This document shows, piece after piece, positions 1 through 64,000 of a stretch of 64,000 nucleotides of DNA. A program made the position numbers and the translations under genes. This DNA comes from Rhodocyclaceae bacterium. GTDB taxonomy: Bacteria > Pseudomonadota > Gammaproteobacteria > Burkholderiales > Rhodocyclaceae. Where the stretch lies: positions 17,025 through 81,024 of the forward strand of contig VIKE01000022.1 of assembly GCA_008080565.1 (NCBI GenBank), given 5' to 3'. Under the pieces are notes generated by a model. The model saw only the letters and a list, made by a program, of their open reading frames with translations, did not search any database and was not told the DNA's origin. Each line of letters starts with the position of its first letter. Within the stretch, counting starts at the first letter, position 1.

Positions 1-100
1 CCCCGGGTAATGGCCGGTTCTCAAGGAATCGTTCCCATGAACTGGCGACGGCTGACTCGTCGCCGATTCGGGGAATAAGCAGATTGCTGTTGGGGGTCAC
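1..100 (-). CDS. Partial N-terminus of AcoR/AcxR-like sigma-54 activator
   Basis: The minus strand is open from a GTG at 100 to the window edge and is absent from the ORF track. It reads MTPNSNLLIPRIGDESAV followed by ASSWERFLENRPLPG. The SWERxLE pattern close to the N-terminus is typical of AcoR/AcxR-type enhancer-binding proteins, which activate sigma-54 promoters in response to a small metabolite. The gene is divergent from acxABC, whose promoter is of sigma-54 type, and this fits a dedicated activator. The start is uncertain: GTG at 100 is my choice, and a TTG about 11 codons upstream is also in frame before a stop. The GAF, AAA+ and helix-turn-helix parts lie outside the window, so the family call rests on about 33 residues. 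Confidence 0.5.
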   Translation of the reverse strand, partial: MTPNSNLLIPRIGDESAVASSWERFLENRPLPG

Positions 101-236
101 ATTGGGCTCGTGGCGGGCTCCGGGGTATTCACCGTAAAACAATAAATTAACTTAATCATAACCGTAGCCGACGATGCTGTTCAAGTCAATAAAGTCGTTG
201 TGTATCAATGGCTTGTGCGGCGCAACAAAAACTTGT

Positions 237-261
237 GAACTGTCCGGAATCCGGACAGTTC
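237..261. promoter_or_regulatory. Palindromic upstream activator site for acx promoter
   Basis: This is a perfect inverted repeat with arms GAACTGTCCGGA and TCCGGACAGTTC around a single central A. It lies about 140 bp upstream of the sigma-54 promoter of acxA and between the divergent regulator fragment and the operon. Position and symmetry fit a binding site for a dimeric enhancer-binding protein. The stretch 101-455 holds no gene apart from this site and the promoter; an AT-rich tract at about 137-165 could be a bend or IHF region, but I cannot support that. Confidence 0.65.
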
Positions 262-386
262 GAAATTGGCGTCGTTATTCAGGACGTTTTTCGCTTGTTC
301 GTCGGACAGCTGCTGTTTTCTACAAATTTTCGCCAAGTTGATGATTCGTCGTGGGAATTCAGTGAGTCCCCCGCTTTTTCGAGCCC

Positions 387-401
387 TGGCCCGGCCCTTG
401 C
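387..401 (+). promoter_or_regulatory. Sigma-54 (-24/-12) promoter of acx operon
   Basis: TGGCCCG-GCCC-TTGC matches the consensus TGGCACG-N4-TTGC at 10 of 11 defined positions, with the invariant GG and GC separated by exactly 10 nt. The predicted transcription start is near 413, about 43 nt before the acxA ATG. Acetone carboxylase operons in other bacteria are known to be sigma-54 dependent, so sequence and context agree. Confidence 0.8.
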
Positions 402-455
402 CATTAAGTCAGCGTGGGATCACTCACCACGACACACCAATGACAGGAGACAAAC

Positions 456-2603
456 ATGGAAACTCAGCAGTCAAACGTACAGGTGATGGGAATCGATGCC
501 GGCGGCACGATGACCGATACCTTCTTTGTCCGGGCCGACGGTCGTTTCGTCGTCGGCAAGGCGCAAAGCAATCCCGGCGACGAGTCGCTCGCCATCTATA
601 ACTCTTCCGTTGATGCGCTCGAGCACTGGGGCCGCAACGTTGACGACGTCTATCCGGAACTGGCGACCTGCGTCTACTCCGGAACGGCAATGCTCAACCG
701 CATCCTGATGCGCAAGGGCCTTGATGTCGGCCTGATCTGCAACAAGGGTTTCGAGCAGATCCACTCGATGGGTCGCGCCTTGCAGAGCTACCTGGGCTAC
801 GCCCTGGAAGATCGCATCCACCTCAACACCCACCGTTACGACGAGCCGCTGGTGCCGGTTTCCCGCACCCGCGGCGTCACCGAGCGGACCGACGTGCAGG
901 GCAAGATTGTCATTCCGCTGCGCGAAGAAGAAGTACGCCAGGCCACCCGCGAGCTGGTCGAGGCCGGTTCCCAGGCCATCGTCATCTGCCTGCTGCAATC
1001 GCACAAGAACGAACTTAGCGAACAGCGGGCGCGCGATCTGGTGCGTGACGAACTGAAAAAGCTCAAGTCGGACATCCCGGTCTTCGCCTCGGTGGATTAC
1101 TACCCGTCGCGCAAGGAAAGCCACCGGATGAACACCACCATCCTAGAAGCCTATGGCGCCGAACCGTCGCGCCAGACGCTGAAGAAGGTCAGTGACCGCT
1201 TCAAGAAGCATGGTGCCAAGTTCGACCTGCGCGTCATGGCGACGCACGGCGGCACGATCAGCTGGAAGGCCAAGGAACTGGCCCGCACCATCGTCTCCGG
1301 CCCGATTGGCGGGGTCATCGGCTCCAAATTGCTCGGCGAATACCTCGGTGACGAAAACATCGCCTGCTCCGACATCGGCGGCACCAGTTTCGACGTGGCG
1401 CTGATCACCAAGGGCAACTTCGCCATCAAGTCCGACCCCGACATGGCTCGTCTGGTCCTCTCGCTGCCGCTGGTGGCGATGGATTCGGTCGGTGCCGGCG
1501 CCGGCAGCTTCGTCCGCCTCGACCCCTACAGCAAATCGATCAAGCTCGGCCCGGACAGCGCCGGCTACCGCGTCGGTACCTGCTGGCCGGAAAGCGGCCT
1601 CGACACCGTTTCCGTCTCCGACTGCCACGTCGTGCTCGGCTACCTCAATCCGCAGAACTTCCTCGGCGGCGCCATCAAGCTCGACGTACAACGGGCCCGC
1701 GACCACATCAAGGCGCAGATCGCCGATCCGCTCGGCCTGTCGGTCGAAGATGCGGCGGCCGGCGTCATCGAACTGCTCGATCTGACGCTGTCCGAATACC
1801 TGCGTGCCAACATCAGCGCCAAGGGCTACAACCCGGCCGAATTCACCTGCTTCTCCTACGGCGGCGCCGGGCCGGTGCATACCTATGGCTACACCGAAGG
1901 CGTCGGCTTCAAGGACGTCGTGGTACCGGCCTGGGCGGCCGGCTTCTCGGCTTTCGGCTGCGCCTGTGCCGACTTCGAGTACCGCTACGACAAATCGGTC
2001 GATCTCGGCGTCGCCCAGTTTGCCAGCGACGAGCAGAAAGCGGCGGCCTGCGCGACCCTGCAGGAAGCCTGGGGCGAGTTGGCGGTCAAGGTCATCGACG
2101 AGTTCGTCATCAATGGCTACAAGCCGGAAGACGTGCTGCTGATCCCCGGCTACAAGATGCAGTACATGGGCCAACTCAACGACCTCGAAATCGTCTCGCC
2201 GGTGACCAGCGCGGCCACTGCCGCTGACTGGCAGCAAATCATCGAGTCCTTCGAGAACACCTATGGCCGCGTCTACGCCAATTCGGCACGCTCGCCGGAA
2301 CTGGGCTTCTCGGTCACCGGCGCCATCCTGCGCGGCATGGTCGTGACCCAGAAACCGGTGCTGCCGGAAGACGCCGATGCCGGGCCGACGCCGCCCAAGG
2401 AAGCCTATCTCGGCACGCGTCCGTTCTACCGCCACAAGAAGTGGGTCGAGGCTGCGCTGTGGAAGATGGAGTCGCTGAAGGCCGGCAACCACATCGTCGG
2501 CCCGGCCATCATCGAATCCGACGCGACGACCTTCGTCGTCCCCGACGGCTTCGAAACCACGATCGACAAGCATCGCCTGTTCCATCTCAAAGAAGTCAAG
2601 TGA
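456..2603 (+). CDS. acxA: Acetone carboxylase beta subunit (HyuA-like)
   Basis: The 715-aa product belongs to the hydantoinase A / ATP-grasp-like ASKHA family and matches the beta subunit of acetone carboxylase, which makes acetoacetate from acetone and bicarbonate at the expense of ATP in the cytoplasm. Visible nucleotide-binding motifs are GIDAGGT (about residue 12), DIGGTSFD (about 306) and SYGGAGP (about 467). Length is the usual one of about 715 aa. An AGGAG-type ribosome site precedes the ATG. It is the first gene of acxABC, downstream of a sigma-54 promoter, and is followed by acxB after 11 nt. The order beta-alpha-gamma is the one known from Xanthobacter and relatives. Confidence 0.93.
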   Translation: METQQSNVQVMGIDAGGTMTDTFFVRADGRFVVGKAQSNPGDESLAIYNSSVDALEHWGRNVDDVYPELATCVYSGTAMLNRILMRKGLDVGLICNKGFEQIHSMGRALQSYLGYALEDRIHLNTHRYDEPLVPVSRTRGVTERTDVQGKIVIPLREEEVRQATRELVEAGSQAIVICLLQSHKNELSEQRARDLVRDELKKLKSDIPVFASVDYYPSRKESHRMNTTILEAYGAEPSRQTLKKVSDRFKKHGAKFDLRVMATHGGTISWKAKELARTIVSGPIGGVIGSKLLGEYLGDENIACSDIGGTSFDVALITKGNFAIKSDPDMARLVLSLPLVAMDSVGAGAGSFVRLDPYSKSIKLGPDSAGYRVGTCWPESGLDTVSVSDCHVVLGYLNPQNFLGGAIKLDVQRARDHIKAQIADPLGLSVEDAAAGVIELLDLTLSEYLRANISAKGYNPAEFTCFSYGGAGPVHTYGYTEGVGFKDVVVPAWAAGFSAFGCACADFEYRYDKSVDLGVAQFASDEQKAAACATLQEAWGELAVKVIDEFVINGYKPEDVLLIPGYKMQYMGQLNDLEIVSPVTSAATAADWQQIIESFENTYGRVYANSARSPELGFSVTGAILRGMVVTQKPVLPEDADAGPTPPKEAYLGTRPFYRHKKWVEAALWKMESLKAGNHIVGPAIIESDATTFVVPDGFETTIDKHRLFHLKEVK

Positions 2604-2614
2604 GGAGACCCACC

Positions 2615-4939
2615 ATGAATATGATGAGCACAAAAGAAATCGGCATTGGCAACCTGCTCGAAAGCGGCATGACGCTCAAACAGCACCGCGACGCCATCCT
2701 CGAGCGCACCCAGTCGACGGGTTACTACAACGGCCTGGAAAAACTCGAATTCCGTGACAGCGACCCGATCCGCTACGAGAAGCTGTTCTCCAAGCTGCGC
2801 GGCGGTCTGGTCCATGCCCGGGAAACGGCGAAAAAGATTGCCGCCAGCCCCATCGTCGAGCAGGAAGGCGAACTCTGCTTCACGCTCTACAACGCCGCTG
2901 GCGACTGCATCCTGACCTCGACCGGGATCATCATCCACGTCGGCACCATGGGCGCGGCGATCAAGTACATGATCGAGAACAATTGGGAAGCCAACCCGAC
3001 GATCAACCCCGGCGACATGTTCACGACCAATGACTGCGCCATCGGCAACGTGCATCCCTGCGACATCGCCACCATCGTGCCGATCTTCTGGGCCGGCAAG
3101 CTGATCGGCTGGGTCGGCGGCGTCACCCACGTCATCGATACCGGCGCCGTGACGCCGGGTTCGATGTCTACTGGCCAGACGCAACGTTTCGGTGACGGCT
3201 ACATGATCACCTGCCGCAAGACCGGGATCAACGACGAGCCGCTGCGCGACTGGCTGCATGAGTCGCAGCGTTCGGTACGCACGCCGAAATACTGGATTCT
3301 CGACGAAAAGACCCGCATCGCCGGTTGCCACATGATCCGCGAACTGGTCGAAGAGGTGATCCGGGCCGATGGCCTGGAGGCTTACGACAAGTTCTCGCAG
3401 GAAGTCATCGAAGAAGGCCGTCGCGGCCTGATGAGCCGGATCAAGGCAATGACCCTGCCGGGCAAATATCGCAAGGTTTCCTTTGTCGATGTGCCGTTCA
3501 AGCACGAGGACATCCAGGTTTCCAACGCCTTCGCCAAGCTCGACTCGATCATGCACTCGCCGGTCGAGATGACCATCAAGCCGGACGGCAAGTGGCGTCT
3601 CGACTTCGAAGGCGCCAGCCGCTGGGGCTGGCATACCTTCAATGCCCACCAGGTGGCCTTCACCTCGGGCATCTGGGTCATGATGTCGCAGACGCTGGTG
3701 CCGACCCAGCGCATCAACGACGGCGCCTACTTCGCCACCGAGTTCCACCTGCCCAAGGGCACCTGGTGCAACCCGGACGACCGGCGCACCGGTCATGCCT
3801 ATGCCTGGCACTTCCTGGTCTCGGGCTGGGCGGCGCTGTGGCGCGGCCTTAGCCAGTCCTACTTCAGCCGCGGCTATCTCGAAGAGGTCAATGCCGGCAA
3901 CGCCAACACCTCCAACTGGCTGCAGGGCGGCGGTATCAACCAGGACGGCGAGATCCACGCGGTCAACAGCTTCGAGGCTTCGTCCTGCGGTACCGGTGCC
4001 TGCGCCGTCAAGGACGGCCTGAACCACGCCGCCGCCATCTGGAACCCGGAAGGCGACATGGGCGACATCGAGATCTGGGAAATGGCCGAGCCGCTGCTGT
4101 ACCTGGGGCGCAACGTCAAATCCAACTCCGGCGGCTACGGCAAGTACCGTGGCGGCTGTGGTTTCGAAACCCTGCGCATGGTCTGGAACGCCCAGGACTG
4201 GACGATGTTCTTCATGGGCAACGGCTACATGAACAGCGACTGGGGCATGATGGGCGGCTACCCTTCGGCCACCGGCTACCGTTTCGAAGCGCACAACACC
4301 GGCCTCAAGGAGCGCATCGCCATCGGCGACTCGCTGCCGCTGGGCGGCGACATCGATCCCAGTGCGCCCGACTACGAGCGCCACCTCGACGCAACGGCCG
4401 TGGTCAAGCGCGACAAGCAGTGCATGACGACCGAGGACTGCTATGACAACCATGACCTCTATCTGAACTACCTGCGCGGCGGCCCGGGCTTTGGCGATCC
4501 GATCGATCGTGAAATCAGTGCCATCGAGAACGACCTCAACCAGAAGTTCCTGCTGCCGGAATTCGCCGAAAAGGTCTATGGCGCGGTGTTCACCCAGGAT
4601 GCCAAGGGTGTGTTCAGCATCGATGCCGAATTGACCAAGCAGCGCCGTACGGAAATCCGCAAGGAACGCCTGGCCCGTGCCCTGCCGACCCGCGAGTGGA
4701 TGAAGGAAGAGCGCGAACGGATCATCAACAAGCATGCGGCGGTGCAGGTCCAGCACATGTTCGCTACCAGCTTCGGACTGTCCGAGAAGTTCACCAAGGA
4801 GTTCAAGGATTTCTGGAGCCTGCCGGCCGACTGGCAATTGCTCGAAGACGAACTGGGCGTGCCGACCTACGGCTCCAAGCACCGCATGGATCTCTCGCTG
4901 ATGCCCGACGTGAAGACCGTCGTTCAGGTCGAAGAGTAA
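2615..4939 (+). CDS. acxB: Acetone carboxylase alpha subunit (HyuB-like)
   Basis: The 774-aa product is a hydantoinase B-type protein, the alpha subunit of acetone carboxylase that houses the manganese site. The track ORF begins earlier, but the ATG at 2615 follows GAGGAGACCC and gives the family length. Candidate Mn ligands are visible as NVHPCD (His147, Asp150) and GVTHVID (His172). They are offset by exactly three residues from the ligands I recall for the Xanthobacter enzyme (His150, Asp153, His175). The gene lies 11 nt after acxA and 36 nt before acxC. Confidence 0.93.
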   Translation: MNMMSTKEIGIGNLLESGMTLKQHRDAILERTQSTGYYNGLEKLEFRDSDPIRYEKLFSKLRGGLVHARETAKKIAASPIVEQEGELCFTLYNAAGDCILTSTGIIIHVGTMGAAIKYMIENNWEANPTINPGDMFTTNDCAIGNVHPCDIATIVPIFWAGKLIGWVGGVTHVIDTGAVTPGSMSTGQTQRFGDGYMITCRKTGINDEPLRDWLHESQRSVRTPKYWILDEKTRIAGCHMIRELVEEVIRADGLEAYDKFSQEVIEEGRRGLMSRIKAMTLPGKYRKVSFVDVPFKHEDIQVSNAFAKLDSIMHSPVEMTIKPDGKWRLDFEGASRWGWHTFNAHQVAFTSGIWVMMSQTLVPTQRINDGAYFATEFHLPKGTWCNPDDRRTGHAYAWHFLVSGWAALWRGLSQSYFSRGYLEEVNAGNANTSNWLQGGGINQDGEIHAVNSFEASSCGTGACAVKDGLNHAAAIWNPEGDMGDIEIWEMAEPLLYLGRNVKSNSGGYGKYRGGCGFETLRMVWNAQDWTMFFMGNGYMNSDWGMMGGYPSATGYRFEAHNTGLKERIAIGDSLPLGGDIDPSAPDYERHLDATAVVKRDKQCMTTEDCYDNHDLYLNYLRGGPGFGDPIDREISAIENDLNQKFLLPEFAEKVYGAVFTQDAKGVFSIDAELTKQRRTEIRKERLARALPTREWMKEERERIINKHAAVQVQHMFATSFGLSEKFTKEFKDFWSLPADWQLLEDELGVPTYGSKHRMDLSLMPDVKTVVQVEE

Positions 4940-4975
4940 GCAGCGCAATCGATTATCTGAATCAAGGAGACAAAA

Positions 4976-5479
4976 ATGTCATATACCAATGAACAGGTTG
5001 CACATCTGGTCGAAGGCTCGCTGGACTGGGAAACGACCTTCCGCATGCTGTCGATGCCCAAGGACAACAGCCGCTTCGAGCAGTACCTCGCGGCGCTGCA
5101 GGCCAAGGTCGGCTTCAAGGATCGCATCGTCCTGCCGCTGGCGCCGCACATGTACATCGTGCAGTCGGCCAAGACCAAGCAGTGGCTCATCAAGTGCGAC
5201 TGCGGCCACGAGTTCTGCGACTACAAGGAGAACTGGAAGCTGCATGCCTCGATCTACGTGCGCGACACCGAAGAGGCGATGACCGAGGTGTACCCGAAGC
5301 TCATGGCGCCGGATACCCAATGGCAGGTCTATCGCGAGTACTACTGCCCGAGCTGCGGCACGCTGCATGACGTCGAGGCGCCGACCCCGTGGTACCCGGT
5401 GATCCACGACTTCGAACCTGACATCGAGGCCTTCTACAAGGAATGGGTGCATCTGCCGGTGCCTGAACGGGTTGATTAA
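4976..5479 (+). CDS. acxC: Acetone carboxylase gamma subunit
   Basis: This 167-aa small subunit completes the (alpha beta gamma)2 acetone carboxylase. It carries two cysteine clusters, KCDCGHEFC and YCPSCG, arranged like a zinc-type site, as expected for the gamma subunit. An AAGGAGACAAAA ribosome site precedes the ATG. A strong hairpin follows the stop codon, separating the carboxylase genes from the CoA-transferase gene and possibly setting different mRNA levels for the two parts. Confidence 0.92.
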   Translation: MSYTNEQVAHLVEGSLDWETTFRMLSMPKDNSRFEQYLAALQAKVGFKDRIVLPLAPHMYIVQSAKTKQWLIKCDCGHEFCDYKENWKLHASIYVRDTEEAMTEVYPKLMAPDTQWQVYREYYCPSCGTLHDVEAPTPWYPVIHDFEPDIEAFYKEWVHLPVPERVD

Positions 5480-5491
5480 AACCTGAGCCTG

Positions 5492-5517
5492 GCGGGGAGC
5501 GAGTGGTCGCTCCCCGC
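5492..5517 (+). terminator. Intercistronic GC-rich hairpin after acxC
   Basis: GCGGGGAGCGA and TCGCTCCCCGC form a perfect 11-bp stem with a 4-nt loop, 12 nt after the acxC stop and before the CoA-transferase. There is no T-run, only CTTGCCCC. It may therefore be a partial terminator or a 3'-end stabiliser that raises acxABC mRNA relative to the downstream genes, rather than a full terminator. Confidence 0.55.
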
Positions 5518-5551
5518 TTGCCCCAAAGACAAGAAGAGGGAACAGCACAAC

Positions 5552-6943
5552 ATGAACAAGGTTTATGCAACGAGCGAGGCCGCATTGGATGGCCTGCTTT
5601 TCGACGGCATGACCGTCGCCGCCGGCGGCTTCGGCCTGTGCGGTATTCCGGAGAATTTGATCGACGGCCTGCTGCGCGCCGGCACGAGCGATCTGACCAT
5701 CGTCGGCAACAATGCCGGCGTCGACGATTTCGGCATGGGGCCGCTGCTCAAGACGCGGCAGGTCAAGAAGGTCGTCGCGTCGTACGTCGGCGAGAACAAG
5801 GAGTTCGAACGCCAGGTGCTGGCCGGCGAACTGGAGCTCGAACTGGTGCCGCAGGGCACCCTGGCCGAACGTCTGCGCGCTGGCGGGGCTGGCATTCCGG
5901 GTTTCTACACGCGGACTGCCTTTGGCACCCGATTGGCCGAAGGCAAGGAAACCCGCCAATTCGACGACCAGGAATACGTACTTGAACCGGCCATCCGGGC
6001 CGACGTGGCCATCGTCAAGGCCTGGAAGGGCGACCATGCCGGCAATCTGGTTTTCCGCAAGACGGCGCGCAATTTCAACCCGATGATCGCCACCTGTGGC
6101 CGGGTCACGGTGGCCGAAGTCGAGGAACTGGTCGCGCCGGGCGAACTTGACCCGGACCAGATCCACACGCCGGGCATTTATGTGGACCGCATCATTCAGG
6201 GCGCCGGCTATCAGAAACGCATCGAGTTCCGCACCACGGCCGGCGGCGCGACGCCGGGCAAGCAGGACCCGCTGCGCGAACGGATGGCCCGGCGGGCGGC
6301 GCAGGAATTGCGCAGCGGCTATTACGTCAATCTCGGCATCGGCATCCCGACGCTGGTCGCCAACTACATTCCCGAAGGCATGCACGTCACGCTGCAGTCG
6401 GAAAACGGCCTGCTCGGCATCGGCCCCTTTCCCGGCAGCGAAGATGTCGATGCCGACCTGATCAACGCCGGCAAGCAGACCATCACGAGCATTCCCGGCA
6501 GCAGTTTCTTTTCCAGCGCCGATTCCTTCGCGATGATCCGCGGCGGCCACATCGACCTGTCCATCCTTGGCGGTCTGGAGGTTTCCGAAAACGGTGACCT
6601 GGCCAACTGGATGGTGCCCGGCAAGATGGTCAAGGGGCCGGGCGGGGCGATGGACCTGGTGTCGGGTGTCGGGCGCGTCATCGTCCTGATGGAGCACACG
6701 GCCAAGGACGGGGCGCCGAAGATTCTGCCGAACTGCAGCCTGCCGCTGACCGGCAAGGGCGTGGTGGACATGATCATCACTGACCTGTGCGTGTTCACTG
6801 TCAATGCAGGGGGCGGCCTGACCTTGAGCGAACTGCACCCCGGCGTTTCGGTAGACGAAGTCAGGGCGAAAACAGCTTGCAGCTTCTCCGTGTCGCCGGG
6901 CCTCAGCGCGCGCCATGCCACGGAGCTTGCTACCGTCTCATGA
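5552..6943 (+). CDS. Fused 3-oxoacid CoA-transferase (A and B subunits in one chain)
   Basis: The 463-aa protein joins the A half of a succinyl-CoA:3-ketoacid CoA-transferase (residues 1 to about 230, with [13 protein letters not shown] and a GNNAGVDD segment) to the B half (about 245-460, with [13 protein letters not shown]). The B half carries [10 protein letters not shown], whose Glu is the expected covalent-CoA residue. Bacterial enzymes are usually two polypeptides; this resembles the mitochondrial fused form. In context it would transfer CoA to acetoacetate made by acetone carboxylase, giving acetoacetyl-CoA for thiolysis. Its stop overlaps the next start (ATGA). The acyl-CoA donor cannot be read from sequence. 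Confidence 0.88.
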
Positions 6944-7158
6944 AGGCCGATGCTGCCACGGCGGGCGGTGGCCTGCCGTGGCTCGGCAATTCGCGTGAAA
7001 CGATAGATCTGGTCGGCAAGCTGTGGGATATTGAGTGCCACCATTTACTCGGGAAACTGACCCGGGCCGAGTACCGGCGCGCCCTTGTGGCGCTGCGCGG
7101 CGACTCGGAAAGATGGCGCTCGCCAACTGCCAACTCAAGGAGAAAGATCGATGACTGA
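6940..7158 (+). CDS. 72-aa hypothetical protein, coupled to CoA-transferase
   Basis: The ATG at 6940 overlaps the CoA-transferase stop in an ATGA arrangement, and the ORF ends 8 nt inside the next gene, so it is probably translated by coupling. The middle ([21 protein letters not shown], beginning near residue 20) looks like a charged/hydrophobic helix pair; there is no signal peptide or membrane segment. I do not recognise a family. The tight overlap on both sides is the main support that it is real. Confidence 0.5.
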
Positions 7159-7534
7159 TGCCTATATCGAAGGGCTTGAAGTGCGCCGACAGGTCATGGG
7201 CGACGAGTTCGTCGACAAGGCTTTTGCCAATGCCACGGAATTCACCCGACCCCTGCAGGATTTCATTACCGCCAACGCCTGGGGTTCCGTCTGGTGCCGC
7301 AGCGGCATTGATCTGAAAACACGCAGCATGATCACCATCGCCATGCTCACGGCCCTGGGGCGGCAACACGAATTGCGCGGGCATGTCCGGGGGGCGCTCA
7401 ATAACGGCGCATCCGCCGCGGAAATTCAGGAAATCCTCCTGCACGCTGCTGTCTATTGCGGCGTGCCGCTGGCCGCCGATGCCTTTCGGACGGCAGAGCC
7501 CATCCTTGCCGAGCATGCGTTGACCAGCTCTTGA
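7151..7534 (+). CDS. Carboxymuconolactone decarboxylase family protein
   Basis: The 127-aa product has the PcaC/CMD fold pattern (KTRSMITIAMLTALGR, ELRGHVRGALNNG, EILLHAAVYCGVP). The ATG at 7151 is chosen over the track start because CAAGGAGAAAG precedes it and the family start is restored. Many CMD-family proteins are not true decarboxylases. There is no beta-ketoadipate pathway nearby, and the CxxC pair of AhpD-type peroxidases is absent. Its place at the end of the acx operon suggests a role in acetone or acetoacetate metabolism, but that is inference. Confidence 0.8.
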   Translation: MTDAYIEGLEVRRQVMGDEFVDKAFANATEFTRPLQDFITANAWGSVWCRSGIDLKTRSMITIAMLTALGRQHELRGHVRGALNNGASAAEIQEILLHAAVYCGVPLAADAFRTAEPILAEHALTSS

Positions 7535-7541
7535 TATGAGT

Positions 7542-7573
7542 ACGGTCGCTTTCCTGGACGGAAAAGCGACCGT
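7542..7573 (+). terminator. Hairpin at end of acx operon
   Basis: ACGGTCGCTTT and AAAGCGACCGT form a perfect 11-bp stem with a 10-nt loop just after the CMD-gene stop. No strong T-tract follows, but it is the best candidate for the operon's 3' end. Confidence 0.6.
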
Positions 7574-7615
7574 AAAAGCTACGGTTGATCGAGCGCCATG
7601 CTGATTTTTGCAATC

Positions 7616-7652
7616 CCACGGTCAACCGGAATTTTTGCCCAAAAATGAAATG
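7616..7652 (-). repeat. GGTTGACCGTGG element, copy 1
   Basis: The minus strand shows CATTTTTGGGC followed by CCGGTTGACCGTGG with the standard spacing. The element's CATTTC end is also the right arm of a perfect 10-bp hairpin (GAAATGCCGG / CCGGCATTTC, 7647-7670), so on the minus strand it reads as hairpin, T-rich stretch, element. No minus-strand gene lies upstream; this may be the leftover 3' end of a lost gene. Confidence 0.85.
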
Positions 7653-7670
7653 CCGGCTGCCCGGCATTTC

Positions 7671-7988
7671 GTGGTTTGGGTTGTGTTCCCAATTGTCATT
7701 TGGCGGAGTTCGGCCATGAGCGGACCGGTGAAGTATTTCCTATTAGCAGTCGTTTGCTGCTGAGATTGCTGATAGACGTCAGTCACATCAATGTCATTAG
7801 GGTAGTCGTATCATTCCGCATCTGGCCGGAGTTCCATATGACGCCAAATGCAAATCAAATGGAAACCTTTATCAGCGGCGCTAGAACGCATGGGCAATCA
7901 AACATGGCTTTCGAAGTGGCTAGATGTGCCGACACATTTTCTAAGCCCAGTCGGTTTTTATACAAATTTCCACTTGCCCTGCATCTCG
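7671..7988. other. Gene-poor stretch before the lipoprotein gene
   Basis: No convincing gene is seen here. The plus-strand ORFs overlapping it (7676 and the long 5' part of the 7848 ORF) lack family resemblance and look like read-through. The base composition falls relative to the acx operon, suggesting that sequence of foreign or decayed origin begins here. Confidence 0.4.
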
Positions 7989-9116
7989 ATGATTCTCGTG
8001 ACCAAAAGCGTTTTCATTTTTCTAGCAGCACTACTGCTGACAGCCTGTAGTCGGACTGATTCAGTATCGACAATAGTTGCTTTGGAACCAAAAGATGCTA
8101 TCCCTCTTGCTTGGAGGAACAGCAATACCTTAATTGTTGATTACCACGGTTCGATTTATGCCTACGACATCTCCGCTCGCAAGCTCAATCAACGCCTAGT
8201 TGATAACTATGATACGACCTCTCCCCACTGGAATTGTTTCTCACCTAATGGTGGCAGATTTGCGATAGCGCTCCCAGTCCGGTCCACAAACACTGCTAAC
8301 TCAGCACGGCCGATGGCAACGGAGCACAAAACTCGGTATATCCCCGACTGGACCCGCTCGGAAAGTTATGTTGAGGATACGAATTCGATCCAGTGGTGGA
8401 ACACCAATCCGTTTGATTGCAGTCCAATTGACCATGAAGAGCGTAAGCGGAAGATTGCCTCGCTTGAAGGCGAAGGGAGATTTGTTCGATCTCCTAGTCC
8501 GTTGTTACTTGCAAGAGAAGGTGATGCATTCGTAACGTTGAACAGAAGCGAGAGCGGCACTACTGGTCGTATCCTCCACTTATTTAGCTATGGCGCGAAG
8601 GTAACGTCGAGAGAGATTTCGCTATCCAGCGCAACAAATTCCCCGCCCAGTGATGGTTCGGACATACTTTCGTTTCGCGACTCCGACGGCAGTTACGTAA
8701 TTTTTGAGTCAAATAGCGACTTCGATGCCAATCGTGGTATCTGGCCACTTACTGCATGGCGTCTTTTCCCCGGCTTGACGACCGTAAGTGCCTTTGTTTT
8801 GCCTAGTGGTCCATGGATTCAGCCCCATGGATTTTTCAAGAGCCTTAGCTGCTTTTCATGCGGATGTATGTGCTACGCACATTTTGAGCTCACCGGGGCA
8901 TACGGGCACATCTACGCACACGTTCATGGACAATCTGTTGAGGATGCTGCAGCAGGTATTTATAAACTCATACGGGATAAGGATGGGGCAAATTGGGTGC
9001 TAGTCGTTGCTGCTAACTTTAGCGGGAAAGCTCTCGCGTCACCCGAAGGGTGCCGCGTTGCATATTCCGATGCCGATCGACGACTTCAGCTTGTCGAAAT
9101 CAAGAATTGCAAATGA
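7989..9116 (+). CDS. Putative lipoprotein of unknown function
   Basis: The track ORF starts at 7848, but the ATG at 7989 begins a proper lipoprotein signal (MILVTKSVFIFLAALLLTAC, then SRTD) with the lipobox LLTAC, giving 375 aa. The body has repeated short strands and Trp-rich stretches reminiscent of a beta-propeller, but no family can be named. Codons are clearly more AT-rich than in the neighbours. Together with the gene-poor surroundings this suggests horizontal acquisition. It is flanked by terminators and stands alone. Confidence 0.65.
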   Translation: MILVTKSVFIFLAALLLTACSRTDSVSTIVALEPKDAIPLAWRNSNTLIVDYHGSIYAYDISARKLNQRLVDNYDTTSPHWNCFSPNGGRFAIALPVRSTNTANSARPMATEHKTRYIPDWTRSESYVEDTNSIQWWNTNPFDCSPIDHEERKRKIASLEGEGRFVRSPSPLLLAREGDAFVTLNRSESGTTGRILHLFSYGAKVTSREISLSSATNSPPSDGSDILSFRDSDGSYVIFESNSDFDANRGIWPLTAWRLFPGLTTVSAFVLPSGPWIQPHGFFKSLSCFSCGCMCYAHFELTGAYGHIYAHVHGQSVEDAAAGIYKLIRDKDGANWVLVVAANFSGKALASPEGCRVAYSDADRRLQLVEIKNCK

Positions 9117-9277
9117 AATTCGATTTCATCGAAGTGTCGGCGCGGATGAACATTTGCGGGCGTCAGCCCCGAATCGGCGCAGGACAGTGAATTCAGCAGC
9201 TGAAAGTCCGCTTTCAAAAGTTTGATTGGGCGCTTAGGGCACACACCAGACCAACCATCGCCTCTGAATACCCCCAC

Positions 9278-9304
9278 AAAAAGGAACCCGAGAGGTTCCT
9301 TTTT
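9278..9304 (+). terminator. Rho-independent terminator (bidirectional)
   Basis: AAAAAGGAACC and GGTTCCTTTTT form a perfect 11-bp stem around the loop CGAGA. The A-run on one side and T-run on the other let it act in both directions. It ends the lipoprotein transcript. Confidence 0.85.
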
Positions 9305-9336
9305 GTTGGGCAGCTATCCCGTTGATTGTCCCAATC

Positions 9337-9372
9337 CCACGGTCAACCGGAAATTTTGCCCAAAAATGAAAT
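9337..9372 (-). repeat. GGTTGACCGTGG element, copy 2
   Basis: On the minus strand it reads CATTTCATTTTTGGGC then TTTCCGGTTGACCGTGG. It follows the hairpin (9370-9389) that ends the Cys-rich protein gene, so the hairpin's T-tract is supplied by the element. Confidence 0.87.
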
Positions 9373-9389
9373 GCCGGTTGCCCGGCATT
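9370..9389 (-). terminator. Terminator of Cys-rich protein gene
   Basis: On the minus strand AATGCCGG-GCAA-CCGGCATT is followed by TCATTTTTGGGC, eight nucleotides past the stop codon. The U-rich part belongs to element copy 2. Confidence 0.7.
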
Positions 9390-9397
9390 CCGCAGCT

Positions 9398-9949
9398 TTA
9401 TTTCACGCCGAACTGCTCACGCAGGCAGGCTTTGTGTTCCGGGCCGATTTTGTCCTGGCAGGCGGCGCGGGCTTTTTGGTGTTGCTCGCAGCGGGCCTGA
9501 TTCGGGGCTTTGCTACAGTCGACCGGCGGCATTTTCTGTTGCATGCACTGGCGGAAGGAGGGGCCGGTCTGGCCCTGGCATTCCTTGTAGGCCATCTTGC
9601 GCGCTTCGCATTGCTGCGGGTTGCGGGCCTTGGTGCAGTCGAAGTTCTGCCGTTGTTCCTGCATGCATTGCCGGCGTTGCGGGCCGGTGGTGTTCTTGCA
9701 GGCTTCTCGAGCCTGGGAGCGGGCTTCGCGCTGGGCGGTGCAGGCGGCCGGGTTCGGGGCCTGGCTGCAGTCACGCGGTGCACGGGCGCGCGGGCCGCCG
9801 CCTTGCATCATCCCGGCGCCGCCACCGGGGCCCATGCCGTTCATGCCGCCACCCATGCCTCCCGAGCCTTGAGCGGGCTGGGCGCTGGCAGGCAGGCAGA
9901 TCAGGGAGGCCAGCAGGGCACTGGCGATCATCATCAGGCGGGTTTTCAT
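9398..9949 (-). CDS. Exported protein with three Cys-rich repeats
   Basis: The ATG at 9949 follows AGGAGCG and starts a clean Sec signal (MKTRLMMIASALLASLICLPASA). A Gly/Met-rich linker (GGMGGGMNGMGPGGGAGMM) follows, then three repeats of about 37-44 aa. Each repeat has DC-x8-C at its start and a C-x(5-6)-GPxxxxC pattern (GPQRRQC, GPSFRQC, GPEHKAC). Four Cys per repeat predict disulfide-bonded helical hairpins in the periplasm. Total length is 183 aa. The Met/Gly-rich linker could bind metal. I know no function; single gene with its own terminator. Confidence 0.75.
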   Translation of the reverse strand: MKTRLMMIASALLASLICLPASAQPAQGSGGMGGGMNGMGPGGGAGMMQGGGPRARAPRDCSQAPNPAACTAQREARSQAREACKNTTGPQRRQCMQEQRQNFDCTKARNPQQCEARKMAYKECQGQTGPSFRQCMQQKMPPVDCSKAPNQARCEQHQKARAACQDKIGPEHKACLREQFGVK

Positions 9950-10047
9950 TTTTCGCTCCTTGCGCGTGGGGTAGAGCTTCATTCTAGGTGCATGGAATCG
10001 ATTGTTTCCGGCAAGTTGTAAAGGTGTGCAAACAGAGTGCTTTCTGG

Positions 10048-10078
10048 TTACAAATCGTTACCTGCTGCGTGCTATATT
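10048..10078 (+). promoter_or_regulatory. Possible sigma-70 promoter for PilB-like gene
   Basis: TTACAA and TATATT are separated by 19 nt and end 8 nt before the ATG. The -10 is good, but the spacing is long and the leader would be very short, so the assignment is tentative. Confidence 0.35.
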
Positions 10079-10085
10079 GCCGCGC

Positions 10086-11858
10086 ATGAGTGACAAGAAT
10101 ATCGGCGAACATCGCCTGGCACTGACCGAAGTGCTCGACTGGATGGTGGAGGATGGGCTGGTCAGCCAGGAGGCGGCTGATGCGCTCAAGAGCGAGCGTC
10201 GCCTGCATGGCGGCAAGACGCATCCGCTGATCGTCATTGCCGATCAGAAATGGCGACAGACCGAGCCGACTGTCCGCCTGCTGACGTTGGAAGTGCTGAC
10301 CGAATGGCTGGCTGGCCGGGTCGGCCTCGACTACCAGCATATCGACCCGCTCAAGATCGATTTCACCGGCGTCGCCGAGGTCATGTCCAGCGCCTATGCC
10401 GCCCGTTTCGGCATTTTGCCGGTGCAGGTGACGACGCGCGAGATTGTCATCGCGACGGCCGAGCCCTTCGTTCGCGAATGGGTCGAGGAGTTGCAGCAGA
10501 TCCTGCGCAAGCAGATTCGCCGGGTCATGGCCAATCCGGAGGACATCAGCCGTTACCTTGTTGAATTCTTCAACCTCGCCAAGTCGGTCAAGAAAGCCAA
10601 CGCCCGGGGCGATGTGACCTCCGGTCTGTCGAGCTTCGAGCAACTGGTCGAGCTGGGCAAGGCCAACAAGCAGTTCGACGCCAACGACCAGCACATCGTC
10701 CATATCGTGGATTGGCTGTGGCAGTACGCCTTCGACCAGCGCGCTTCGGACATCCACATCGAACCGCGGCGCAATCTGGGCATTGTCCGTTTCCGCATCG
10801 ACGGCGTGCTGCATCAGGTTTACCAGATTCCGATGGCGGTGATGAATGCGATGACCAGCCGCATCAAGCTGCTCGGCCGCATGGACGTGATCGAAAAACG
10901 CCGGCCGCAGGATGGCCGGATCAAGACGCGGACGCCAGCCGGGCAGGAGGTCGAGCTGCGTTTGTCGACGCTGCCGACGGCCTTCGGCGAAAAGCTCGTG
11001 ATGCGGATTTTCGATCCGGAAGTGCTGGTTCGCGACTTCCGCTCGCTGGGCTTTTCGGATGAAGACCAGGCGCGCTGGAAGCAGATGACAGCGACGCCGA
11101 ACGGCATCATCCTGGTCACCGGCCCGACCGGTTCGGGCAAGACGACAACGCTCTACACGACCCTCAAGCAACTGGCGACGCCGGAAGTGAACGTGTGCAC
11201 CATCGAAGACCCGATCGAAATGGTCGAGTCCTCGTTCAACCAGATGCAGGTCAGCCACGCCATCGAGCTCGGCTTCGCCGACGGCGTGCGCGCCCTCATG
11301 CGGCAGGATCCGGATATCGTCATGATCGGCGAAATCCGCGATCTGGAAACGGCCGAAATGGCCATCCAGGCGGCTTTGACTGGCCACCTCGTGCTGTCCA
11401 ACGACGCGCCGTCGGCGATCACTCGCCTGCTCGATCTTGGCGTGCCGGCCTACTTGATCAACTCGACGCTGCTTGGTGTCATGGCCCAGCGCCTCGTTCG
11501 CACCCTGTGCCCGCATTGCAAGAAGCCTGTCCAGATGCGCGAAGAGCAGCGTGCCGCCTGGCGCGCGCTGGTCGCCCCGTGGAAATCGGCCGAGCCGACC
11601 CAGATCTGGCAGCCGGTCGGTTGCCTGGAATGCCGGATGACCGGCTATTCCGGCCGGGTCGGCGTCTATGAAATCCTGGTGAACTCCCCGGAAATTCGCC
11701 GCATGATCAAACCGCTCACCGAGATTCCCAAGTTGCGCGAACAGGCCTTCCGCGAAGGCATGCGGCCGCTGCGAATTTCCGGTGCGCTCAAGGTGGCACA
11801 GGGGATAACCTCGCTCGAAGAGGTTATCAAGGTCGCACCGCCGTCGGACGACAGCTAG
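10086..11858 (+). CDS. GspE/PilB-family secretion ATPase with missing TLHT box
   Basis: The 590-aa protein has the order expected of type II secretion / type IV pilus extension ATPases. There is an N-terminal MshEN-like region, the Asp-box DIHIEP, Walker A GPTGSGKTTT (about residue 346), Walker B DPDIVMIGEIRD (about 408) and a tetra-Cys zinc module (CPHCKK ... CLEC). The His box is defective: family members read LVLSTLHTNDAPS, while this gene reads LVLSNDAPS, a clean loss of four codons at about 11396-11402. No pilus or secretion genes are adjacent, so it is a lone paralog. ATPase activity may be lost. The start at 10086 restores the usual N-terminus. Confidence 0.85.
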   Translation: MSDKNIGEHRLALTEVLDWMVEDGLVSQEAADALKSERRLHGGKTHPLIVIADQKWRQTEPTVRLLTLEVLTEWLAGRVGLDYQHIDPLKIDFTGVAEVMSSAYAARFGILPVQVTTREIVIATAEPFVREWVEELQQILRKQIRRVMANPEDISRYLVEFFNLAKSVKKANARGDVTSGLSSFEQLVELGKANKQFDANDQHIVHIVDWLWQYAFDQRASDIHIEPRRNLGIVRFRIDGVLHQVYQIPMAVMNAMTSRIKLLGRMDVIEKRRPQDGRIKTRTPAGQEVELRLSTLPTAFGEKLVMRIFDPEVLVRDFRSLGFSDEDQARWKQMTATPNGIILVTGPTGSGKTTTLYTTLKQLATPEVNVCTIEDPIEMVESSFNQMQVSHAIELGFADGVRALMRQDPDIVMIGEIRDLETAEMAIQAALTGHLVLSNDAPSAITRLLDLGVPAYLINSTLLGVMAQRLVRTLCPHCKKPVQMREEQRAAWRALVAPWKSAEPTQIWQPVGCLECRMTGYSGRVGVYEILVNSPEIRRMIKPLTEIPKLREQAFREGMRPLRISGALKVAQGITSLEEVIKVAPPSDDS

Positions 11859-11863
11859 GCCAG

Positions 11864-11900
11864 CATTTCAATTTTGGCCTTTATTTCCGGTTGACCGTGG
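11864..11900 (+). repeat. GGTTGACCGTGG element, copy 3
   Basis: CATTTCAATTTTGGCC and TTTCCGGTTGACCGTGG are present almost perfectly, in sense orientation, six nucleotides after the stop of the PilB-like gene. Confidence 0.9.
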
Positions 11901-11928
11901 AAGAGCGGTTTCGCGGCCGGTTGAACCC

Positions 11929-12360
11929 CTAAATCAGGCTCGCCTTGCGCTTCACGGCATCGACGTAGGCCATCGCATCCATCGGCTGGCCCTGGCTCTG
12001 GGCGCGCCAGATCGTTTCGCCCAGGCAGTCGAGCAGCACGTGCTCGGCGTCGTGCGGGTCCATGCGGGCACGCAGTTGCTCGAAGGCCATGCGGATGCCC
12101 GGCGGCTGGTCGATGCTGACCTGCTCGTGGATGGCGAGGTGCAGCGAGAGGTGGAGGAAGGGGTTCATGGCCCCGCCTTCCGGCGTCCATTCCTTGTCCA
12201 CAGCGGCTTTCGGATCGTTGAGCAAGGTGTGGTATTCCGGGTGGCGGGCGGCGATGTCGGCGGCGGTGACTTCGGCGCCGACCAGCGGCAGGCGGTCGAC
12301 GTGTTTTTTCCAGGCATCGCAAAAGAAGAGGCGGACCTGCTCGCGGGAAGGATTAAACAT
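11929..12360 (-). CDS. DUF1841 family protein
   Basis: The 143-aa product (MFNPSREQVRLFF start, HPEYHTLL, NPFLHLSLHLAIHEQ, then RMDPHDAEHVLLDCLGE) matches the DUF1841 family found mainly in beta- and gammaproteobacteria. Several conserved His suggest metal or helical bundle contacts, but the function is unknown. Its start overlaps the end of the FIST gene by 8 nt, so it is the last gene of an nth-FIST-DUF1841 operon. Confidence 0.8.
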   Translation of the reverse strand: MFNPSREQVRLFFCDAWKKHVDRLPLVGAEVTAADIAARHPEYHTLLNDPKAAVDKEWTPEGGAMNPFLHLSLHLAIHEQVSIDQPPGIRMAFEQLRARMDPHDAEHVLLDCLGETIWRAQSQGQPMDAMAYVDAVKRKASLI

Positions 12361-13369
12361 GAGCGCTTTCGAACAATAAGGTGAGTGCAGTGTTGTGAAA
12401 CAGGCAGTTGTGGCCGGCCAGCGGCGCGATTTGCCCGGTGCCGTAGGCGCCGAGCAGCGGCGTGTCGGGGAAGGTGTCGCGGAAGGCGACGAGGTCGCGG
12501 TCGTCGTTGCCGTAGAACAGCGGGCCGCGGCCGATGCAGGAAAACATCAGGGCGAAATTAGGCCGTTTTTTCGGGTTGACCGTGGCAGTGAGCGCTTCAC
12601 GCATTTCCTGCTCGGCGGCGAGCGGCTGGCGGATGGCCCAGGTGATCGACTCGCCTTCGTTGAGGTTTTCGGCCAGGGTCAGCGAACCATCGGCGTTGGC
12701 CGAGAGGATGGCGATACCCGGCGCATCAGGCTGGCGTTGCGCGGCGATCAGGTGCAGGGGCGGGCGCTCGCGCAAATCGGCGGGCAGGGCGCGGTGCAGG
12801 CTGTCGACGGCGCTGTGGCCACCAATTCGGCGTAACTCGTAGCCGGCGCATTGCTCGACGGGCAGCGGCTCGCCAAGCAGGCGCAGGCCTGACGAGCGGA
12901 CCAGCCGGGCGTTTACGCCGGGCAGACTGAACTCGGCGCAGCCGTTGTCCGCCGCCCGGCCATGCGACCAGGCAGCCGCGTCGGTATCGAGCAGGCCGAC
13001 CCGTGCCGGGCCGTCCTGCCATTCGAAGGGCAGCCGGCCATGGCCGCTGAAGGAGAGCAGTGGCGCTTCAACCAGAGCCTTGCCAGCCGGCGTCGAATAA
13101 ACGAGGGCCGCCGCCGTCGGTTGATCGAGACGCCAGCCGTGCTCGGTAAACAGCCCGCTGGCCGTGCCGCCGCTGACCGTCAGGCAGCCCGCGGCGCGTG
13201 CAGCGGCGAGTACGGCGGGCTGCGGATTTCGATTGAAATCGTGGGTCAGAAAAAGGATGACGTTATCGGCGCGCACCAGCCCGGCAGCGGCCAGTGCCGC
13301 CTCGACGGCGGCCTGGGCCAGCTCCGCTTCCGGTCGCTGGCCGGCAACGAGGGCGGTGCCGACTTTCAT
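12353..13369 (-). CDS. FIST-domain protein
   Basis: The 338-aa protein has an N-terminal FIST region (NVILFLTHDFN, GCLTVSGGTASGLF) and a C-terminal FIST_C-like part (FSCIGRGPLFYG, PLLGAYGTGQIAP). FIST proteins are thought to sense small ligands, possibly amino acids. I start it at 13369, where ATGA overlaps the nth stop. The segment TATVNPKKRPNFA near residue 270 is encoded by an antisense copy of the dispersed element, placed between the linker and FSCIGRGP. It is co-transcribed with nth and DUF1841. Confidence 0.8.
   Translation of the reverse strand: MKVGTALVAGQRPEAELAQAAVEAALAAAGLVRADNVILFLTHDFNRNPQPAVLAAARAAGCLTVSGGTASGLFTEHGWRLDQPTAAALVYSTPAGKALVEAPLLSFSGHGRLPFEWQDGPARVGLLDTDAAAWSHGRAADNGCAEFSLPGVNARLVRSSGLRLLGEPLPVEQCAGYELRRIGGHSAVDSLHRALPADLRERPPLHLIAAQRQPDAPGIAILSANADGSLTLAENLNEGESITWAIRQPLAAEQEMREALTATVNPKKRPNFALMFSCIGRGPLFYGNDDRDLVAFRDTFPDTPLLGAYGTGQIAPLAGHNCLFHNTALTLLFESAHV
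12552..12585 (+). repeat. GGTTGACCGTGG element, copy 4 (inside FIST gene)
   Basis: GAAATTAGGCCG and TTTTTTCGGGTTGACCGTGG keep the spacing of the intergenic copies. The gene reads it antisense and in frame as ATVNPKKRPNF without a stop. Confidence 0.75.
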
Positions 13370-13998
13370 ACGCTCTTGCTGCGGTAGCTGCACAGGTCTA
13401 GCACGACGCAGCGTCCGCAGTCCGGCTTGCGTGCCTTGCAGACGTAGCGGCCGTGCAGGATCAGCCAGTGGTGGGCGTCCTTCTTGAATTCGTCGGGCGT
13501 CACCTTGAGCAGCTTCTTTTCGACTTCTTCGACCGTCTTGCCGGGGGCCAGCCCGGTGCGGTTGCCGAGGCGGAAGATGTGCGTGTCGACGGCAATGGTC
13601 GGCTGGCCGAAAGCGGTATTGAGCACGACATTGGCCGTCTTGCGGCCGACGCCGGGCAGGGCTTCGAGGGCAGCGCGGTCGTCCGGCACCTCGCCGTCGT
13701 GCAGCTCAAGCAGCATGCGGCAGGTGGCGATGACGTTTTTCGCCTTGGTCCGGTACAGGCCGATGGTCTTGATGTAGTCGGTCAGACCCTCTTCGCCGAG
13801 CGCCAGCATGGCGGACGGGGTTGGCGCCACCGGATAGAGCCGGGCCGTCGCCTTGTTGACGCCGACGTCGGTGGCCTGGGCCGAGAGGATGACGGCGATC
13901 AGCAACTGGAAGGGGGTGGCGTAGTGCAGCTCGGTGGTCGGCGCCGGATTGGCGTCGCGCAGGCGGCTGTAGAACTGCTCGATGTTGGCTTTTTTCAC
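13366..13998 (-). CDS. nth: Endonuclease III
   Basis: The 210-aa base-excision DNA glycosylase/AP lyase acts on oxidised pyrimidines. The helix-hairpin-helix LPGVGRKTANVV carries Lys120, and Asp138 sits in VDTHIFR; both positions equal the E. coli catalytic residues. The C-terminal CKARKPDCGRCVVLDLC gives the C-x6-C-x2-C-x5-C [4Fe-4S] cluster. It heads the operon nth-FIST-DUF1841 with ATGA coupling. In E. coli nth ends the rsx operon; here it lies about 2.6 kb from rnfE, separated by rlmN and a cyclase gene. Confidence 0.95.
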   Translation of the reverse strand: MKKANIEQFYSRLRDANPAPTTELHYATPFQLLIAVILSAQATDVGVNKATARLYPVAPTPSAMLALGEEGLTDYIKTIGLYRTKAKNVIATCRMLLELHDGEVPDDRAALEALPGVGRKTANVVLNTAFGQPTIAVDTHIFRLGNRTGLAPGKTVEEVEKKLLKVTPDEFKKDAHHWLILHGRYVCKARKPDCGRCVVLDLCSYRSKSV

Positions 13999-14083
13999 GA
14001 AGGGGGCTTGGATGGATTGTCAGGCGCGGCGGGATGCGCCATATTGTCACAAACAATTCTACCTGACAGAGAAGGCAGACCCG

Positions 14084-15493
14084 ATGCCGCTTACAACAGA
14101 AGGCAGCCTGAATGGGCTGACCCAGTGGCTGGAAGTCAATCCGGTGGCAACGCTCATCATTGACGCGGAGCATCGGGTGACCCACTGGAATCCGGCGTGT
14201 GCCGCCCTCACCGGTATCTCGGCCAAGCAGATGATCGGCTGCGCCGAGCCATGGCGGGCTTTCTACCCGTCTCCCCGTCCGATTCTGGCCGATCTGGTGG
14301 TGGATAGCGCCCCCGCCAAGGTGGTCGAGCAGTATTACCCGGGAAAGTATCGGCGTCTGGAACCGGAAGACGCGGTTTATGAAGCGGAGGATTTTTTCCC
14401 CGCTTGCGGCAATGGTGGTCGCTGGCTGTTTTTCTCTGCTGCGCCCATTCGCAACGCGGCCGGCAAAATCATCGGGGCCATCGAAACGCTTCAGGACGTC
14501 TCCGAACGTCGGTGCGCCGAGGCGGCATTGCGCGACAGTGAGGCCTATCTGGCGCAGATTGTCGATGGTTCATCGGTGGCCACGCTGGTCATCGATGCCG
14601 GACACCGCGTCACCCACTGGAACCGTGCCTGCGAGGCGATGACCGGGACGCTGGCCAGTGATGTCATCGGCACCAATGGCCAGTGGAAGGCTTTCTATCC
14701 GTCAAAGCGTCCGATCATGGCTGATCTGGTTCTGGATGATGCCAGCGAGAATGCGATTGACCGTCTTTATCACGGACGCTTCCGGCCTTCGTTGCTGATT
14801 CCGGGCGGTTATGAGGCAGAGGATTTCTTCCCGCATTTTGGCGACAGTGGTCGCTGGTTGTTTTTTACTGCCGCGCCATTGCGCAATGGCAAAGGCGAAC
14901 TCGTCGGCGCCATCGAAACCTTGCAGGATGTCAGCGAACGTCGTTGGGCCGAGGAGGCGCTGCGCGAAAGCGAAGAGCGTTATCGTTGCCTGAGTCAGAC
15001 CGATTCGCTGACCGGGCTGTACAACTCGCGCTACCTGCACGAGCGCCTGCCTGGAGAATTGGAGCGGGCCACCCGCTATGGTCGTCCGCTGTCGCTGCTC
15101 GTCCTTGATTGCGACAATTTCAAGAGCATCAACGACTGCTATGGCCACCTCGAAGGCGACAAGGTTTTACAGAATCTGGCGGAGGTGATCAGGCATTGCC
15201 TGCGCCGGTCGGACAGCGCTTTTCGTTACGGCGGAGAGGAGTTCGTCGTCTTGCTGCCGGAGGCCGATACCGCGGCAGCCCAAGCCTTCGCCGAGCGCCT
15301 GCGCAGCATGTTCGCCGCGCAGGAAACCATCTCGCCAGGCGGCGAGAGAATCTGCTGCACGGTCAGTATCGGCGTTGCCCGGCATCTGCCGAGCGATACC
15401 GAAAGCAGTTTGATCCGGCGGGCCGACGACGCCTGTTATGCGGCCAAGCAGCAGGGCAAGAACTGTGTGGTGCTGGCCGGTTCAACCAGCTGA
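14084..15493 (+). CDS. PAS-PAS-GGDEF diguanylate cyclase
   Basis: The 469-aa protein has two tandem, closely similar PAS modules (each with HRVTHWN, AFYPSxRPI and WLFFxAAPxRN) followed by a GGDEF domain with GGEEF (about residue 383). An RxxD inhibitory site (RRSD) precedes it by five residues. It should make cyclic-di-GMP and be product-inhibited. No membrane segment is seen, so it is a cytosolic sensor. The two PAS copies look like a recent duplication. The ATG at 14084 follows GAGAAGG; the longer track start overlaps nth on the other strand and is rejected. Confidence 0.9.
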   Translation: MPLTTEGSLNGLTQWLEVNPVATLIIDAEHRVTHWNPACAALTGISAKQMIGCAEPWRAFYPSPRPILADLVVDSAPAKVVEQYYPGKYRRLEPEDAVYEAEDFFPACGNGGRWLFFSAAPIRNAAGKIIGAIETLQDVSERRCAEAALRDSEAYLAQIVDGSSVATLVIDAGHRVTHWNRACEAMTGTLASDVIGTNGQWKAFYPSKRPIMADLVLDDASENAIDRLYHGRFRPSLLIPGGYEAEDFFPHFGDSGRWLFFTAAPLRNGKGELVGAIETLQDVSERRWAEEALRESEERYRCLSQTDSLTGLYNSRYLHERLPGELERATRYGRPLSLLVLDCDNFKSINDCYGHLEGDKVLQNLAEVIRHCLRRSDSAFRYGGEEFVVLLPEADTAAAQAFAERLRSMFAAQETISPGGERICCTVSIGVARHLPSDTESSLIRRADDACYAAKQQGKNCVVLAGSTS

Positions 15494-16555
15494 GCCGACG
15501 CCCGGGACATTTCGTTTTTGGCCAATTTTTCCGGTTGACCGTAGCAACGGGCGAGCGCTTTCGCGGGCCCGCAACTGGCCGCAGCCGCCGTCGACATCCT
15601 GCCCGGCCGAGTTGCGTACCGTCGTCCGGATGCCTTTTGCGTGCAGATAGCGGGTTAGCTCGGTGATGCGCTCGACCGCTGGCCGGCGGTAGGCAAGGGC
15701 GGCCGTGGCGTTGTAGGGGATCAGGTTCATGATCGCGTACTTGCCGGTGAGCAGGCGGACGATGCCGTCCATTTCCTCGATGCTGTCGTTGATGCCGTCG
15801 ATCAGCGTCCATTGGTACTGGATCGGATAGCTCGTCGTCCGGGCATAATGCTCGGCCAGCTCGACCAGCTCCGCCGGGTCGATGCGCGACGCCTTGGGCA
15901 GCAGTTCGGCGCGCAGTTCGGCGCGGGTCGAATGCAGTGAAATGGCCAGCGCCGGTTTGACCGTTTCCTGCGGCAGCCGCTCGAAAACGCGCAAATCGCC
16001 AACCGTCGAGAACACCAGATTCTTGTGGCCGATGCCGCCGGCCGTGCCAAGCAGATCAATCGCTTCGAGCACGTTGTCGATGTTGTGCGACGGCTCGCCC
16101 ATGCCCATGAAAACGACGCGCGTTACCTTGCGCCGGGCCCGGCCGAGGATGACCTGGGCGACCATTTCGCCGCTGCTCACCTGACGTAGCAGGCCGTCAC
16201 GACCGGTCATGCAGAAGGTGCAGCCGACGGCGCAGCCGATCTGCGTCGAGATGCACAGGCCGTCGCGCGGCAGCAGCACGCTTTCGACGGTCTGGCCGTC
16301 GGCCAGTTCGACGAGCAGGCGCGACGAGCCATCCTCGCCCGGGTGTTCGGAGCGGACGCGGGCCAGCGCTGAGAGTTCATCGTGCAAGCCGGGCAGCGCA
16401 TTGCGCAGGGCCAGCGGCAGAAAGGTTTCCGGTGGGTGGCTGCGCGGCCCGGCATCGAGCGGCTTACCTTGCGCCCAGGCGCGCATGACGCGGTCGACGT
16501 GGCAATCCTTGGCGCCCGTGGCGAACAGGGCTTGGCGGATGGTTTCGATGCGCAT
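15482..16555 (-). CDS. rlmN: RlmN-like radical SAM RNA methyltransferase
   Basis: The 357-aa protein shows the radical-SAM motif CAVGCTFC, the GMGEPSHN segment and the C-terminal SAGQDVDGGCGQLR with the methyl-carrying Cys of RlmN/Cfr enzymes, which methylate C2 of adenosine in 23S rRNA (A2503) and some tRNAs. The N-terminus is short, so it may be a divergent RlmN paralog. The last 20 or so residues (RSTGKIGQKRN and on) are encoded by an antisense copy of the dispersed element. The gene lies 42 nt after rnfE and overlaps the end of the convergent cyclase gene by 12 nt. Confidence 0.82.
   Translation of the reverse strand: MRIETIRQALFATGAKDCHVDRVMRAWAQGKPLDAGPRSHPPETFLPLALRNALPGLHDELSALARVRSEHPGEDGSSRLLVELADGQTVESVLLPRDGLCISTQIGCAVGCTFCMTGRDGLLRQVSSGEMVAQVILGRARRKVTRVVFMGMGEPSHNIDNVLEAIDLLGTAGGIGHKNLVFSTVGDLRVFERLPQETVKPALAISLHSTRAELRAELLPKASRIDPAELVELAEHYARTTSYPIQYQWTLIDGINDSIEEMDGIVRLLTGKYAIMNLIPYNATAALAYRRPAVERITELTRYLHAKGIRTTVRNSAGQDVDGGCGQLRARESARPLLRSTGKIGQKRNVPGVGSAG
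15508..15544 (+). repeat. GGTTGACCGTGG element, copy 5
   Basis: CATTTCGTTTTTGGCC and TTTTTCCGGTTGACCGTAG lie 14 nt after the cyclase stop in sense orientation. On the other strand the same bases encode the C-terminal tail of the RlmN-like protein, so one copy serves two genes. Confidence 0.87.
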
Positions 16556-16597
16556 GCGGGCGTTTTCGTCAGGCCCGCAACGGGCCGCCGGGAATGA

Positions 16598-17287
16598 TCA
16601 GTGGCAACCGGCCGTGGCGACCGGGGCTGGCGGCTTGCGCTTGGCGCGCTCGGCGGCCTTGGCTTCCATCCAGTTCTTCCAGGCGATCATGCAGCCGAGC
16701 AGGATGAAAGCGCCGGGTGGCAGCAGGGCGAGCAGGAAGCCGGGGTAGCTTTCCGGCAGTACCTGGATCGGTTGCAGGCTCGGAAAAACCATGTCGATGC
16801 CACCGAGGATGGTCCCGCTGCCGAGAAATTCGCGCATGGCGCCCAACAGTCCGAGCGTCCACAGCATGCCGATGCCCATGAAAATGCCGTCAAAACTGGC
16901 CTGTGCCGGGGCGTTTTTGGCGGCAAAGGCTTCGACGCGGGCAAGCACGATGCAGTTGGTGACGATGAGCGGAATGAAGATGCCGAGCACCAGGTAAAGC
17001 TCATGCAGGTTGGCGTTGAACAGCAGGTCGACGACGGTGACCAGGGCAGCAACGATCAGGATGAAGACCGGGATGCGGATTTCGTGCGGAATCAGGTTGC
17101 GCAGCGAGGCGACGGCAAAGCCCGAAATGGCCATGACGATGATCGTGGCCAGCGACAGCATGATGCCGTTGACGGCGTTGGTGGTGACGGCGAGCAGCGG
17201 GCACAGGCCGAGAATCTGGACGATGGAGGTGTTCTGCTTCCAGATGCCGTTGCCGGCGATGGTCTTCAATTCGTCACGCGTGATCAT
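16598..17287 (-). CDS. rnfE: Rnf/Rsx electron transport complex subunit E
   Basis: This 229-aa integral membrane subunit (NTSIVQILGLCPLLAVT, FIPLIVTNCIVLARVEAFA) is the last gene of rnfABCDGE. Rnf couples electron flow between ferredoxin and NAD to ion movement across the inner membrane; Rsx versions keep SoxR reduced. The start overlaps the rnfG stop in ATGA. The C-terminal tail is Lys/Ala-rich and cytoplasmic. Confidence 0.95.
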   Translation of the reverse strand: MITRDELKTIAGNGIWKQNTSIVQILGLCPLLAVTTNAVNGIMLSLATIIVMAISGFAVASLRNLIPHEIRIPVFILIVAALVTVVDLLFNANLHELYLVLGIFIPLIVTNCIVLARVEAFAAKNAPAQASFDGIFMGIGMLWTLGLLGAMREFLGSGTILGGIDMVFPSLQPIQVLPESYPGFLLALLPPGAFILLGCMIAWKNWMEAKAAERAKRKPPAPVATAGCH

Positions 17288-17949
17288 TTGGCGGCTCCTT
17301 CGGCGAACAGTCGGTCACGATTGGCTTCGGCCCATTGGACAGCCTTGAGCACAGCCTTCGACACTGCCCGCGGCGTCACGGTGGCGCCGGCGTGGTAGTC
17401 GATCTGGCCGCCATCCTTCTTGAGCTTCCAGTCCTTGTCGGCGACCTTGGCCAGCGACATGCTGTTGAATTGCGTGATCCACGGCCGGGCCTTGTTCTTG
17501 TCCTTCTTGATCTCGACGTAATCGCCGAGGCCGGGCGTTTCCTTGTGCTGCGTCACGCGTACGCCAGCCACTTCGCCATTGGCGCGCATGGCAATGATCA
17601 GGCGGATCTTGCCGGCGTAGCCATCGGGGGCAACGGCTTCAAAAACCAGCGCGACCGGCTGGCCACCCTGGCGGGCGCGAAACAGCGTAGTCGGGTCTTT
17701 CAGGCCGAGTTCAGGCGTGGCCGGCAGGACGACGGTGTCTGTGAGCAGGGCGTTGTCGTACTCGGTGCGCGGCAGCACTTCGTCGACCAGTTTCATCTTT
17801 TCTTCAGTAGCCGAAGCCTCGATGGCCGGCTTGGTCCACAGATAAGCACCAGAAAGCAGGCCGGTAAAAATGGCGACAAAAACGAACAGCGTCGCTGCCG
17901 TGCGGGCAGCCATGACGGGTGCGGTGTATTCCTTCGGCGCGCTGGTCAT
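17284..17949 (-). CDS. rnfG: Rnf complex subunit G (FMN-binding)
   Basis: The 221-aa protein has one N-terminal membrane helix (AATLFVFVAIFTGLLSGAYLW) and a periplasmic FMN-binding domain. HAGATVTPRAV near residue 190 corresponds to the motif in which Thr carries covalently bound FMN. I start it at 17949, giving an ATGA overlap with rnfD; the longer track ORF is read-through. Confidence 0.93.
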   Translation of the reverse strand: MTSAPKEYTAPVMAARTAATLFVFVAIFTGLLSGAYLWTKPAIEASATEEKMKLVDEVLPRTEYDNALLTDTVVLPATPELGLKDPTTLFRARQGGQPVALVFEAVAPDGYAGKIRLIIAMRANGEVAGVRVTQHKETPGLGDYVEIKKDKNKARPWITQFNSMSLAKVADKDWKLKKDGGQIDYHAGATVTPRAVSKAVLKAVQWAEANRDRLFAEGAAK

Positions 17950-18962
17950 GCCTTGTCCTTCATGCCGAAGACCGGCGGCTGGGTGAGCAGGTCGATGACC
18001 GGGGCAGACAGGTTCATGAGCAGCACGGCGAAGGCGACGCCATCCGGATAACCGCCAAAAACGCGAATGATGTAGGCGAGCAGGCCACAGCCGGCACCGA
18101 AGATCAGCTTGCCACGCGGCGTCGTGCAGCCGGAAACCGGGTCGGTGGCGATGAAGAAGGCGCCGAGCATGGCCCCGCCGGAAAGCAGGTGAAAGAGCGG
18201 GCTGGCAAACTGGCTCGGGTTGTAGAGCCAGAGCGCGCCGGAAATCAGGCTCAGGGATCCGACGAAGGCGAGCGGCACGTGCCAGGTGATCAGCTTGCGA
18301 TGCCAGAGCCACAAGCCGCCGAGCAGGTAGCCGGCAGCCACCCATTCCCAGCCGCGGCCGGCGAAGTTGCCATAGATGTCCTGGTTGGCGAGCAGCGTGC
18401 TGACATCGAAACTGCCTTCGCCGAGTTTGAGCGCCGTCTTCATTGCATCGAGCGGCGTCGCGCCGGACAGGGCATCGACGCGCGGCGCCCAGCCGAGAAT
18501 GATGTTCATCTGGTCAATCAGGCCCAGTTGCAGGCCGACGCTCGGCCACTGCGACATCAGCGCCGGGAAGGCGACGATGCAGACGGCGAAGGCGACCATG
18601 GCCGGGTTGAACGGGTTCTGGCCCAGCCCGCCGTAGAGGTGCTTGGCGACGACGACGGCAAAGACGGTGCCGGTGACGACCAGCCACCACGGCGCCAGCG
18701 GCGGGAAGGTCAGGGCGATCAGCCAGGCGGTGACAATGGCCGAGCCGTCGGTCAGGAAGAGGGCCAGCGGTTTGCCGCGCACCTTGAGCATGACCGCTTC
18801 GGCGAACAGCGCGGCGAGCGTGGCGATGACCAGCTGAACCAGGATGGCCGGGCCGACCAGGCTGGCGTAGGCGGCAATGCCCGGGATCAGCGCGACGCAG
18901 ACCTGGATCATGACCTGGCTGACGCTGACGTCTTTGAGAAGGAAGGGGGCGGGGGCGAACAT
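17946..18962 (-). CDS. rnfD: Rnf complex subunit D
   Basis: The 338-aa polytopic membrane subunit has the second covalent flavin motif (DALSGATPLDAMK), plus GQNPFNPAMVAFA and the C-terminal DPVSGCTTPRGK of the NqrB/RnfD family. Start and stop are tightly coupled with rnfC (TAATG) and rnfG (ATGA). Confidence 0.95.
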   Translation of the reverse strand: MFAPAPFLLKDVSVSQVMIQVCVALIPGIAAYASLVGPAILVQLVIATLAALFAEAVMLKVRGKPLALFLTDGSAIVTAWLIALTFPPLAPWWLVVTGTVFAVVVAKHLYGGLGQNPFNPAMVAFAVCIVAFPALMSQWPSVGLQLGLIDQMNIILGWAPRVDALSGATPLDAMKTALKLGEGSFDVSTLLANQDIYGNFAGRGWEWVAAGYLLGGLWLWHRKLITWHVPLAFVGSLSLISGALWLYNPSQFASPLFHLLSGGAMLGAFFIATDPVSGCTTPRGKLIFGAGCGLLAYIIRVFGGYPDGVAFAVLLMNLSAPVIDLLTQPPVFGMKDKA

Positions 18963-20719
18963 TATTCGGATTTCTCGCTGGCCGGAGTGACCGGCTCGGG
19001 TTCGATCAGGTGGGCGGCGATCCGGCGCGCCTCGATGTCGGCGGCAGCCTTCTGCTGCTCCGCCGTCAGGTTCTCGGTGTTCTTTGGCTGAACGGCCTCG
19101 CGCTGCGCCTTGGCACGGGCCATGGCAGCCTCGATGGTGGCGCGTTTTGCGTCTTTTTCCGGGTTGACCGTGGCAGCCGGTGCATCGGCGGGGGCGGCGA
19201 CTGCCGGTGCAGCGGCCGTATCGGCGGCCGGCGCGGCTCCGCTTTCCGCTGCCGCTGCAGCCGCTTCAGCAGCCTTCTTGGCAGCTTGAGCAGCGGCCGC
19301 CTTGGCCAGTTTTTCAGCCTTGTCGGCCTTTTCTCGTTCTTCGCGCAACTGCTTGAACTCGAAACGGGCCTTGGCCTGGTCGGAGGCATTCTTTTCGCGT
19401 TCGCGCGCCCAGATTTCGCTCTTTGCAAAGCGGAAATACTGGACCAGCGGGATGCGTGACGGGCAGACGTAGGAGCAGCAACCGCATTCGATGCAGTCGA
19501 AAATGTTGTATTCCTGCGTCTTGCCGAAATTCTTGGCGCGCGCGAACCAGTACATTTCGAACGGTTGCAGTTCGTGTGGACAGGCCCGGGCGCAGGCACC
19601 ACAGCGGATGCACGGCATCTCCGGGGCCTTGGGCGGGAACAGGCGGTCGTCGTGGGCGATCAGGCAGTTGGTCGTCTTGACCACCGGGACCTGCGGGTTG
19701 GGTACCAGGAAACCCATCATCGGGCCGCCCATCAGGATGCCGTCAGTGTCCGGATGCGGCTGGGCGAGGGCCAGCAGTTCGTCCATCGGCGTGCCGATCA
19801 GCACTTCGTAATTGCGCGGCGCGTGGACATTGCCGGTAATGGTCAGGATGCGCGAAATCAGGGGTTCGCCGTGGGCGACGGCGCGCCAGGCGCTGTAGGC
19901 GGTGCCGACGTTGAAGACCTGAACGCCCATGTCGGCGGTCGACCGCATCGAGCCCGGTACTTCCTTGCCGGTCAGCACGCGGATCAACTGCTTGGCACCA
20001 CCGGCCGGGTAAAGCGTCGGTACGGCAACGACGGAAAACGGCTCTTTTTGGGCGTCGACCGCAGCGCGCATGGCGGCGATGGCTTCCGGCTTGTTGTCCT
20101 CAATGCCGATCAGCACCTTTTTCGGTTGCAGCAGGTCACGGAAAACGGCGATGCCGCGCACGACTTGATCGGCGCGCTCACGCATCAGCAGGTCGTCGCA
20201 GGTGATGAAAGGTTCGCACTCGGCGCCGTTGATGATCAGCTCATCCATCGGCACGCCCTTGCTCGGCGTCAGCTTGCCGTGAGCCGGGAAGCCGGCGCCG
20301 CCGAGGCCGACGATGCCGCATTGCTGCAGGTGATGAAAGACATCGGCCGGCGCTACGGCCTTGTGATCGATCGGCGTGCGGGTGATCCACTCGTCCTTGC
20401 CATCAGGTTCAATGACGACGCACAGCGAGTCGAGACCGGAGGGGTGAGGACGAACATGCATCGCCACTTCGCGTACGGTGCCCGAGGTCGGGGCGTGCAC
20501 AGCGGCGGAAATCCAGCCGTCAGCCTCGCCGATCATCTGGCCCTTGAGGACATGATCGCCAGCGGCGACGATCGGCCGCGGCGTGCCACCAATGCTCTGG
20601 TGGAGCGGTACGACCAGGCGCGAAGGCATCGGCGCCTGGGCAATCGGCAGATGGTTCGATTGCAGCTTGTTGCTCGGCGGCTTGACGCCACCCTTGAACT
20701 TGAACAGATTCATCAGCAT
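18962..20719 (-). CDS. rnfC: Rnf complex subunit C
   Basis: The 585-aa peripheral subunit contains the NADH/FMN-binding Rossmann-like part and two [4Fe-4S] motifs, CIRCGACARACP and CIECGCCSYVCPS. A long Lys/Ala-rich C-terminal extension follows, as is common in proteobacterial RnfC. Within this tail AATVNPEKDAKR is encoded by an antisense copy of the dispersed element. The start at 20719 overlaps the rnfB stop (TGATG); an ATG two codons later is also possible. Confidence 0.94.
   Translation of the reverse strand: MLMNLFKFKGGVKPPSNKLQSNHLPIAQAPMPSRLVVPLHQSIGGTPRPIVAAGDHVLKGQMIGEADGWISAAVHAPTSGTVREVAMHVRPHPSGLDSLCVVIEPDGKDEWITRTPIDHKAVAPADVFHHLQQCGIVGLGGAGFPAHGKLTPSKGVPMDELIINGAECEPFITCDDLLMRERADQVVRGIAVFRDLLQPKKVLIGIEDNKPEAIAAMRAAVDAQKEPFSVVAVPTLYPAGGAKQLIRVLTGKEVPGSMRSTADMGVQVFNVGTAYSAWRAVAHGEPLISRILTITGNVHAPRNYEVLIGTPMDELLALAQPHPDTDGILMGGPMMGFLVPNPQVPVVKTTNCLIAHDDRLFPPKAPEMPCIRCGACARACPHELQPFEMYWFARAKNFGKTQEYNIFDCIECGCCSYVCPSRIPLVQYFRFAKSEIWAREREKNASDQAKARFEFKQLREEREKADKAEKLAKAAAAQAAKKAAEAAAAAAESGAAPAADTAAAPAVAAPADAPAATVNPEKDAKRATIEAAMARAKAQREAVQPKNTENLTAEQQKAAADIEARRIAAHLIEPEPVTPASEKSE
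19142..19173 (+). repeat. GGTTGACCGTGG element, copy 6 (inside rnfC)
   Basis: GCGTTTTGCGTCTTTTTCC and GGGTTGACCGTGG preserve the right half well; the left half is degenerate. It is antisense and in frame in the variable C-terminal tail of RnfC. Confidence 0.7.
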
Positions 20720-21264
20720 CAGGCGGCCGCCTTGATCTCGATGACCGGATACTTCCACTTCCAGTTGTCGATGGTTTCGGGGATGACTTCCATGTGGATG
20801 CACTCGACCGGGCAGGGCGGCAGGCACAGCTCGCAGCCGGTACATTGCTGGGCGATGATGGTGTGCATCTGCTTGGCAGCGCCGACAATGGCATCGACCG
20901 GGCAGGCCTGGATGCACAGCGTGCAGCCGATGCAGGTGTTCTCGTCGATGATGGCGACCTGCTTCGGTTTTTCCTCGGCGTCAAGCGGCTTGACTTCGCG
21001 CCCGAGCAGGTCGGCCAGGCGCTGCACGCCCTCAGCCCCGCCCGGCGGGCACTTGTTGATTTCTTCGCCATTGACGATGGCTTCGGCATAGGGCTTGCAA
21101 CCGGGATAGCCGCACTGGCCGCACTGGGTCTGGGGCAGGATGGCTTCGATTTTTTCGACCAGCGGGTCGCCTTCGACCTTGAACTTGATCGCGGCAAAAC
21201 CGAGCAAGGCGCCCAACACGACGGCCCCGAGGGCCATGATGGCGATGGCGAGCAGGATGTCCAT
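20719..21264 (-). CDS. rnfB: Rnf complex subunit B (ferredoxin-type)
   Basis: The 181-aa protein has an N-terminal membrane anchor, the [16 protein letters not shown] cluster motif and two further [4Fe-4S] motifs, [12 protein letters not shown] and [12 protein letters not shown]. It accepts electrons from ferredoxin and passes them into the complex. It is coupled by TAATG to rnfA and by TGATG to rnfC. Confidence 0.95.
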
Positions 21265-21848
21265 TATTGGTACTTGTCCAGACCGGCAAAACCCATGAAG
21301 GCGAGTGCCATCAGGCCGGCGGTGACCATGGCGATGGCCGCGCCGCGGAAATGCGTCGGCACCTCGGCGCCCTCGACCCGCTCGCGGATGCCGGCGAAGA
21401 GGATCAGGACGAGCGAGAAACCGACCGCGCTGCCGGCGCCGAAGAGCAGGGATTCAACGAAGTTGTAGCCGTTCGAAATATTGAGCAACGGCACGCCAAG
21501 CACGGCGCAGTTGGTGGTGATCAGCGGCAGGTAGATGCCCAGCGTTTGCTGCAGCGTCGGCGAGGTCTTGGCGATGACCATCTCGGTCAGCTGGACGATG
21601 GCGGCGATGGTGACGATGAAGGACAGCGTGCGCAGGTATTCCAGCCCGAACGGCATCAGCAGGTAATGGTCGATGATGTAGCTGGCGCCGGTTGCCATGG
21701 TCAGCACGAAGGTCGTCGCGGCGCCCATGCCGTAGGCGGTCTCCAGTTTCTTGGAAACGCCCATGAAGGGGCAAAGACCGAGGATCTTCACCAGCACGAC
21801 GTTGTTGACCAGCACCGCGCCGACGAGGATGAATAAATAGTGGCTCAT
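21264..21848 (-). CDS. rnfA: Rnf complex subunit A
   Basis: This 194-aa integral membrane subunit ([40 protein letters not shown]) heads the rnfABCDGE operon and is homologous to RnfE. Its NCAVLG and GLCPFMG cysteines fit the membrane iron-sulfur site described for RnfA/E. Confidence 0.96.
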
Positions 21849-21920
21849 AAATTGGGCAAGCTTGAGGCGCGTATTATCGGGCTTAGTGACAGTGCAAACA
21901 ACCGCACGCTGCTTGTGGCT

Positions 21921-22964
21921 TTAGCTGGTTTTCCGCATGACGTGGGCCAGGGTTTCCGCCACTTCGGCCACCAGATCGGGGCCGCGGTAGATGAAACCGC
22001 TGTAGAACTGCACCAGGCTCGCGCCGGCGCGGACTTTTTCGGCTGCATCTTCGCCGCCCATGATGCCGCCGACGCCGATGATCGGCAGTTCGCCAGCCAG
22101 GGCAATCGACAGTTTTTTCTGCACTGCGGTCGATTTGGCGAAAACCGGCTTGCCCGACAGGCCGCCCGTTTCAGCGCCATTCGGCAGGCCTTCGACGCCG
22201 TCGCGTGACAGCGTGGTGTTGGTCGCGATGACGCCGTCGAAACGGTGACGACGTAGCGCATCGGCGATGGCGGTGATCTGCTCGTCGTCGAGATCGGGGG
22301 CAATCTTGAGGGCCATCGGCACGTATTTGCCGTGCTGGTCGGCCAGTTGCAGTTGTCTGGCCTTCAATTGGGAAAGCAGGTCGTCGAGCGCCTCGTCCTT
22401 CTGCAATTCGCGCAAATTCTTGGTATTCGGCGACGAGATGTTGACCGTCACGTAGCTGGCGTCGTTGTACACCTTGTCGAGGCAGATCAGGTAGTCGTCG
22501 GCGGCCTTCTCGATTGGCGTCGTGGCGTTCTTGCCAATATTGATGCCGAGGATGCCGCCCTTTTTTGGGAATTCGGCAGCGCGGACGTTTTCCAGCAACT
22601 TGTCGACACCGGCGTTGTTGAAGCCCATCCGGTTGATGATGCCCTGCGCTTCCGGGATGCGGAACAGGCGCGGCTTCGGGTTGCCATCCTGCGGGCGCGG
22701 CGTGATCGTGCCGATTTCGATGAAGCCGAAGCCGAGTTTGGCCAGCGCATCGATGTGGTCGCCATTCTTGTCGAGGCCAGCAGCCAAACCGACCGGATTC
22801 GGGAACTTGAGGCCCATGACTTCGACCGGGCAGGCGGCGACCTTTTTGGCGACCAGGCAGGAGAAGCCGGCGGCGTTGAGGAAATCGATGCCATTCATGC
22901 CGATGCCGTGGGCGGTTTCGGCGTCGAGAGCGAAAAAGAACTTGCGGATAAGGGGATAGAGCAT
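21921..22964 (-). CDS. pyrD: Dihydroorotate dehydrogenase (quinone), class 2
   Basis: The 347-aa flavoenzyme oxidises dihydroorotate to orotate in pyrimidine synthesis, passing electrons to quinone at the inner membrane. [23 protein letters not shown] (with the class 2 catalytic Ser) and [14 protein letters not shown] are typical, as is the amphipathic N-terminus [14 protein letters not shown]. It lies 72 nt upstream of rnfA on the same strand but probably has its own transcript. Confidence 0.96.
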
Positions 22965-23207
22965 AGTGGGCGCGATTTTACCGCAATGCCCGTACCCTTG
23001 CCCGGCGAATAAGCATCATTCGCGGTACGTTTTTCTTGATTTACGGGGTTGGCGAAGCCCGCCAGAGCTGGCGATAATCAGCTTGCCCGGAACATTGGCA
23101 AGCGCTGGCGATTGACCCCGGACGGCTGGTTGCGAGCGGTGCCAAGCATTGCTGCCGGAAACAAACTGTAACGACTGATCTGTCAGGCTGAGGCTAAACT
23201 TCCGTCC

Positions 23208-23244
23208 ATGCGATTTTTACCCTGTTTTTTCCTGTTGACCGTGG
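23208..23244 (+). repeat. GGTTGACCGTGG element, copy 7 (tolC signal peptide)
   Basis: GATTTTTACCCTG and TTTTTTCCTGTTGACCGTGG match the consensus spacing with a few changes, sense and in frame. The copy covers the start codon and the hydrophobic region of the signal peptide. Confidence 0.75.
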
Positions 23245-24593
23245 CATTTCCCGCCTGGGCGGGTGGTCTGGACGATCCGTTTGGCACGGATGCCATGGCG
23301 CCGCTCAAGGTGTCGCCTAGCCTGGCTGCCCGGGTTGGCGAAGCGCCCTGTGCCACGGCTTTGCCGGTCACGCCACTGACGGCCCTCGATGCGGTCGATC
23401 TGGCCTTGTGCAACCATCCGCAGACGCGCGAGGTATGGGCTTCGGCGCGGGTGCAGGCGGCGCTGGTCGGCGTCGCCCGGGCCGGCTGGTTGCCGAATCT
23501 CGATGCCAGCGCCAGCGCGACGCGTTTTCAGTATGACGATGGTTCGTATAACCGGCGGGCCGCCGCGCTGACGCTGTCCTGGCTGCTGATCGATTTCGGT
23601 CAGCGTTCGGCCAATGTCGAGAATGCGCAGCAATTACTCAATGCGGCCGCGGCGACGCAGGATGCGACGGTCCAGTCGTTGTTCCTCGCCGCACTGCAGA
23701 CCTACTACACGGCGCAGGCGACGCAGGCGGCGGTGATTTCGGCGAGCGAGGCCGAGCGTTCGGCGCGTGAGAGTTTTCAGGCCGCTGATGCGCGCTACAA
23801 CGTCGGCGTCGCCACGCCGGCTGATCGCCTGCAGGCGCAGACGGCGCTGTCGCAGGCGACGCTCAATCGCATCCGGGCCGAGGGCGAGGCGCGCAACGGG
23901 CTGGGGGCGCTGGCCAATGCGCTCGGTTTCGAGGCGCAGCAAAAAATCGCGTTGGCTGAACTGCCGGCCTTGCCGGCCGATCTGGCTTTCCAGAAGGAAG
24001 TCGATGCCATGATTGCCGAGGCGCAGGCCCGGCGGCCTGATCTCAAGGCGGCCGAGGCGCAGCTCAAGGCGGCCGAGGCGAGCGTTGATCTGGCCCGCGC
24101 CCAGGGCCGGCCGACCGTCTCGCTGGCAGCCGGGCCAAGCTGGCAAAACACCGCCGGCGTCGTCACGCAGGGTGGCAGCATTGGCCTGACGCTCAACGTG
24201 CCGATCTTTGCCGGCTTCGACACGACTTACCGCGTGCGTTCGGCCGCGGCGCAGGCCGACGTGCGCGCCGCGCAGCGCGACCGGATCAAAAACCAGATCG
24301 CCCTCGATGTCTGGAAGTCCTACCAGAGCCTGACGACGGCGACGCAAAGCCTGAAGACCTCGGCTGATCTGGTGGCCAGCGCCGAGCAGTCGGAGCGCGT
24401 CGCGCTTGGCCGTTACAAGGCTGGCGTCGGTACCGTACTTGATTTGCTGTCGGCGCAGAGTGCCTTGGCCAGCGCCCGCCTGCAGCGCATTCAGGCGCAG
24501 CTCGACTGGAATGTTTATCGCGCCACGCTGGCTCAGTCCATGGGCGCGCTCGATTACACGCTGCTGCAACCGGCGGCGGAAGGAAGACCATGA
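23208..24593 (+). CDS. TolC-family outer membrane efflux protein
   Basis: The 461-aa product has a signal peptide (MRFLPCFFLLTVAFPAWAGG) and two OEP repeats with long coiled-coil helices (TLSWLLIDFGQRSANVENAQ and LTLNVPIFAGFDTTYRVRSA). It should form the outer-membrane channel for the MacAB-type pump encoded next; its stop overlaps macA (ATGA). The hydrophobic core of the signal peptide, FFLLTVA, is encoded by a copy of the dispersed element, and the ATG itself lies inside that copy. Confidence 0.9.
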   Translation: MRFLPCFFLLTVAFPAWAGGLDDPFGTDAMAPLKVSPSLAARVGEAPCATALPVTPLTALDAVDLALCNHPQTREVWASARVQAALVGVARAGWLPNLDASASATRFQYDDGSYNRRAAALTLSWLLIDFGQRSANVENAQQLLNAAAATQDATVQSLFLAALQTYYTAQATQAAVISASEAERSARESFQAADARYNVGVATPADRLQAQTALSQATLNRIRAEGEARNGLGALANALGFEAQQKIALAELPALPADLAFQKEVDAMIAEAQARRPDLKAAEAQLKAAEASVDLARAQGRPTVSLAAGPSWQNTAGVVTQGGSIGLTLNVPIFAGFDTTYRVRSAAAQADVRAAQRDRIKNQIALDVWKSYQSLTTATQSLKTSADLVASAEQSERVALGRYKAGVGTVLDLLSAQSALASARLQRIQAQLDWNVYRATLAQSMGALDYTLLQPAAEGRP

Positions 24594-25795
24594 AACAAAT
24601 CGGCAAGATATTGCTTGGCGTCACGGTGATTGCCGGCCTGATCGGCGGCGGCGTCTGGTACAGCAAGCAGCGCGCGGCACAGAACCCGGAAACCCGCTAC
24701 AAGCTGGCGACGGTCGAGAAGGGCGGCGTGACGCAAACGGTGTCGGCCAATGGCACGCTCAACCCGGTGGTGCTGATCAGCGTCGGGACGCAGGTGTCGG
24801 GCACGGTGAAGAAGCTCTACGTCGATTTCAACGACAAGGTGAAGAAGGGCCAGCCGCTGCTTGAACTTGACGATGCGCTGGTCTCGGCCACCGAGCGGCA
24901 GAGCGCGGCGAATGTGGTCAACGCCCAGGCGACGCTGGAACTGGCGCAGGCCAACGAGGCGCGCATGAAGTCGCTGATTGCCCAGGAATACGTCTCGAAA
25001 CAGGAATACGACCAGTCCATCCAGGCCCTCAAATCGGCCCGGGCGCAACTGGCGCTGGCCAAGGCGCAGAACGAGCGCGACCGGGCCAACCTCAATTTCA
25101 CGGTGATCCGCTCGCCGGTCGACGGCGTCGTCATCGACCGCGTCGTCGATCTCGGTCAGACGGTAGCGGCCAGCTTCCAGACGCCGACGCTGATCAAGAT
25201 CGCCCAGGATCTGTCGGAAATGCGCATCGACACGAGCTTTGCCGAGGCCGATATCGGCAACATCCGCGAGGGGCAGAAGGCGCGTTTCACGGTCGATGCC
25301 TTCCCGAGCCGCAGTTTCATGGGCGACGTCCAGCAGATTCGGCTGAACGTCGCCAACCCCGAGCAGGTGCTGTTGCCGGGCATGACGGCCTACGTCAATA
25401 TCGGCGTGCAGAAACGTGAGGGCGCGCTGCTCGTGCCGAATGCCGCGCTGCGCTTCAAACCGGCCGATGGCGGTGAGAAAAAATCCGAAAATGGCCAAAA
25501 ATCGCCGTCGACCGCAGGACCCTCGAGCGTCGGACCGGGCATGGGTGCCGGTTCCGATGGCAGCGCCGCCAAGGCTGGTGCCGGCAAGGGCAAGAAGCGC
25601 GATGGCCAGAGCGGGACGGTTTATGTGCTGACCGGCGAGGAACTCAAACCGGTCAGCGTCCAGCTCGGCATCACCGACAACCGCAACACCGAAATCGTCG
25701 GCGGCGAGTTGAAGGAGGGCGACCGCATCGTTACCGGCGAGAACGGTAGCGGGCAGACCGGCAAGCCGTCCAGCGTCGGCATGCGGATGTTCTGA
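24590..25795 (+). CDS. macA: MacA-like periplasmic adaptor protein
   Basis: This 401-aa membrane-fusion protein has an N-terminal anchor (LLGVTVIAGLIGGGVWYS), a lipoyl/barrel-sandwich part with a coiled-coil hairpin (about residues 95-165) and a beta-barrel domain. It links the ABC permease to the TolC-type channel. A low-complexity Gly/Ser/Ala/Lys insert near residue 300-340 contains what looks like a decayed element copy. It is coupled to tolC (ATGA) and to the ATPase gene (TGATG). Confidence 0.9.
   Translation: MKQIGKILLGVTVIAGLIGGGVWYSKQRAAQNPETRYKLATVEKGGVTQTVSANGTLNPVVLISVGTQVSGTVKKLYVDFNDKVKKGQPLLELDDALVSATERQSAANVVNAQATLELAQANEARMKSLIAQEYVSKQEYDQSIQALKSARAQLALAKAQNERDRANLNFTVIRSPVDGVVIDRVVDLGQTVAASFQTPTLIKIAQDLSEMRIDTSFAEADIGNIREGQKARFTVDAFPSRSFMGDVQQIRLNVANPEQVLLPGMTAYVNIGVQKREGALLVPNAALRFKPADGGEKKSENGQKSPSTAGPSSVGPGMGAGSDGSAAKAGAGKGKKRDGQSGTVYVLTGEELKPVSVQLGITDNRNTEIVGGELKEGDRIVTGENGSGQTGKPSSVGMRMF
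25480..25517 (+). repeat. Possible decayed GGTTGACCGTGG element (macA)
   Basis: CGAAAATGGCCA and CCGTCGACCGCAGG keep exactly the 12-nt spacing between GGCCA and GACCG of the intact copies, in the low-complexity insert of MacA. Only the two anchors match, so this could be chance. Confidence 0.4.
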
Positions 25796-26496
25796 TGACT
25801 GAACCAGTTATCCGGGTTGTCGGCCTGGGCAAATCCTATGAAACGGCGGCGGGCTTGTTCCCAGCGCTGAAGGGCGTCAATCTTGATATCCAGCCCGGCG
25901 AATACATCGCCATCATGGGCCCGTCCGGCTCGGGCAAATCGACTTTCATGAACCTGCTCGGTTGCCTCGATACGCCGACCATGGGCGACTACTTTCTGAC
26001 CGGCAAGAATGTCGCGCAAATGGACAAGGACGCCTTGGCCATCCTGCGCAACCGGACGCTGGGCTTCGTTTTTCAGGGCTTCAATCTGCTGCCGCGCATG
26101 AGCCTGCAGGACAACGTCGCGTTGCCGCTGGTCTATGCCGGCGCCGACAAGGAATCGCGGCGGGCCAGAGCGCGCGAAATGCTCGCCAAGGTTGGCCTCG
26201 GCCAGTACGCCGAATCCCTGCCCAACCGGATATCCGGCGGCCAGCAGCAACGCGTCGCCATCGCCCGGGCGCTGGTCAATGCGCCGCGCCTGATTCTCGC
26301 CGACGAGCCGACCGGCAATCTCGACAGCCACACCAGCGAGGAAATCATGCGCCTGTTCGGCGAACTTAACGCCGAGGGCATCACGATTGTGCTCGTCACC
26401 CATGAGCCGGACATCGCGGCCCACGCCAAGCGGCAGGTCAAGTTTCTCGACGGCGAGATCGTCAGCGATCACCTGACGGAGCACGCACCGGCATGA
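25795..26496 (+). CDS. macB: MacB-type ABC transporter ATP-binding protein
   Basis: The 233-aa ATPase has Walker A GPSGSGKST, Q-loop FQGFNLLP, signature ISGGQQQRVA and Walker B LILADEPTGNLD, typical of the LolD/MacB subgroup. Here the ATPase and permease are separate genes, as in split MacB systems. The permease gene downstream is frameshifted, so the transporter may be non-functional unless another permease substitutes. Confidence 0.92.
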   Translation: MTEPVIRVVGLGKSYETAAGLFPALKGVNLDIQPGEYIAIMGPSGSGKSTFMNLLGCLDTPTMGDYFLTGKNVAQMDKDALAILRNRTLGFVFQGFNLLPRMSLQDNVALPLVYAGADKESRRARAREMLAKVGLGQYAESLPNRISGGQQQRVAIARALVNAPRLILADEPTGNLDSHTSEEIMRLFGELNAEGITIVLVTHEPDIAAHAKRQVKFLDGEIVSDHLTEHAPA

Positions 26497-26503
26497 GGGC
26501 GAA

Positions 26504-26540
26504 CATTTCAATTTTGACCAATTTTTCCAGTCGACCGTGG
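26504..26540 (+). repeat. GGTTGACCGTGG element, copy 8
   Basis: CATTTCAATTTTGACC and TTTTTCCAGTCGACCGTGG lie 7 nt after the ATPase stop, in sense orientation, separating the two halves of the split macB operon. Confidence 0.85.
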
Positions 26541-26575
26541 GAATCACCAAAAAGCCGCAACCGTGAGGTTTCCCC

Positions 26576-27682
<1,107 letters not shown>

Positions 27683-27686
<4 letters not shown>

Positions 27687-28942
27687 GGGCAGGGCGTCGT
27701 CAGTTCCTGCTTGCGGCCGGGATGCTGCCCTTGGTCCGGCCGTTGCGCGCGGCTGGCGAGCGGGTGGTGATCGTCGGTGGCGGCTGGGGTGGGCTGGCGG
27801 CAGCCAGTCATCTTCGCCGCTTGGCCCCGGAAATTGACGTAGTGCTCGTCGACCGCCAGTCGGCCTTCACCTCGTTCGCCCTGAGTAACCGCTGGCTGGT
27901 CGATCATGGCAACAGCAGCATCGAAAAGCATGACTACGCCGCGCTGGCCGCCCGCTGGGGCTACCGCTTCGTGCCGGCCAGCGTCGACAGCATTGACCGT
28001 GCTCAGCGCACGGTAAACACGTCTGCCGGTCGCCTGCCCTACGATTGGCTGGTGCTGGCCCCCGGCATCCGCGAAAACTACGCCGCCTGGCAGGTCAACG
28101 ATCCGCAGGTCGTGGCCGAGCTGCGCCAGCACTATTCAGGTGCCATGCTCAATGCCGCCGACCTGCCGACGCTCAAGAAACGCCTCGCCGGGTTCAAGGG
28201 CGGCGACCTGCTGATGACCATCCCGCCGGCACCTTACCGTTGCCCGCCGGCGCCCTACGAGCGGGCGATGCTGATCGCCTGGTGGCTCAAGGCGCAGAAA
28301 ATTCCGGGCAAGCTGGTCATCATCGATCCCAACCCGATGATGCCGGCCTTCAAGTCCATTTTGCTCGAACGTTTCAAGGCGCAGGTTACCTACCTCGACC
28401 ATGCCAGAGTTCGTCAGATCGATCCGGCGCGCAAGACGGTGAGCACCGATATCGACGACATCCGCTTCGACGAAGCCATGCTCTCACCGCCGCAGGAAGC
28501 AGCCGGGCTGCTCTGGCAGGCCGGGCTGATTCGTCGCGATGCTGGTGGAAACCATACAGGCTGGGCCGACCAGGGCGGGCTCGATTTTCGCAGCGTGGCA
28601 GACCAGCGGATATTCATCATCGGCGATGCGGCTGGCCTCGTTTCGCCGGTATTTGGCCATTACCCGAAAACAGGCCATGTCGCCAACCGCATGGGCGCCA
28701 TCGTCGCCCGGCAGATTGCTGCCAGCGCGACGGGGAAGACGCATCCGGCGTTGTTGCCGGAAAGCGTTTGTCACGTCGTGAGCAGCGTCGAGCCGCTGGA
28801 ATACACCCGCATCGAGGCCAGCTACCGGCAGCGCGGCGACGGCTTCCTGATGCAGCAGGTCAAACAGGTGCGCGAGCCGAATCCGGCCGGCGAAGACAGC
28901 GCCTGGGCCGAGGCCATGTACCGCGACTTTCTGCGTCCCTGA
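27683..28942 (+). CDS. Flavocytochrome c sulfide dehydrogenase-type flavoprotein
   Basis: The 419-aa protein begins with a Tat-like signal (RRQFLLAAG) and a dinucleotide fold ([17 protein letters not shown]). The two family cysteines appear in [11 protein letters not shown] and ESVCHVV, and an FAD-binding IIGDAAG segment is near the C-terminus. Such FccB/FCSD-type proteins oxidise sulfide or polysulfide in the periplasm with a partner cytochrome, but no cytochrome gene is adjacent. The ATG overlaps the true permease stop (ATGA), so it was translationally coupled to the efflux operon. Confidence 0.82.
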
Positions 28943-28948
28943 CAAGCA

Positions 28949-28975
28949 AAGAGCCAGAAGACAGCTCTGGCTCTT
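28949..28975 (+). terminator. Terminator of tolC-macAB-flavoprotein operon
   Basis: AAGAGCCAGA and TCTGGCTCTT form a perfect 10-bp stem with a 7-nt loop, 6 nt past the flavoprotein stop and followed by TGTAGTT. Confidence 0.72.
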
Positions 28976-29020
28976 GTAGTTCGCTTCCGGCTTGGCAACG
29001 GTTTGCCAGCGCTTTGGCTA

Positions 29021-29308
29021 TCAGTGCAGAAGCCTGGCTTCAAAAATCGATTCGGTCTGGTCGGAAAAACTGTACTGGGCAAAGACGCGCTGCAGTTCAG
29101 CCGACAATTCGGCCGATTTCATGTCCGGGTTGGCCATGAAGCTGATGCCGATCCGGTCTCCCTGCTTGACCAGCGTGGTGAAGGCATAGTGCCATTCTCG
29201 GGCTTCTTCCAGGCGTTCAATCACTTCGCGCTCTTTGCTGATGGCGACGCCGGCGCCTTTGAGCGACTCGATGAACAGGGTGGATTCGGTATTGGGGTTG
29301 TGGATCAT
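29021..29308 (-). CDS. Hypothetical protein, 95 aa
   Basis: This small soluble protein has a mixed helix/strand pattern (ESTLFIESLKGAGVAISKER, then VIERLEEAREWHYAFTTLV). AGAGAT before the ATG is a plausible ribosome site. I do not recognise a family. It stands between the flavoprotein terminator and another small gene on the same strand. Confidence 0.6.
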   Translation of the reverse strand: MIHNPNTESTLFIESLKGAGVAISKEREVIERLEEAREWHYAFTTLVKQGDRIGISFMANPDMKSAELSAELQRVFAQYSFSDQTESIFEARLLH

Positions 29309-29435
29309 GATCTCTCCGCAGGGTTTGAGGTGCTATGTCTGCTTAACGATCAAGTCGGCGTTGGCGATGACGAGCATTGTGTAGCAGCGTGTAACGGCCT
29401 GTCCGTCGCGCTGGCCGGGAGTCACTCCGGAGATG

Positions 29436-29771
29436 TCAGTCTTCGTCCTCGTAGCCGTGTTCAGACTCCAGTTCCTCGGTGAATTGCCGGGTCAGCTCGG
29501 CCCGGCCTTGCCGGGTCTCGATGCGCTGCAGCAAGCGTTCGAAAGCGTCGTCGTCAATATCGCCTGAGGCCCGATTGACCGACAGGACATAGACCAGAAA
29601 CTCGATGTTCTCGAGGTCTTCATCGTTGCCCGGGGCATTGCCCAGGGCCGCGGTCAGGGCGCTGGCCAGCGAGTTGGCCTGGCCTTTCGGCGGTTTCGGG
29701 GCAATGTCGCGATGAGCGGCTTGCACAATCCTGATCATGTCAGGGTGGTTTTCCGGGAGTGTCTGTTCCAT
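29436..29771 (-). CDS. Hypothetical acidic protein, 111 aa
   Basis: The product is acidic, with a C-terminal ESEHGYEDED tail and helical middle (FLVYVLSVNRASGDIDDDAF). No membrane segment or signal is seen and no family recognised. It lies 37 nt after the histidine-kinase gene on the plus-side coordinate, same strand, so it is upstream of the kinase gene. Confidence 0.6.
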   Translation of the reverse strand: MEQTLPENHPDMIRIVQAAHRDIAPKPPKGQANSLASALTAALGNAPGNDEDLENIEFLVYVLSVNRASGDIDDDAFERLLQRIETRQGRAELTRQFTEELESEHGYEDED

Positions 29772-29808
29772 GGCGCGAGGTTGTCAGATGAGGAGGAATC
29801 GCGTGTCG

Positions 29809-32415
29809 TTAGCGCAACGCAAACGGGTGGCTGCTCAGCCATTTGAGCAAGGTATCGAACAGCAGGTCGGGGGCGACCGGTTTGCCGATGTGGTCATTCA
29901 TGCCGGCTTCGATGCAAATCTGCCGGTCCTCCTCGAAAGCGTTGGCGGTTATCGCCAGAATGGGCGTGTCCTCATAGCCGGACAAGGACCGGATTGCCCG
30001 CGTCGCATCGACGCCATTCATCCTCGGCATCTGCATGTCCATCAGGATCAGTGCGTAGTGCGTCTGGCGCGCCATGGCCACTGCAACCAGACCGTCCTCG
30101 GCCAGGTCGACCGACAGCCCCGCTTCTTCGAGCAGGCACATTGAGACTTCCTGATTGATCGGTTCGTCCTCGACGAGGAGGACCCGGGTGCCCGAGAAGC
30201 GCTCCTTGATCATCGTTTCCGACGAGTACTTGAATTGCATTACCGGCGGTCGGGCGTCTGCCAAAACCTGCTGCAGGCTTACGGTAAACCAGAATGTGCT
30301 GCCGACACCCGGTGCGCTTTCGAGGCCGATGTCGCCGCCCATCAATTTGACGAGACGCTTGCTGATGGCCAGGCCGAGGCCGGTCCCGCCGTATTTCCGG
30401 GACATCGAACCATCGGCTTGCTCGAAGGCGTTGAAAACGTGCTTTTGATCTTCCGGCGCGATGCCGATGCCGCTGTCGGTGACCTCGAAGCGCAATACGA
30501 CGGCGTTGGCGATGCTGTCCGAAAGCCGGATGCGGACAACGATCCCGCCCTGGTTGGTGAATTTGACCGCATTGGCCGATAGATTGAGCAAAATCTGGCC
30601 AAGACGAAACGGATCGCCATTGAGCAACAGGCCGGCGACGTCGGGGGGCGAGTCAATTTCCAGGTGCAGCCCCTTGTCGGCGGCGCGTTGCCCAATCAGG
30701 CTGCGCAGATTGTCGAGCACTTCACCGATGCGGAAATCTATATGCTCCAGATGCATGTGCTCGGCCTCGATTTTCGAGATGTCGAGAATGTCGTTGATGA
30801 CGCTGAGCAGGTGATTGGCAGCAAGCTCGATCTTGCCGAGCTGATTCTGCAATTTGGGGTCTGCGGCCTTGCGCAGCGCCAACCCGGTCATGCCGAGGAT
30901 GGCATTCATCGGGGTGCGCAGTTCATGACTCATGTTGGCCAGGAAGGTGCTTTTCGCCAGGCTGGCCGCTTCGGCAGCTTCCTTGGTTTGCTGCAATTCT
31001 GCCGTACGCTCGGCCACCAGCCGCTCCAGATTGTCACGGTGCGTCTGCAGCTCGGCGTGAGCCTGCTTGAGTTCGGTGACGTCCGTTACAGCCCCGATCA
31101 GTCCGGCGATTTCACCGTCAACGCGACGGAAAGTGGCTTTGTGGAAGATGACATTGCGCGCCTCGCAGCCTTTGACGGTCAACCAGTCGTAGGTCTGGGT
31201 GCCGGGCTGACTGAACAACTCGTCGTCCTTGTCCTTGTAGCGCTGGGCTATGTCGGGTGGCGCCATGTCAAAAACGGATTTGCCGATAATGTCGTGACGG
31301 GATTTGCCCAGCGAATCCTCAAAAGCGTGGTTGCAGCCCAGATAGCGACCGGTTGTGTCCTTGTAGAAGAGCGGGACCGGGATGCTCTCGATCAACGTCT
31401 CGAGAAACAGGGTCTGATTCTGGATTTTCTGCCAGTAACGTCGCAACAACCAGGCGCCAAGCACTGTCGCCGTCAGGAATCCGAGAATGAGCAACATCGC
31501 GTTACGCAATTCGATATTCCAGTCGTCCAGATAATCACGCGGGGCCATGCCGACCGCGACGAAAAAGGGGGTTTGCGGAACACGACGGAAGGTATATGTC
31601 CGCTCGACGCCATCCGGCATATTGGCCGTGTGGAAAATCCCGGTTTGGCTCCCAGCATCCAGTTGGGCCTTGAATTCCGGCGGGACCAGTCGATTGCCGG
31701 CCTGCCCTGCCGGCCCGTCGACAGGCGGGAAATGGGCCAGCAAAGCGGAATTCTGATGACGGATGAGGGCCGATCCATGCTCGCCCAGTTTGATAGTGGA
31801 TAGCACCCCGGTGAAATGCTCGAGATTGACCGCGGCGGTGACAACTCCGGCGAAAGAGCCATCGGCATTCCGATACGAGCGGGTCAGAGCGACGACCCAT
31901 ATTTTGGATACACGCCCCAGGATCGGCTCGGAGATGATCAGGTTTTCCCCCGGCCTGCGCTGATGCTCTTCGAAGAAAGAGCGGTCGGCATAGGTGACAG
32001 TGGTTTCGGGCGTTATGCCTTTGCCCCAGACGACCTTGCCATGCTGATTGCTGACCCGGAAGGCATCAACGGCCGGGTGACGCTGCTCATGCAGCTTGAG
32101 CATTTGCCGGACTTGGTCGGCATCGATGTGCCCGTCCTTGAACCTGCCCTCCAGCGCGTCAACAATGTCGAGAAGTCCGAGATCGATGCGGCGGACCGAG
32201 TCGGCCACGTTCAGTTCGAGCAGTGCAGCCAGGTTGTCGGTCATGCCAACCACCTGTTCCACTGTGCGTTTCTTGTGATCGAGCAGATTGACGACGCTGA
32301 CCGAAATCATCACGGCGTTGATGAGTAACACGCCAAGTATCAACAAGCCAAAAAAACGGAAAGCCGATTTCCGTGAATCAATGGACGCTGCGATTAAGGA
32401 TGCGGGTTGGGACAA
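29809..32415 (-). CDS. Hybrid sensor histidine kinase with receiver domain
   Basis: The 868-aa protein has, in order: a membrane helix (about 22-44), a periplasmic double-Cache-like region, a second helix (about 315-338), a PAS domain, HisKA with phospho-His in SHELRTPMN (about residue 497), HATPase ([17 protein letters not shown]) and a receiver domain with Asp in LMDMQMP (about residue 791). It likely senses a small periplasmic ligand and passes phosphate through its own receiver to a separate phosphotransfer protein. No cognate regulator is adjacent. Confidence 0.92.
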
Positions 32416-32507
32416 GTTGATGCAACCGGGAGTTGGGGTGCGTTTACAAAACGCTGATTATTGCACTCCCGGCGCGTTTGGTGGCAGTCTGTCTGGTGCT
32501 GTGCCGC

Positions 32508-33005
32508 TCAGTGGCGGGCAAAGCGGGAGGGCCTGCCCTTGCGGTCAACCAGAAAAGTCTCGAAAAATTCGCGGCGGACGGTTTGTTCGACGCCTTCCTT
32601 GTCGAGCATCGTGCACGCCGTTTCGCAGGTCGGGTTCGAGAATTCCCGGCCCGGCGCGCCTTGCGGCAGACCGGGAACAGCGAGGCCAAGGGCGCGCGGC
32701 TTTTCGCTGAGAAGCAGCTTGATGTCCTCGGCCGGCACATGGCCTTCAATGAAATAGCCGGCAACCAGGGCACTGGGCACTGATTCCATGTCCTTCGGCA
32801 CCTTGAGGCGGCGTTTCAATGCATCCATGTCGACCGTCGGCGTCACTTTGACCGGGAAGCCGTTCTGGCGCAGGTGCTCAGCCCATTCGATGCAAGTCAG
32901 ACAGACCGTTGGCGTGAACACTTCAACCGAAGGCAGCGGGGCTACCGGCTCGGCGCCAGCACTGCCTGCCAAGATGGCGAGCAACAGCGGAATGGCCTTC
33001 AGCAT
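32508..33005 (-). CDS. DUF411 family periplasmic protein
   Basis: The 165-aa product has a signal peptide (MLKAIPLLLAILAGSAGA) and the DUF411 pattern: VCLTCIEWAEHLRQNGF with its CxxC, VPSALVAGYFIEGHVPAEDI and the P-G-L-P-G-A-P-G region. DUF411 proteins are associated with copper handling. The start at 33005 overlaps the ankyrin gene's stop region (ATGCTGA), so the two were coupled. Confidence 0.82.
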   Translation of the reverse strand: MLKAIPLLLAILAGSAGAEPVAPLPSVEVFTPTVCLTCIEWAEHLRQNGFPVKVTPTVDMDALKRRLKVPKDMESVPSALVAGYFIEGHVPAEDIKLLLSEKPRALGLAVPGLPQGAPGREFSNPTCETACTMLDKEGVEQTVRREFFETFLVDRKGRPSRFARH

Positions 33006-33429
33006 GGCTGGCCGGCCTTGCAGCCCTTGAGTACCCACAGCGAAAGGACGCCGGCCGCTTCGTCGGCCTTGACCTTGCGCGCCATCGAGCCGGGGTCGCG
33101 GCCGTTGTCAGTCTTGGCGAAGGGGTCGGCACCGGCTTCGAGCAGGATGGCGTTGCCCCGTCGTTATCACGGGCCATTACATTGGCGCCAGCGGCGATCA
33201 GCGCCTGCATGGCTGTCGTATCCGGATTGGTGGCGGCCAGATGCAAGGGGGTCGAGCCTTGTTCCGTGCGTATTTCACGCTGTTTCGGGTCGGCCTTGAG
33301 GAGGCGGCGAACGTCGTTACCGCTACCGGCCCGCGCGGCATCATGGATCGGCCGGTCGAAACTCAGTACCTCGGCAAACACCGGGAAGGCGAGACTGGCA
33401 GCGAAAAACAGGGAGAGCAGGCGCTTCAT
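32999..33429 (-). pseudogene. Exported ankyrin-repeat protein, frameshifted
   Basis: The gene starts at 33429 with a signal peptide (MKRLLSLFFAASLAFPVFA) and ankyrin repeats (DRPIHDAARAGSGNDVRRLL, TPLHLAATNPDTTAMQALI). After RDNDGAT the frame breaks near 33152. The continuation ILLEAGADPFAKTDNGRDP runs in another frame to a TGA at 32999-33001. About 14 residues of an ankyrin unit are missing, so a deletion caused the shift. The original product was a periplasmic ankyrin protein paired with DUF411. Confidence 0.78.
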
Positions 33430-33541
33430 GCGGGCATCCGGAAATGGTTGATCTGGCGATTGTTGCCGCTTGCGTATCGGACAGCCTTGATCTGCGCTAG
33501 TTTCAGTTTTTGCTGATATGGCCGCGCCGCGCCAATGAAAA

Positions 33542-33567
33542 ACGCCCTGCCGGGCCGGGCAGGGCGT
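33542..33567 (-). terminator. Terminator of kup
   Basis: ACGCCCTGCC and GGCAGGGCGT form a perfect 10-bp stem. On the minus strand it is followed by TTTTTCATTGG, 20 nt after the kup stop codon. Confidence 0.82.
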
Positions 33568-33587
33568 CGATGGCATGAAGATGGCGC

Positions 33588-35453
33588 TCAGATGACCAGT
33601 TGCGTGCCCAGTTCGACGACGCGGTTGGTCGGAATGTGGAAGAAGTCGCTGGCGCTCGTCGCGTTCTTCGACATGATGGCGAAGAGCCGGGCGCGGATCG
33701 GCAGCATGCCGCGGGACATCGACGGGACAATCGTTTCGCGCGACAGGTAGAAGGTGGTGTCCATCATGTCGAAACTCTCGCCGAAGCGTTTGCATTGCTC
33801 CAGAGCCCCCGGTACGTCCGGACTTTCCATGAAGCCGTAGCGGATGATCAGGCGCTTGAACCCCTTCTTCATGTCGTGCAGGTAGATGCGGTCCATGTCG
33901 TTGACGTGCGGCGTCGGCATGGTTTGCACGGTGACCAGCACGACGCGTTCGTGCAGCACCTGATTGTGTTTGAGGTTGTGCAACAGGGCTGGTGGCACGC
34001 CATCCTTGGCACTGGTCATGAAGATGGCCGTGCCGTAAATGCGATGCACGTCGTCGATGGATTCCAGGAAGTCGTCCATCGGGATGCTCTGCTTGGCCAT
34101 TTCGTCGGAGACCATGCGCCGTCCGCGCCGCCAGGTGGTCAGCACGGTGAAGGAAACGATGCCCATGGCCAGCGGGAACCAGCCGCCCTGCGGGATCTTG
34201 ATCGCGTTGGCGGCGAAGAAGGCGATGTCGACGACGAGCAGCGAGCCGGCAATGAGCGCAACGAGCAGTCTGTTCCACTTCCACATCAGAACCATGACAA
34301 AGGCGACCAGAATGGTGTCGATGAGCATCGTGCCAGTGACCGCGATGCCGTAGGCGGCGGCGAGGTTGGACGAATTCTTGAAGCCGATGACCAGGGCGAC
34401 GACGGCCAGGTAGAGCGACCAGTTGGTGAAGGGCACGTAGATCTGACCTTCTTCCATGCCCGAGGTGTGGACGATCTGCATGCGTGGCAGCAGGCCCATC
34501 TGGATCGACTGGCGGGCGACCGAGAAGGCGCCGGAAATGACCGCCTGCGAGGCGATGACGGTAGCAGCGGTAGCCAGGCCGACCATCGGGATCAGCGCCC
34601 AGTCGGGGGCGAGGTGGAAGAAGGGGCTGGCGATGGCTTCTGGATCGACCAGCAGCAGGGCGCCCTGACCGAAGTAATTGAGGACCAGCGCCGGCATGAC
34701 AAAGCCGAACCAGGCGAGGCGAATCGGGAAGCGGCCAAAGTGGCCCATGTCGGTGTACAGCGCTTCGCCACCGGTCACGGCGAGCACCACCGAGCCGAGG
34801 GCGAGGAAGGCGAGGCCGGGGTGCTCGGCGATGAAAACGATGGCGAATAGCGGATTGAGGGCGAGCAGGACGGCCGGGTTATGGGCGATCTGCAGCACAC
34901 CGAGCACGGCGAGAATGGCGAACCAGGCCACCATGACCGGTCCGAAGAGTTTGCCGACGGCGCCGGTGCCGTGTTTCTGGATGAAGAACAGGCCGGTCAG
35001 GATGCCGAGCGTGATCGGGATGACGTAGGGCTTGAGGTCGGGCGTGATGATCTCCAGGCCTTCGACGGCGGAGAGTACGGAAATGGCTGGCGTGATCATG
35101 CTGTCGCCGTAGAACAGGGCGGCGGCGAAGATGCCGAGCAGGGTGACGATCCACGCCAGGCGCGGGTTCTTGGCCCGTTCGGTGACCAGCGCCAACAGCG
35201 CCAGCGAGCCGCCCTCGCCGCGGTTGTCGGCGCGCATGATGATGGCGACGTATTTGATCGTGACGAGAACGATGATTGCCCAGAAAACCAGCGACAACAC
35301 GCCGAGAATGTTTTCCGGGGTGACCGGGATCGGGTGGTGGCCGTTGAAGATTTCCTTCAGCGCGTAAAGCGGACTGGTCCCGATGTCGCCGAAGACGACC
35401 CCGATGGCAGCGACCGTGATGGCCGGCAAGGCTTGCTTGTTGTGCGACGACAT
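33588..35453 (-). CDS. kup: KUP-family potassium uptake transporter
   Basis: The 621-aa protein begins with the KUP signature ([19 protein letters not shown]), contains [13 protein letters not shown] and about 12 membrane helices, and ends with the family's cytoplasmic domain. It imports K+ with protons across the inner membrane. Length is normal. It is monocistronic with its own terminator. Confidence 0.96.
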
Positions 35454-35614
35454 CTATTCCCCTGTTGCGCCTGTGGCGCAGAATTTTGCAGTGCTGCTTG
35501 CCTAGCTGCGCCTTTCTCTGGGGAGCGCGGTCTGGCAAGCCCGCCAATCTAGCACTTTGCACCGAGCTTTGGTATAGATGGCAGCATCGGCAGCATGCTG
35601 GCACGGAGCGAAAA

Positions 35615-35893
35615 ATGGCAAGAATCGGGCGTCATCTGGTGGTCGAGGGACGGGTTCAGGGCGTCGGCTATCGCTGGTCCATGGTCGAGCAGGCGCGGGC
35701 GCTCGGCGTTGTCGGCTGGGTGCGCAATCTGGCTGACGGCCGGGTCGAGGCGATGGCGGTCGGCGAAGAAGTGGCCGTGATCGAATTGATAAACTGGGCG
35801 CGGCGCGGGCCGAGCCATGCGATCGTTCAGCGGGTCAATATCGCGCTGGGCGACGGCGATTTTCGGAGTTTTGAGCAGGTTCCGAACGGTTGA
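35615..35893 (+). CDS. acyP: Acylphosphatase
   Basis: The 92-aa enzyme has GRVQGVGYR with catalytic Arg20 and [11 protein letters not shown] with Asn38, matching the family positions. It hydrolyses acyl phosphates. The ATG at 35615 follows GGAGCGAAAA. Its end overlaps, antisense, the degraded tail of the Crp/Fnr pseudogene. Confidence 0.93.
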
Positions 35894-36275
35894 TGGCAAA
35901 TGCCACGGTCAACCGGAAAAAACGGCCAAAAATGCAATCCGGGATCTGCCATTGAAGGCCAATCAGCCACCCGGTCCGCAAGCCTTCTTCGATGACCGGG
36001 TGATTGCCCACCAGGCCTTCGTTGCCAACCAGCGCAGTTTCGCTCGAAGAGCCGTCTTCAAGGGTATAAATCAGCGAAACGATACCGGAGACGGGAAAGT
36101 GCAAAAAGTTATCATGGTCTCCAGATTCAGAAACCGTCGATCGCAACGGCATCTTCACCAATTTCAGATCGGGTAGCAAGCGCGCGTAATCTTTCCCGGG
36201 AAGGCTTGCGAGAATGCCGTTTTGCCTTGCCTCTGGCGGAAAAGCAGGTTTCTGTCTGTTTTTTCGACATATCAA
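35835..36275 (-). pseudogene. Crp/Fnr-type regulator, truncated at dispersed element
   Basis: The first 95 or so residues are a recognisable cyclic-nucleotide-binding domain of the Crp/Fnr type (NGILASLPGKDYARLLPDL, FPVSGIVSLIYTLEDG, ALVGNEGLVGNHPVIEEG). The sequence then changes to IPDCIFGRFFRLTVAF, encoded by element copy 9, and ends in non-homologous sequence. The rest of the sensor domain and the helix-turn-helix are gone. The element sits at the break, as if insertion or recombination at it caused the truncation. Confidence 0.72.
35903..35937 (-). repeat. GGTTGACCGTGG element, copy 9
   Basis: On the minus strand GCATTTTTGGCC then TTTTTTCCGGTTGACCGTGG. It lies 10 nt after the acyP stop and forms the new 3' part of the truncated Crp/Fnr gene. 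Confidence 0.9.
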
Positions 36276-36599
36276 GTTTTTTTGGTGTGAGTTTTATTCA
36301 GTCGGCGCAGAAGGGATAAAAACCCGAATCAACTTTCTGCGCACAAGTCAGTACGCGAAAGTGTGTTCCAGCTTCACACGCTTGGCGGCATACGCTGCTT
36401 CATGAGCAGGCCGTTGAAGAATCAACTTCATTTCTGACGTCGATCAGACGTCTGGCGCCGACCGCAAACCTCGAATAGTGGGACTCTGCCAGCAAAGCGT
36501 CTGTGCGTTGCCGCACATTGGCGTTAATTTCGTTCGGTGCTCAGGCCGCTCTCAACAGGTGCCGTCTGCGGCTGGCTGGAAGGTGTGGTCTCGACCAAC
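36276..36599. other. Intergenic region without clear gene
   Basis: This is moderately AT-rich near 36270-36320 (runs of T, TTTTATTC), which may hold the former promoter of the Crp/Fnr gene. The remainder has only short ORFs without family resemblance. I see no terminator or known repeat. Confidence 0.4.
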
Positions 36600-37964
36600 T
36601 CAGGGCAGCGCGAAACTGGTTTTTTCGCTGACTTGCTGGCCACCGGCATGCGGGCTGGTGATGTTCAGTCGAATCGGTTGCAGGCCGGACAGGGCGGTGC
36701 CACCCGGCGCGGCCAGCGTCAGTTGGACCGGTCGGATACTGCCGGCGGGGACCAGGAATCGTTGCGGGCCGACGATGCTCAGGTTCGGGATGCCTTCGGC
36801 GCCGATGCTCAGTTCCTGTTCGTGATCGGCCAGATTCATCAGTTTCAGCGTGTAGGCGTTCTCGATGCGGCCATCCGGCATTTCGCGCAGCAGGGCGCCG
36901 CGGTCGCGAATGACGTCGACCAGCAGCAGCGAGCGTTGGTCCAGCGTCCACGCGCCGAGGGTGAGGAAGACTGTGAGCAGGGCGAGATAGACGGCGAGGC
37001 GTGGCCGGTTGCTGGTGCCGGGTTGGCCGGACAGTTCCCATTCCGAGGCGAAGCGGATCAGGCCGCCCGGTTTGCCGGTGCGGGCCATCACCTGGTCGCA
37101 TGCGTCGATGCACAAGCCGCAGTTGATGCACTGGTATTGCAGGCCCTGGCGGATGTCGATGCCGGTCGGGCAGACCTCGACGCAGATGCCGCAATCGATG
37201 CAGTCGCCTCCGGCCTGGCGCGGTTCGCCGCGCCGGCTGTCATAGGCAACGTTGCGAGTCGCCGGGTCGAACATGACGCCCTGAAAACGGGCATAGGGGC
37301 ACATATGCTGACAGACCGCCTCGCGGGCCAGACCGGCCTGAATGTAGGTGAAGCTGCCATAGAACAGCAGCCAGAAGCTTTCCCAAGGGCCGACGGCCAG
37401 TTCGGCCAGCGCCGGCAGCAATTCGCGGATCGGCGTGAAGTAGCCGACGAAGCTGATCGCCGTCCATGCCGCGATCAGCAGCCAGATGGCGTGCTTCGTA
37501 AGCTTGCGTATCGCCTTGCCGGCGCTTGGCGGGGCGCTGTCGAGTTTCAGTCGGGCCAGATGGTCGCCTTCGATCCGGCTTTCGATCCAGACGAACAGGC
37601 TGGTATAAACCGTTTGCGGGCAGGCAAAACCGCAGAATAATCGACCAGCCAGCGCGGTAACGAAAAACAGCCCGAGTGCCGCCAGGATCAGCGCGATGGC
37701 CAGCAGTAGCGCATCCTGCGGCCAGAGCACGAGGCCGAACAGGTAGAGCTTTTCATGGGCGATGTCGAACAGGATGGCTTGCCGGCTCGCTCCGTCGACC
37801 TGCCATTGCAGCCAGCAAGCGCCGTAGAAAACGATCTGAGTCAGCCAGACCATGCTCCAGCGCAGGGTGTTGAACCTGCCGCTGACCGCCTTGGCGTGAA
37901 TCTTTCCCTTCTTGCGGTAAAGCTCCAGTTTGGCGCTGCGAATTTTGCTGACCGGCGTGTCCAT
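36600..37964 (-). CDS. ccoG: Cytochrome c oxidase accessory protein CcoG
   Basis: The 454-aa membrane protein has several N-terminal helices, RLFCGFACPQTVYT, two [4Fe-4S] motifs (CIDCGICVEVCPTGID and CINCGLCIDACD) and a C-terminal periplasmic immunoglobulin-like domain. CcoG/RdxA reduces copper for assembly of cbb3 oxidase. No ccoNOQP genes are adjacent. Tandem direct repeats lie just upstream of its start. Confidence 0.93.
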   Translation of the reverse strand: MDTPVSKIRSAKLELYRKKGKIHAKAVSGRFNTLRWSMVWLTQIVFYGACWLQWQVDGASRQAILFDIAHEKLYLFGLVLWPQDALLLAIALILAALGLFFVTALAGRLFCGFACPQTVYTSLFVWIESRIEGDHLARLKLDSAPPSAGKAIRKLTKHAIWLLIAAWTAISFVGYFTPIRELLPALAELAVGPWESFWLLFYGSFTYIQAGLAREAVCQHMCPYARFQGVMFDPATRNVAYDSRRGEPRQAGGDCIDCGICVEVCPTGIDIRQGLQYQCINCGLCIDACDQVMARTGKPGGLIRFASEWELSGQPGTSNRPRLAVYLALLTVFLTLGAWTLDQRSLLLVDVIRDRGALLREMPDGRIENAYTLKLMNLADHEQELSIGAEGIPNLSIVGPQRFLVPAGSIRPVQLTLAAPGGTALSGLQPIRLNITSPHAGGQQVSEKTSFALP

Positions 37965-38018
37965 TGCTGCGTTCCTTGGCTAATTATCGTAGATGCCAAG
38001 TTAATCAGCCGGCGTTCG

Positions 38019-38065
38019 ATAGGAACAGATTCAGACGGTCGTATTTTCTATAGGAACAGATTCAG
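38019..38065. promoter_or_regulatory. Tandem direct repeats upstream of ccoG
   Basis: ATAGGAACAGATTCAG occurs twice, at 38019-38034 and 38050-38065, exactly 31 bp apart (about three helical turns). The second copy overlaps the stop of the MocR-type regulator gene. Direct repeats with such spacing are the usual binding sites of MocR regulators, so these may be its operator for ccoG; this is inference. Confidence 0.5.
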
Positions 38066-39474
38066 CAAAGCGCTGTGGCCAGGCGGCCAAGGGTGGCCGC
38101 AGCGGCTTCCAGCCCCGGGCTGTCCGGATGGCCGAAATTGAGCCGCAGGTAGTGAGCGAAGGCGCGCTGTGCCGAGAAAATTGGCCCCGGCGCGGTGCTG
38201 ATGCCGAGCGTCAGTGCCTGTTGATGCAGGGTCAGCGCATCGACCGTTGGCGGCAGCTCCAGCCACAGGAAATAGCCGCCTTGCGGCCGCGCCAGCCGGG
38301 TTTTTGGCGGAAAATGGCGGTTGACCGCAGCAACCAGCAGCGCTTCCTGCTCAGCCAGCGTCCGCCGCAGTTGGCGCAGGTGGTGGTCGTAGCCGCCGTG
38401 CTTCAGGTAGTCGGCCAGCGCGATCTGGACTGGCACGGTGGTGGCCAGGCTGGTGGACAGTTTCTGGCGCTGGATTTGCCCGGCAAAACGTCCGGCAGCG
38501 ACCCAGCCGAGGCGATAGCCGGGGGCCAGGCATTTGGCGAAGGACGAAATGTGCATGACCAGCCCGTCGCTGTCTTCAGCCTTGCTGCACAGTGGCGCTT
38601 GCGGCCCGAAATACAGCTCGCTGTAGACGTCGTCCTCAATCAGCGGCACCCGATGGCGGCGCAGCAGGGCGAGCAGTTCCTTCTTGCGCGCGTCGGGCAG
38701 CAGGCTGCCGCTCGGGTTGGCGAAGTTGAGCATGAGCAGGCAGGCCTTGACCGGGTGCTGCTGCAGGATGGCGGCGAGCGCTTCCAGGCTGACCCCGTCG
38801 CGCGGATGGGTGGGAATCTCGACGACACGCAGGCCGAGCCGCTCCGCCGCCTGCAGGCCGGCATAGAAGGTCGGTGATTCGACGGCGATCAGGTCGCCGG
38901 GCCGGGTTACGGCTTGCAGGCAGAGGTTGATCCCTTCCAGCGCGCCTGAGGTGACGACGATTTCATCTGGCGCCACCGGGGCGCCCCGGGCCAGGTAGCG
39001 CAGGGCCAGTTGGCGGCGCAGTTCGGCGTTGCCCGGCGGTAGGTCGCTGATCGTCGCCTGTGGGTCGAGATGGCGCGCCGCGTGGGCCAGGAAGCGGCCG
39101 AGCTTGGCCAGCGGAAACAGGGTGGGGCTGGGGAAGCTGGAGCCAAGCGGGACGACGGCGCGATCCTTGACGCTGTCGAGGATGCGGAAAATGAAATCGC
39201 TGATCTGTAATTCACTGGCCCCGGCCGGTGGCTGGCTCATGTCCGGCTCGGCCAGTTGCAGGGCCGGACGTGCCCGAACGAAATAGCCGGAACGTGGGCG
39301 GGCTTCGATCAGCCCCCGGCTTTCCAACTGGTAATAGGCCTGGGTAACCGTGATCGGGCTGACCCCATGCGCCCGGCAGGCGTCGCGGATCGACGGCAGG
39401 CGCTCGCCGGCGCGCAGCACGCCTTGGGTGATCAGGTTTGTAGTGTGCTCGGCCAGTTGCTGATAACGACTCAT
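38062..39474 (-). CDS. MocR-type (GntR-HTH / aminotransferase) regulator
   Basis: The 470-aa protein has an N-terminal GntR helix-turn-helix (GERLPSIRDACRAHGVSPIT) joined to an aminotransferase fold with the PLP lysine in SSFAKCLAPGYRLGW. These regulators use PLP chemistry to sense amines or vitamin B6. The segment AAVNRHFPPKTR near residue 390 coincides with a degenerate antisense copy of the dispersed element. It lies upstream of ccoG on the same strand. Confidence 0.9.
   Translation of the reverse strand: MSRYQQLAEHTTNLITQGVLRAGERLPSIRDACRAHGVSPITVTQAYYQLESRGLIEARPRSGYFVRARPALQLAEPDMSQPPAGASELQISDFIFRILDSVKDRAVVPLGSSFPSPTLFPLAKLGRFLAHAARHLDPQATISDLPPGNAELRRQLALRYLARGAPVAPDEIVVTSGALEGINLCLQAVTRPGDLIAVESPTFYAGLQAAERLGLRVVEIPTHPRDGVSLEALAAILQQHPVKACLLMLNFANPSGSLLPDARKKELLALLRRHRVPLIEDDVYSELYFGPQAPLCSKAEDSDGLVMHISSFAKCLAPGYRLGWVAAGRFAGQIQRQKLSTSLATTVPVQIALADYLKHGGYDHHLRQLRRTLAEQEALLVAAVNRHFPPKTRLARPQGGYFLWLELPPTVDALTLHQQALTLGISTAPGPIFSAQRAFAHYLRLNFGHPDSPGLEAAAATLGRLATALC
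38300..38330 (+). repeat. Possible decayed GGTTGACCGTGG element (MocR gene)
   Basis: GTTTTTGGC and CGGTTGACCG are separated by the same 9 nt as in the consensus, and the gene reads AVNRxxxPKT, like the antisense translation of intact copies. The middle is diverged. Confidence 0.5.
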
Positions 39475-39508
39475 GGGGTGATGTTAGCAGCAGCCCTTGC
39501 CCGGTGGA

Positions 39509-39967
39509 TCAGTTCTGGTCATCCTTGCCCAGACTGCTCGCCATCGACTGGATGACGCCACGCACCGCAGGCAGGTTCATGCGAACCGGATGCGGGAGCA
39601 GCGGCAGCAGTTGTTCGGTCACGGCATCCAGATCCGTTGCCGCCAGCTTGATCAGCGCTTCCCGTTTCGCACTGGCCTCCGGCGTATCGGGGCGCGCCGT
39701 CGTATCCATCAGCACCAGTCCGGTCACCCGCTCCGGTGCCTGGCGCATGATTTCGAAGGCGACATAGCCGCCAAGTGACAAGCCAAGCAGCACAAAATGC
39801 TTGGCCGAGGTCAGCTTGAGGACGCTGGCTGCGAGATCGGGGATTGTTTCAGCAACCGTCAGGTCGCCAACTTCGACGGTAGACATTGCCGACAAGGCGG
39901 CAACCTGGTTGGTAAAAACGCTCGCGTCATTGAGCAAGCCGGGCAACAACAAAATGTTTGGTTTCAT
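39509..39967 (-). pseudogene. Alpha/beta hydrolase, C-terminally truncated
   Basis: The start at 39967 gives 152 aa with the hydrolase N-terminal half: strand KPNILLLPGLLND, nucleophile elbow GLSLGGYVAFE and MDTTARPDTPEA. It stops at SLGKDDQN, before the parts that would carry the catalytic Asp and His and the last strands; relatives run to about 230-250 aa. It is probably a gene remnant, though a short protein may still be made. It lies just upstream of the MocR gene on the same strand. Confidence 0.65.
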
Positions 39968-40695
39968 GGTTTGTTCCTGAATTGACAGTGAAGGCCGTGC
40001 CTGACAAAGACCGGTGAAATAACTGAAAAACAATCCATGTCCGGCACCTCGAGGCAAGTTGCCGAGAAGAGTCATGGCTTCATATTGCCCGCAACCAAGG
40101 TGACGACTCGGTGCGCGAGCGCACATAAAACCGCAAGTTGTTACCGCACCATCAACGGTATTGCTCTGTGTCCAATCGAACTGAGCCGCAACGGACTCGC
40201 TGAAATAATCAGCGAACCGGACTCAAGCGGCTTCAGGAGACAGCAATGCTGAATGCAATAAACAATGAATGCCTTCATCATCACAGTCCGTGGCGATGAG
40301 GCGACGCATCGCGATGTCAATCATCGATTTGCGGGCCAGCTGAGTTCATTGGAGCTGGGATAAAAGCTGATTCCGGTGTTCGTTTCCGGATATGAATGGG
40401 CTGGCTCAGTGGGGGCTCTGAGTCTGCAGCCTCTTCCGCTTCGTGCCCATTGCTGTCATTCATCACCATGATCACCCAACGGCAGGTGGTTGAACGCAAC
40501 AGTCATTTCGGTTCCTTTGCGAGCTGGTACTCCTCGGACTTAACGCCATTGGTTCGGTTGTCAGGATTGGCCAGCAACTCGCTGGACAAAGATGTCGCCT
40601 GGAAGCATGGGATCAGAGGGTAAATATGGACGCCAACACATTGAAGCAGCTAGCTAGGTGGAACGGATAATGCGCGGCTTGCGCCGGAATCTTCC
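39968..40695. other. Gene-poor region of about 0.7 kb
   Basis: Only short ORFs without family resemblance are present on either strand (for example 40317-40499 minus and 40396-40623 plus). Base composition is more AT-rich than the neighbours. I see no hairpin or known repeat; this looks like decayed sequence next to an acquired gene. Confidence 0.4.
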
Positions 40696-41766
40696 TTACG
40701 CTGGAACATAGCGAACAACCAAGCGCTTCTTAGCGTTGTTCAAGAGTTGGTTTTGTTCTATGTGGCGATGGCTCCAGCGCGATACCAGCCATGTGCAGAC
40801 GGTGACTAGGACTAGGATCAGCAGGGTATCGAGCGAGTTGCCGGTAAAGTACAGAAGCACATTGATGGTCAGCATATGGGCTAGATAGGTCGAATATGAT
40901 TCGTCACCCAACCGTATAAGCGTCTTGAGTACAGCCGAGTCGGGATTGACGAACTTTTCGAGAAGCAGGAACTGGAAGACAACGGTCATCGCCAAGGGAA
41001 ATTTCAGGTCCGGAAACCGGGGCAGCATGAAGCACATCGCCAGCAATATAGGCAAGACGATGAGTTGCGTGGGCAGCGCGCGGGCGTCGAGAAAGCGTTG
41101 CGCCCGCGGGTTGGAATACAACATAGCGAGGCTCAACCCGAGGACGAATTCATAAAGTAACTTTCTGCCAGCAATTTCGGCATAGTACATATTGGACGGA
41201 TAGACGATCGGCAGAATCAAGATGGCGGCCATGCAGATGAATATCGCGTGTTTTCGATTCAGCATCAGGCAGCTGCCCAGCGTTAGGTAGAAAAACATCT
41301 CGAAATTCAGGGTCCATCCCACCGGCAGCAAGGGAAACACACCAATTCCGGCTGGGTTTTGATGTGGCAGAAAGAACAGCGACATTAGCACGCTGTTGGC
41401 GTCAATATTAGTAAAGCGGAAGGTGCGCGCGAAAACGACGGAGCACAGCATGGTGGCTGCGGTGTAGAACCAGTACACCGGCATGACGCGGAAGGCGCGA
41501 TTTACCAGAAATTCCACCCCAGACTGATTTTTGTTGCGGGCGGAAAAATACATGACGAATCCGCTCAGCACGAAGAAGATATCCACGCCAAAGTTTCCGT
41601 ATTTGGCAAAGAAGTGCCCGATGGCGGAGTCGGCGTGAAATGAGAAATAGAACTGCATTACGTGGTGATAAACCACCATCCAGGCAGCGATGCCGCGCAG
41701 AATCTGCAATGAGTGAAAGTGCGATGACACCAATGGCATGGACGGATCGCTGGATGTGGACATCAT
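40696..41766 (-). CDS. Acyltransferase 3 family membrane protein
   Basis: With the start at 41766 the product is 356 aa with about ten membrane helices and the Acyl_transf_3 signature (LQILRGIAAWMVVYHHV, FGVDIFFVLSGFVMYFSA). Such proteins O-acetylate surface polysaccharides or other envelope molecules; His in VYHHV is the likely catalytic residue. Codon use is more AT-rich than the surroundings and it is flanked by gene-poor DNA, suggesting acquisition. No polysaccharide genes are adjacent. Confidence 0.85.
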   Translation of the reverse strand: MMSTSSDPSMPLVSSHFHSLQILRGIAAWMVVYHHVMQFYFSFHADSAIGHFFAKYGNFGVDIFFVLSGFVMYFSARNKNQSGVEFLVNRAFRVMPVYWFYTAATMLCSVVFARTFRFTNIDANSVLMSLFFLPHQNPAGIGVFPLLPVGWTLNFEMFFYLTLGSCLMLNRKHAIFICMAAILILPIVYPSNMYYAEIAGRKLLYEFVLGLSLAMLYSNPRAQRFLDARALPTQLIVLPILLAMCFMLPRFPDLKFPLAMTVVFQFLLLEKFVNPDSAVLKTLIRLGDESYSTYLAHMLTINVLLYFTGNSLDTLLILVLVTVCTWLVSRWSHRHIEQNQLLNNAKKRLVVRYVPA

Positions 41767-42200
41767 GCGGAAGCGCTTTTCGATTGGGGCGACGAGGACG
41801 GCGTATTCTCCCGACTTGATGCCGGTGGGGGGAGTGCCCGGAAGGGGGTCATTATAACGCCTTGGGTCGGCGCGACTTGATGACCGACCGCTGCCATCAT
41901 GATGGCAAACGGACCTCTTTGATAACCTGTATGGGAAATACCTGAACACATCTTTAAGGAGGGGAATGGCTGTCGCGCAAGCGAAAAAGGGAACAGAGAC
42001 CAACTTGCAAGGCTACCGCCGCGGACCGCAACGTTGCTGCGCCTCGCCGCGACGCACCTTACCATCCGCGTTTTTGTCGAGGTGCTAACGCAGTTCGTAT
42101 GGCAGGTTTCAAAGTGAAGCAGCTTTTTGGTCGTCCGTTTACTAGATTGGGCGAGAGGCCGGTCTTGGCCGACTTGAGCCGGTGGCCAAGCCAATAACCC
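41767..42200. other. Intergenic region upstream of acyltransferase gene
   Basis: I see no supported gene. The minus-strand extension of the acyltransferase ORF to 42003 is without homology and is rejected. The promoter of the acyltransferase gene should lie here but no clear consensus is visible. Confidence 0.4.
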
Positions 42201-42743
42201 CTAAACCCCCGGCGGAAGCTTGGCGGCCATCATCTTCTTCCGGTCGATCTTGCGTCCGTCGACGATGAAGGTTCCGTCGCCCACGGCGTGAACCGTGCGC
42301 TTTTCTTTGCGTTCGCCGTCGATGTAGGCGGCGACTGCTTTCAGCACGACGATGTTGTGCTTTTCGATGATGTCGATGACCTTGCATTCGATGTTGGCGA
42401 GGCATTCCTTGATCAGGGGCGGCTTGACGAGTTTGGCCGGGACTGGCGTGAGCTTGAAGCGGGCGAATTTGTCGGTGTCTGCCCCGGAGCATGTCCCGAT
42501 GCCGACGACCGTGTCGAGCAGGTCGACGGTGGGAATGGCGATGACGCATTCCCGATGCTTGCGCAGCGCCGCGTAGGAGTGGTTCCATGCGCCTGTGGTG
42601 ATGGCAAATATCGGGGTGAAATCCATCACCATGGTCCACGAGATGGTCATGATATTGTCTTTCTTGCCGTCATGGGTGGTGACGAGGATGACGGGCCCTG
42701 ATTCGATCAGGGTGAAAGCCTTGTTCAGTTCCAGTTCTTGCAT
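42201..42743 (-). CDS. Flavin reductase-like (FMN-binding) protein
   Basis: The 180-aa protein shows the DIM6/NTAB split-barrel pattern (GPVILVTTHDGKKDNIMTIS, TGAWNHSYAALRKHRECVI, GTCSGADTDKFARF). It probably binds FMN and reduces or transfers electrons; the specific substrate is unknown. GGTGCTCCC precedes the ATG. It is monocistronic. Confidence 0.83.
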   Translation of the reverse strand: MQELELNKAFTLIESGPVILVTTHDGKKDNIMTISWTMVMDFTPIFAITTGAWNHSYAALRKHRECVIAIPTVDLLDTVVGIGTCSGADTDKFARFKLTPVPAKLVKPPLIKECLANIECKVIDIIEKHNIVVLKAVAAYIDGERKEKRTVHAVGDGTFIVDGRKIDRKKMMAAKLPPGV

Positions 42744-42798
42744 GGGAGCACCTCTGATGATCGTGCCTAGCTTGTCTGTTCGATGTCGACCCTGAAAA

Positions 42799-43293
42799 TC
42801 AAAGCAGCGTTGGCGCGTCGTCCAGTTCGTTCGGGTTGTCGCCGGTGGCCGGGAAGTGGTGGGCGAGCAGGGCCGTGATGCGCTCGATGGCGTCCACCAT
42901 GCCGGTTTGGTAGTTACCGGCGGCAAATGCTGTCTCCATGCGGCGGCAGACGGCTTCCCATTCGGTTGGCGGGACGAGGGCAGAAATGCCGCGGTCGGCG
43001 AGGATTTCGACCTGATGATCGACCAGCTGAACGTAAACGAGGATGCCGTTGGCCTCGCGTGTCGCCGCCACGCCGAGCGACTGGAAGAGTGCTGCCGCCC
43101 GGTCGCGGCAGGATTCTTCGCGGAGCAGGGCGCGGAGCGGTAGCGGGCCTTCGATGGCGATGCGGATTTCGCCGCGCTGCTTTGCTTCGGAAGCCTTTAC
43201 CGCCGCGCCGATGGCTGCCAGATCGTTGGCGCGGAAGGCTCTTCTGGCCCACCAGCCGGGCGATGAGAGGTGTTTGAGCAGGCGTGTCAGCAT
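42799..43293 (-). CDS. TPM-domain protein, cytosolic
   Basis: The 164-aa protein has a TPM-type core (RGEIRIAIEGPLP, ILVYVQLVDHQVEILADRGI) but no signal peptide or Gly-rich tail, unlike its neighbour. It is the last gene of the lemA-TPM-TPM operon, starting 5 nt after the previous stop. The ATG at 43293 is used; the longer track ORF overlaps the Gly-rich tail of the preceding gene and is rejected. Confidence 0.82.
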   Translation of the reverse strand: MLTRLLKHLSSPGWWARRAFRANDLAAIGAAVKASEAKQRGEIRIAIEGPLPLRALLREESCRDRAAALFQSLGVAATREANGILVYVQLVDHQVEILADRGISALVPPTEWEAVCRRMETAFAAGNYQTGMVDAIERITALLAHHFPATGDNPNELDDAPTLL

Positions 43294-43297
43294 GGTT

Positions 43298-44140
<843 letters not shown>

Positions 44141-44146
44141 CGGGAT

Positions 44147-44752
44147 TTATTTGGCTGGTGCCGGAGTGTCGAATTTGACGACCGGCGGCGTCGAAATGGC
44201 CTTCTCGTCCTCGACCGTGAAGTTGGCCTTGGGCTTGTAGCCCATGACCATCGCCGTCAGGTTGTTCGGGAAGGTACGGACCGAAATGTTGTACTGGCGC
44301 ACGCTGTCGATGTAGCGGTTGCGCGCCACGGTGATGCGGTTTTCGGTGCCTTCAAGCTGCGCCTGCAGGTCACGGAAATTGGCGTCGGCCTTGAGGTTCG
44401 GGTAGTTCTCGGCGACCACCAGCAGGCGAGACAGGGCGCCGGACAGCTCGCCCTGCGCCTTCTGGAATTTGGCGAAGGCGGCCTCGTCGTTGATCAGTTC
44501 CGGCGTGATCTTCATGCCGGCAACGTTGGCGCGCGCCTCGGTGACGCGGGTCAGTACTTCCTTTTCATGCGCGGCATAGCCCTGGACGACGGAAACCAGG
44601 TTGGGAATCAGGTCGGCCCGGCGTTTGTACTGGTTGAGCACTTCTGACCACGCGGCGTTGACGCCTTCGTCGTTGATCTGGATCTGGTTGTAACCGCAGC
44701 CGGAAAGCAGGCTGGCGATGAGGACGAGTACGGAGTAGAGACGAATGCGCAT
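44147..44752 (-). CDS. lemA: LemA family lipoprotein
   Basis: The 201-aa protein has a lipoprotein signal ending in LLSGCG and the LemA helical core (WSEVLNQYKRRADLIPNLVS, ARNRYIDSVRQYN, FPNNLTAMVMGY). The start at 44752 gives the normal signal. It heads lemA-TPM-TPM; element copy 10 lies about 90 nt upstream. Confidence 0.92.
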   Translation of the reverse strand: MRIRLYSVLVLIASLLSGCGYNQIQINDEGVNAAWSEVLNQYKRRADLIPNLVSVVQGYAAHEKEVLTRVTEARANVAGMKITPELINDEAAFAKFQKAQGELSGALSRLLVVAENYPNLKADANFRDLQAQLEGTENRITVARNRYIDSVRQYNISVRTFPNNLTAMVMGYKPKANFTVEDEKAISTPPVVKFDTPAPAK

Positions 44753-44842
44753 GAAGGTGGCTCCCGAAAAATGGTTCGCGATGAAGCATACCATCGTGAT
44801 ATTTTTTCATAGCAGGCAAAGCCAGGTTTGGCCAGCAGGATG

Positions 44843-44878
44843 CCACGGTCAACCGGAAAAAGCGGCCAAAATTGAAAT
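44843..44878 (-). repeat. GGTTGACCGTGG element, copy 10
   Basis: On the minus strand ATTTCAATTTTGGCC then CTTTTTCCGGTTGACCGTGG, 15 nt after the stop of the MaoC-like gene and in its sense orientation. Confidence 0.9.
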
Positions 44879-44893
44879 CGTCGGGCGACCGCC

Positions 44894-45343
44894 TCAGCCC
44901 GGTTTGCGGCGCAGCAGATGCATGACGATGAAACTCAGCACCGCCTCGCCACGCTGGTTGACCGCCTGATACTTGAGGCGCGCAATGCCGCGGTCCGGCT
45001 TCGAGTTCGATGGCCGCACCTCCAGCACTTCGATCTCGCTGTGCAGCGTATCGCCCGGCCGCACCGGCGCCAGCCAGCGCAATTCGTCGATGCCCGGCGA
45101 GCCCATGCTCGATTCGGCCAGGATGCCAGACTGGATGAACAACCGAAAGCAGATGGCCAGACTCTGGAAACCGCTGGCGATCAGCCCGCCATACGGCGAG
45201 TCGGCAGCGGCATTGGCGTCGAGATGGAAAGGCTGCGGGTCATAGCGCCAGGCGAAGTCGATGATCTCGGCTTCAGTCAGCGTCAGTCCCGGCGAGGTGA
45301 AGCGCTGGCCGGGGGTGAGGTCGTCGAGAAAACGGGTGTCCAT
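44894..45343 (-). CDS. MaoC-like acyl dehydratase
   Basis: The 149-aa hot-dog protein has the hydratase-like pattern (AWRYDPQPFHLDANAAADSP, GLIASGFQSLAICFRLFI) with Asp and His at the expected hydratase positions (DPQPFH). It probably hydrates enoyl-CoA, but the pathway is not evident from neighbours. Confidence 0.85.
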   Translation of the reverse strand: MDTRFLDDLTPGQRFTSPGLTLTEAEIIDFAWRYDPQPFHLDANAAADSPYGGLIASGFQSLAICFRLFIQSGILAESSMGSPGIDELRWLAPVRPGDTLHSEIEVLEVRPSNSKPDRGIARLKYQAVNQRGEAVLSFIVMHLLRRKPG

Positions 45344-45371
45344 GGCGGTTAGTCCTTTGATCGTATGGGGC

Positions 45372-46340
45372 TTACGGATTCCGGCACTGCGCCACCTGCG
45401 TGTCGCCGGCCTTGCCGCAGGGTGTCAGCGTGCCGGGCATCGGGTGCGGCGTGCCGTGCTTGTCCATGTGGGCGGCCAGGGTGTCCCATTCGAGTACGCC
45501 GGTTTTGTCGAGCTTGAGGCGGAGCAGCCAGCCGACTTTGGCTTCCGGGGCGTCGAAGCCGTCGAAGACGAAATTGCCGAGGCTGTAGATGATCGGTTTG
45601 CCCTGATAAACGTCGGCGCCTTGCGTGACGTGCGGGTGGCTGCCGACGACCATGCTGGCGCCTTCGTCGATCATGCGCCGGGCGAAGCTTTGCAGGCGCG
45701 GGCTGGCTGCCGGCTCGTATTCCCAGCCCCAGTGCATGAAGGGAATGATCAGGTCGGCGCCGGCGGCCTTGGCGGCGCGGATGTCGGAGATCACGTGATC
45801 GTCCTCGCTCCATGCCGTGCCGGGCGTGTCGGCACCGGCTTCGAAGGCGCGCGGGGCGAATTCGTTGTAGCCGAGGATGGCGATTTTGAGGCCATGGCGT
45901 TCGATCCATAGCGGCTGGTGGGCTTCGGCGAGGTTCTGGCCGGCGCCGAAATGGGCGATGCCGGCGTGGTCGAGGCGCTGCATGGTTTCGAGCAGGGCCT
46001 GGTGGCCGTAGTCGCCGACGTGGTTGTTGGCCAGCGTGACGGCGTCGAAGCGGCCTTGCAGGATGCGCAGGGTGCGCGGGTGGGCGCGGAAGGTGTAGGG
46101 CTTGTCGGCGAGGCGCCTGCCGCTTCTGGCGACGGAGGTTTCGAGGTTGGCGATGCGGTAGTCGGCGGCCTTGAGCGTTTTGGCAAAGGGCGCGAGCGGG
46201 TCGCCGCCTTTGGCGATGAGCCGGCCGGGGCCGTCGTCGAGCATGACGTCGCCAGCGAAAATGAGCGTCATGGGCTCGGCTTGGGCATTAAGGGCGGCCA
46301 GAAATACCAATGCTACGGTCAACCGGAAAAAACGGCTCAT
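45372..46340 (-). CDS. CapA-family metallophosphatase-like protein
   Basis: The 322-aa protein has a signal peptide and the PGA_cap / CapA pattern (IFAGDVMLDDGPG, NLETSVARSG, ANNHVGDYG, IPFMHWGWEYE, GSHPHVTQGADVY), with metal-binding His/Asp/Asn. Relatives act in poly-gamma-glutamate synthesis or remain uncharacterised. The signal peptide core MSRFFRLTVALVF is encoded by element copy 11, which also supplies the ATGA overlap with the upstream gene's stop. Confidence 0.87.
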   Translation of the reverse strand: MSRFFRLTVALVFLAALNAQAEPMTLIFAGDVMLDDGPGRLIAKGGDPLAPFAKTLKAADYRIANLETSVARSGRRLADKPYTFRAHPRTLRILQGRFDAVTLANNHVGDYGHQALLETMQRLDHAGIAHFGAGQNLAEAHQPLWIERHGLKIAILGYNEFAPRAFEAGADTPGTAWSEDDHVISDIRAAKAAGADLIIPFMHWGWEYEPAASPRLQSFARRMIDEGASMVVGSHPHVTQGADVYQGKPIIYSLGNFVFDGFDAPEAKVGWLLRLKLDKTGVLEWDTLAAHMDKHGTPHPMPGTLTPCGKAGDTQVAQCRNP

Positions 46341-46349
46341 TTTGCAATG
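46313..46349 (-). repeat. GGTTGACCGTGG element, copy 11 (capA start)
   Basis: On the minus strand GCATTGCAAAATGAGCC then TTTTTTCCGGTTGACCGTAG. The left block contains the stop of the upstream gene and the ATG of capA (AATGA). The right block encodes FFRLTVA of the signal peptide. Confidence 0.85.
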
Positions 46350-46756
46350 CCCTCGCGCAGTTCGCACCAGTATTCGAGGACGAGGCCGTAGCGCGGCTCG
46401 TAGGCATGGTTGAGCCCGGTGAAACCGTAGGCGCCGGCGGGGACAGGCGGGTAGGCGTAGGTCGCCTGGTGGATGAGCGGGCGGCCGTCGACGTCAGCGT
46501 GCTGGGCGTAGGTGTAGAGCTTGATGCTGGCGAGGTCGGCCGGTTCGTTGCGAAAGACGATGCGGAACAGCAGGTAGGAGCCGAATTTGATCGGCGCCAC
46601 GGTGTAGGGCGAGGTAGTCGGTCGGGCTTCGACGGTTTTGGTCTCGCCGCCGTAGGTGACGTGGCAGGCCACTGTCTCGCTCGCCCCGGCGTGCGCCGTT
46701 GCGGCGCCGAGGAGCAGGGCGCCGATCAGCGCCCGGCTTCTAGCGCGGAGTGCCAC
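46337..46756 (-). CDS. Exported hypothetical protein, 139 aa
   Basis: From a GTG at 46756 the product starts [20 protein letters not shown], an apparent Sec signal ending AHAGA. The body has strands ETVACHVTYGGETKTVEARP and FGSYLLFRIVFRNEP. I know no family. It overlaps the preceding gene's end by about 14 nt and the capA start by 4 nt (ATGA), so it sits inside an operon. The longer track start lacks a signal and is rejected. Confidence 0.65.
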   Translation of the reverse strand: MALRARSRALIGALLLGAATAHAGASETVACHVTYGGETKTVEARPTTSPYTVAPIKFGSYLLFRIVFRNEPADLASIKLYTYAQHADVDGRPLIHQATYAYPPVPAGAYGFTGLNHAYEPRYGLVLEYWCELREGIAK

Positions 46757-47423
46757 GGTTCGCTGGTTTGAGCACGATGTCGACCGGAATCGGCTGGCCG
46801 TTTTTGGTCGCCGGAGTCGGTTTGGCGCTGGCAAAAAGCAGTTTGCCGCCGGCCTCGATCCGGGCGCTGACGGTGGCGTTGGCCTTCTTGCCCATCAGGT
46901 CGCGGTCGACGGTAGCGCTGAAGGGAATCGGCACCTGGGCGCCATTTAGTTCATAGCGTTGATCGGCCAGCGTGCGCTGGCCGGACTGGATGCGGATCTT
47001 GAGGATGGCATTCGGCGGCAGGGCAATGCGGGTGAGATAGCTGACCGTGCCGGCGATGTCGATGAAGCTGCTGGCCGCCGCCGGCTGCGTTGCGGCCTGG
47101 GGCATGACCGGCGCCACGCTGCCGCGCGTACAGCGGCGCAGGTTGTTCTTGCCATCCTCGAAAATCGCGTCGTCGCCCTTGGTGGCCAGGCGGATGTCGC
47201 CGCTGCGATAGAGGGCGCCGGAGGCGGCTGGCACTTGCGGCAAAACGACGGCCTGGTCGGCGAAGTGCAGTGTCGCCTGCGGTCGACCGGAAATATCGGC
47301 TGAAAATGAAATGTCGATGCGGCTTCCGTTGTCGCAGGTGTAGGCGAGGCGTTCGTCGCTGGCGCTGGCGCTGAGCGGGAGGAGCAGTACAAGCGGCAGC
47401 GCCAGCAGGGGGCAGAGGTTCAT
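46740..47423 (-). CDS. MliC-YbaY fusion protein, exported
   Basis: The 227-aa product has a signal peptide ([20 protein letters not shown]) and an MliC-like domain ([20 protein letters not shown] ... NNLRRCTRG; about residues 25-100), the fold that inhibits C-type lysozyme. A YbaY-type domain follows ([20 protein letters not shown] ... VDIVLKP). The [10 protein letters not shown] segment is encoded by a diverged element copy. The start overlaps the bpt stop (ATGA). Confidence 0.78.
47279..47312 (-). repeat. GGTTGACCGTGG element, copy 12 (MliC-YbaY gene)
   Basis: On the minus strand CATTTCATTTTCAGCC then ATATTTCCGGTCGACCGC. It is sense and in frame within the MliC-like domain, more diverged than intergenic copies. 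Confidence 0.65.
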
Positions 47424-48163
47424 GGGTTTTCCGGTTTTGGGAGAGGAATCCAGCGCCCGTCGAGCAGACCTTCGATGGGATGAAAGGCAGATTTGTAGGC
47501 CATCTTGCGGCTTTCGGCAATCCAGTAGCCGAGGTACAGGTAAGGTAGGCCGAGGGCGGCGCACTGGGCAGCTTGCCACAGGATGTTGTAGGTGCCGAAA
47601 CTGGCGTGCTGGATGTCCGGGTCGTAAAAGGTGTAGACCGACGACAGGCCGTCGTCGAGGACGTCGATCAGGCTCACCATGCGCACGATGCCGTTTTCCG
47701 AGAACTCGATCAGCCGCGTGTCGACGCGGCTTTGCAGAAGGAACTGGGCGTACTGGTCGTGGCTGTCCTCGTCCATGCCACCGCCGGGGTGGCGGGCCTG
47801 CTGATAACGGTTGTAGAGCAGGTAATGCTCTTCGTAATAAAGCAGCGGCAGTTCGCGGGCGCGCAGGTTGGCGTGGTGCTTTGTGGCCCGGCGCTGGCTG
47901 CGGTTGGGCTGCAGCTCGGCGACCGGCAGGCGCACCGGTATGCAGGCCTGGCATTTGTCGCAATGCGGCCGGTAGGTGAAGATGCCGCTGCGGCGGAAGC
48001 CGGCACGAACCAGCGTGCTGTAGATTTGGCTGTCGATCAGGTGGGCCGGCGTCGCCACCTGTGAGCGCGCCTCGCGGTCGGCCAGATAGCTGCACGGATA
48101 GGGCGAGGTAGCGTAGTACTGGAGCAGCGAGAAGGGGAGCTCGGCGTCGTCAGGCTGGGCCAT
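47420..48163 (-). CDS. bpt: Aspartate/glutamate leucyltransferase
   Basis: The 247-aa enzyme moves leucine from Leu-tRNA to N-terminal Asp/Glu for ClpS-ClpAP degradation. Typical are [36 protein letters not shown] and [18 protein letters not shown]. It lies directly after aat on the same strand, the usual N-end-rule pair. Confidence 0.95.
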
Positions 48164-48166
48164 GGC

Positions 48167-48871
48167 TTACCACGCGAGTTCGAGTTGCTTGGCCGACCAG
48201 CGGACGCGCGCCGACTCGGCTGCGGTCAACGCCGACAGCCGGGCCAAAAACGAGTCCCGCGGAATTTCGCGGCCGCCGAGCGAGGCGAGGTGGTCGGTAT
48301 GCATCTGACAATCAATCATGCCGAATTGGTTGGCCACAAGATAACTCACGAGATAGGCAAAGGCGACCTTCGATGCGTCGCTGCGATGGGAGAACATCGA
48401 TTCGCCGTAGAACATGCGACCGATCGCCAGCCCGTACAGGCCGCCGACCAGCGTATCTCCCTCATAGCTTTCGACCGAGTGCGCCCAGCCGAGTTCATGC
48501 AGGCGGCAGTAGGCTTCCTTCATTTCCGGCGTGATCCAGGTGCCATCCTGGCCGGCCCGTGGCGTCGTCGCGCAGGCGTCCATGACACCGGGAAAATTGG
48601 TGTCGAAGCGGACCGCGAATTTCCCCGCGCGCAGCGTTTTCCGCAGCGAACGGGTCAGCCGGAACTCTTCGGGAAACAGCACCATGCGCGGATCGGGCGA
48701 ATACCACAGGGGCAGGCTATCGACCGTTCCCCACGGGAAAATGCCCCGCCGGTAGGCGTCGAGCAGACGGTCCGGCTGCAGGCCGCCACCGACGGCGAGC
48801 AGGCCGCCCATTTCTTCCCGGGCCATGTCGACCGGTGGGAAAAGGTCGTGCGGGCCGAGAAACGGGATCAT
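48167..48871 (-). CDS. aat: Leucyl/phenylalanyl-tRNA--protein transferase
   Basis: This 234-aa enzyme adds Leu or Phe to N-terminal Lys/Arg of proteins. GLLAVGGGLQPDRLLDAYRR, GIFPW and GESMFSHRSDASKVAFAYLV are diagnostic. The C-terminal tail is variable. It forms an operon with bpt, 3 nt apart. Confidence 0.95.
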   Translation of the reverse strand: MIPFLGPHDLFPPVDMAREEMGGLLAVGGGLQPDRLLDAYRRGIFPWGTVDSLPLWYSPDPRMVLFPEEFRLTRSLRKTLRAGKFAVRFDTNFPGVMDACATTPRAGQDGTWITPEMKEAYCRLHELGWAHSVESYEGDTLVGGLYGLAIGRMFYGESMFSHRSDASKVAFAYLVSYLVANQFGMIDCQMHTDHLASLGGREIPRDSFLARLSALTAAESARVRWSAKQLELAW

Positions 48872-48887
48872 GCGTGATCGTTAAAAA

Positions 48888-50036
48888 CTAGCGGGCGCTG
48901 TTGGTGGCGTGCCAGGTGACCGGCTTGACCTGCTGTTCGAGCTTGATTTCGCAGGCCGGATCGTCGCATTCCTCATGCTTCATGAAGGCGATGACATGGT
49001 CGGCATCGAGCCGGATGCCGATTTTTTCGCCGAGCGCATGATTGTGGTGCGACGGAACCAGCGACAGGACCTGCGTGCCGCTGGCCAGACGCAGCGTATA
49101 CAGGATGTCGGCGCCGCGGAAAGCCTTGTTCAGCACTTCGGCCTGGACGGCGCTGGTGTCGTCGTGAACGATATCGTCCGGCCGCAACAGCACGTCGACT
49201 TTGCAGCCGTTGTCGCAGGCGGCGCAGGTTTCGTTGCACTCGACCGGGGTGTCGGAAGTCAGCGTGCCGAGTTCCATACGCACACTGTTGTTGTCGCCGA
49301 CCGTGCCAGTCACCAGCACGCCCTGACCGATGAAGTCGGCGACGAAACGATTGGCCGGCCGGTGATACAGGTTGTACGGGACGTCCCACTGCTGGATGCG
49401 GCCTTCGTACATGATGCCGATCTCGTCGGCCATGGCGAACGCCTCGTTCTGGTCGTGCGTGACCATGACTGCCGTCGAACCTTCGCGCTTGAGAATTTCG
49501 CGCACCTCGGCCGACAGCCGCTCGCGCAGGCCGACGTCGAGGTTGGAAAATGGTTCGTCGAGCAGGATCAGTTCCGGCCGCGGCGCCAGGGCGCGGGCCA
49601 GCGCTACGCGCTGCTGTTGGCCGCCGGAAAGCTCATGCGGAAACTTGCTGCCCTGTCCATGCAGGCCGACCGTCGCCAGCAATTGACGAACACGCAGATG
49701 GGCGTCCTCGCCCGGATTGCGACCGAGGCCGAAGGCGACATTTGCTTCGATGGAAAGGTGCGGAAACAGCGCGTAATCCTGAAAAACCATGCCGATCCGC
49801 CGCTTCTCGGGGGAGACTCGCTGGCCGGCCTGGCTGACGACTTTGCCATGCAGGCGGATTTCGCCACCGGCGATGTCCTCGAAGCCGGCAATGCAGCGCA
49901 GCAAAGTCGTCTTGCCGCAGCCGGAAGGACCAAGCAGGCAGGCGATGCTGCCGGCTTCGAGCGAGAAGTTCACGCCGTCGACGACGGTGTGGTTGCCGTA
50001 GCGCTGGACGACGCCATTTAGTTCAAGTTGGGCCAT
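48888..50036 (-). CDS. fbpC: Fe(3+) ABC transporter ATPase with Cys-rich insert
   Basis: The 382-aa ATPase has Walker A GPSGCGKTT (about 36), signature LSGGQQQRVA, Walker B LILLDEPFSNLD and a C-terminal TOBE-like region, matching FbpC. An unusual insert CNETCAACDNGC (about residues 267-278) and a second cluster HEECDDPAC near the C-terminus give six more Cys than a typical FbpC needs. They could bind iron or a cluster and regulate transport; this is inference. Divergent from fbpB. Confidence 0.9.
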   Translation of the reverse strand: MAQLELNGVVQRYGNHTVVDGVNFSLEAGSIACLLGPSGCGKTTLLRCIAGFEDIAGGEIRLHGKVVSQAGQRVSPEKRRIGMVFQDYALFPHLSIEANVAFGLGRNPGEDAHLRVRQLLATVGLHGQGSKFPHELSGGQQQRVALARALAPRPELILLDEPFSNLDVGLRERLSAEVREILKREGSTAVMVTHDQNEAFAMADEIGIMYEGRIQQWDVPYNLYHRPANRFVADFIGQGVLVTGTVGDNNSVRMELGTLTSDTPVECNETCAACDNGCKVDVLLRPDDIVHDDTSAVQAEVLNKAFRGADILYTLRLASGTQVLSLVPSHHNHALGEKIGIRLDADHVIAFMKHEECDDPACEIKLEQQVKPVTWHATNSAR

Positions 50037-50066
50037 AGCGGTCGATTATAATTCGCATTCACACAC
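50037..50066. promoter_or_regulatory. Divergent fbpC/fbpB promoter region
   Basis: Only 30 bp separate the two divergent starts. TATAAT at 50047-50052 is a perfect -10 for the plus strand but leaves a leader of about 8 nt. The AT-rich GATTATAATTCGCATT is weakly Fur-box-like; I cannot confirm it. Confidence 0.4.
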
Positions 50067-51704
50067 ATGCGTACCGCCCTTTATTCCCCCCTGCTGACGG
50101 TCGGAATCGTCGTCGCCCTGCTGGCTGGATTGCCGGTGGCCAGCGTCGGCCTCAATCTCTTTGTTGGCGGCACCAGCGCTACCTGGACGCATCTGGCCGA
50201 CACCGTACTTTCCGAATACATCGCCAATTCGCTCTGGCTGTGCCTCGGCGTTGGCTGCGGCGTCGGCATCGTCGGCGTGGCGACGGCCTGGCTGACGGCC
50301 ATGCACGAATTCCCCGGTCGGCGCTTCTTCGAATGGGCCATGGTCCTGCCACTGGCTGTTCCGGCCTATGTCATGGCTTACGTGTACACCGATTTCCTGC
50401 AGTTCGTCGGCCCGGTGCAGACTTTCCTGCGCGACACCTTCGGCTGGGAACACGGCGACTACTGGTTTCCGGACATCCGCACCTTGCCCGGCGCCATGCT
50501 GATGTTCGTCAGCGTGCTCTATCCCTACGTTTACCTGCTCGCCCGCACGGCCTTTCTCGAACGCGCCAGCGGCATGCTGGAAGCGGCACGCACGCTGGGC
50601 ATGGGGCCATGGCGGGGCTTCTTCGCCGTATCCCTGCCGTTGGCTCGTCCGGCTATCGTCGCCGGCATCGCGCTGGCGCTTATGGAAACGCTAGCCGACT
50701 ACGGCACGGTGGCCTATTTCGCGGTCAACACCTTTACCACCGGCATTTACCGCGCCTGGTTCTCGCTCGGCGACCGCGTCGCTGCCGCCCAACTGGCTGC
50801 CATGCTGCTCGCCTTCGTGCTCTTCCTGCTCATGGCCGAACGCACCTCGCGGGGCCGGGCGCGCTATCACAACACGACCGGCCGCAACCGGCCGATGGCT
50901 GGCGCCCGGTTGCGCGGTCCGGCTGCCTGGCTGGCGACGCTGGCTTGTGCGGTGCCCTTGCTGCTCGGTTTCGTGCTGCCAGCAATCCTGCTGCTCAAAA
51001 TGGCCCTGACCGAAGGTGACGCCCAGTTCGGCGAACGCTTCCTGGTGCTCGCCCGCAACAGTTTCGTGCTGGCCGGCGTGACGGCCGCCATCGCGGTCAT
51101 GCTCGCCCTGCTTATGGGCTACGGCGCCCGCCTGTCGAAAACGACCTTTGCCAACGGCCTGAACCGCCTTGTCGGTCTGGGCTACGCGGTGCCGGGGGCG
51201 GTGATCGCGGTCGGCGTGCTGATTCCCGTGACGCGCCTCGACAACTGGCTGGCCGGGCAATGGGAGCTGTGGTTCGGCCACAACCCCGGACTGTTGCTGA
51301 CCGGCGGCATCGCCGCGCTGATCTACGCCTATCTCGTGCGTTTCCTCGCGGTGGCGCTCCACACGGTTGAATCCAGCCTGGCCAAGATCACGCCGAACAT
51401 GGACGACGCGGCTCGCAGCCTGGGCCTGGGGCAGGGCGAAACCCTGCGCCGCGTGCATGTGCCGATGCTGCGCGGCAGTCTGCTGACGGCGGGTTTGCTG
51501 GTTTTTGTCGATGTGATGAAGGAATTGCCGGCCACTCTGGTCATGCGGCCCTTCAATTTCGATACGCTGGCGACGCAGGCCTATACGCTGGCCTCGGATG
51601 AGCGGCTGGCCGAGGCATCGACGGCCGCCCTGGCCATCGTCGCCGTGGGTTTGTTGCCGCTGATCGCCCTGTCGCGGCAAATTACGGCAGCGCGCCGGCA
51701 CTAG
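50067..51704 (+). CDS. fbpB: Fe(3+) ABC transporter permease
   Basis: The 545-aa permease is the fused double-length FbpB type with two BPD transport domains and about 12 helices; each half has an EAA-like loop (EAARTLGMGPWRGFFAVSLP and DDAARSLGLGQGETLRRVHV). It moves ferric iron across the inner membrane with FbpC and the binding protein FbpA. Confidence 0.92.
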   Translation: MRTALYSPLLTVGIVVALLAGLPVASVGLNLFVGGTSATWTHLADTVLSEYIANSLWLCLGVGCGVGIVGVATAWLTAMHEFPGRRFFEWAMVLPLAVPAYVMAYVYTDFLQFVGPVQTFLRDTFGWEHGDYWFPDIRTLPGAMLMFVSVLYPYVYLLARTAFLERASGMLEAARTLGMGPWRGFFAVSLPLARPAIVAGIALALMETLADYGTVAYFAVNTFTTGIYRAWFSLGDRVAAAQLAAMLLAFVLFLLMAERTSRGRARYHNTTGRNRPMAGARLRGPAAWLATLACAVPLLLGFVLPAILLLKMALTEGDAQFGERFLVLARNSFVLAGVTAAIAVMLALLMGYGARLSKTTFANGLNRLVGLGYAVPGAVIAVGVLIPVTRLDNWLAGQWELWFGHNPGLLLTGGIAALIYAYLVRFLAVALHTVESSLAKITPNMDDAARSLGLGQGETLRRVHVPMLRGSLLTAGLLVFVDVMKELPATLVMRPFNFDTLATQAYTLASDERLAEASTAALAIVAVGLLPLIALSRQITAARRH

Positions 51705-51743
51705 CCGGCTTTCTTCGTTTTTGGTTGAGAACCAGGCAGATCG

Positions 51744-52388
51744 CTAGTGTTTCTCTGGCGGCTGCGGCGAAGCGTCCGGATTGTCGTCTTCTTCGAGAAA
51801 AAGCAGGTCCATGCTCAGCAGGCTGGTATCGGTCCCGAAGTGGCTCGGCTCCTCCGCTTCGTCGGCCGAGAGGGGTAAGTCGGAAGACGAAAATTCGATG
51901 AGGTTGCCAGGTTTGCTGTCGGGAAGTGGCGGATAAATCGCTTCTCCGGACGGTGGAGGGGCGATGGAGTGGGTAAATTCGATGACGTTGTCCGGCCTGG
52001 TCTCGATGGACTTGGTGATTTCGTCGGGCAACGGGACGCTCGGCGCATCCAGGATCACAGCGGGAAGAACCATGCCGTCGGGAGGTGTGGCACCCTTTTG
52101 CAGCAGCAGATCGGTAATGTCCCGATGCCCTTTTCTCAAAGCCAGGCGCAGTGGCGCTCCCGGGCCATCGCTGGCGATGGCGTCTGGATTGGCGCCTCGG
52201 TTGAGCAGCTCACGAACGATCGCCAGGTTCCCTTCAAAGCAGGCGGTACGTAGCGGCAAGCCGCTGTAGCCGTGCATGTCGGGCAGTTCGATGTCACCGC
52301 CATTGTCCAGCGCATTGAGCACGCCACTCAAGCTGCCTGAGTGGATTGCGTCAATCAGTTTGTTTCTTGTAAGACCTTTGACCGTCAT
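51744..52388 (-). CDS. Ankyrin-repeat protein, cytosolic
   Basis: The 214-aa protein has about three ankyrin units (GGDIELPDMHGYSGLPLRTA, GANPDAIASDGPGAPLRLAL) and an acidic, Pro-rich C-terminal half with two similar NVIEF/NLIEF segments. No signal peptide. It lies 65 nt downstream of fbpA on the same strand. The function is unknown. Confidence 0.75.
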   Translation of the reverse strand: MTVKGLTRNKLIDAIHSGSLSGVLNALDNGGDIELPDMHGYSGLPLRTACFEGNLAIVRELLNRGANPDAIASDGPGAPLRLALRKGHRDITDLLLQKGATPPDGMVLPAVILDAPSVPLPDEITKSIETRPDNVIEFTHSIAPPPSGEAIYPPLPDSKPGNLIEFSSSDLPLSADEAEEPSHFGTDTSLLSMDLLFLEEDDNPDASPQPPEKH

Positions 52389-52453
52389 TTTCCAGTTATC
52401 CCATAGGCCCCGGGAATTGTAGGGAATTGCCGGGGCTTTGGCGAGAACTGGCG

Positions 52454-53470
52454 TTATTTGAATCCGGCCCGGTCAAAAATGATCTGGGCTTTGGTCTGGT
52501 ACATGGCCAGATCTTTGACTGGCAGTTTGTCGGCCTTGAACTTGCCCATGGCATCCAGTGCCGGATTCGCCACTTTTACGCTGTCGACCGCAGGCCATTC
52601 GTTGTTGCCATCGGCGAAATAGCGCTGCGCCTGATCGGAGGCCAGGTATTCGAGGAACTGGATGGCCGCTTCGCGATGCGGCGCAGTCTTCAGCACGCCG
52701 CCGCCGGAAACGTTGATGTGGGCGCCATTTCCGCTCTGGTCCGGCCAGACGATGCCGACCCGCTCCATCATTTTCAGTTCTTCCACCTTGGTCGAGCGGA
52801 GCAGGCGAGCCACGTAGTAGGTATTCGAAATGGCGACGCCGCATTCGCCGGCTGCAACCGCCTTGATCTGGTCGGTGTCGCCGCCCTTCGGGGCGCGGGC
52901 GAAATTGGCGACCATGCCACGGGCCAGTTCTTCAGCCTTGGCTTCGCCTTGGTGAGCGATGATCGATGCCATCAGCGACAGGTTGTAGGGGTGCGAACCG
53001 GAGCGCGAGCAGAATTTGCCTTTGAGCTTCGGATTGGCCAGGTCGGCGTAGTTCTGCACGTCTTCCGGCTTGACTGCGAGCTTGTTGTAAACGATTACCC
53101 GCGCCCGTGTCGAAAACGAAAACCAGTCTTCGGTGCGCAAGTGGGCCGGGATGCGTGATTCGAGCAGCTTAGACGAAATCGGAGCAAACAGGCCAAGTTC
53201 ATGCGCTTTGGCCAGGCGGGCTGCATCAACGGTCAGGAAAATGTCGGCGGGGCTGTTGGCACCCTCGTTCTTGATCCGCTCGAGAAGTTCATCCTCCTTG
53301 CCTTCAATCCGGTTGATCTTGATGCCGGTCTGTTGCGTGAAGTTGGCATAGAGTGCCTCATCCGTCTGATAGTGGCGGGCGGAATACAGGTTGAGGATCT
53401 TTTCCTGCGCAAACGCAGGGCAGGCAACGGTAAAAGTTGCGGCGGCGATCAGGGCGGGCATCAGCTTCAT
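52454..53470 (-). CDS. fbpA: Fe(3+)-binding periplasmic protein
   Basis: The 338-aa solute-binding protein has a signal peptide (MKLMPALIAAATFTVACPAF) and the FbpA/FutA pattern (KILNLYSARHYQTDEALYAN, SGSHPYNLSLMASIIAHQGE, SNTYYVARLL with the Tyr pair that binds iron). A strong Fur box lies 58 nt upstream. It should serve FbpBC although an ankyrin gene separates them. Confidence 0.94.
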   Translation of the reverse strand: MKLMPALIAAATFTVACPAFAQEKILNLYSARHYQTDEALYANFTQQTGIKINRIEGKEDELLERIKNEGANSPADIFLTVDAARLAKAHELGLFAPISSKLLESRIPAHLRTEDWFSFSTRARVIVYNKLAVKPEDVQNYADLANPKLKGKFCSRSGSHPYNLSLMASIIAHQGEAKAEELARGMVANFARAPKGGDTDQIKAVAAGECGVAISNTYYVARLLRSTKVEELKMMERVGIVWPDQSGNGAHINVSGGGVLKTAPHREAAIQFLEYLASDQAQRYFADGNNEWPAVDSVKVANPALDAMGKFKADKLPVKDLAMYQTKAQIIFDRAGFK

Positions 53471-53527
53471 GCAGGAACTCCGGCAGGATATGAGAATGGC
53501 CTCAGTTTACTTGCTGCGGGAAAATAT

Positions 53528-53546
53528 GTAAATGAGAATGATTATC
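53528..53546 (-). promoter_or_regulatory. Fur box upstream of fbpA
   Basis: GTAAATGAGAATGATTATC matches the 19-bp Fur consensus GATAATGATAATCATTATC at 15 of 19 positions. It is 58 nt before the fbpA start, so iron repression of fbpA is expected. Confidence 0.8.
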
Positions 53547-53562
53547 TTCTTTGGGTGTAAAA

Positions 53563-53583
53563 AAAGCGGCTCGAAGCCGCTTT
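53563..53583 (-). terminator. Terminator of NlpC/P60 gene
   Basis: AAAGCGGCT and AGCCGCTTT form a perfect stem. On the minus strand it is followed by TTTTTTTACACCC directly after the NlpC/P60 stop. Confidence 0.83.
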
Positions 53584-53586
53584 CGT

Positions 53587-54096
53587 CTAGTTACCTTCGA
53601 GTATTCGTCGCGCCCCGTTGTAGCGGGTCATCCAGTAGTTGCTCTCCATGCTTTCAACGCGTACTTCGGCGCCTTTGCGCGGAGCATGCAGGAAATGGTT
53701 GTCGCCGAGATAAATGCCGACGTGCGAAAAGGTGCGGCGCATGGTGTTGAAAAAGACCAGATCGCCTGGCTTCAACTGGTTGGCATCGACCTGCTGGCCG
53801 ACTTCGCTCATTTCGCGGGCGGTGCGTGGTAGCGAGGTGCCGGTGCTGTCCTTGAACACCAGACGGACGAAACCGCTGCAGTCCAGACCGCTGTCTTCGT
53901 CGTTGCCGCCCCAGCGATAACGAACGCCAACCAGCTTCAGACCTTGCAGGATGACATCCTGAGCGGCGTTGGTGTAACGTTCAAAAAATGACTGTTGTTC
54001 TTCTGGCTTGCGAATCGATTCTGCTGCCGATGGCGCACTGATCCCGCCGACGAGCAGCGAGGAGGCGAGCAGAAGCGAAACCAGTACTTTATGCAT
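53587..54096 (-). CDS. NlpC/P60 cell-wall endopeptidase
   Basis: The 169-aa enzyme has a signal peptide (MHKVLVSLLLASSLLVGG) and an NlpC/P60 domain with catalytic Cys in LDCSGFV, His in FSHVGIYLG and a third residue in HFLHAPRKG. It cleaves peptide cross-links of peptidoglycan in the periplasm. The start at 54096 gives a normal signal; the longer track ORF does not. Confidence 0.92.
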   Translation of the reverse strand: MHKVLVSLLLASSLLVGGISAPSAAESIRKPEEQQSFFERYTNAAQDVILQGLKLVGVRYRWGGNDEDSGLDCSGFVRLVFKDSTGTSLPRTAREMSEVGQQVDANQLKPGDLVFFNTMRRTFSHVGIYLGDNHFLHAPRKGAEVRVESMESNYWMTRYNGARRILEGN

Positions 54097-54215
54097 AGCG
54101 GCGAAATATATTTGAAAAGTAGTCGGCTGTAAAGGCGATGAAAATTCAGCATCTGCAACTATGTTCATAGTCTGTAATTATGAATACAATTTCGTTCCCA
54201 AGGCGCGAGGCAAAC

Positions 54216-55211
54216 ATGGATTCCTTCAAGGCACTGCTGATTGAAGAATGCGATGGCAAGGTGAGCAGTGGCTTTGTCCAGATGGACGAAAGCGGGCTTG
54301 ATGCCGGGAACGTGACGATCAAGGTTGCCTATTCGAGCATCAATTACAAGGATGCGCTGGCCGCAACGGGGGCCGGCAAGATCATTCGGCGCTTTCCATG
54401 CGTCGGGGGCATCGACCTCTCCGGAACGGTGATCGAGAGTGGCGATGCACGCTTCAAGCCGGGCGATCCGGTGATTGCCACGAGTTTTGATATCGGCGTC
54501 GCGCATCACGGCGGCTATGCCGAATTCGCCCGGGTGCCGGGTGACTGGGTGGTGCCGTTGCCGGCCGGCCTGTCGCTCTATGATGCGATGGCCTTGGGCA
54601 CCGCCGGGTTTACCGCGGCGCTGGCCATTGTCCGCATGGAAGAAAACGGTTTGCGACCGAGCAAGGGGCCGGTCATCGTCACCGGCGCCACCGGCGGCGT
54701 CGGTAGCCTGGCGGTCGATATGCTGGCCAGGATTGGTTATCACGTGGTGGCGCTGACCGGCAAGGAGAGCGAAGCGGATTACTTGCGTGGCCTGGGGGCC
54801 GCCGAGGTCATGCTGCGCCAGAGTCTGGACCTGTCGAAAATCAGGCCGCTGGATCGGGCGCGCTGGGCGGGGGCCGTGGACAATCTCGGGGGGGATGTTC
54901 TGGCCTGGATCGCCAGCACCATGGAGCAGGGCGGCACTATCGCCAGCATCGGGCTGGCGGCCAGCATGTCGCTGAACACGACGGTGGCGCCTTTTATCCT
55001 GCGTGGGGTTTCCTTGCTCGGCGTCGATTCGGGCTATATCCGGGAGCCTTATCGGAGCGGTGTCTGGCAACGTCTGGCCAGCGATTTGCGTCCACCACAT
55101 TTGGCCGCGATGTCGCGCCGGATTCCGTTTGACGATCTGCCGGCCACTTTCGGTGATTACATTGCCGGACAGGCCAAGGGGCGAGTGGTGGTGGACATTG
55201 GCGGAGGCTGA
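54216..55211 (+). CDS. acuI: Acrylyl-CoA reductase (AcuI/YhdH family)
   Basis: The 331-aa medium-chain reductase without zinc has YSSINYKDALAATGAGKIIR, VGGIDLSGTV and the NADPH fold VTGATGGVGSLAVDMLARIG. AcuI reduces acrylyl-CoA to propionyl-CoA. The next-but-one gene encodes a propionyl-CoA synthetase, so the operon centres on C3 acyl-CoA. The start at 54216 is the family start. Confidence 0.88.
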   Translation: MDSFKALLIEECDGKVSSGFVQMDESGLDAGNVTIKVAYSSINYKDALAATGAGKIIRRFPCVGGIDLSGTVIESGDARFKPGDPVIATSFDIGVAHHGGYAEFARVPGDWVVPLPAGLSLYDAMALGTAGFTAALAIVRMEENGLRPSKGPVIVTGATGGVGSLAVDMLARIGYHVVALTGKESEADYLRGLGAAEVMLRQSLDLSKIRPLDRARWAGAVDNLGGDVLAWIASTMEQGGTIASIGLAASMSLNTTVAPFILRGVSLLGVDSGYIREPYRSGVWQRLASDLRPPHLAAMSRRIPFDDLPATFGDYIAGQAKGRVVVDIGGG

Positions 55212-55212
55212 C

Positions 55213-56328
55213 GTGGCCGAGTTGCCGCGCATTCTGGTGGTCGATGACTCACGGGTGGTCAGAATATCGCTCATTCAGCATTTGAAGGGGCAGTACGAGG
55301 TTCGGGAGGAGGGTGACGGCGAAGCGGCGTGGCAGACGCTGGTGCTCGATCACTCCATTCGCGCTGTGATATCCGATCTGCAGATGCCGAAACTGAATGG
55401 TTACGAGTTGCTGGAACGCGTCCGCACGTCGAAGCTGCGACGCTTGCAGCAATTGCCGTTCATTCTGGTTTCCGGCGAGGAAACTGAGGAGGAGCGGGCC
55501 AAGGCCAAGGCGCTTGGCGTTTCCGATTTCGTCACCAAGGGCGCGGGGTGTACGGAGCTTTTGACCCGTCTGAATAACTTGCTGGTCTTGACTGACGCCA
55601 AGGAACATCTTGATGCCAGTCGCGAGCATATGGTTCAGGATCCGGCCAGCGGGTTGTTTACCAGAAAATATCTGGAATTGCAGGCGGCTCAGGCGATGTC
55701 GCATGCCACCCGACATGGCGTCGATGTCAGCGTGATGGTGCTTGGCTTCGATGGCTACGAAAAGATGTGCGAGCGGCTTGGGAGTCTGGTTGCCGAGGAA
55801 GTCGGTAACCGCTTTGCCAAGATGCTGAGTGCCAAGATGCGCCAGGAAGACAGTCTTGGCCATTTTGGTGCCGGGCAGTATTCAGTTGTTTCGCCGGGGA
55901 CTGCTCCGGCGTTTTGTGCGACTTTTGCCGAACGGGTGCGCGAAGCGGTCGAGGTGGCGCGTTTGTCGGTTCAGGGGCAGACCGTAGCGCTGACGGTCAG
56001 TGTCGGCCTGGCCAGTGTGCCGACCGATTTGGTGACTTCGGCCGGGGCGCTGCTTGATCTGGCCGGTGAGCGCATGCATGCCGCCATGCGGGCGGGGGGG
56101 AACCGAACAGAGTCAGGCGGCGTTTCGCCTGCCTCGAGGCCGATTTCCATTCACCACGCGCTGGAGTTGCTTGCCGCCAATCGGTTGGCGCCGGTGATTC
56201 CGCATCTACCGTCGCTGGCCGAGCGCTTGTTGCCGTTGATGAAACTGATGAATCAGGAACTCGATTTGGCTTTGCCGGTGGCAGAGATTGAACGTCTTTT
56301 GAGTGAACGGAAATCTCAAAATAATTAG
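55213..56328 (+). CDS. Response regulator with degenerate GGDEF domain
   Basis: From a GTG at 55213, one nt after the acuI stop, the 371-aa protein has a receiver domain (ILVVDDSRVVRISL; phosphorylatable Asp in ISDLQMPKLNG) followed by a GGDEF-like domain. The active-site motif is GAGQY instead of GGDEF/GGEEF, so it cannot be expected to make cyclic-di-GMP; it may bind it or act as a scaffold. Coupling to acuI and prpE is odd for a signalling protein. Confidence 0.82.
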   Translation: MAELPRILVVDDSRVVRISLIQHLKGQYEVREEGDGEAAWQTLVLDHSIRAVISDLQMPKLNGYELLERVRTSKLRRLQQLPFILVSGEETEEERAKAKALGVSDFVTKGAGCTELLTRLNNLLVLTDAKEHLDASREHMVQDPASGLFTRKYLELQAAQAMSHATRHGVDVSVMVLGFDGYEKMCERLGSLVAEEVGNRFAKMLSAKMRQEDSLGHFGAGQYSVVSPGTAPAFCATFAERVREAVEVARLSVQGQTVALTVSVGLASVPTDLVTSAGALLDLAGERMHAAMRAGGNRTESGGVSPASRPISIHHALELLAANRLAPVIPHLPSLAERLLPLMKLMNQELDLALPVAEIERLLSERKSQNN

Positions 56329-56375
56329 TCCGTTCTGTATTTTGTTGTGCAGGAATTTTAGCTAGAGGGATTTTT

Positions 56376-58268
56376 ATGGCGACGTACAAGGAGTTTCATC
56401 AGTATTCCATCGAAAAACCGAACGAGTTCTGGACCGAGCAGGCCCAACTCGTGGATTGGAAGGAGCCGTTCACCCAGGTGTGCGACTATTCCCGTCCGCC
56501 GTTTGCCAAATGGTTCGTCGGTGGCAAGACCAATCTGTGCCACAACGCGGTTGACCGTCACGCGGCCAAGCGTCCGAACGACCGGGCGCTGATCTTCATT
56601 TCGACCGAAACCGATGAAGAAACGGTCTACAGCTTTGCCGAACTGCAGCGCGAAATCGAGCGCATGGCGGCGATATACCAGAGTCTCGGTGTCAAGAAGG
56701 GCGACCGCGTCCTGATCTACATGCCGATGATCGCCCAGGCAACCTTTGCCATCCTGGCCGCAACGCGCATTGGCGCCATCCACTCGGTGGTCTTCGGCGG
56801 CTTTGCCTCCGGTTCGCTGGCCACCCGCATCGACGACGCCAAGCCGGTGCTGATCGTTTCGTCCGACGCCGGCATGCGTGGCGGCAAGGCGGTTCCGTAC
56901 AAGCACCTGCTCGACGAAGCCATCGAGCTGGCCGAACACAAGCCGGCCAAGGTGCTGATGGTCGATCGTGGTCTGGACAAGGCTTTCAACAAGGTTGCCG
57001 GTCGCGATGTCGATTACGCTACCGAACGCGCCAAGTTCATGGATGCCAAGGTGCCGTGCGAATGGCTGGAGTCTTCCGAGCCGTCCTACATCCTCTACAC
57101 CTCCGGCACGACCGGCAAGCCGAAGGGCGTCCAGCGCGACACCGGCGGTTATGCCGTGGCGCTGGCTTCGTCGATGAAGCACATCTACTGCGGCGGCGAA
57201 GGCGAAACCTTCTTCTCCACCTCCGACATTGGCTGGGTGGTCGGTCACTCCTACATCATCTATGGCCCGCTGATCGCCGGCATGGCCACCGTGATGTACG
57301 AAGGCACGCCGCTGCGTCCGGATGCCGGCATCTGGTGGAAGATCGTCGAGAAGTACAAGGTCACCGTGATGTTCTCGGCGCCGACCGCGGCTCGCGTGCT
57401 GAAGAAGCAGGATCCGGCCTTCATGCACAAGTACGACCTGTCGTCGCTCAAGCACATCTTCATGGCCGGCGAGCCGCTCGACCAGCCGACCCACGAGTGG
57501 TTCATGACCGAACTGCAAAAGCCGGTCATCGACAACTACTGGCAGACCGAAACGGGCTGGCCGATGCTGGCCGCGCTGCCGGGCGTTGAGCAGACCCCGA
57601 TCAAGTACGGTTCGCCGTCCTTCCCGGTCTATGGCTACAACCTGCAGATTTTCCGCGAAGATGGCTCGGTCTGCGGTGCCAACGAGAAGGGCATCGCCGC
57701 GGTCATTCCGCCGCTGCCGCCAGGCTGTCTGTCCACCGTCTGGGGGCAGGACGACCGTTTTGTCAGCACCTACTTCACCCTGTTCAAGGAGCCGCTGGTT
57801 TATTCCTCATACGACTGGGCGATCAAGGATGAAGACGGTTACTTCACCATCCTTGGCCGGACTGACGACGTGATCAACGTTGCCGGTCACCGTCTGGGCA
57901 CCCGTGAGATCGAAGAAGCCATCCAGAACCACCCGGCGATCGCCGAAGTGGCCGTGGTCGGTGTCGAGGACAAGCTCAAGGGCCAGGTGCCGATGGCGTT
58001 CGCTGTCGTTAAGGATGCCTCCAAGCTTTCATCGCCGGAACTGATCAAGGCGCTGGAGAAGGAAGTCTTCGGTACGGTCGACAGCATTCTCGGCGCCATT
58101 GGCCGTCCGGCCCGTGTGCATTTCGTGACCGGTCTGCCCAAGACCCGTTCCGGCAAGATGCTGCGCCGTTCGCTGCAGGCGCTGGCCGAAGGCCGTGATC
58201 CGGGCGATCTGACGACCATCGACGATCCGTCGACGCTGGAGCAGATCAAGAACGCGCTGGCCAGCTAA
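56376..58268 (+). CDS. prpE: Propionyl-CoA synthetase
   Basis: The 630-aa AMP-forming ligase has the P-loop YTSGTTGKPKGVQRDTGGYA, the motif NYWQTETGWP and the C-terminal LPKTRSGKMLRR with the catalytic, acetylatable Lys. Length and motifs fit PrpE rather than acetyl-CoA synthetase. With AcuI it would feed propionyl-CoA metabolism. A strong terminator follows. Confidence 0.92.
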   Translation: MATYKEFHQYSIEKPNEFWTEQAQLVDWKEPFTQVCDYSRPPFAKWFVGGKTNLCHNAVDRHAAKRPNDRALIFISTETDEETVYSFAELQREIERMAAIYQSLGVKKGDRVLIYMPMIAQATFAILAATRIGAIHSVVFGGFASGSLATRIDDAKPVLIVSSDAGMRGGKAVPYKHLLDEAIELAEHKPAKVLMVDRGLDKAFNKVAGRDVDYATERAKFMDAKVPCEWLESSEPSYILYTSGTTGKPKGVQRDTGGYAVALASSMKHIYCGGEGETFFSTSDIGWVVGHSYIIYGPLIAGMATVMYEGTPLRPDAGIWWKIVEKYKVTVMFSAPTAARVLKKQDPAFMHKYDLSSLKHIFMAGEPLDQPTHEWFMTELQKPVIDNYWQTETGWPMLAALPGVEQTPIKYGSPSFPVYGYNLQIFREDGSVCGANEKGIAAVIPPLPPGCLSTVWGQDDRFVSTYFTLFKEPLVYSSYDWAIKDEDGYFTILGRTDDVINVAGHRLGTREIEEAIQNHPAIAEVAVVGVEDKLKGQVPMAFAVVKDASKLSSPELIKALEKEVFGTVDSILGAIGRPARVHFVTGLPKTRSGKMLRRSLQALAEGRDPGDLTTIDDPSTLEQIKNALAS

Positions 58269-58287
58269 GCGTCGTTCTCGTCTTATC

Positions 58288-58319
58288 AAGCCCGCCGATG
58301 CGAATCGGCGGGCTTTTTT
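58288..58319 (+). terminator. Terminator after prpE
   Basis: AAGCCCGCCGAT and ATCGGCGGGCTT form a perfect 12-bp stem with loop GCGA, followed by a T-run. Confidence 0.93.
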
Positions 58320-58327
58320 ACGTGCGC

Positions 58328-58364
58328 CATTTCAATTTTGGCCATTTTTTCCGGTTGACCGTGG
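58328..58364 (+). repeat. GGTTGACCGTGG element, copy 13 (reference copy)
   Basis: CATTTCAATTTTGGCC and TTTTTTCCGGTTGACCGTGG form the most regular copy, 9 nt after the prpE terminator and in sense orientation. Confidence 0.92.
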
Positions 58365-58463
58365 AAGTCTGCGCAATGACGGCGTTTGCTTCGGCGTCAC
58401 AATCCGTCCGAGGGTCGGGTGGTAGAATGCCCGCCAACTGAAGCTTTCTGTGGTTTTTGAAAA

Positions 58464-59966
58464 ATGATTTACGAAACCGTTGCCGCCGTCGATCTGGGCT
58501 CCAACAGCTTCCGCCTGCAGGTCGGGCGGGTGGTGGATAACCAGATTTACACGCTGGACTCCATGAAGGAGCCGGTTCGCCTGGCCTCCGGATTGATGGC
58601 TGACAAGCGCCTCGATGCGCCGGCCCAGGCTCGCGCCCTGGACGCGCTGCGCCGTTTTGGCGAACGCTTGGGTGGGCTGGACAAAGGGGCGGTGCGGGCC
58701 GTGGCGACCAATACGCTGCGCGTAGCCAAGAATGCCTTCGAGTTCCTGCCGCTGGCCGAAGAGGCGCTCGGCTTCCCCATCGAAGTCATCGCCGGTCGCG
58801 AAGAGGCTCGCCTGATCTACATCGGCGCCTCCCATTCACTGCCATCGGCGGCGCACAAGCGCTTGGTCATCGACATCGGCGGCGGGTCCACCGAATTCAT
58901 TATCGGCAAGCGTCACGAGCCACAGCTCATGGAGTCGCTGTACATGGGCTGCGTCAGCTACACGCTGCGTTTTTTCCCCGATCGCAAGATCGACCGCAAG
59001 CGCCTGCGCGAGGCGCAGGTGGCGGCAGCCAAGGAAATCGAGCTGATTGCGGCCGATTATCAGCGCTTGGGCTGGAAGGAGGCCATTGGCTCCTCCGGTT
59101 CGGCGCGGGCGATTGCCGATGTGCTCGAACTGAACGGCCTGAATCCGAACAACGAAAGCGGCATCACCCGGGTCGGGCTGGACAAGCTATGCAATCTGCT
59201 CATCAAGGCCGGTTCGGCCGAAGCGCTCGACCTGCCCGGGGTCAAGGGCGACCGCCTGCCGGTATTCCCGGGTGGCGTGGCGATCATGTCGGCGATTTTC
59301 GAAGAGCTCAACATCGAAAAAATGTCCTATGCCGACGGGGCTTTGCGCCTGGGCGTGCTCTACGACCTGCTCGGCCGCTTTCATCATCACGATATGCGGG
59401 ATTCGACCGTGGCCCAGTTCCGTCGGCGCTATCAGGTCGAAGGCGACCAGGTCGAGCGGGTCGAAGCGACGGCGCTCTCGGCTCTGACCCAGTTGTTTGA
59501 CGGCGTGCCGGGCGAGGCTGATGTCCAGTTCCTGTCGTGGGCCTGCCGCCTGCATGAAATCGGCATTTCCGTGGCGCACAACGCCTATCACAAGCATGGC
59601 GCCTACATCCTGACCTACGCCGACATGCCAGGCTTCTCCAAGAAGGATCAGGCGCGGCTGGCCATGGTGGTACTCGGCCATCGCGGCAAACTCGAAAAAC
59701 TGGGGGCGATTCCCGCGGTCGACAGCGCCTGGGACCTCATTTTCTGCCTGCGCCTGGCGGTCCTGCTGCACCGTACGCGCGATGACCGGGCCATTCCTGC
59801 CTGGCGCGCCAGCCGTGGGGCGAACGGCTATGTTATCGAAGTCCCTGCTGACTGGCTGGCCGCCAATCCGTGGACAGCTGCCGCTTTCGGCGAAGAGGCC
59901 AGCGTCTGGAAACAGCTTGGGCGGGACTACATCCTCCACTCTAAGCCGACGAGGAAAATTGCATGA
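58464..59966 (+). CDS. ppx: Exopolyphosphatase (Ppx/GppA)
   Basis: The 500-aa ASKHA phosphatase has AAVDLGSNSFRLQVGRV, DIGGGSTEFIIG and a C-terminal HD-like helical domain (WACRLHEIGISVAHNAYHKH). It degrades polyphosphate or pppGpp. Its stop overlaps the start of the MlaE-like gene (ATGA), so it is the first gene of that operon. A TAGAAT -10 lies about 36 nt upstream of the ATG. Confidence 0.92.
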   Translation: MIYETVAAVDLGSNSFRLQVGRVVDNQIYTLDSMKEPVRLASGLMADKRLDAPAQARALDALRRFGERLGGLDKGAVRAVATNTLRVAKNAFEFLPLAEEALGFPIEVIAGREEARLIYIGASHSLPSAAHKRLVIDIGGGSTEFIIGKRHEPQLMESLYMGCVSYTLRFFPDRKIDRKRLREAQVAAAKEIELIAADYQRLGWKEAIGSSGSARAIADVLELNGLNPNNESGITRVGLDKLCNLLIKAGSAEALDLPGVKGDRLPVFPGGVAIMSAIFEELNIEKMSYADGALRLGVLYDLLGRFHHHDMRDSTVAQFRRRYQVEGDQVERVEATALSALTQLFDGVPGEADVQFLSWACRLHEIGISVAHNAYHKHGAYILTYADMPGFSKKDQARLAMVVLGHRGKLEKLGAIPAVDSAWDLIFCLRLAVLLHRTRDDRAIPAWRASRGANGYVIEVPADWLAANPWTAAAFGEEASVWKQLGRDYILHSKPTRKIA

Positions 59967-61063
59967 GCGAATCCCCGTGCTTGCTGGTCGAGCCGGGGAG
60001 AGTGGTGCTGTCCGGTTGCTGGACGCTAGCCGAAATGCTGCCTCAAATGCCGGCCTTGCAGGCCGATCTGGCAGCTTGTTCAAGCGGTATCGAACACTGG
60101 GATTTGTCGCCGGTAACGCGGCTGGATAGTGCTGCAGCCGTCCTGTTGTGGCGTACCTGGGGGGCGACGTGGCCGCCTGGACTGATCGCTGGGAAACTCC
60201 ACCGGCAGGTGCTTCAGCGGGTGGCCGAATTGCCTCTGGAAATTCCGGCACTGGCCAGACCCCGAGCCCGGTTCCCCGAACTCGTCGGTGCCTTGGTGCT
60301 CAAGGCTGTCGTCAACCTGCGCGGCATGATCGCCATGTTCGGCCAGTTGCTGCTCGATACGGCCTATCTCTTCCGCCATCCGCAGGATGTGCCTTGGAAA
60401 GAAATTACCGCCAATGTCTACAAGTCGGGGGCGCAGGCGCTGGCTGTCACCGCGCTGGTTGGCTTCCTGATCGGGGTGACGATCAGCTATCTGTCGGCGT
60501 TGCAGCTCAAGAGCTTTGGGGCCGATCTGTTCATCGTCAATATTCTCGGCATCTCGATCATTCGCGAGTTGGGGCCGGTGCTCGTCGCCGTGCTGGTCGC
60601 CGGTCGTTCCGGTTCGGCGATGACGGCGCAAATCGGCGTGATGCGGGTAACCGAGGAAATCGACGTGCTGTCGACGATGGGCATTTCGCGCAGCATCCGT
60701 ATCGTTTTACCCAAAATTTTCGGGTTGACCGTGGCAATGCCTCTGCTTGTGCTGTGGACCTCCGCCGTGGCGCTCTTCGGAGGCATGCTGGCCGCGCTGC
60801 TTCAGCTTGACCTGTCCCTCGTCTATTTTCTCGACAACCTGCCGCGCGCCGTGCCGGTCTCCAATCTCGTCATCGGCCTGAGCAAGGGGGTTGTCTTCGG
60901 CTTCGTCATCGCCGTCGTCGCCTGCCACTTCGGCCTGCACGTCAAACCCAATACCGAGAGCCTGTCGGCCAATACGACCAGTGCCGTGGTGACGGCGATT
61001 ACCACGGTCATTCTTTTCGATGCAGTTTTCGCCGTGTTCACACGGAACATTGGTGTGCCCTAG
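59963..61063 (+). CDS. mlaE: STAS-MlaE lipid transport permease
   Basis: The 366-aa protein has an N-terminal STAS-like region (about 1-100) fused to the MlaE/YrbE permease (ALVGFLIGVTISYLSALQ, GRSGSAMTAQIGVMRVTEEI). It is the membrane channel of an Mla/MCE-type phospholipid transporter. One helix begins PKIFGLTVAMPLL, encoded by element copy 14. It is translated from an ATGA overlap with ppx. Confidence 0.9.
   Translation: MSESPCLLVEPGRVVLSGCWTLAEMLPQMPALQADLAACSSGIEHWDLSPVTRLDSAAAVLLWRTWGATWPPGLIAGKLHRQVLQRVAELPLEIPALARPRARFPELVGALVLKAVVNLRGMIAMFGQLLLDTAYLFRHPQDVPWKEITANVYKSGAQALAVTALVGFLIGVTISYLSALQLKSFGADLFIVNILGISIIRELGPVLVAVLVAGRSGSAMTAQIGVMRVTEEIDVLSTMGISRSIRIVLPKIFGLTVAMPLLVLWTSAVALFGGMLAALLQLDLSLVYFLDNLPRAVPVSNLVIGLSKGVVFGFVIAVVACHFGLHVKPNTESLSANTTSAVVTAITTVILFDAVFAVFTRNIGVP
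60703..60734 (+). repeat. GGTTGACCGTGG element, copy 14 (inside mlaE)
   Basis: CGTTTTACCCAAAATTTTCG and GGTTGACCGTGG match the right half perfectly. The left half is remodelled, and the copy is in frame and sense at the edge of a transmembrane helix. Confidence 0.7.
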
Positions 61064-61065
61064 CC

Positions 61066-61821
61066 ATGAGCCCGTTACCTGTCATCGAACTGAACGGCGT
61101 TGGCGTGAGTTTTCGCGGAAAAGCAGTTCATCGCGATCTTTCGCTGCGTGTCGAGGAGGGGCAGATCGTTGGTTTGCTCGGCGGTTCGGGTAGCGGCAAG
61201 ACAACCTTGTTGCGCGAAATTCTCGGCCTGTTGCGGCCGGATTCCGGCAGCGTTCGCCTGTTCGGTATCGATCTCAATGACCCGGATGTCCTGATGCAGC
61301 GCAATCTGCGTCGGCGTCTCGGTATGCTGTTTCAGCAAGGCGCCCTGTTTTCGGCCCTGTCGGTCTTCGACAATATCGCCTTTCCGCTACGCGAACTGCG
61401 TTGTCTCGACGCCGATTGGATTCGCCGCCTGGTCCATCTCAAGCTGGCGATGGTCGGGCTGGAGCCGGACCACGGCAAACTGATGCCGGCCGAACTCTCC
61501 GGTGGCATGGTCAAGCGCGTTGCGCTCGCCCGCGCCCTGGCGCTCGAGCCCGAACTGCTGTTGCTCGATGAGCCGACGGCCGGCCTCGATCCCGACCGTA
61601 GCCAGAATTTCGTTGAACTGGTCGGCGATCTGCAGCGCGAACTCGGCCTGACCGTTGTCATGGTCACCCACGACCTCAACACCCTGGCCGGGCTGGCCAC
61701 CCATGTCGCCGTGCTGGCCGATCAGCACATCATTGCCTTTGGTCCGAAAGCCGAGGTCATGACAGTCGATCATCCGTTTGTTACCGGCTTTTTTGGCGCA
61801 GACCGCCGGAAGCTGCTTTAA
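61066..61821 (+). CDS. mlaF: Mla-type lipid transporter ATPase
   Basis: The 251-aa ABC ATPase has Walker A GGSGSGKTT, signature LSGGMVKRVALARAL and Walker B LLLLDEPTAGLD, the MlaF subgroup pattern. It follows mlaE by 2 nt and powers lipid transport. Confidence 0.93.
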   Translation: MSPLPVIELNGVGVSFRGKAVHRDLSLRVEEGQIVGLLGGSGSGKTTLLREILGLLRPDSGSVRLFGIDLNDPDVLMQRNLRRRLGMLFQQGALFSALSVFDNIAFPLRELRCLDADWIRRLVHLKLAMVGLEPDHGKLMPAELSGGMVKRVALARALALEPELLLLDEPTAGLDPDRSQNFVELVGDLQRELGLTVVMVTHDLNTLAGLATHVAVLADQHIIAFGPKAEVMTVDHPFVTGFFGADRRKLL

Positions 61822-61830
61822 TTGGCATCC

Positions 61831-62757
61831 ATGGAAAACAAGTCATACGCCTTCGCTGCCGGTCTCTTTGCCCTACTCCTCGGAGTGGCTGCGCTGCTGG
61901 CCGTGTATTGGCTGAGCGACAGCAAGGACTCTGAGCACGAATACATCGTCGTTACCAAGCAGAATATCGGCGGCCTGAACCCGCAGGCGCAGGTTCGCTA
62001 TCGTGGCATCCGCGTCGGCAAGGTCAGCGACATCCGCCTCGATCCCGAGGATTACAGCAACATTCTGGTGACCATCTCGGTCAACGACGATGTGCCGCTG
62101 ACCAAAGGGACCGTCGCCAAACTGAACTATCAGGGGGTCACCGGCCTGGCTCACATCCTCCTGCTGGAAACCGGCAAGGACAACGAGCCGCTGGCGCCAA
62201 ACGACGCGCAGCCGCCACGCATCACGATGATTCCGTCCTTGCTCGAGGAATTGGGTGAAACCGGCATGGCTACGCTCAAGCAGGCGCGTCAACTGATGGC
62301 GAGCGCCAACGCCTCGCTGGACGATGAAAATCGCGCTCTCCTCAAGGCGACGCTGGCCAATCTTGAAGCAGCCTCCGGCAACATGAAGCCGGTTCTCGAA
62401 AACCTCAACACGACGCTGTTGCAGGTCAATAAGCTGCTCGACGACCGCAATATCCGGAATTTGTCGCAGGCGGCTGGAGTGGTTCAGCCCCTGCTGGCCG
62501 ATACTCGTGTCCTGATCGGCAAAATGCAGGTGGCCACCGACAAGTTCGATGTCGCTATCGGCGATGCCTCGGCTGGTGGAACCTCGGCCCTGATGCCGCG
62601 CCTAAACGAACTCGCCACTGATTTTTCGCTGACCTCGCGCCAGTTGAGCCGCGTTCTTCGTGTTCTCGAAGATACGCCGCAAGGCCTGGTCTTTGGCGCG
62701 CCAGCCCAGTTGCCCGGTCCGGGCGAAGCCGGCTTCAATCCGGGCGGGGAGAAATAA
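61831..62757 (+). CDS. mlaD: MlaD-type MCE-domain lipid-binding protein
   Basis: The 308-aa protein has one N-terminal membrane helix (AFAAGLFALLLGVAALLAVY) and an MCE domain (NIGGLNPQAQVRYRGIRVGK, LTKGTVAKLNYQGVTGLAHI), with a long helical C-terminal part. It carries phospholipid between membranes. A TTG at 61822 with a better ribosome site (GGAAG, 9 nt) is an alternative start three codons upstream. Confidence 0.9.
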   Translation: MENKSYAFAAGLFALLLGVAALLAVYWLSDSKDSEHEYIVVTKQNIGGLNPQAQVRYRGIRVGKVSDIRLDPEDYSNILVTISVNDDVPLTKGTVAKLNYQGVTGLAHILLLETGKDNEPLAPNDAQPPRITMIPSLLEELGETGMATLKQARQLMASANASLDDENRALLKATLANLEAASGNMKPVLENLNTTLLQVNKLLDDRNIRNLSQAAGVVQPLLADTRVLIGKMQVATDKFDVAIGDASAGGTSALMPRLNELATDFSLTSRQLSRVLRVLEDTPQGLVFGAPAQLPGPGEAGFNPGGEK

Positions 62758-62758
62758 G

Positions 62759-63352
62759 ATGCGCTGGTTGCTTTCCCTGCTGCTTTGCGGCCTGCTGTCA
62801 GCCTGTTTCACGGCTGGCAAGCGCGGCGGCGATAGCGCGCTGGCCGTCTATGATTTTGGTCCGGCGCCAATGAGCCTGCTGGCCGCGCCGCGCAAGCAGC
62901 CTATGGCGCTGGAGGTGCGGGCGCCATTGTGGTTCGATTCGCTGGGTATCGATTATCGGCTGGCCTACGTCGATGTCGCGCGTTTGCGCGAGTACGCCCG
63001 GGCGCGCTGGGCCGGACCGCCGGCGCAAATGATTCAGCAGCGATTGATGCAGCAACTCGATTATTCAATTTCCGGGCAAGGGCAGGCGCGTTGCCTCGTG
63101 CGTCTGGAAATTACCGAATTCAGCCAGTTGTTCGCCAGTCCGGAAAGCAGCAAGGGCGTGCTGCAAGGACGTGTCGTTTTGCTCGACCAGTCGCGTCGCC
63201 AGTTGGCCGCGCTGGATTTGAGAATCGAAAAAATGGCGGTCAGTCACGATGCGCGCGGTGGCGTCAGCGCCTTGACGGCTACCGTGGAGCAATTGGCCGC
63301 AGATCTGCTGGCTTGGGAAACGTCGCAAGGTGCTGGTATTTGCGCTGGCTAG
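62759..63352 (+). CDS. ABC-type transport auxiliary lipoprotein (PqiC/MlaC-like partner)
   Basis: The 197-aa lipoprotein has signal/lipobox LLSACFT and a body like the auxiliary lipoproteins of MCE systems (ALAVYDFGPAP, YRLAYVDVARLREYARARWA, EITEFSQLF). It should be the outer-membrane-facing part of the transporter. It ends in a 3-nt overlap with the convergent TetR gene. Confidence 0.82.
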   Translation: MRWLLSLLLCGLLSACFTAGKRGGDSALAVYDFGPAPMSLLAAPRKQPMALEVRAPLWFDSLGIDYRLAYVDVARLREYARARWAGPPAQMIQQRLMQQLDYSISGQGQARCLVRLEITEFSQLFASPESSKGVLQGRVVLLDQSRRQLAALDLRIEKMAVSHDARGGVSALTATVEQLAADLLAWETSQGAGICAG

Positions 63353-63972
63353 CTGGCAATGATTCGGTCGGCGATGCGTTGTTTGAGATCTGCCAGATTA
63401 TCGTCGAAGTGCGTGTAATGCATCAGCGACAGTCCGAATACGCAAGCATAGAGCAATAAGCTGCGGCTCTTGGCCTCGGCATCCGACATGCCGGATTCAA
63501 CAAATAATTTACGCGTGCATTCCAGTCGATAAAGGTCTACCGCCTCGACGACTGCCGCGGCCCGCGAGTCGTGGCGCGCCCAGTCACGAATGGCCAGTTC
63601 GATCGACATGCCCTTGCGGTTTCGGCTGGCGCCGTACACTTCGATGGCGTAGTGCAATTGCTGGCGCTCATTGCCGGCGGTAACTGAAGTCGTTTTTTCG
63701 ATGTCGCGAATGCGGCCGATTTTCCATTGTTCGAGAACGGCATCAAGCAGCGCCTGCCGATCCTTGAAATGCCAGTAGAAACTGCCTTTGGTAACGCCGC
63801 AACGTTTGGCCAGCACCTCGACGCGCAAACCAGTGACACCTTCTTTCGCCAGAACGTCGATAGCCTCATCAACCCAGCGTTCGGGGTCGAGTTGCGTGCG
63901 TGTTACGGCGGCCCGCTTGCGGGGTTTGACGGATGAGGATCTAATCAAGGGCTTGACAGGTTTGTTTTCCAT
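63349..63972 (-). CDS. TetR family transcriptional regulator
   Basis: The 207-aa repressor has a basic N-terminal tail and a TetR helix-turn-helix (VEVLAKRCGVTKGSFYWHFK). Its own start codon lies inside a CATACG/CGTATG operator, so autorepression is likely; genes divergent to it lie outside the window. Confidence 0.9.
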   Translation of the reverse strand: MENKPVKPLIRSSSVKPRKRAAVTRTQLDPERWVDEAIDVLAKEGVTGLRVEVLAKRCGVTKGSFYWHFKDRQALLDAVLEQWKIGRIRDIEKTTSVTAGNERQQLHYAIEVYGASRNRKGMSIELAIRDWARHDSRAAAVVEAVDLYRLECTRKLFVESGMSDAEAKSRSLLLYACVFGLSLMHYTHFDDNLADLKQRIADRIIAS

Positions 63973-63997
63973 ACGCTACCGTATGCGTTTCCATACG
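63970..63997. promoter_or_regulatory. Putative TetR operator
   Basis: Three alternating half-sites, CATACG (63970-63975), CGTATG (63980-63985) and CATACG (63992-63997), form an inverted repeat with a 4-nt spacer plus a third half-site. The first covers the ATG of the TetR gene. This is the usual form of a self-regulated TetR operator. Confidence 0.65.
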
Positions 63998-64000
63998 ACA

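Follow-up and report, generated by a model that had tools for sequence, protein, structure and literature searches.

The first 401 nucleotides of the window, i.e., the whole 64,000-nucleotide stretch of Rhodocyclaceae bacterium DNA that was analysed (G000:C95:17025–81024, with window position 1 corresponding to L002:8001), very likely form a divergent control region in which the activator AcxR and a sigma-54 promoter serve acetone catabolism. The first-pass annotation had described an activator gene, a palindrome, and a sigma-54 promoter as the complete control region of the acetone operon. These three components stood up to the analysis, but completeness did not: a second activator site (UAS2), an IHF-type site, a sigma-70 promoter of acxR, and a PhaR box had been missed.

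The genes on the plus strand encode the beta (456–2603), alpha (2615–4939, Hydantoinase_B), and gamma (4976–5479, PF08882) subunits of acetone carboxylase, followed by a fused 3-oxoacid CoA-transferase (5552–6943) that likely activates acetoacetate. Since the beta subunit fits the acetone carboxylase structures (PDB 5m45/5svb, ~1140 bits) far better than acetophenone carboxylase (340 bits), the acx genes encode a true acetone carboxylase. A ribosome binding site, GGAG (446–449, plus strand), precedes the beta-subunit gene and is kept in the alignment of homologues. An inverted repeat, GTGGG-ATCA-CTCAC (414–427, plus strand), lies where the 5′ end of the acx mRNA is predicted and is perhaps a 5′ stabilising hairpin. 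Most homologues have a repeat at an equal offset, often in the form GTGGG-N4-CCCAC. Downstream of the CoA-transferase gene, a gene at 7151–7534 encodes a carboxymuconolactone decarboxylase-family protein, which scores above the NCBIfam PcaC cut-off.

The 5′ end of acxR occupies positions 1–100 on the minus strand. Extension into the genome showed that this frame, open at the left edge of the window, belongs to one continuous frame (L002:6115–8142); the gene itself runs from a GTG start codon (100..98) past the window edge to L002:6115 (G000:C95:15139–17124). Because the ATG of the Paraburkholderia homologues falls at the alignment position of GTG 100, acxR is taken to start there, giving a protein of 661 residues, and TTG 142 was ruled out as the start. 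AcxR contains GAF (2e-13), Sigma54_activat (1e-65), AAA_lid_14, and HTH_8 (1e-9, the C-terminal Fis-type HTH) domains of Pfam, and its translation includes the GAFTGA motif. Thus, the AcoR/AcxR-like frame proposed from its N-terminus alone turned out to be a full GAF/AAA+/Fis-HTH activator, with both the AAA+ and the HTH domain present beyond the window edge, where the first-pass annotation had advised looking for them. AcoR-type acetoin activators are likewise large GAF, AAA+, and Fis-HTH proteins that need no sensor kinase; they share their domain build with AcxR, whereas AcoR serves acetoin catabolism. The NCBIfam matches shown included no model for either AcoR or AcxR. The identity of the gene as acxR is supported by the full EBP domain set, by 64.6% identity to a protein encoded on the acx-bearing replicon of Cupriavidus metallidurans CH34, and by its position divergent from genuine acetone carboxylase genes, including that of the PF08882 gamma subunit.

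A sigma-70 promoter of acxR is predicted at 161–189 on the minus strand, with a −35 element TTGACT (189..184), a spacer of 17 bp, a −10 element TACGGT (166..161), and a start near 154. The corresponding pattern, TTGACN-N16-18-TANNNT, was found in 35 of 38 acxR loci versus 0.5% of shuffles. On the opposite strand, the sigma-54 −24/−12 promoter TGGCCCGgcccTTGCC (387–402, plus strand) shows the 10/11 match to TGGCACG-N4-TTGC that had been reported for it; the end noted earlier, 401, drops the last base. All 39 AcxR-type loci (the window, its homologues, and L007) have a sigma-54 promoter upstream of the beta-subunit gene. Counting from the −12 element predicts an acx start at ~413. Between the upstream activator sites and this promoter lies an IHF-type site, AATCATCAACTTG (334–346, minus strand), with one mismatch to WATCARNNNNTTR. 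Around −120 relative to the start of the beta-subunit gene, an exact IHF-type site occurs in 15 of the 39 loci versus 0.4% of shuffles, and one with at most one mismatch, as in the window, in 28 versus 8%; in the other 11 it is unrecognisable.

The proposed AcxR operator, UAS1, is GAACTGTCCGGA-A-TCCGGACAGTTC at 237–261. It is indeed the perfect 12+12 bp palindrome previously claimed, with arms matching at 12 of 12 positions, and is located 136 bp from the acxR GTG. With up to three mismatches allowed, 200 dinucleotide shuffles of the surrounding 17 kb contained no match. For comparison, 80 loci were fetched by relatives of the beta subunit, and acxR homologues were then located in them. In a strict search, TGTCCGG-N3-CCGGACA recurred in Dechloromonas- and Zoogloea-type loci, at about −215 relative to the start of the beta-subunit gene. 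An operator matrix gave scores of at least 20 in 37 of the 38 loci that have a divergent AcxR (at least 52% identity, the window locus counted) and in none of 47 loci without one, nor in any of 1900 shuffles or 38 reversed sequences; the loci are related by descent, so that these counts are of non-independent events, and the matrix was trained on the same sites, which makes individual scores circular but leaves the strict pattern and the AcxR-less loci free of circularity. Because the site accompanies AcxR and is missing where AcxR is missing, the palindrome belongs with the activator and not with the enzyme genes. Judged by this distribution, UAS1 very probably serves as the enhancer site for AcxR. 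In the loci without AcxR, an adjacent activator was sought among ten upstream frames (L024), which yielded only an MFS transporter and no sigma-54 activator.

Upstream of the sigma-54 promoter, the operator lies at a distance of ~150 bp; it adjoins acxR instead where an inserted gene splits acxR from acx. Such a gene is frequent in Cupriavidus and Paraburkholderia, in which one strong site or pair adjoins acxR, and the split loci also keep a usually weaker pair at the ~150-bp position upstream of their sigma-54 promoter. In L058, L062, and L043 (~2500–3300), all from these genera, the small intervening gene appears LRAT/NC-like by eye and is flanked by AcxR sites on both sides. The genome of the window itself contains UAS1 and two places with three mismatches, about the number expected by chance, and a wider AcxR regulon was rejected since extra sites occur only at that level. 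No paper naming an AcxR operator was found among the papers searched.

A degenerate second AcxR site, UAS2 (CGTC-N8-GGACG, 266–290), has its centre 29 bp downstream of that of UAS1. Across 38 loci, +29 was the best of all offsets for a second site, with a mean score of −9.2 versus −40.2 (sd 5.3), i.e., approximately six standard deviations above the others. The alignment of Dechloromonas-like loci also points weakly to a possible third half-site, CGGACAG (303–309, plus strand).

The remaining element, the PhaR box CTTGTGCGGCGCAACAA at 210–226, agrees at 17 of 17 positions with YTKNTGCRNYGCANMAR, the PhaR palindrome deduced for Ralstonia eutropha (PMC12849132). It also resembles the R. eutropha phaP1 probe, which is bound by PhaR (PMC3570403). 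FNR and CRP sites were considered for the ATCAATG/TTGTGC block and set aside in favour of the PhaR reading, as neither matched by eye. The genome carries a phaR gene (PF05233, G000:C20) and 13 occurrences of the consensus, several of them away from PHB genes, versus 1 for a control pattern. The phaR gene has a box with at most one mismatch close upstream, as do four of the five phasin genes; the fifth itself sits downstream of another phasin gene. At the same threshold, boxes were present in 25 of 38 AcxR loci and 9 of 47 others, versus 0 of 85 reversed and 18 of 1700 shuffled sequences, and within the control region their density reached 9.8 per 10 kb, versus 0.05–0.67 elsewhere. With up to two mismatches, the box stands 50–52 bp from the acxR promoter in 29 of 38 AcxR loci, and this distance is kept even when extra UAS copies lie between the box and the strong UAS. 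On these grounds, we favour, with moderate confidence, the view that PhaR directly controls acetone catabolism in PHB-storing Betaproteobacteria by way of a conserved acxR-promoter box, so that acetone (via AcxR) and the carbon store (via PhaR) would both be inputs. No paper linking PhaR to acx was found.

Seven AcxR loci (L023, L054, L058, L065, and L091–L093) have no recognisable box at the expected place. Five of their seven genomes were tested: four have phaR, and the remaining one, a MAG, had no match to it. Loss of the box was not seen to be coupled to loss of phaR: phaR is present in 15 of 16 genomes tested, box-less ones included, and the sole phaR-less genome is a 2.7-Mb MAG. In five Aromatoleum/Azoarcus loci without an adjacent AcxR (L024, L025, L027, L049, and L039), two PhaR-like boxes lie around the sigma-54 promoter, with approximate positions of −160 and −105 relative to the beta-subunit gene. 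Near acxR, a near match to a PhaR-like box, TTGTGCAAAGCAGTA, lies at L002:5016–5030, in the gap that separates a LysR gene from a divergent gene for a membrane protein.

Relative to the predicted acxR start, the centre of the box in the window falls near −66. In R. eutropha, a predicted PhaR site ~70 bp upstream of the phaP3 start has been proposed as activating, whereas repression of phaP1 has been ascribed to PhaR sites at its −35 and −10 elements (PMC12849132). Because the position of the box resembles that of the phaP3 site, we lean towards an action of PhaR on acxR, maybe a positive one. The palindrome is common to the three promoters, but phaP1 and phaP3 are granule protein genes, whereas in the window the target would be the gene for an activator of acetone use. 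It is also conceivable, though rather doubtful, that the box is a simple repressor element through which PhaR blocks AcxR at UAS1 instead of acting on the acxR promoter. Only 10 bp separate the box from UAS1, and start-to-start distances are 23–27 bp in many loci, which would suit blocking; yet an extra UAS copy intervenes in L041, L043, L060, and L082, where the distance from the box to the acxR promoter is nevertheless kept. Less probable again is that AcxR/sigma-54 control is correctly described but that the TTGTGC-N3-GCARCA box is the site of another acxR regulator or belongs to the acxR promoter as an upstream element. The rigid spacing to that promoter and the absence of the box from some phaR-bearing genomes would suit this explanation, but the full-length match to the published palindrome, the likeness to the probe bound by PhaR, the equal boxes upstream of phaR and the phasin genes in the same genome, and the differently arranged boxes of some AcxR-less acx loci all argue for PhaR. 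Finally, that the palindrome is an operator for acxR autorepression rather than an acx enhancer is improbable, for although the strong copy stays by acxR in Cupriavidus and Paraburkholderia, the palindrome lies upstream of the acxR promoter and not over it, and in those loci site pairs are retained near −218/−188 relative to the acx start, as expected of an enhancer.

Under the preferred reading, with UAS1 as an acx enhancer and the box as a PhaR site, acxR would be transcribed from its own sigma-70 promoter at 161–189, and AcxR would sense acetone, a related ketone, or 2-propanol through its GAF-containing N-terminus. AcxR dimers would bind UAS1 and the weaker UAS2, approximately three helical turns apart. 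The AAA+ ring of AcxR would then assemble and, with the DNA bent at the IHF-type site, contact the sigma-54 polymerase at 387–402, driving the acx genes and the CoA-transferase gene from ~413. A PhaR dimer, titrated by PHB granules, would on balance be expected to bind at 210–226, so that PHB reserves may tune acxR expression or AcxR occupancy.

For C. metallidurans and Xanthobacter autotrophicus, control of acx by AcxR and sigma-54 has been published before. In C. metallidurans CH34, AcxR (Rmet_4104) is the divergent acx regulator and a sigma-54 promoter has been noted (PMC2864759), and, according to a personal communication cited in the same paper, both acetone and 2-propanol are inducers of ACX; the acx regulator system of X. 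autotrophicus Py2 (Sluis et al. 2002) is cited there as well. The CH34 acxRABC locus resembles that of the window in its divergent AcxR with GAFTGA and its intergenic sigma-54 promoter. The passages of PMC2864759 on the CH34 and Py2 systems mention neither an operator nor an IHF site or a PhaR box, whereas our comparison shows the CH34 locus to have the PhaR box, UAS1, the IHF-type site, and the sigma-54 promoter in the same order as the window. What is new here is the AcxR operator consensus TGTCCGG-N3-CCGGACA, its proposed use by two dimers 29 bp apart, and the conserved PhaR box.

The PhaR box suggests a storage-state input, by which carbon reserves would help decide whether acetone is used. 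Acetoacetate, the product formed from acetone, can by activation become acetoacetyl-CoA, the direct PHB precursor. The arrangement bears on making PHB from acetone or 2-propanol and on the construction of acetone biosensors.

Follow-up and report, generated by a model that had tools for sequence, protein, structure and literature searches.

An uptake-signal-like DNA element of Azonexus/Dechloromonas and its probable part in the convergence of signal peptides

The window, a 64-kb stretch of Rhodocyclaceae DNA, contains 16 copies of a 41-nt element, and the hydrophobic cores of two unrelated signal peptides, FFLLTVA of a TolC-family protein and FFRLTVA of a CapA-like protein, lie within such copies. 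Within the genus Azonexus/Dechloromonas, the element is very probably an uptake-signal-like sequence, an analogue of the USS of Pasteurellaceae and the DUS of Neisseriaceae that spreads by uptake bias and recombination. With somewhat less assurance, it can be regarded as a third family of uptake sequences, independent of or distantly related to the USS and present in several dialects, whose drive rewrites signal peptides into convergence.

Sequence and abundance of the element

The consensus of the element is ATTTCAATTTTGGCC-n-TTTTTTCCGGTTGACCGTGGmA, with sharp ends, random flanks, T-tracts ∼10 to 11 nt apart, and a partly palindromic core (CGGT-TG-ACCG). Copies were scored with a position-weight matrix (PWM); the best reach ∼60 to 66, compared to values below 6 everywhere in a reversed 860-kb control. 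An 860-kb sample of the source genome (G000), whose assembly is fragmented and has an estimated contamination of 6%, contains 181 to 184 copies, while reversed controls contain none. Element words are the top overrepresented 10-mers of this sample, and the word GTTGACCGTG occurs 119 times, with 3.7 expected. Extrapolation from 16% of the genome gives ∼1,100 copies genome-wide. Across the whole genome, a 21-nt pattern with up to 3 mismatches finds 599 matches, compared to 0 for the reversed pattern, an overrepresentation like that of USS and DUS. Between G000 and its relative G002, conservation is 0.92 in the core and 0.86 in the flanks (P = 0.03, 12 sites). An Rfam search of the window found no RNA family. 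The copies in the window are as follows.

7611..7651, minus strand: element copy, PWM 59.1
9332..9372, minus strand: element copy, PWM 61.4
11865..11905, plus strand: copy at a gene end, with gaps in its place in G018 and G036, PWM 61.2
12550..12590, plus strand: intragenic antisense copy, gapless against G036 and G005, PWM 41.6
15509..15549, plus strand: intragenic antisense copy, PWM 61.4
19138..19178, plus strand: element copy, with the own dialect of G035 at the orthologous site, PWM 30.6
23209..23249, plus strand: degenerate copy reading FFLLTVA at the TolC N terminus, PWM 25.8 (control maximum below 6)
25482..25522, plus strand: weak coding copy of a variant dialect, GTCGACCGCAG, PWM 23.9
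26505..26545, plus strand: intergenic copy, with variants at the same place in G005, G012, G002, G035, and G064, PWM 57.7
35898..35938, minus strand: element copy, PWM 59.1
38295..38335, plus strand: weak coding copy, GGTTGACCGCAGCA, PWM 24.3
44838..44878, minus strand: element copy, PWM 59.1
46308..46348, minus strand: copy at the CapA N terminus reading FFRLTVA, PWM 50.3
47272..47312, minus strand: coding copy, gapless against G018 and G036, PWM 39.9
58329..58369, plus strand: best intergenic copy of the window, PWM 65.9
60699..60739, plus strand: coding copy, RIVLPKIFGLTVAM, gapless against the element-free G018 and G036, PWM 40.7

Positions 7602-7671 and 9323-9392 are 91% identical over 70 nt, extending past the two element copies that they contain. 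The pair flanks an open reading frame (7848-9116) rejected by the codon-usage gene caller and is possibly the duplicated boundary of an inserted segment.

The element in signal peptides

23208..24593, plus strand: TolC/OEP-family outer membrane protein gene, 461 aa (PF02321, E = 1e-61)
23208..23261, plus strand: TolC signal peptide MRFLPCFFLLTVAFPAWA, h-region from the element (based on translation, orthologues, and cleavage after AWA placed by eye)
45372..46340, minus strand: CapA-like (PGA_cap) gene with an element-encoded signal peptide (PF09587, E = 1.8e-72)

The translated TolC/OEP protein begins with MRFLPCFFLLTVAFPAWAGG. Its element copy is true but degenerate: the core, TTTTTTCCTGTTGACCGTGGCA, has one mismatch (CTGTT instead of CGGTT), and the outer ATTTC block is unrecognizable. 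The initial annotation had placed both the start codon and FFLLTVA inside an element copy; the PWM match bears this out, with the tolC start codon on the poorly conserved 5' edge of the element and outside its conserved part. The CapA copy translates to MSRFFRLTVALVFLAALNAQA.

At least eight unrelated signal peptides of G000, called by eye and with a crude rule rather than a dedicated predictor, have the element as their h-region. Besides those of TolC and CapA, they include the following.

Cytochrome c: VIRHFIFGLFFGLTVGIAQA
Protein weakly matching cytochrome c': MKAFIFALFFLSTVAVA
Pentapeptide-repeat protein: MTTMPRHFIFALFFGSTVALA
Lipoprotein: MKEHFIFGRFFRLTVAACVVVALGAC
CcmH: MKRRLLIALFIFGSFFGSTVAFA
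DUF4197 protein: MHALKHSVFALFFGLTVGFAQA

LolA-like, ZnuA-like, and NodT-like proteins, named by eye from their sequences, are among those with element signal peptides in the relatives. The expectation of the initial annotation that the hydrophobic FFRLTVA-like sense frame is favored at N termini agrees with the counts. Copies in the (F)FRLTVA frame lie within ∼25 codons of the start in 9 of 22 cases, compared to 5 of 70 in other frames (Fisher P = 5e-4) and an expected share of 8.5%; the named relatives show 7 of 18 and 3 of 61, respectively (P = 9e-4). Both genome sets are significant with and without the start-extended cases. In the search for FFxLTVA suggested at the same time, all 8 called proteins with FFx[L/S]TV in their first 20 residues, and 13 of the 15 with it anywhere, are encoded by element-carrying genes. 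TolC is additional to these eight because the home-made gene caller, which misses some genes, wrongly starts it at 23295. The data support a derivation of the FFxLTVA common to TolC and CapA from the DNA element and not from protein homology. A lipoprotein without a Pfam match (L203:5912-6550 and L093) has a near-perfect element in its signal peptide in G000 and in a relative.

Origin by substitution

The signal peptides themselves are, judging from orthologues, older than the element copies inside them. The TolC orthologues of G018 (0 copies; MRNFGRFLLITVATLPAWA), G036 (2 copies; MRFLPAFFLLTAAAMPAWA), and G001 (1 to 2 copies; MRNLGRFFLMTVAVLPAWA) have signal peptides that are colinear except for a few codons. 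CapA of G018 is of equal length (MNPKPLCAALLAGWLNNAIGGEP), and a LolA-like protein reads MNLTQRILSVAAVALFPVLSHAGA in G018 and MKFPQKFRLTVALALFPLLANAGA in an element-bearing relative. Where the element-bearing proteins have FFxLTVA, the element-less orthologues have other hydrophobic residues. Since the TolC, CapA, and LolA signal peptides are colinear in element-free orthologues, the element arose in them by substitution and was fitted repeatedly onto existing hydrophobic cores through point mutations. The coding copies at 60699, 47272, and 12550 likewise align to their orthologues without insertion, and the colinearity of coding orthologues in G018 and G036 is the pattern known from USS and DUS. 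Together with the species-specific variants at 26505 and 19138, these alignments show that the copies originate by point substitution. The copy at 11865 is uninformative on origin because both genomes have gaps there. The proposal that TolC and CapA share a signal-peptide core of nucleic-acid origin thus stands for the shared FFxLTVA residues and fails for the signal peptide as such, which was no creation of the element, similar signal peptides being present in the element-free orthologues.

Genomic distribution and orientation

Copies occur in both orientations in coding and noncoding DNA and favor permissive sites, as do USS and DUS. Their density per kb is 1.42 in convergent gaps, 0.77 in tandem gaps, 0.50 in divergent gaps, the lowest of the intergenic classes, and 0.12 in coding DNA, an approximately tenfold difference between convergent and coding DNA. 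Intragenic copies are biased toward the antisense orientation (58:34), which speaks against the uptake reading, as do local single-strand runs in G099. In tandem gaps, the element lies a median of 31 nt past the stop codon, with 21 copies in the same orientation as the genes and 23 in the opposite one. The strands of neighboring copies are uncorrelated (65/65), and the 860-kb sample contains a single closely spaced inverted pair (<60 nt). A reading as promoter or terminator was rejected on the lack of orientation preference in tandem gaps and this single close inverted pair. Element density falls in low-GC DNA (Spearman rho = 0.59, P = 3e-9), low GC being only a proxy for acquired DNA. The largest gap between elements, 33 kb of low GC (G000:C86:40001-73134; L209, L210), is partly MGE-like and contains genes for a Gp3-like recombination directionality factor, a DUF6791-ThiF protein, and fatty-acid degradation, a partial porin gene, and ordinary metabolic genes.

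Restriction to one genus and dialects

The named relatives carrying the element are Azonexus/Dechloromonas MAGs. The general pattern of core plus T-tract is abundant in 1 of 68 sampled genera of the family, and of the 151 genomes surveyed, 147 come from the 67 other genera and show 0 to 3 hits. Within the genus, species have their own dialects around a common GGTYGACC core, comparable to the clade-specific dialects of USS and DUS. Unbiased word counts, made without G016, G027, G065, G070, and other low-count species, yielded the words GTTGACCGCA and TCGACCGCAG in G035, GTCGACCGCA/GTCGACCGCG in G031, TCACGGTCGA with GTCGACCGTG in G032, and CACGGTCGAC in G011; in G018 and G036, the counts gave no overrepresented uptake-like word. 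G064, G068, and G032 contain fully palindromic variants such as TTTTAGCGGTCGACCGCTAAA (G064) and TTTTCACGGTCGACCGTGAAA, with both arms changed in step; these could represent a dialect or else a palindromic site in its own right. Stretches of G064 (L225-L234, L194) also carry a CRISPR-array-like repeat of ∼90 copies with the words GGTTCCCCCG, AACGCGGGGG, and GGGATAGGCC.

Comparison with known uptake sequences

The literature searched describes uptake sequences from no families other than Neisseriaceae and Pasteurellaceae. The element agrees with these descriptions in a core with AT-tracts (for USS), permissive sites, substitution, and dialects (PMC1626085, PMC1939737, PMC2397512, PMC3630211, PMC7811141, PMC12616744). 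The Pasteurellaceae USS (AAGTGCGGT / ACAAGCGGT plus AT-tracts) likewise combines a core with AT-rich tracts on one side, has on the order of a thousand copies, originates by substitution, as Redfield et al. showed in 2006 when the same gap test identified USSs as not being insertions (PMC1626085), and forms clade-specific types. Both have the reverse-complement core CGGTCAA. Unlike the USS, the element, known here from its sequence, belongs to a betaproteobacterial genus, has a longer conserved part (∼36 nt) with the core CCGGTTGACCGTGG, and shows several dialects in one genus. A dialect word of G035 holds TGCGGTCAA, which agrees over 9 nt with the extended Hin-USS AAAGTGCGGTCAATTTT. This common word is suggestive: shuffled G000 consensus sequences share at least 9 bases with the Hin-USS in 0.2% of cases and 7, as the actual G000 consensus does, in 3%, values uncorrected for the choice of dialect.

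The DUS of Neisseriaceae are also betaproteobacterial, with many copies at permissive sites and gene ends and dialects around a constant core (PMC3630211). In contrast to the element, they measure ∼12 to 13 nt, have no AT-tracts, are unrelated in sequence, and have a known receptor, ComP; for the USS, PpdA/ComN is the predicted receptor. DUS are underrepresented among the N. meningitidis genes selected for phase variation and/or signal peptides (PMC2397512); the Azonexus/Dechloromonas element, by contrast, favors signal peptides.

Proposed mechanism and alternatives

The inferred chain of events starts at the competence pilus, where a DNA receptor on the cell surface would prefer DNA with the GGTYGACC core and flanking phased T-tracts. 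Through this uptake bias, better-matching fragments would enter the cell and recombine more frequently, and molecular drive could then spread point mutations toward the consensus wherever they are permissible: at the ends of genes, between genes, and at coding positions that tolerate them. The h-regions of signal peptides would be such positions, as they accept nearly any hydrophobic sequence and the sense frame (F)FRLTVA offers a ready-made hydrophobic stretch.

The most serious rival, though an unlikely one, is a directly selected site of an intracellular DNA-binding protein such as a nucleoid, segregation, or transcription factor. The part-palindromic core, fully palindromic in species such as G064, fits this, as does the even chromosome-wide spacing of copies in G099 (KS P = 0.44) with some local single-strand runs (P = 0.001). 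Such a site would, however, have to explain ∼1,100 copies, half of them within genes at the expense of the protein sequence, as well as the scarcity in divergent gaps and thus the absence of a promoter preference, the lack of strand polarity relative to genes in tandem gaps, the depletion in low-GC DNA, and the fast loss and change of dialect inside one genus.

It is very improbable that a REP/MITE-like mobile repeat copied itself in, landed at the starts of tolC and capA, and created their signal peptides. Like REP/MITE, the element is a short dispersed repeat found mainly between genes, with hundreds of near-identical copies and sharp ends, and at 11865 the orthologous gene ends of G018 and G036 lack the sequence and are gapped. 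This is the only such site; the coding copies at 60699, 47272, and 12550 and in TolC, CapA, and LolA align to element-free orthologues without a matching insertion. Copies also grade from perfect to degenerate, and different species dialects occupy the same positions (26505, 19138). On these alignments, the mobile-repeat reading is already largely refuted. Selection of FFxLTVA as a protein motif for lipoprotein or Sec targeting, with the DNA likeness as a secondary effect, is the least credible reading. It would account for the frame-specific N-terminal enrichment but not for the same DNA on both strands, in every frame, and between genes, for the concentration of FFx[L/S]TV in element-carrying genes, or for the different hydrophobic residues of element-less orthologues.

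If the uptake-sequence reading is true, a freshwater and wastewater genus provides an independent system for studying why uptake specificity evolves, and its dialects offer a test of species isolation and of which pilin reads the motif. The element also plainly illustrates how a process at the DNA level shapes proteins: the convergence among signal peptides of cytochromes, lipoproteins, CcmH, CapA, and TolC traces to DNA and not to protein selection. For annotation, FFxLTVA should count neither as a protein targeting motif nor as a sign of homology.

Competence genes

As expected of a genus with uptake sequences, competence genes are present: each of ten genomes examined has DprA and the type IV pilus secretin PilQ, and 72 of 77 have ComEC. 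The ComP_DUS Pfam family (PF16732) was rejected as a source of the receptor; its matches are heterogeneous, generic PilE-type minor pilins that differ even between species of the same dialect and occur also in the element-free G018 and G036.

By hand count, elements are few in 11 of 19 genomes with a broken or unmatched comEC, compared to 23 of 58 with an intact one, counts across species that ignore relatedness; the integrity of ComEC is weakly linked to element number. Loss of ComEC as the cause of element loss was discarded, being striking in G018 and G036 but not significant across the genus, and G002 is element rich despite an interrupted comEC. In the element-free G018, comEC is truncated to a 236-aa frame (G018:C8:1085724-1086371), and in G036 it forms two overlapping fragments (G036:C1:1959178-1959913). 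In two further genomes, comEC is split at approximately Pfam position 26 to 28 by ∼33 kb of other DNA (G002:C33:109525-144033 and G091:C1:2218607-2251879), and in G019 the break, which lies on contig ends, falls at about the same place; the gene may be the target of a mobile element.

Follow-up and report, generated by a model that had tools for sequence, protein, structure and literature searches.

An interspersed element of about 38 bp, a near-consensus copy of which lies at 58329-58366 on the plus strand of the 64-kb stretch of DNA analysed here (the window), is, with a probability of roughly three in four, a DNA uptake sequence of Azonexus/Dechloromonas, a function judged from sequence. 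This reading draws on the abundance of the element, the balance between strands, the independence of its coding copies from reading frame, and its change without gaps, together with conservation above that of the flanks, the avoidance of close spacing, and the existence of dialects with a fixed inner core. As would be expected of an uptake sequence, hundreds of near-identical copies are found on both strands, they occur in genes in several frames as well as between genes, and related species carry dialects with a conserved inner core; a counterpoint is the copy density, which falls short of that in Haemophilus or Neisseria. It also seems likely that Azonexus/Dechloromonas represents a third lineage endowed with an uptake sequence, of independent origin, combining a Haemophilus-like design with Neisseria-like dialects, and having undergone several dialect changes within the genus.

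Core, AT-rich tracts and abundance of the element

The family consensus reads aTTTCAATTTTGGCC.wwTTTTCCGGTTGACCGTGGnA (the logo gives cA at the end). In the logo, built from 87 copies with an exact GTTGACCGTGG in 827 kb of the genome to which the window belongs, the edges are sharp, at -25 and about +13, and similarity breaks off abruptly after about 38 bp, the flanks sharing no homology. Two AT-rich tracts (-9 to -4 and -20 to -15), within which A and T are partly interchangeable, have their centres some 6.5 and 17.5 bp upstream of the core. In the copy located in the prpE-ppx spacer of the window (58329-58366, plus strand, weight matrix score of 63.4), the core GTTGACCGTGG occupies 58354-58364, the AT-rich tract beside it 58345-58350, and the second tract, 11 bp further upstream, 58334-58339. 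A reading of TTGACC as part of a sigma-70 promoter was rejected, this locus having no promoter-like site; searches of the window against Rfam and for tRNAs returned no match and no tRNA, respectively.

Among the 10-mers and 12-mers of the sampled genome, those belonging to this element are the most strongly over-represented. The exact 12-mer GGTTGACCGTGG ranks first among over-represented 12-mers in 437 kb (50 occurrences versus 0.09 expected), and the 5.2-Mb assembly contains 391 occurrences of it, 193 in forward and 198 in reverse orientation, while the reversed control is found once. The weight matrix (PWM) yields 142 copies over the 827 kb and no hit once the sequence is shuffled, with a score distribution containing few decayed copies; this corresponds to a density of about one copy per 5.8 kb, and by extrapolation to about 900 copies per genome. 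Neighbouring copies are separated by less than 500 bp in only 1 of 130 pairs, versus 12 expected (P=8e-5), and share the same orientation in 70 cases and differ in 60, with no strand polarity. A strand-polar site of the KOPS or Chi type was also considered and rejected, the sequence scan giving mixed strands; the one-sided lists obtained for G069 and others are a listing artefact.

Copies in genes, between genes and behind stop codons

Placement statistics cover 827 kb of the same genome, sampled as stretches, with genes called by a simple home-made model that missed at least one likely gene (7848-9116), making the fractions approximate: 86 of the 142 copies (about 61%) lie in genes, 51 between genes and 5 at edges, while random placement would yield 82% of coding copies. 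Copies between genes show a 3.3-fold enrichment (P=4e-10) and lie close to stop codons, convergent spacers being over-represented. Because missed genes inflate the null distribution of distances, the argument relies on orientation and not on distance.

Inside genes, 38 copies share the direction of the gene and 48 oppose it (P=0.33), and they are distributed evenly over gene length. All five frames left open by the core are used, and in the sixth, in which GTTGAC would read as a TGA stop, only the GTCGAC form is encountered (4 of 4). Coding copies look like a DNA-level signal fitted into proteins. In the window, such copies are found at 12550-12587 (+), 19138-19175 (+, divergent), 47275-47312 (-) and 60699-60736 (+), along with two weak ones at 25482-25519 (+, variant GTCGACCGCAG) and 38295-38332 (+). 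Two other copies encode signal peptides, MSRFFRLTVAL for the one at 46311-46348 (-), and MRFLPCFFLLTVAFPAWA for the one at 23209-23246 (+), provided that translation begins with the start codon at 23208; the corresponding in-frame segments are 46311-46348 (MSRFFRLTVALVFLAAL) and 23208-23265 (FFLLTVAFPAWA).

The sequence-only reading of this DNA had noted that several copies directly follow stop codons in the sense direction of the gene, and had proposed that many of them may act as, or spread with, transcription terminators. Six copies of the window do follow a stop codon in sense, at a distance of about 60 nt at most: 9335-9372 (-), 11865-11902 (+), 26505-26542 (+) and 44841-44878 (-), all intergenic, 15509-15546 (+), which lies behind the stop of a plus-strand gene and overlaps a called minus-strand gene at its end, and 58329-58366 (+). 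The same reading was also right that the CATTTC block of the element can supply a hairpin arm, as in two minus-strand intergenic copies, 7614-7651 and 9335-9372, it completes a hairpin (AATGCCGG..CCGGCATT) by providing the 3' arm; one further intergenic copy lies at 35901-35938 (-).

Does this placement amount to a rule? When extended to 827 kb, the enrichment of intergenic copies near stop codons held and the strand bias did not: of the copies no more than 100 nt away from a stop codon, 23 are in sense and 26 in antisense (P=0.78), and 86 of the 142 copies are coding. The association with hairpins is likewise confined to a minority, a stem of at least 7 being present directly upstream of 6 of 56 intergenic copies (about 11%), versus 12 of 600 random intergenic positions (2%, P=0.0025), which makes the link with terminators a secondary one and gives no general rule. 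These hairpins, the two window copies that provide an arm, and the proximity of the enriched intergenic copies to stop codons are what would favour the element being, or spreading as, an intrinsic terminator in sense behind stop codons. This nevertheless seems very improbable, given the balanced orientation near stops, the predominance of coding copies, and the organization of the prpE-ppx locus. There, the prpE-like gene ends with a stop codon at 58268 and is followed by a separate and complete terminator-like hairpin of its own (58288-58315, plus strand, 12 pairs and a T run). The element comes 60 nt past the stop codon, 3' of this hairpin, ahead of a next gene starting at 58464, and the hairpin with its T run is kept in many relatives without the element. 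Two head-to-head dyads found elsewhere in the genome (C4:10411 and C59:8490) also speak against a terminator function, since in both of them T runs precede the stem and A runs follow it, an order unsuited to intrinsic termination. By analogy with known uptake sequences (DUS and USS), enrichment at gene ends would be better explained by the permissive nature of these regions, and the association with terminators would be a side effect of an uptake sequence.

Turnover, dialects and transformation machinery among relatives

At orthologous sites, the element is kept in 241 comparisons, lost in 26 through substitutions accompanied by a small gap at most, and absent with a long gap in 4, all of these at the prpE-ppx spacer; the same sites recur across relatives, and the comparisons are not independent. 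For example, the window copy at 47275-47312 is degraded by ungapped substitution in G002, and that at 60699-60736 by ungapped in-frame substitution in L051, L058, L063 and L070. Intergenic copies show an identity of 0.90 in the core and 0.94 in the AT part, versus 0.75-0.79 in the adjacent 25-bp flanks, a difference suggesting that the element is maintained and speaking against insertion of a mobile repeat. A small repeat of the mobile kind (REP, MITE or the like) that inserts into the genome would fit the hundreds of interspersed copies, and also the prpE-ppx spacer, about 70 bp longer here than in distant relatives. Such a repeat should leave empty sites that differ by a gap of the length of the element, whereas losses occur mostly by substitution, and coding copies differ in frame between species. 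The abrupt end of similarity without flanking homology and the scarcity of decayed copies also speak against a mobile repeat. Moreover, the prpE-ppx spacer of L065 is longer, yet devoid of the element, while that of L096, with a similar 3' sequence, contains it, indicating that element and spacer are separable. Insertion as a mobile repeat can thus be regarded as extremely unlikely.

Within the genus, a degenerate pattern of the element gives tens to more than 600 matches in many members (567 in the genome of the window, 613 in G069 and 558 in G122), and about none in many others; outside the genus, about none were found in 14 genera of the same family or in some 60 further genomes from the order. 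Genomes without the exact form often carry their own version, as judged from 60-160 kb sampled per relative: GTCGACCGTGAA in G065, GTCGACCGCAGC in G031 and G035, GTYGACCGCAA in G010, GTCGACCGCGACAAT in G028, and GTCGACCGYAAC in G123. All dialects have in common GT[TC]GACCG and an AT enrichment at -20 to -15, and their tails are TGGnA, TGAA, CAGC, CAA, CGACAAT or YAAC. No such over-represented word was found in the 80 kb sampled from each of G066, G045, G046, G048 and G049.

Over-represented words of another kind were encountered in two genomes: in G072:C1 (L167-L170), words such as GACACCTAT and CACCGGCAACGACA are strongly over-represented, probably as part of a long protein repeat that has no relation to the element, and in G049 (L234-L237), GTCATTCCCGCG / CTGGATTCCCGC resembles an intergenic repeat found also in L078. 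In a viral collection, the 17-mer of the element is present in 5 contigs of 2.9 million, two of which (L280 and L281) carry two PWM copies each and may include host DNA or proviruses from this genus.

The genome of the window encodes comEC (an 821-codon open frame), pilQ and type IV pilins. A small ComEA-type frame was not found in its assembly, which is incomplete, and such a frame, of 108-112 codons, is present in the relatives G053, G054 and G056. As comEC is kept in most members of the genus that are free of the motif, machinery and motif show no obvious covariation in a by-eye comparison. A PilE-like minor pilin with four cysteines, encoded in a fimT-like cluster (G000:C85:25529-25903, L288), is a possible receptor candidate; its homologues, about 40-57% identical, occur in many members of the genus, and with matches in nearly all of them its presence is uninformative as to a receptor role. 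In G002, comEC is split by an island of about 34 kb (G002:C33:109608-143311, L266-L268), whose genes, according to their translations, include integrase-like, SIR2-like, CHAT-like and large restriction-methylase genes. This island contains no copy of the element, versus about 4 expected (P=0.016, for one island only). A split of comEC of similar length was also observed in G045.

The main rival explanation is that the copies are sites for a chromosomal DNA-binding protein (nucleoid-associated, or involved in segregation, repair or global regulation) and have nothing to do with uptake. Such a protein could give many of the same patterns: the long and partly dyadic core (CGGTTGACCG), with its helically phased AT-rich tracts, makes a plausible protein-binding site, the element is conserved at orthologous positions, and the motif shows no obvious covariation with ComEC. 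This explanation is nonetheless considered rather unlikely, as the strand polarity seen for KOPS or Chi is absent, and most copies are coding and evenly spread along genes. In addition, a replacement of the tail throughout the genome between congeners is hard to conceive for hundreds of independently selected sites, whereas it is expected from a spread driven by uptake.

Proposed mechanism and comparison with known uptake sequences

If the element is an uptake sequence, the type IV pilus and competence machinery would read it as a label of self-DNA at the cell surface during natural transformation. A receptor, most plausibly a minor pilin, would bind GT[T/C]GACCG together with a dialect-specific tail (TGGnA here), and the AT-rich tracts, which precede the core by about 0.5 and 1.5 helical turns, may help the duplex to bend or open for entry, a role in bending or opening that has been proposed for the AT-rich tracts of the Haemophilus USS. 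New copies would originate by point substitution or arrive with recombining fragments, and would accumulate because DNA bearing the element is taken up and recombined more often. Such an uptake drive would place copies on both strands, in genes and between them, at about one per 5-6 kb, with fewer constraints on those that fall in spacers behind stop codons. Uptake itself, the receptor and the role of the AT-rich tracts are the parts of this scheme that we infer.

Neisseriaceae and Pasteurellaceae were named in 2025 as the only families known to have self-specific DNA uptake (PMC12616744). The best-known members of these two families are human pathogens. A literature search that took in few subscription papers returned no paper on uptake sequences in Rhodocyclales, Rhodocyclaceae or Dechloromonas, and none was found on competence in the genus. 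If true, uptake specificity in Azonexus/Dechloromonas would be a third case of independent origin, this time in betaproteobacteria from the environment and from wastewater, where a single genus holds many dialects next to sister species free of the motif. The origin of uptake specificity, the turnover of dialects and the coevolution of receptors would then be directly testable in harmless organisms, and the genus, which is studied for its removal of phosphorus and its reduction of (per)chlorate, would be predicted to be naturally transformable.

How does the element compare with known systems? Like intrinsic terminators, some copies adjoin a hairpin and offer T-rich DNA, but the element has no orientation bias, is mostly intragenic, and does not itself form a hairpin with a U run behind it; its copies are not, as a class, placed in sense behind stops. 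The USS of Pasteurellaceae is discontinuous, with a conserved core and two AT-rich tracts on one side, over 30-40 bp (PMC12616744, PMC7811141). The element shares with it (Hin-USS, AAGTGCGGT) the arrangement of a core and two AT tracts on one side. It differs by its core, GTTGACCGTGG, which is unrelated to AAGTGCGGT and is not a USS proper (core AAGTGCGGT or ACAAGCGGT, inner core GCGG), by its betaproteobacterial host and by its lower density. The DUS of Neisseria forms dialects by species or clade, with a common inner core and few differing bases (PMC3630211), and is enriched in permissive regions and absent or rare in acquired DNA (PMC2397512). Dialects with a common inner core, enrichment in permissive regions, and links to gene ends and hairpins are features that the element has in common with the DUS of Neisseriaceae. 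The latter is continuous, of at most about 13 nt, with a CTG core and no AT tracts, whereas the element is discontinuous, has AT tracts and lacks a CTG core, and is not a DUS proper. Finally, inverted pairs of DUS are commonly terminators in Neisseriaceae, while the element forms two dyads only, with their tails in the wrong order.
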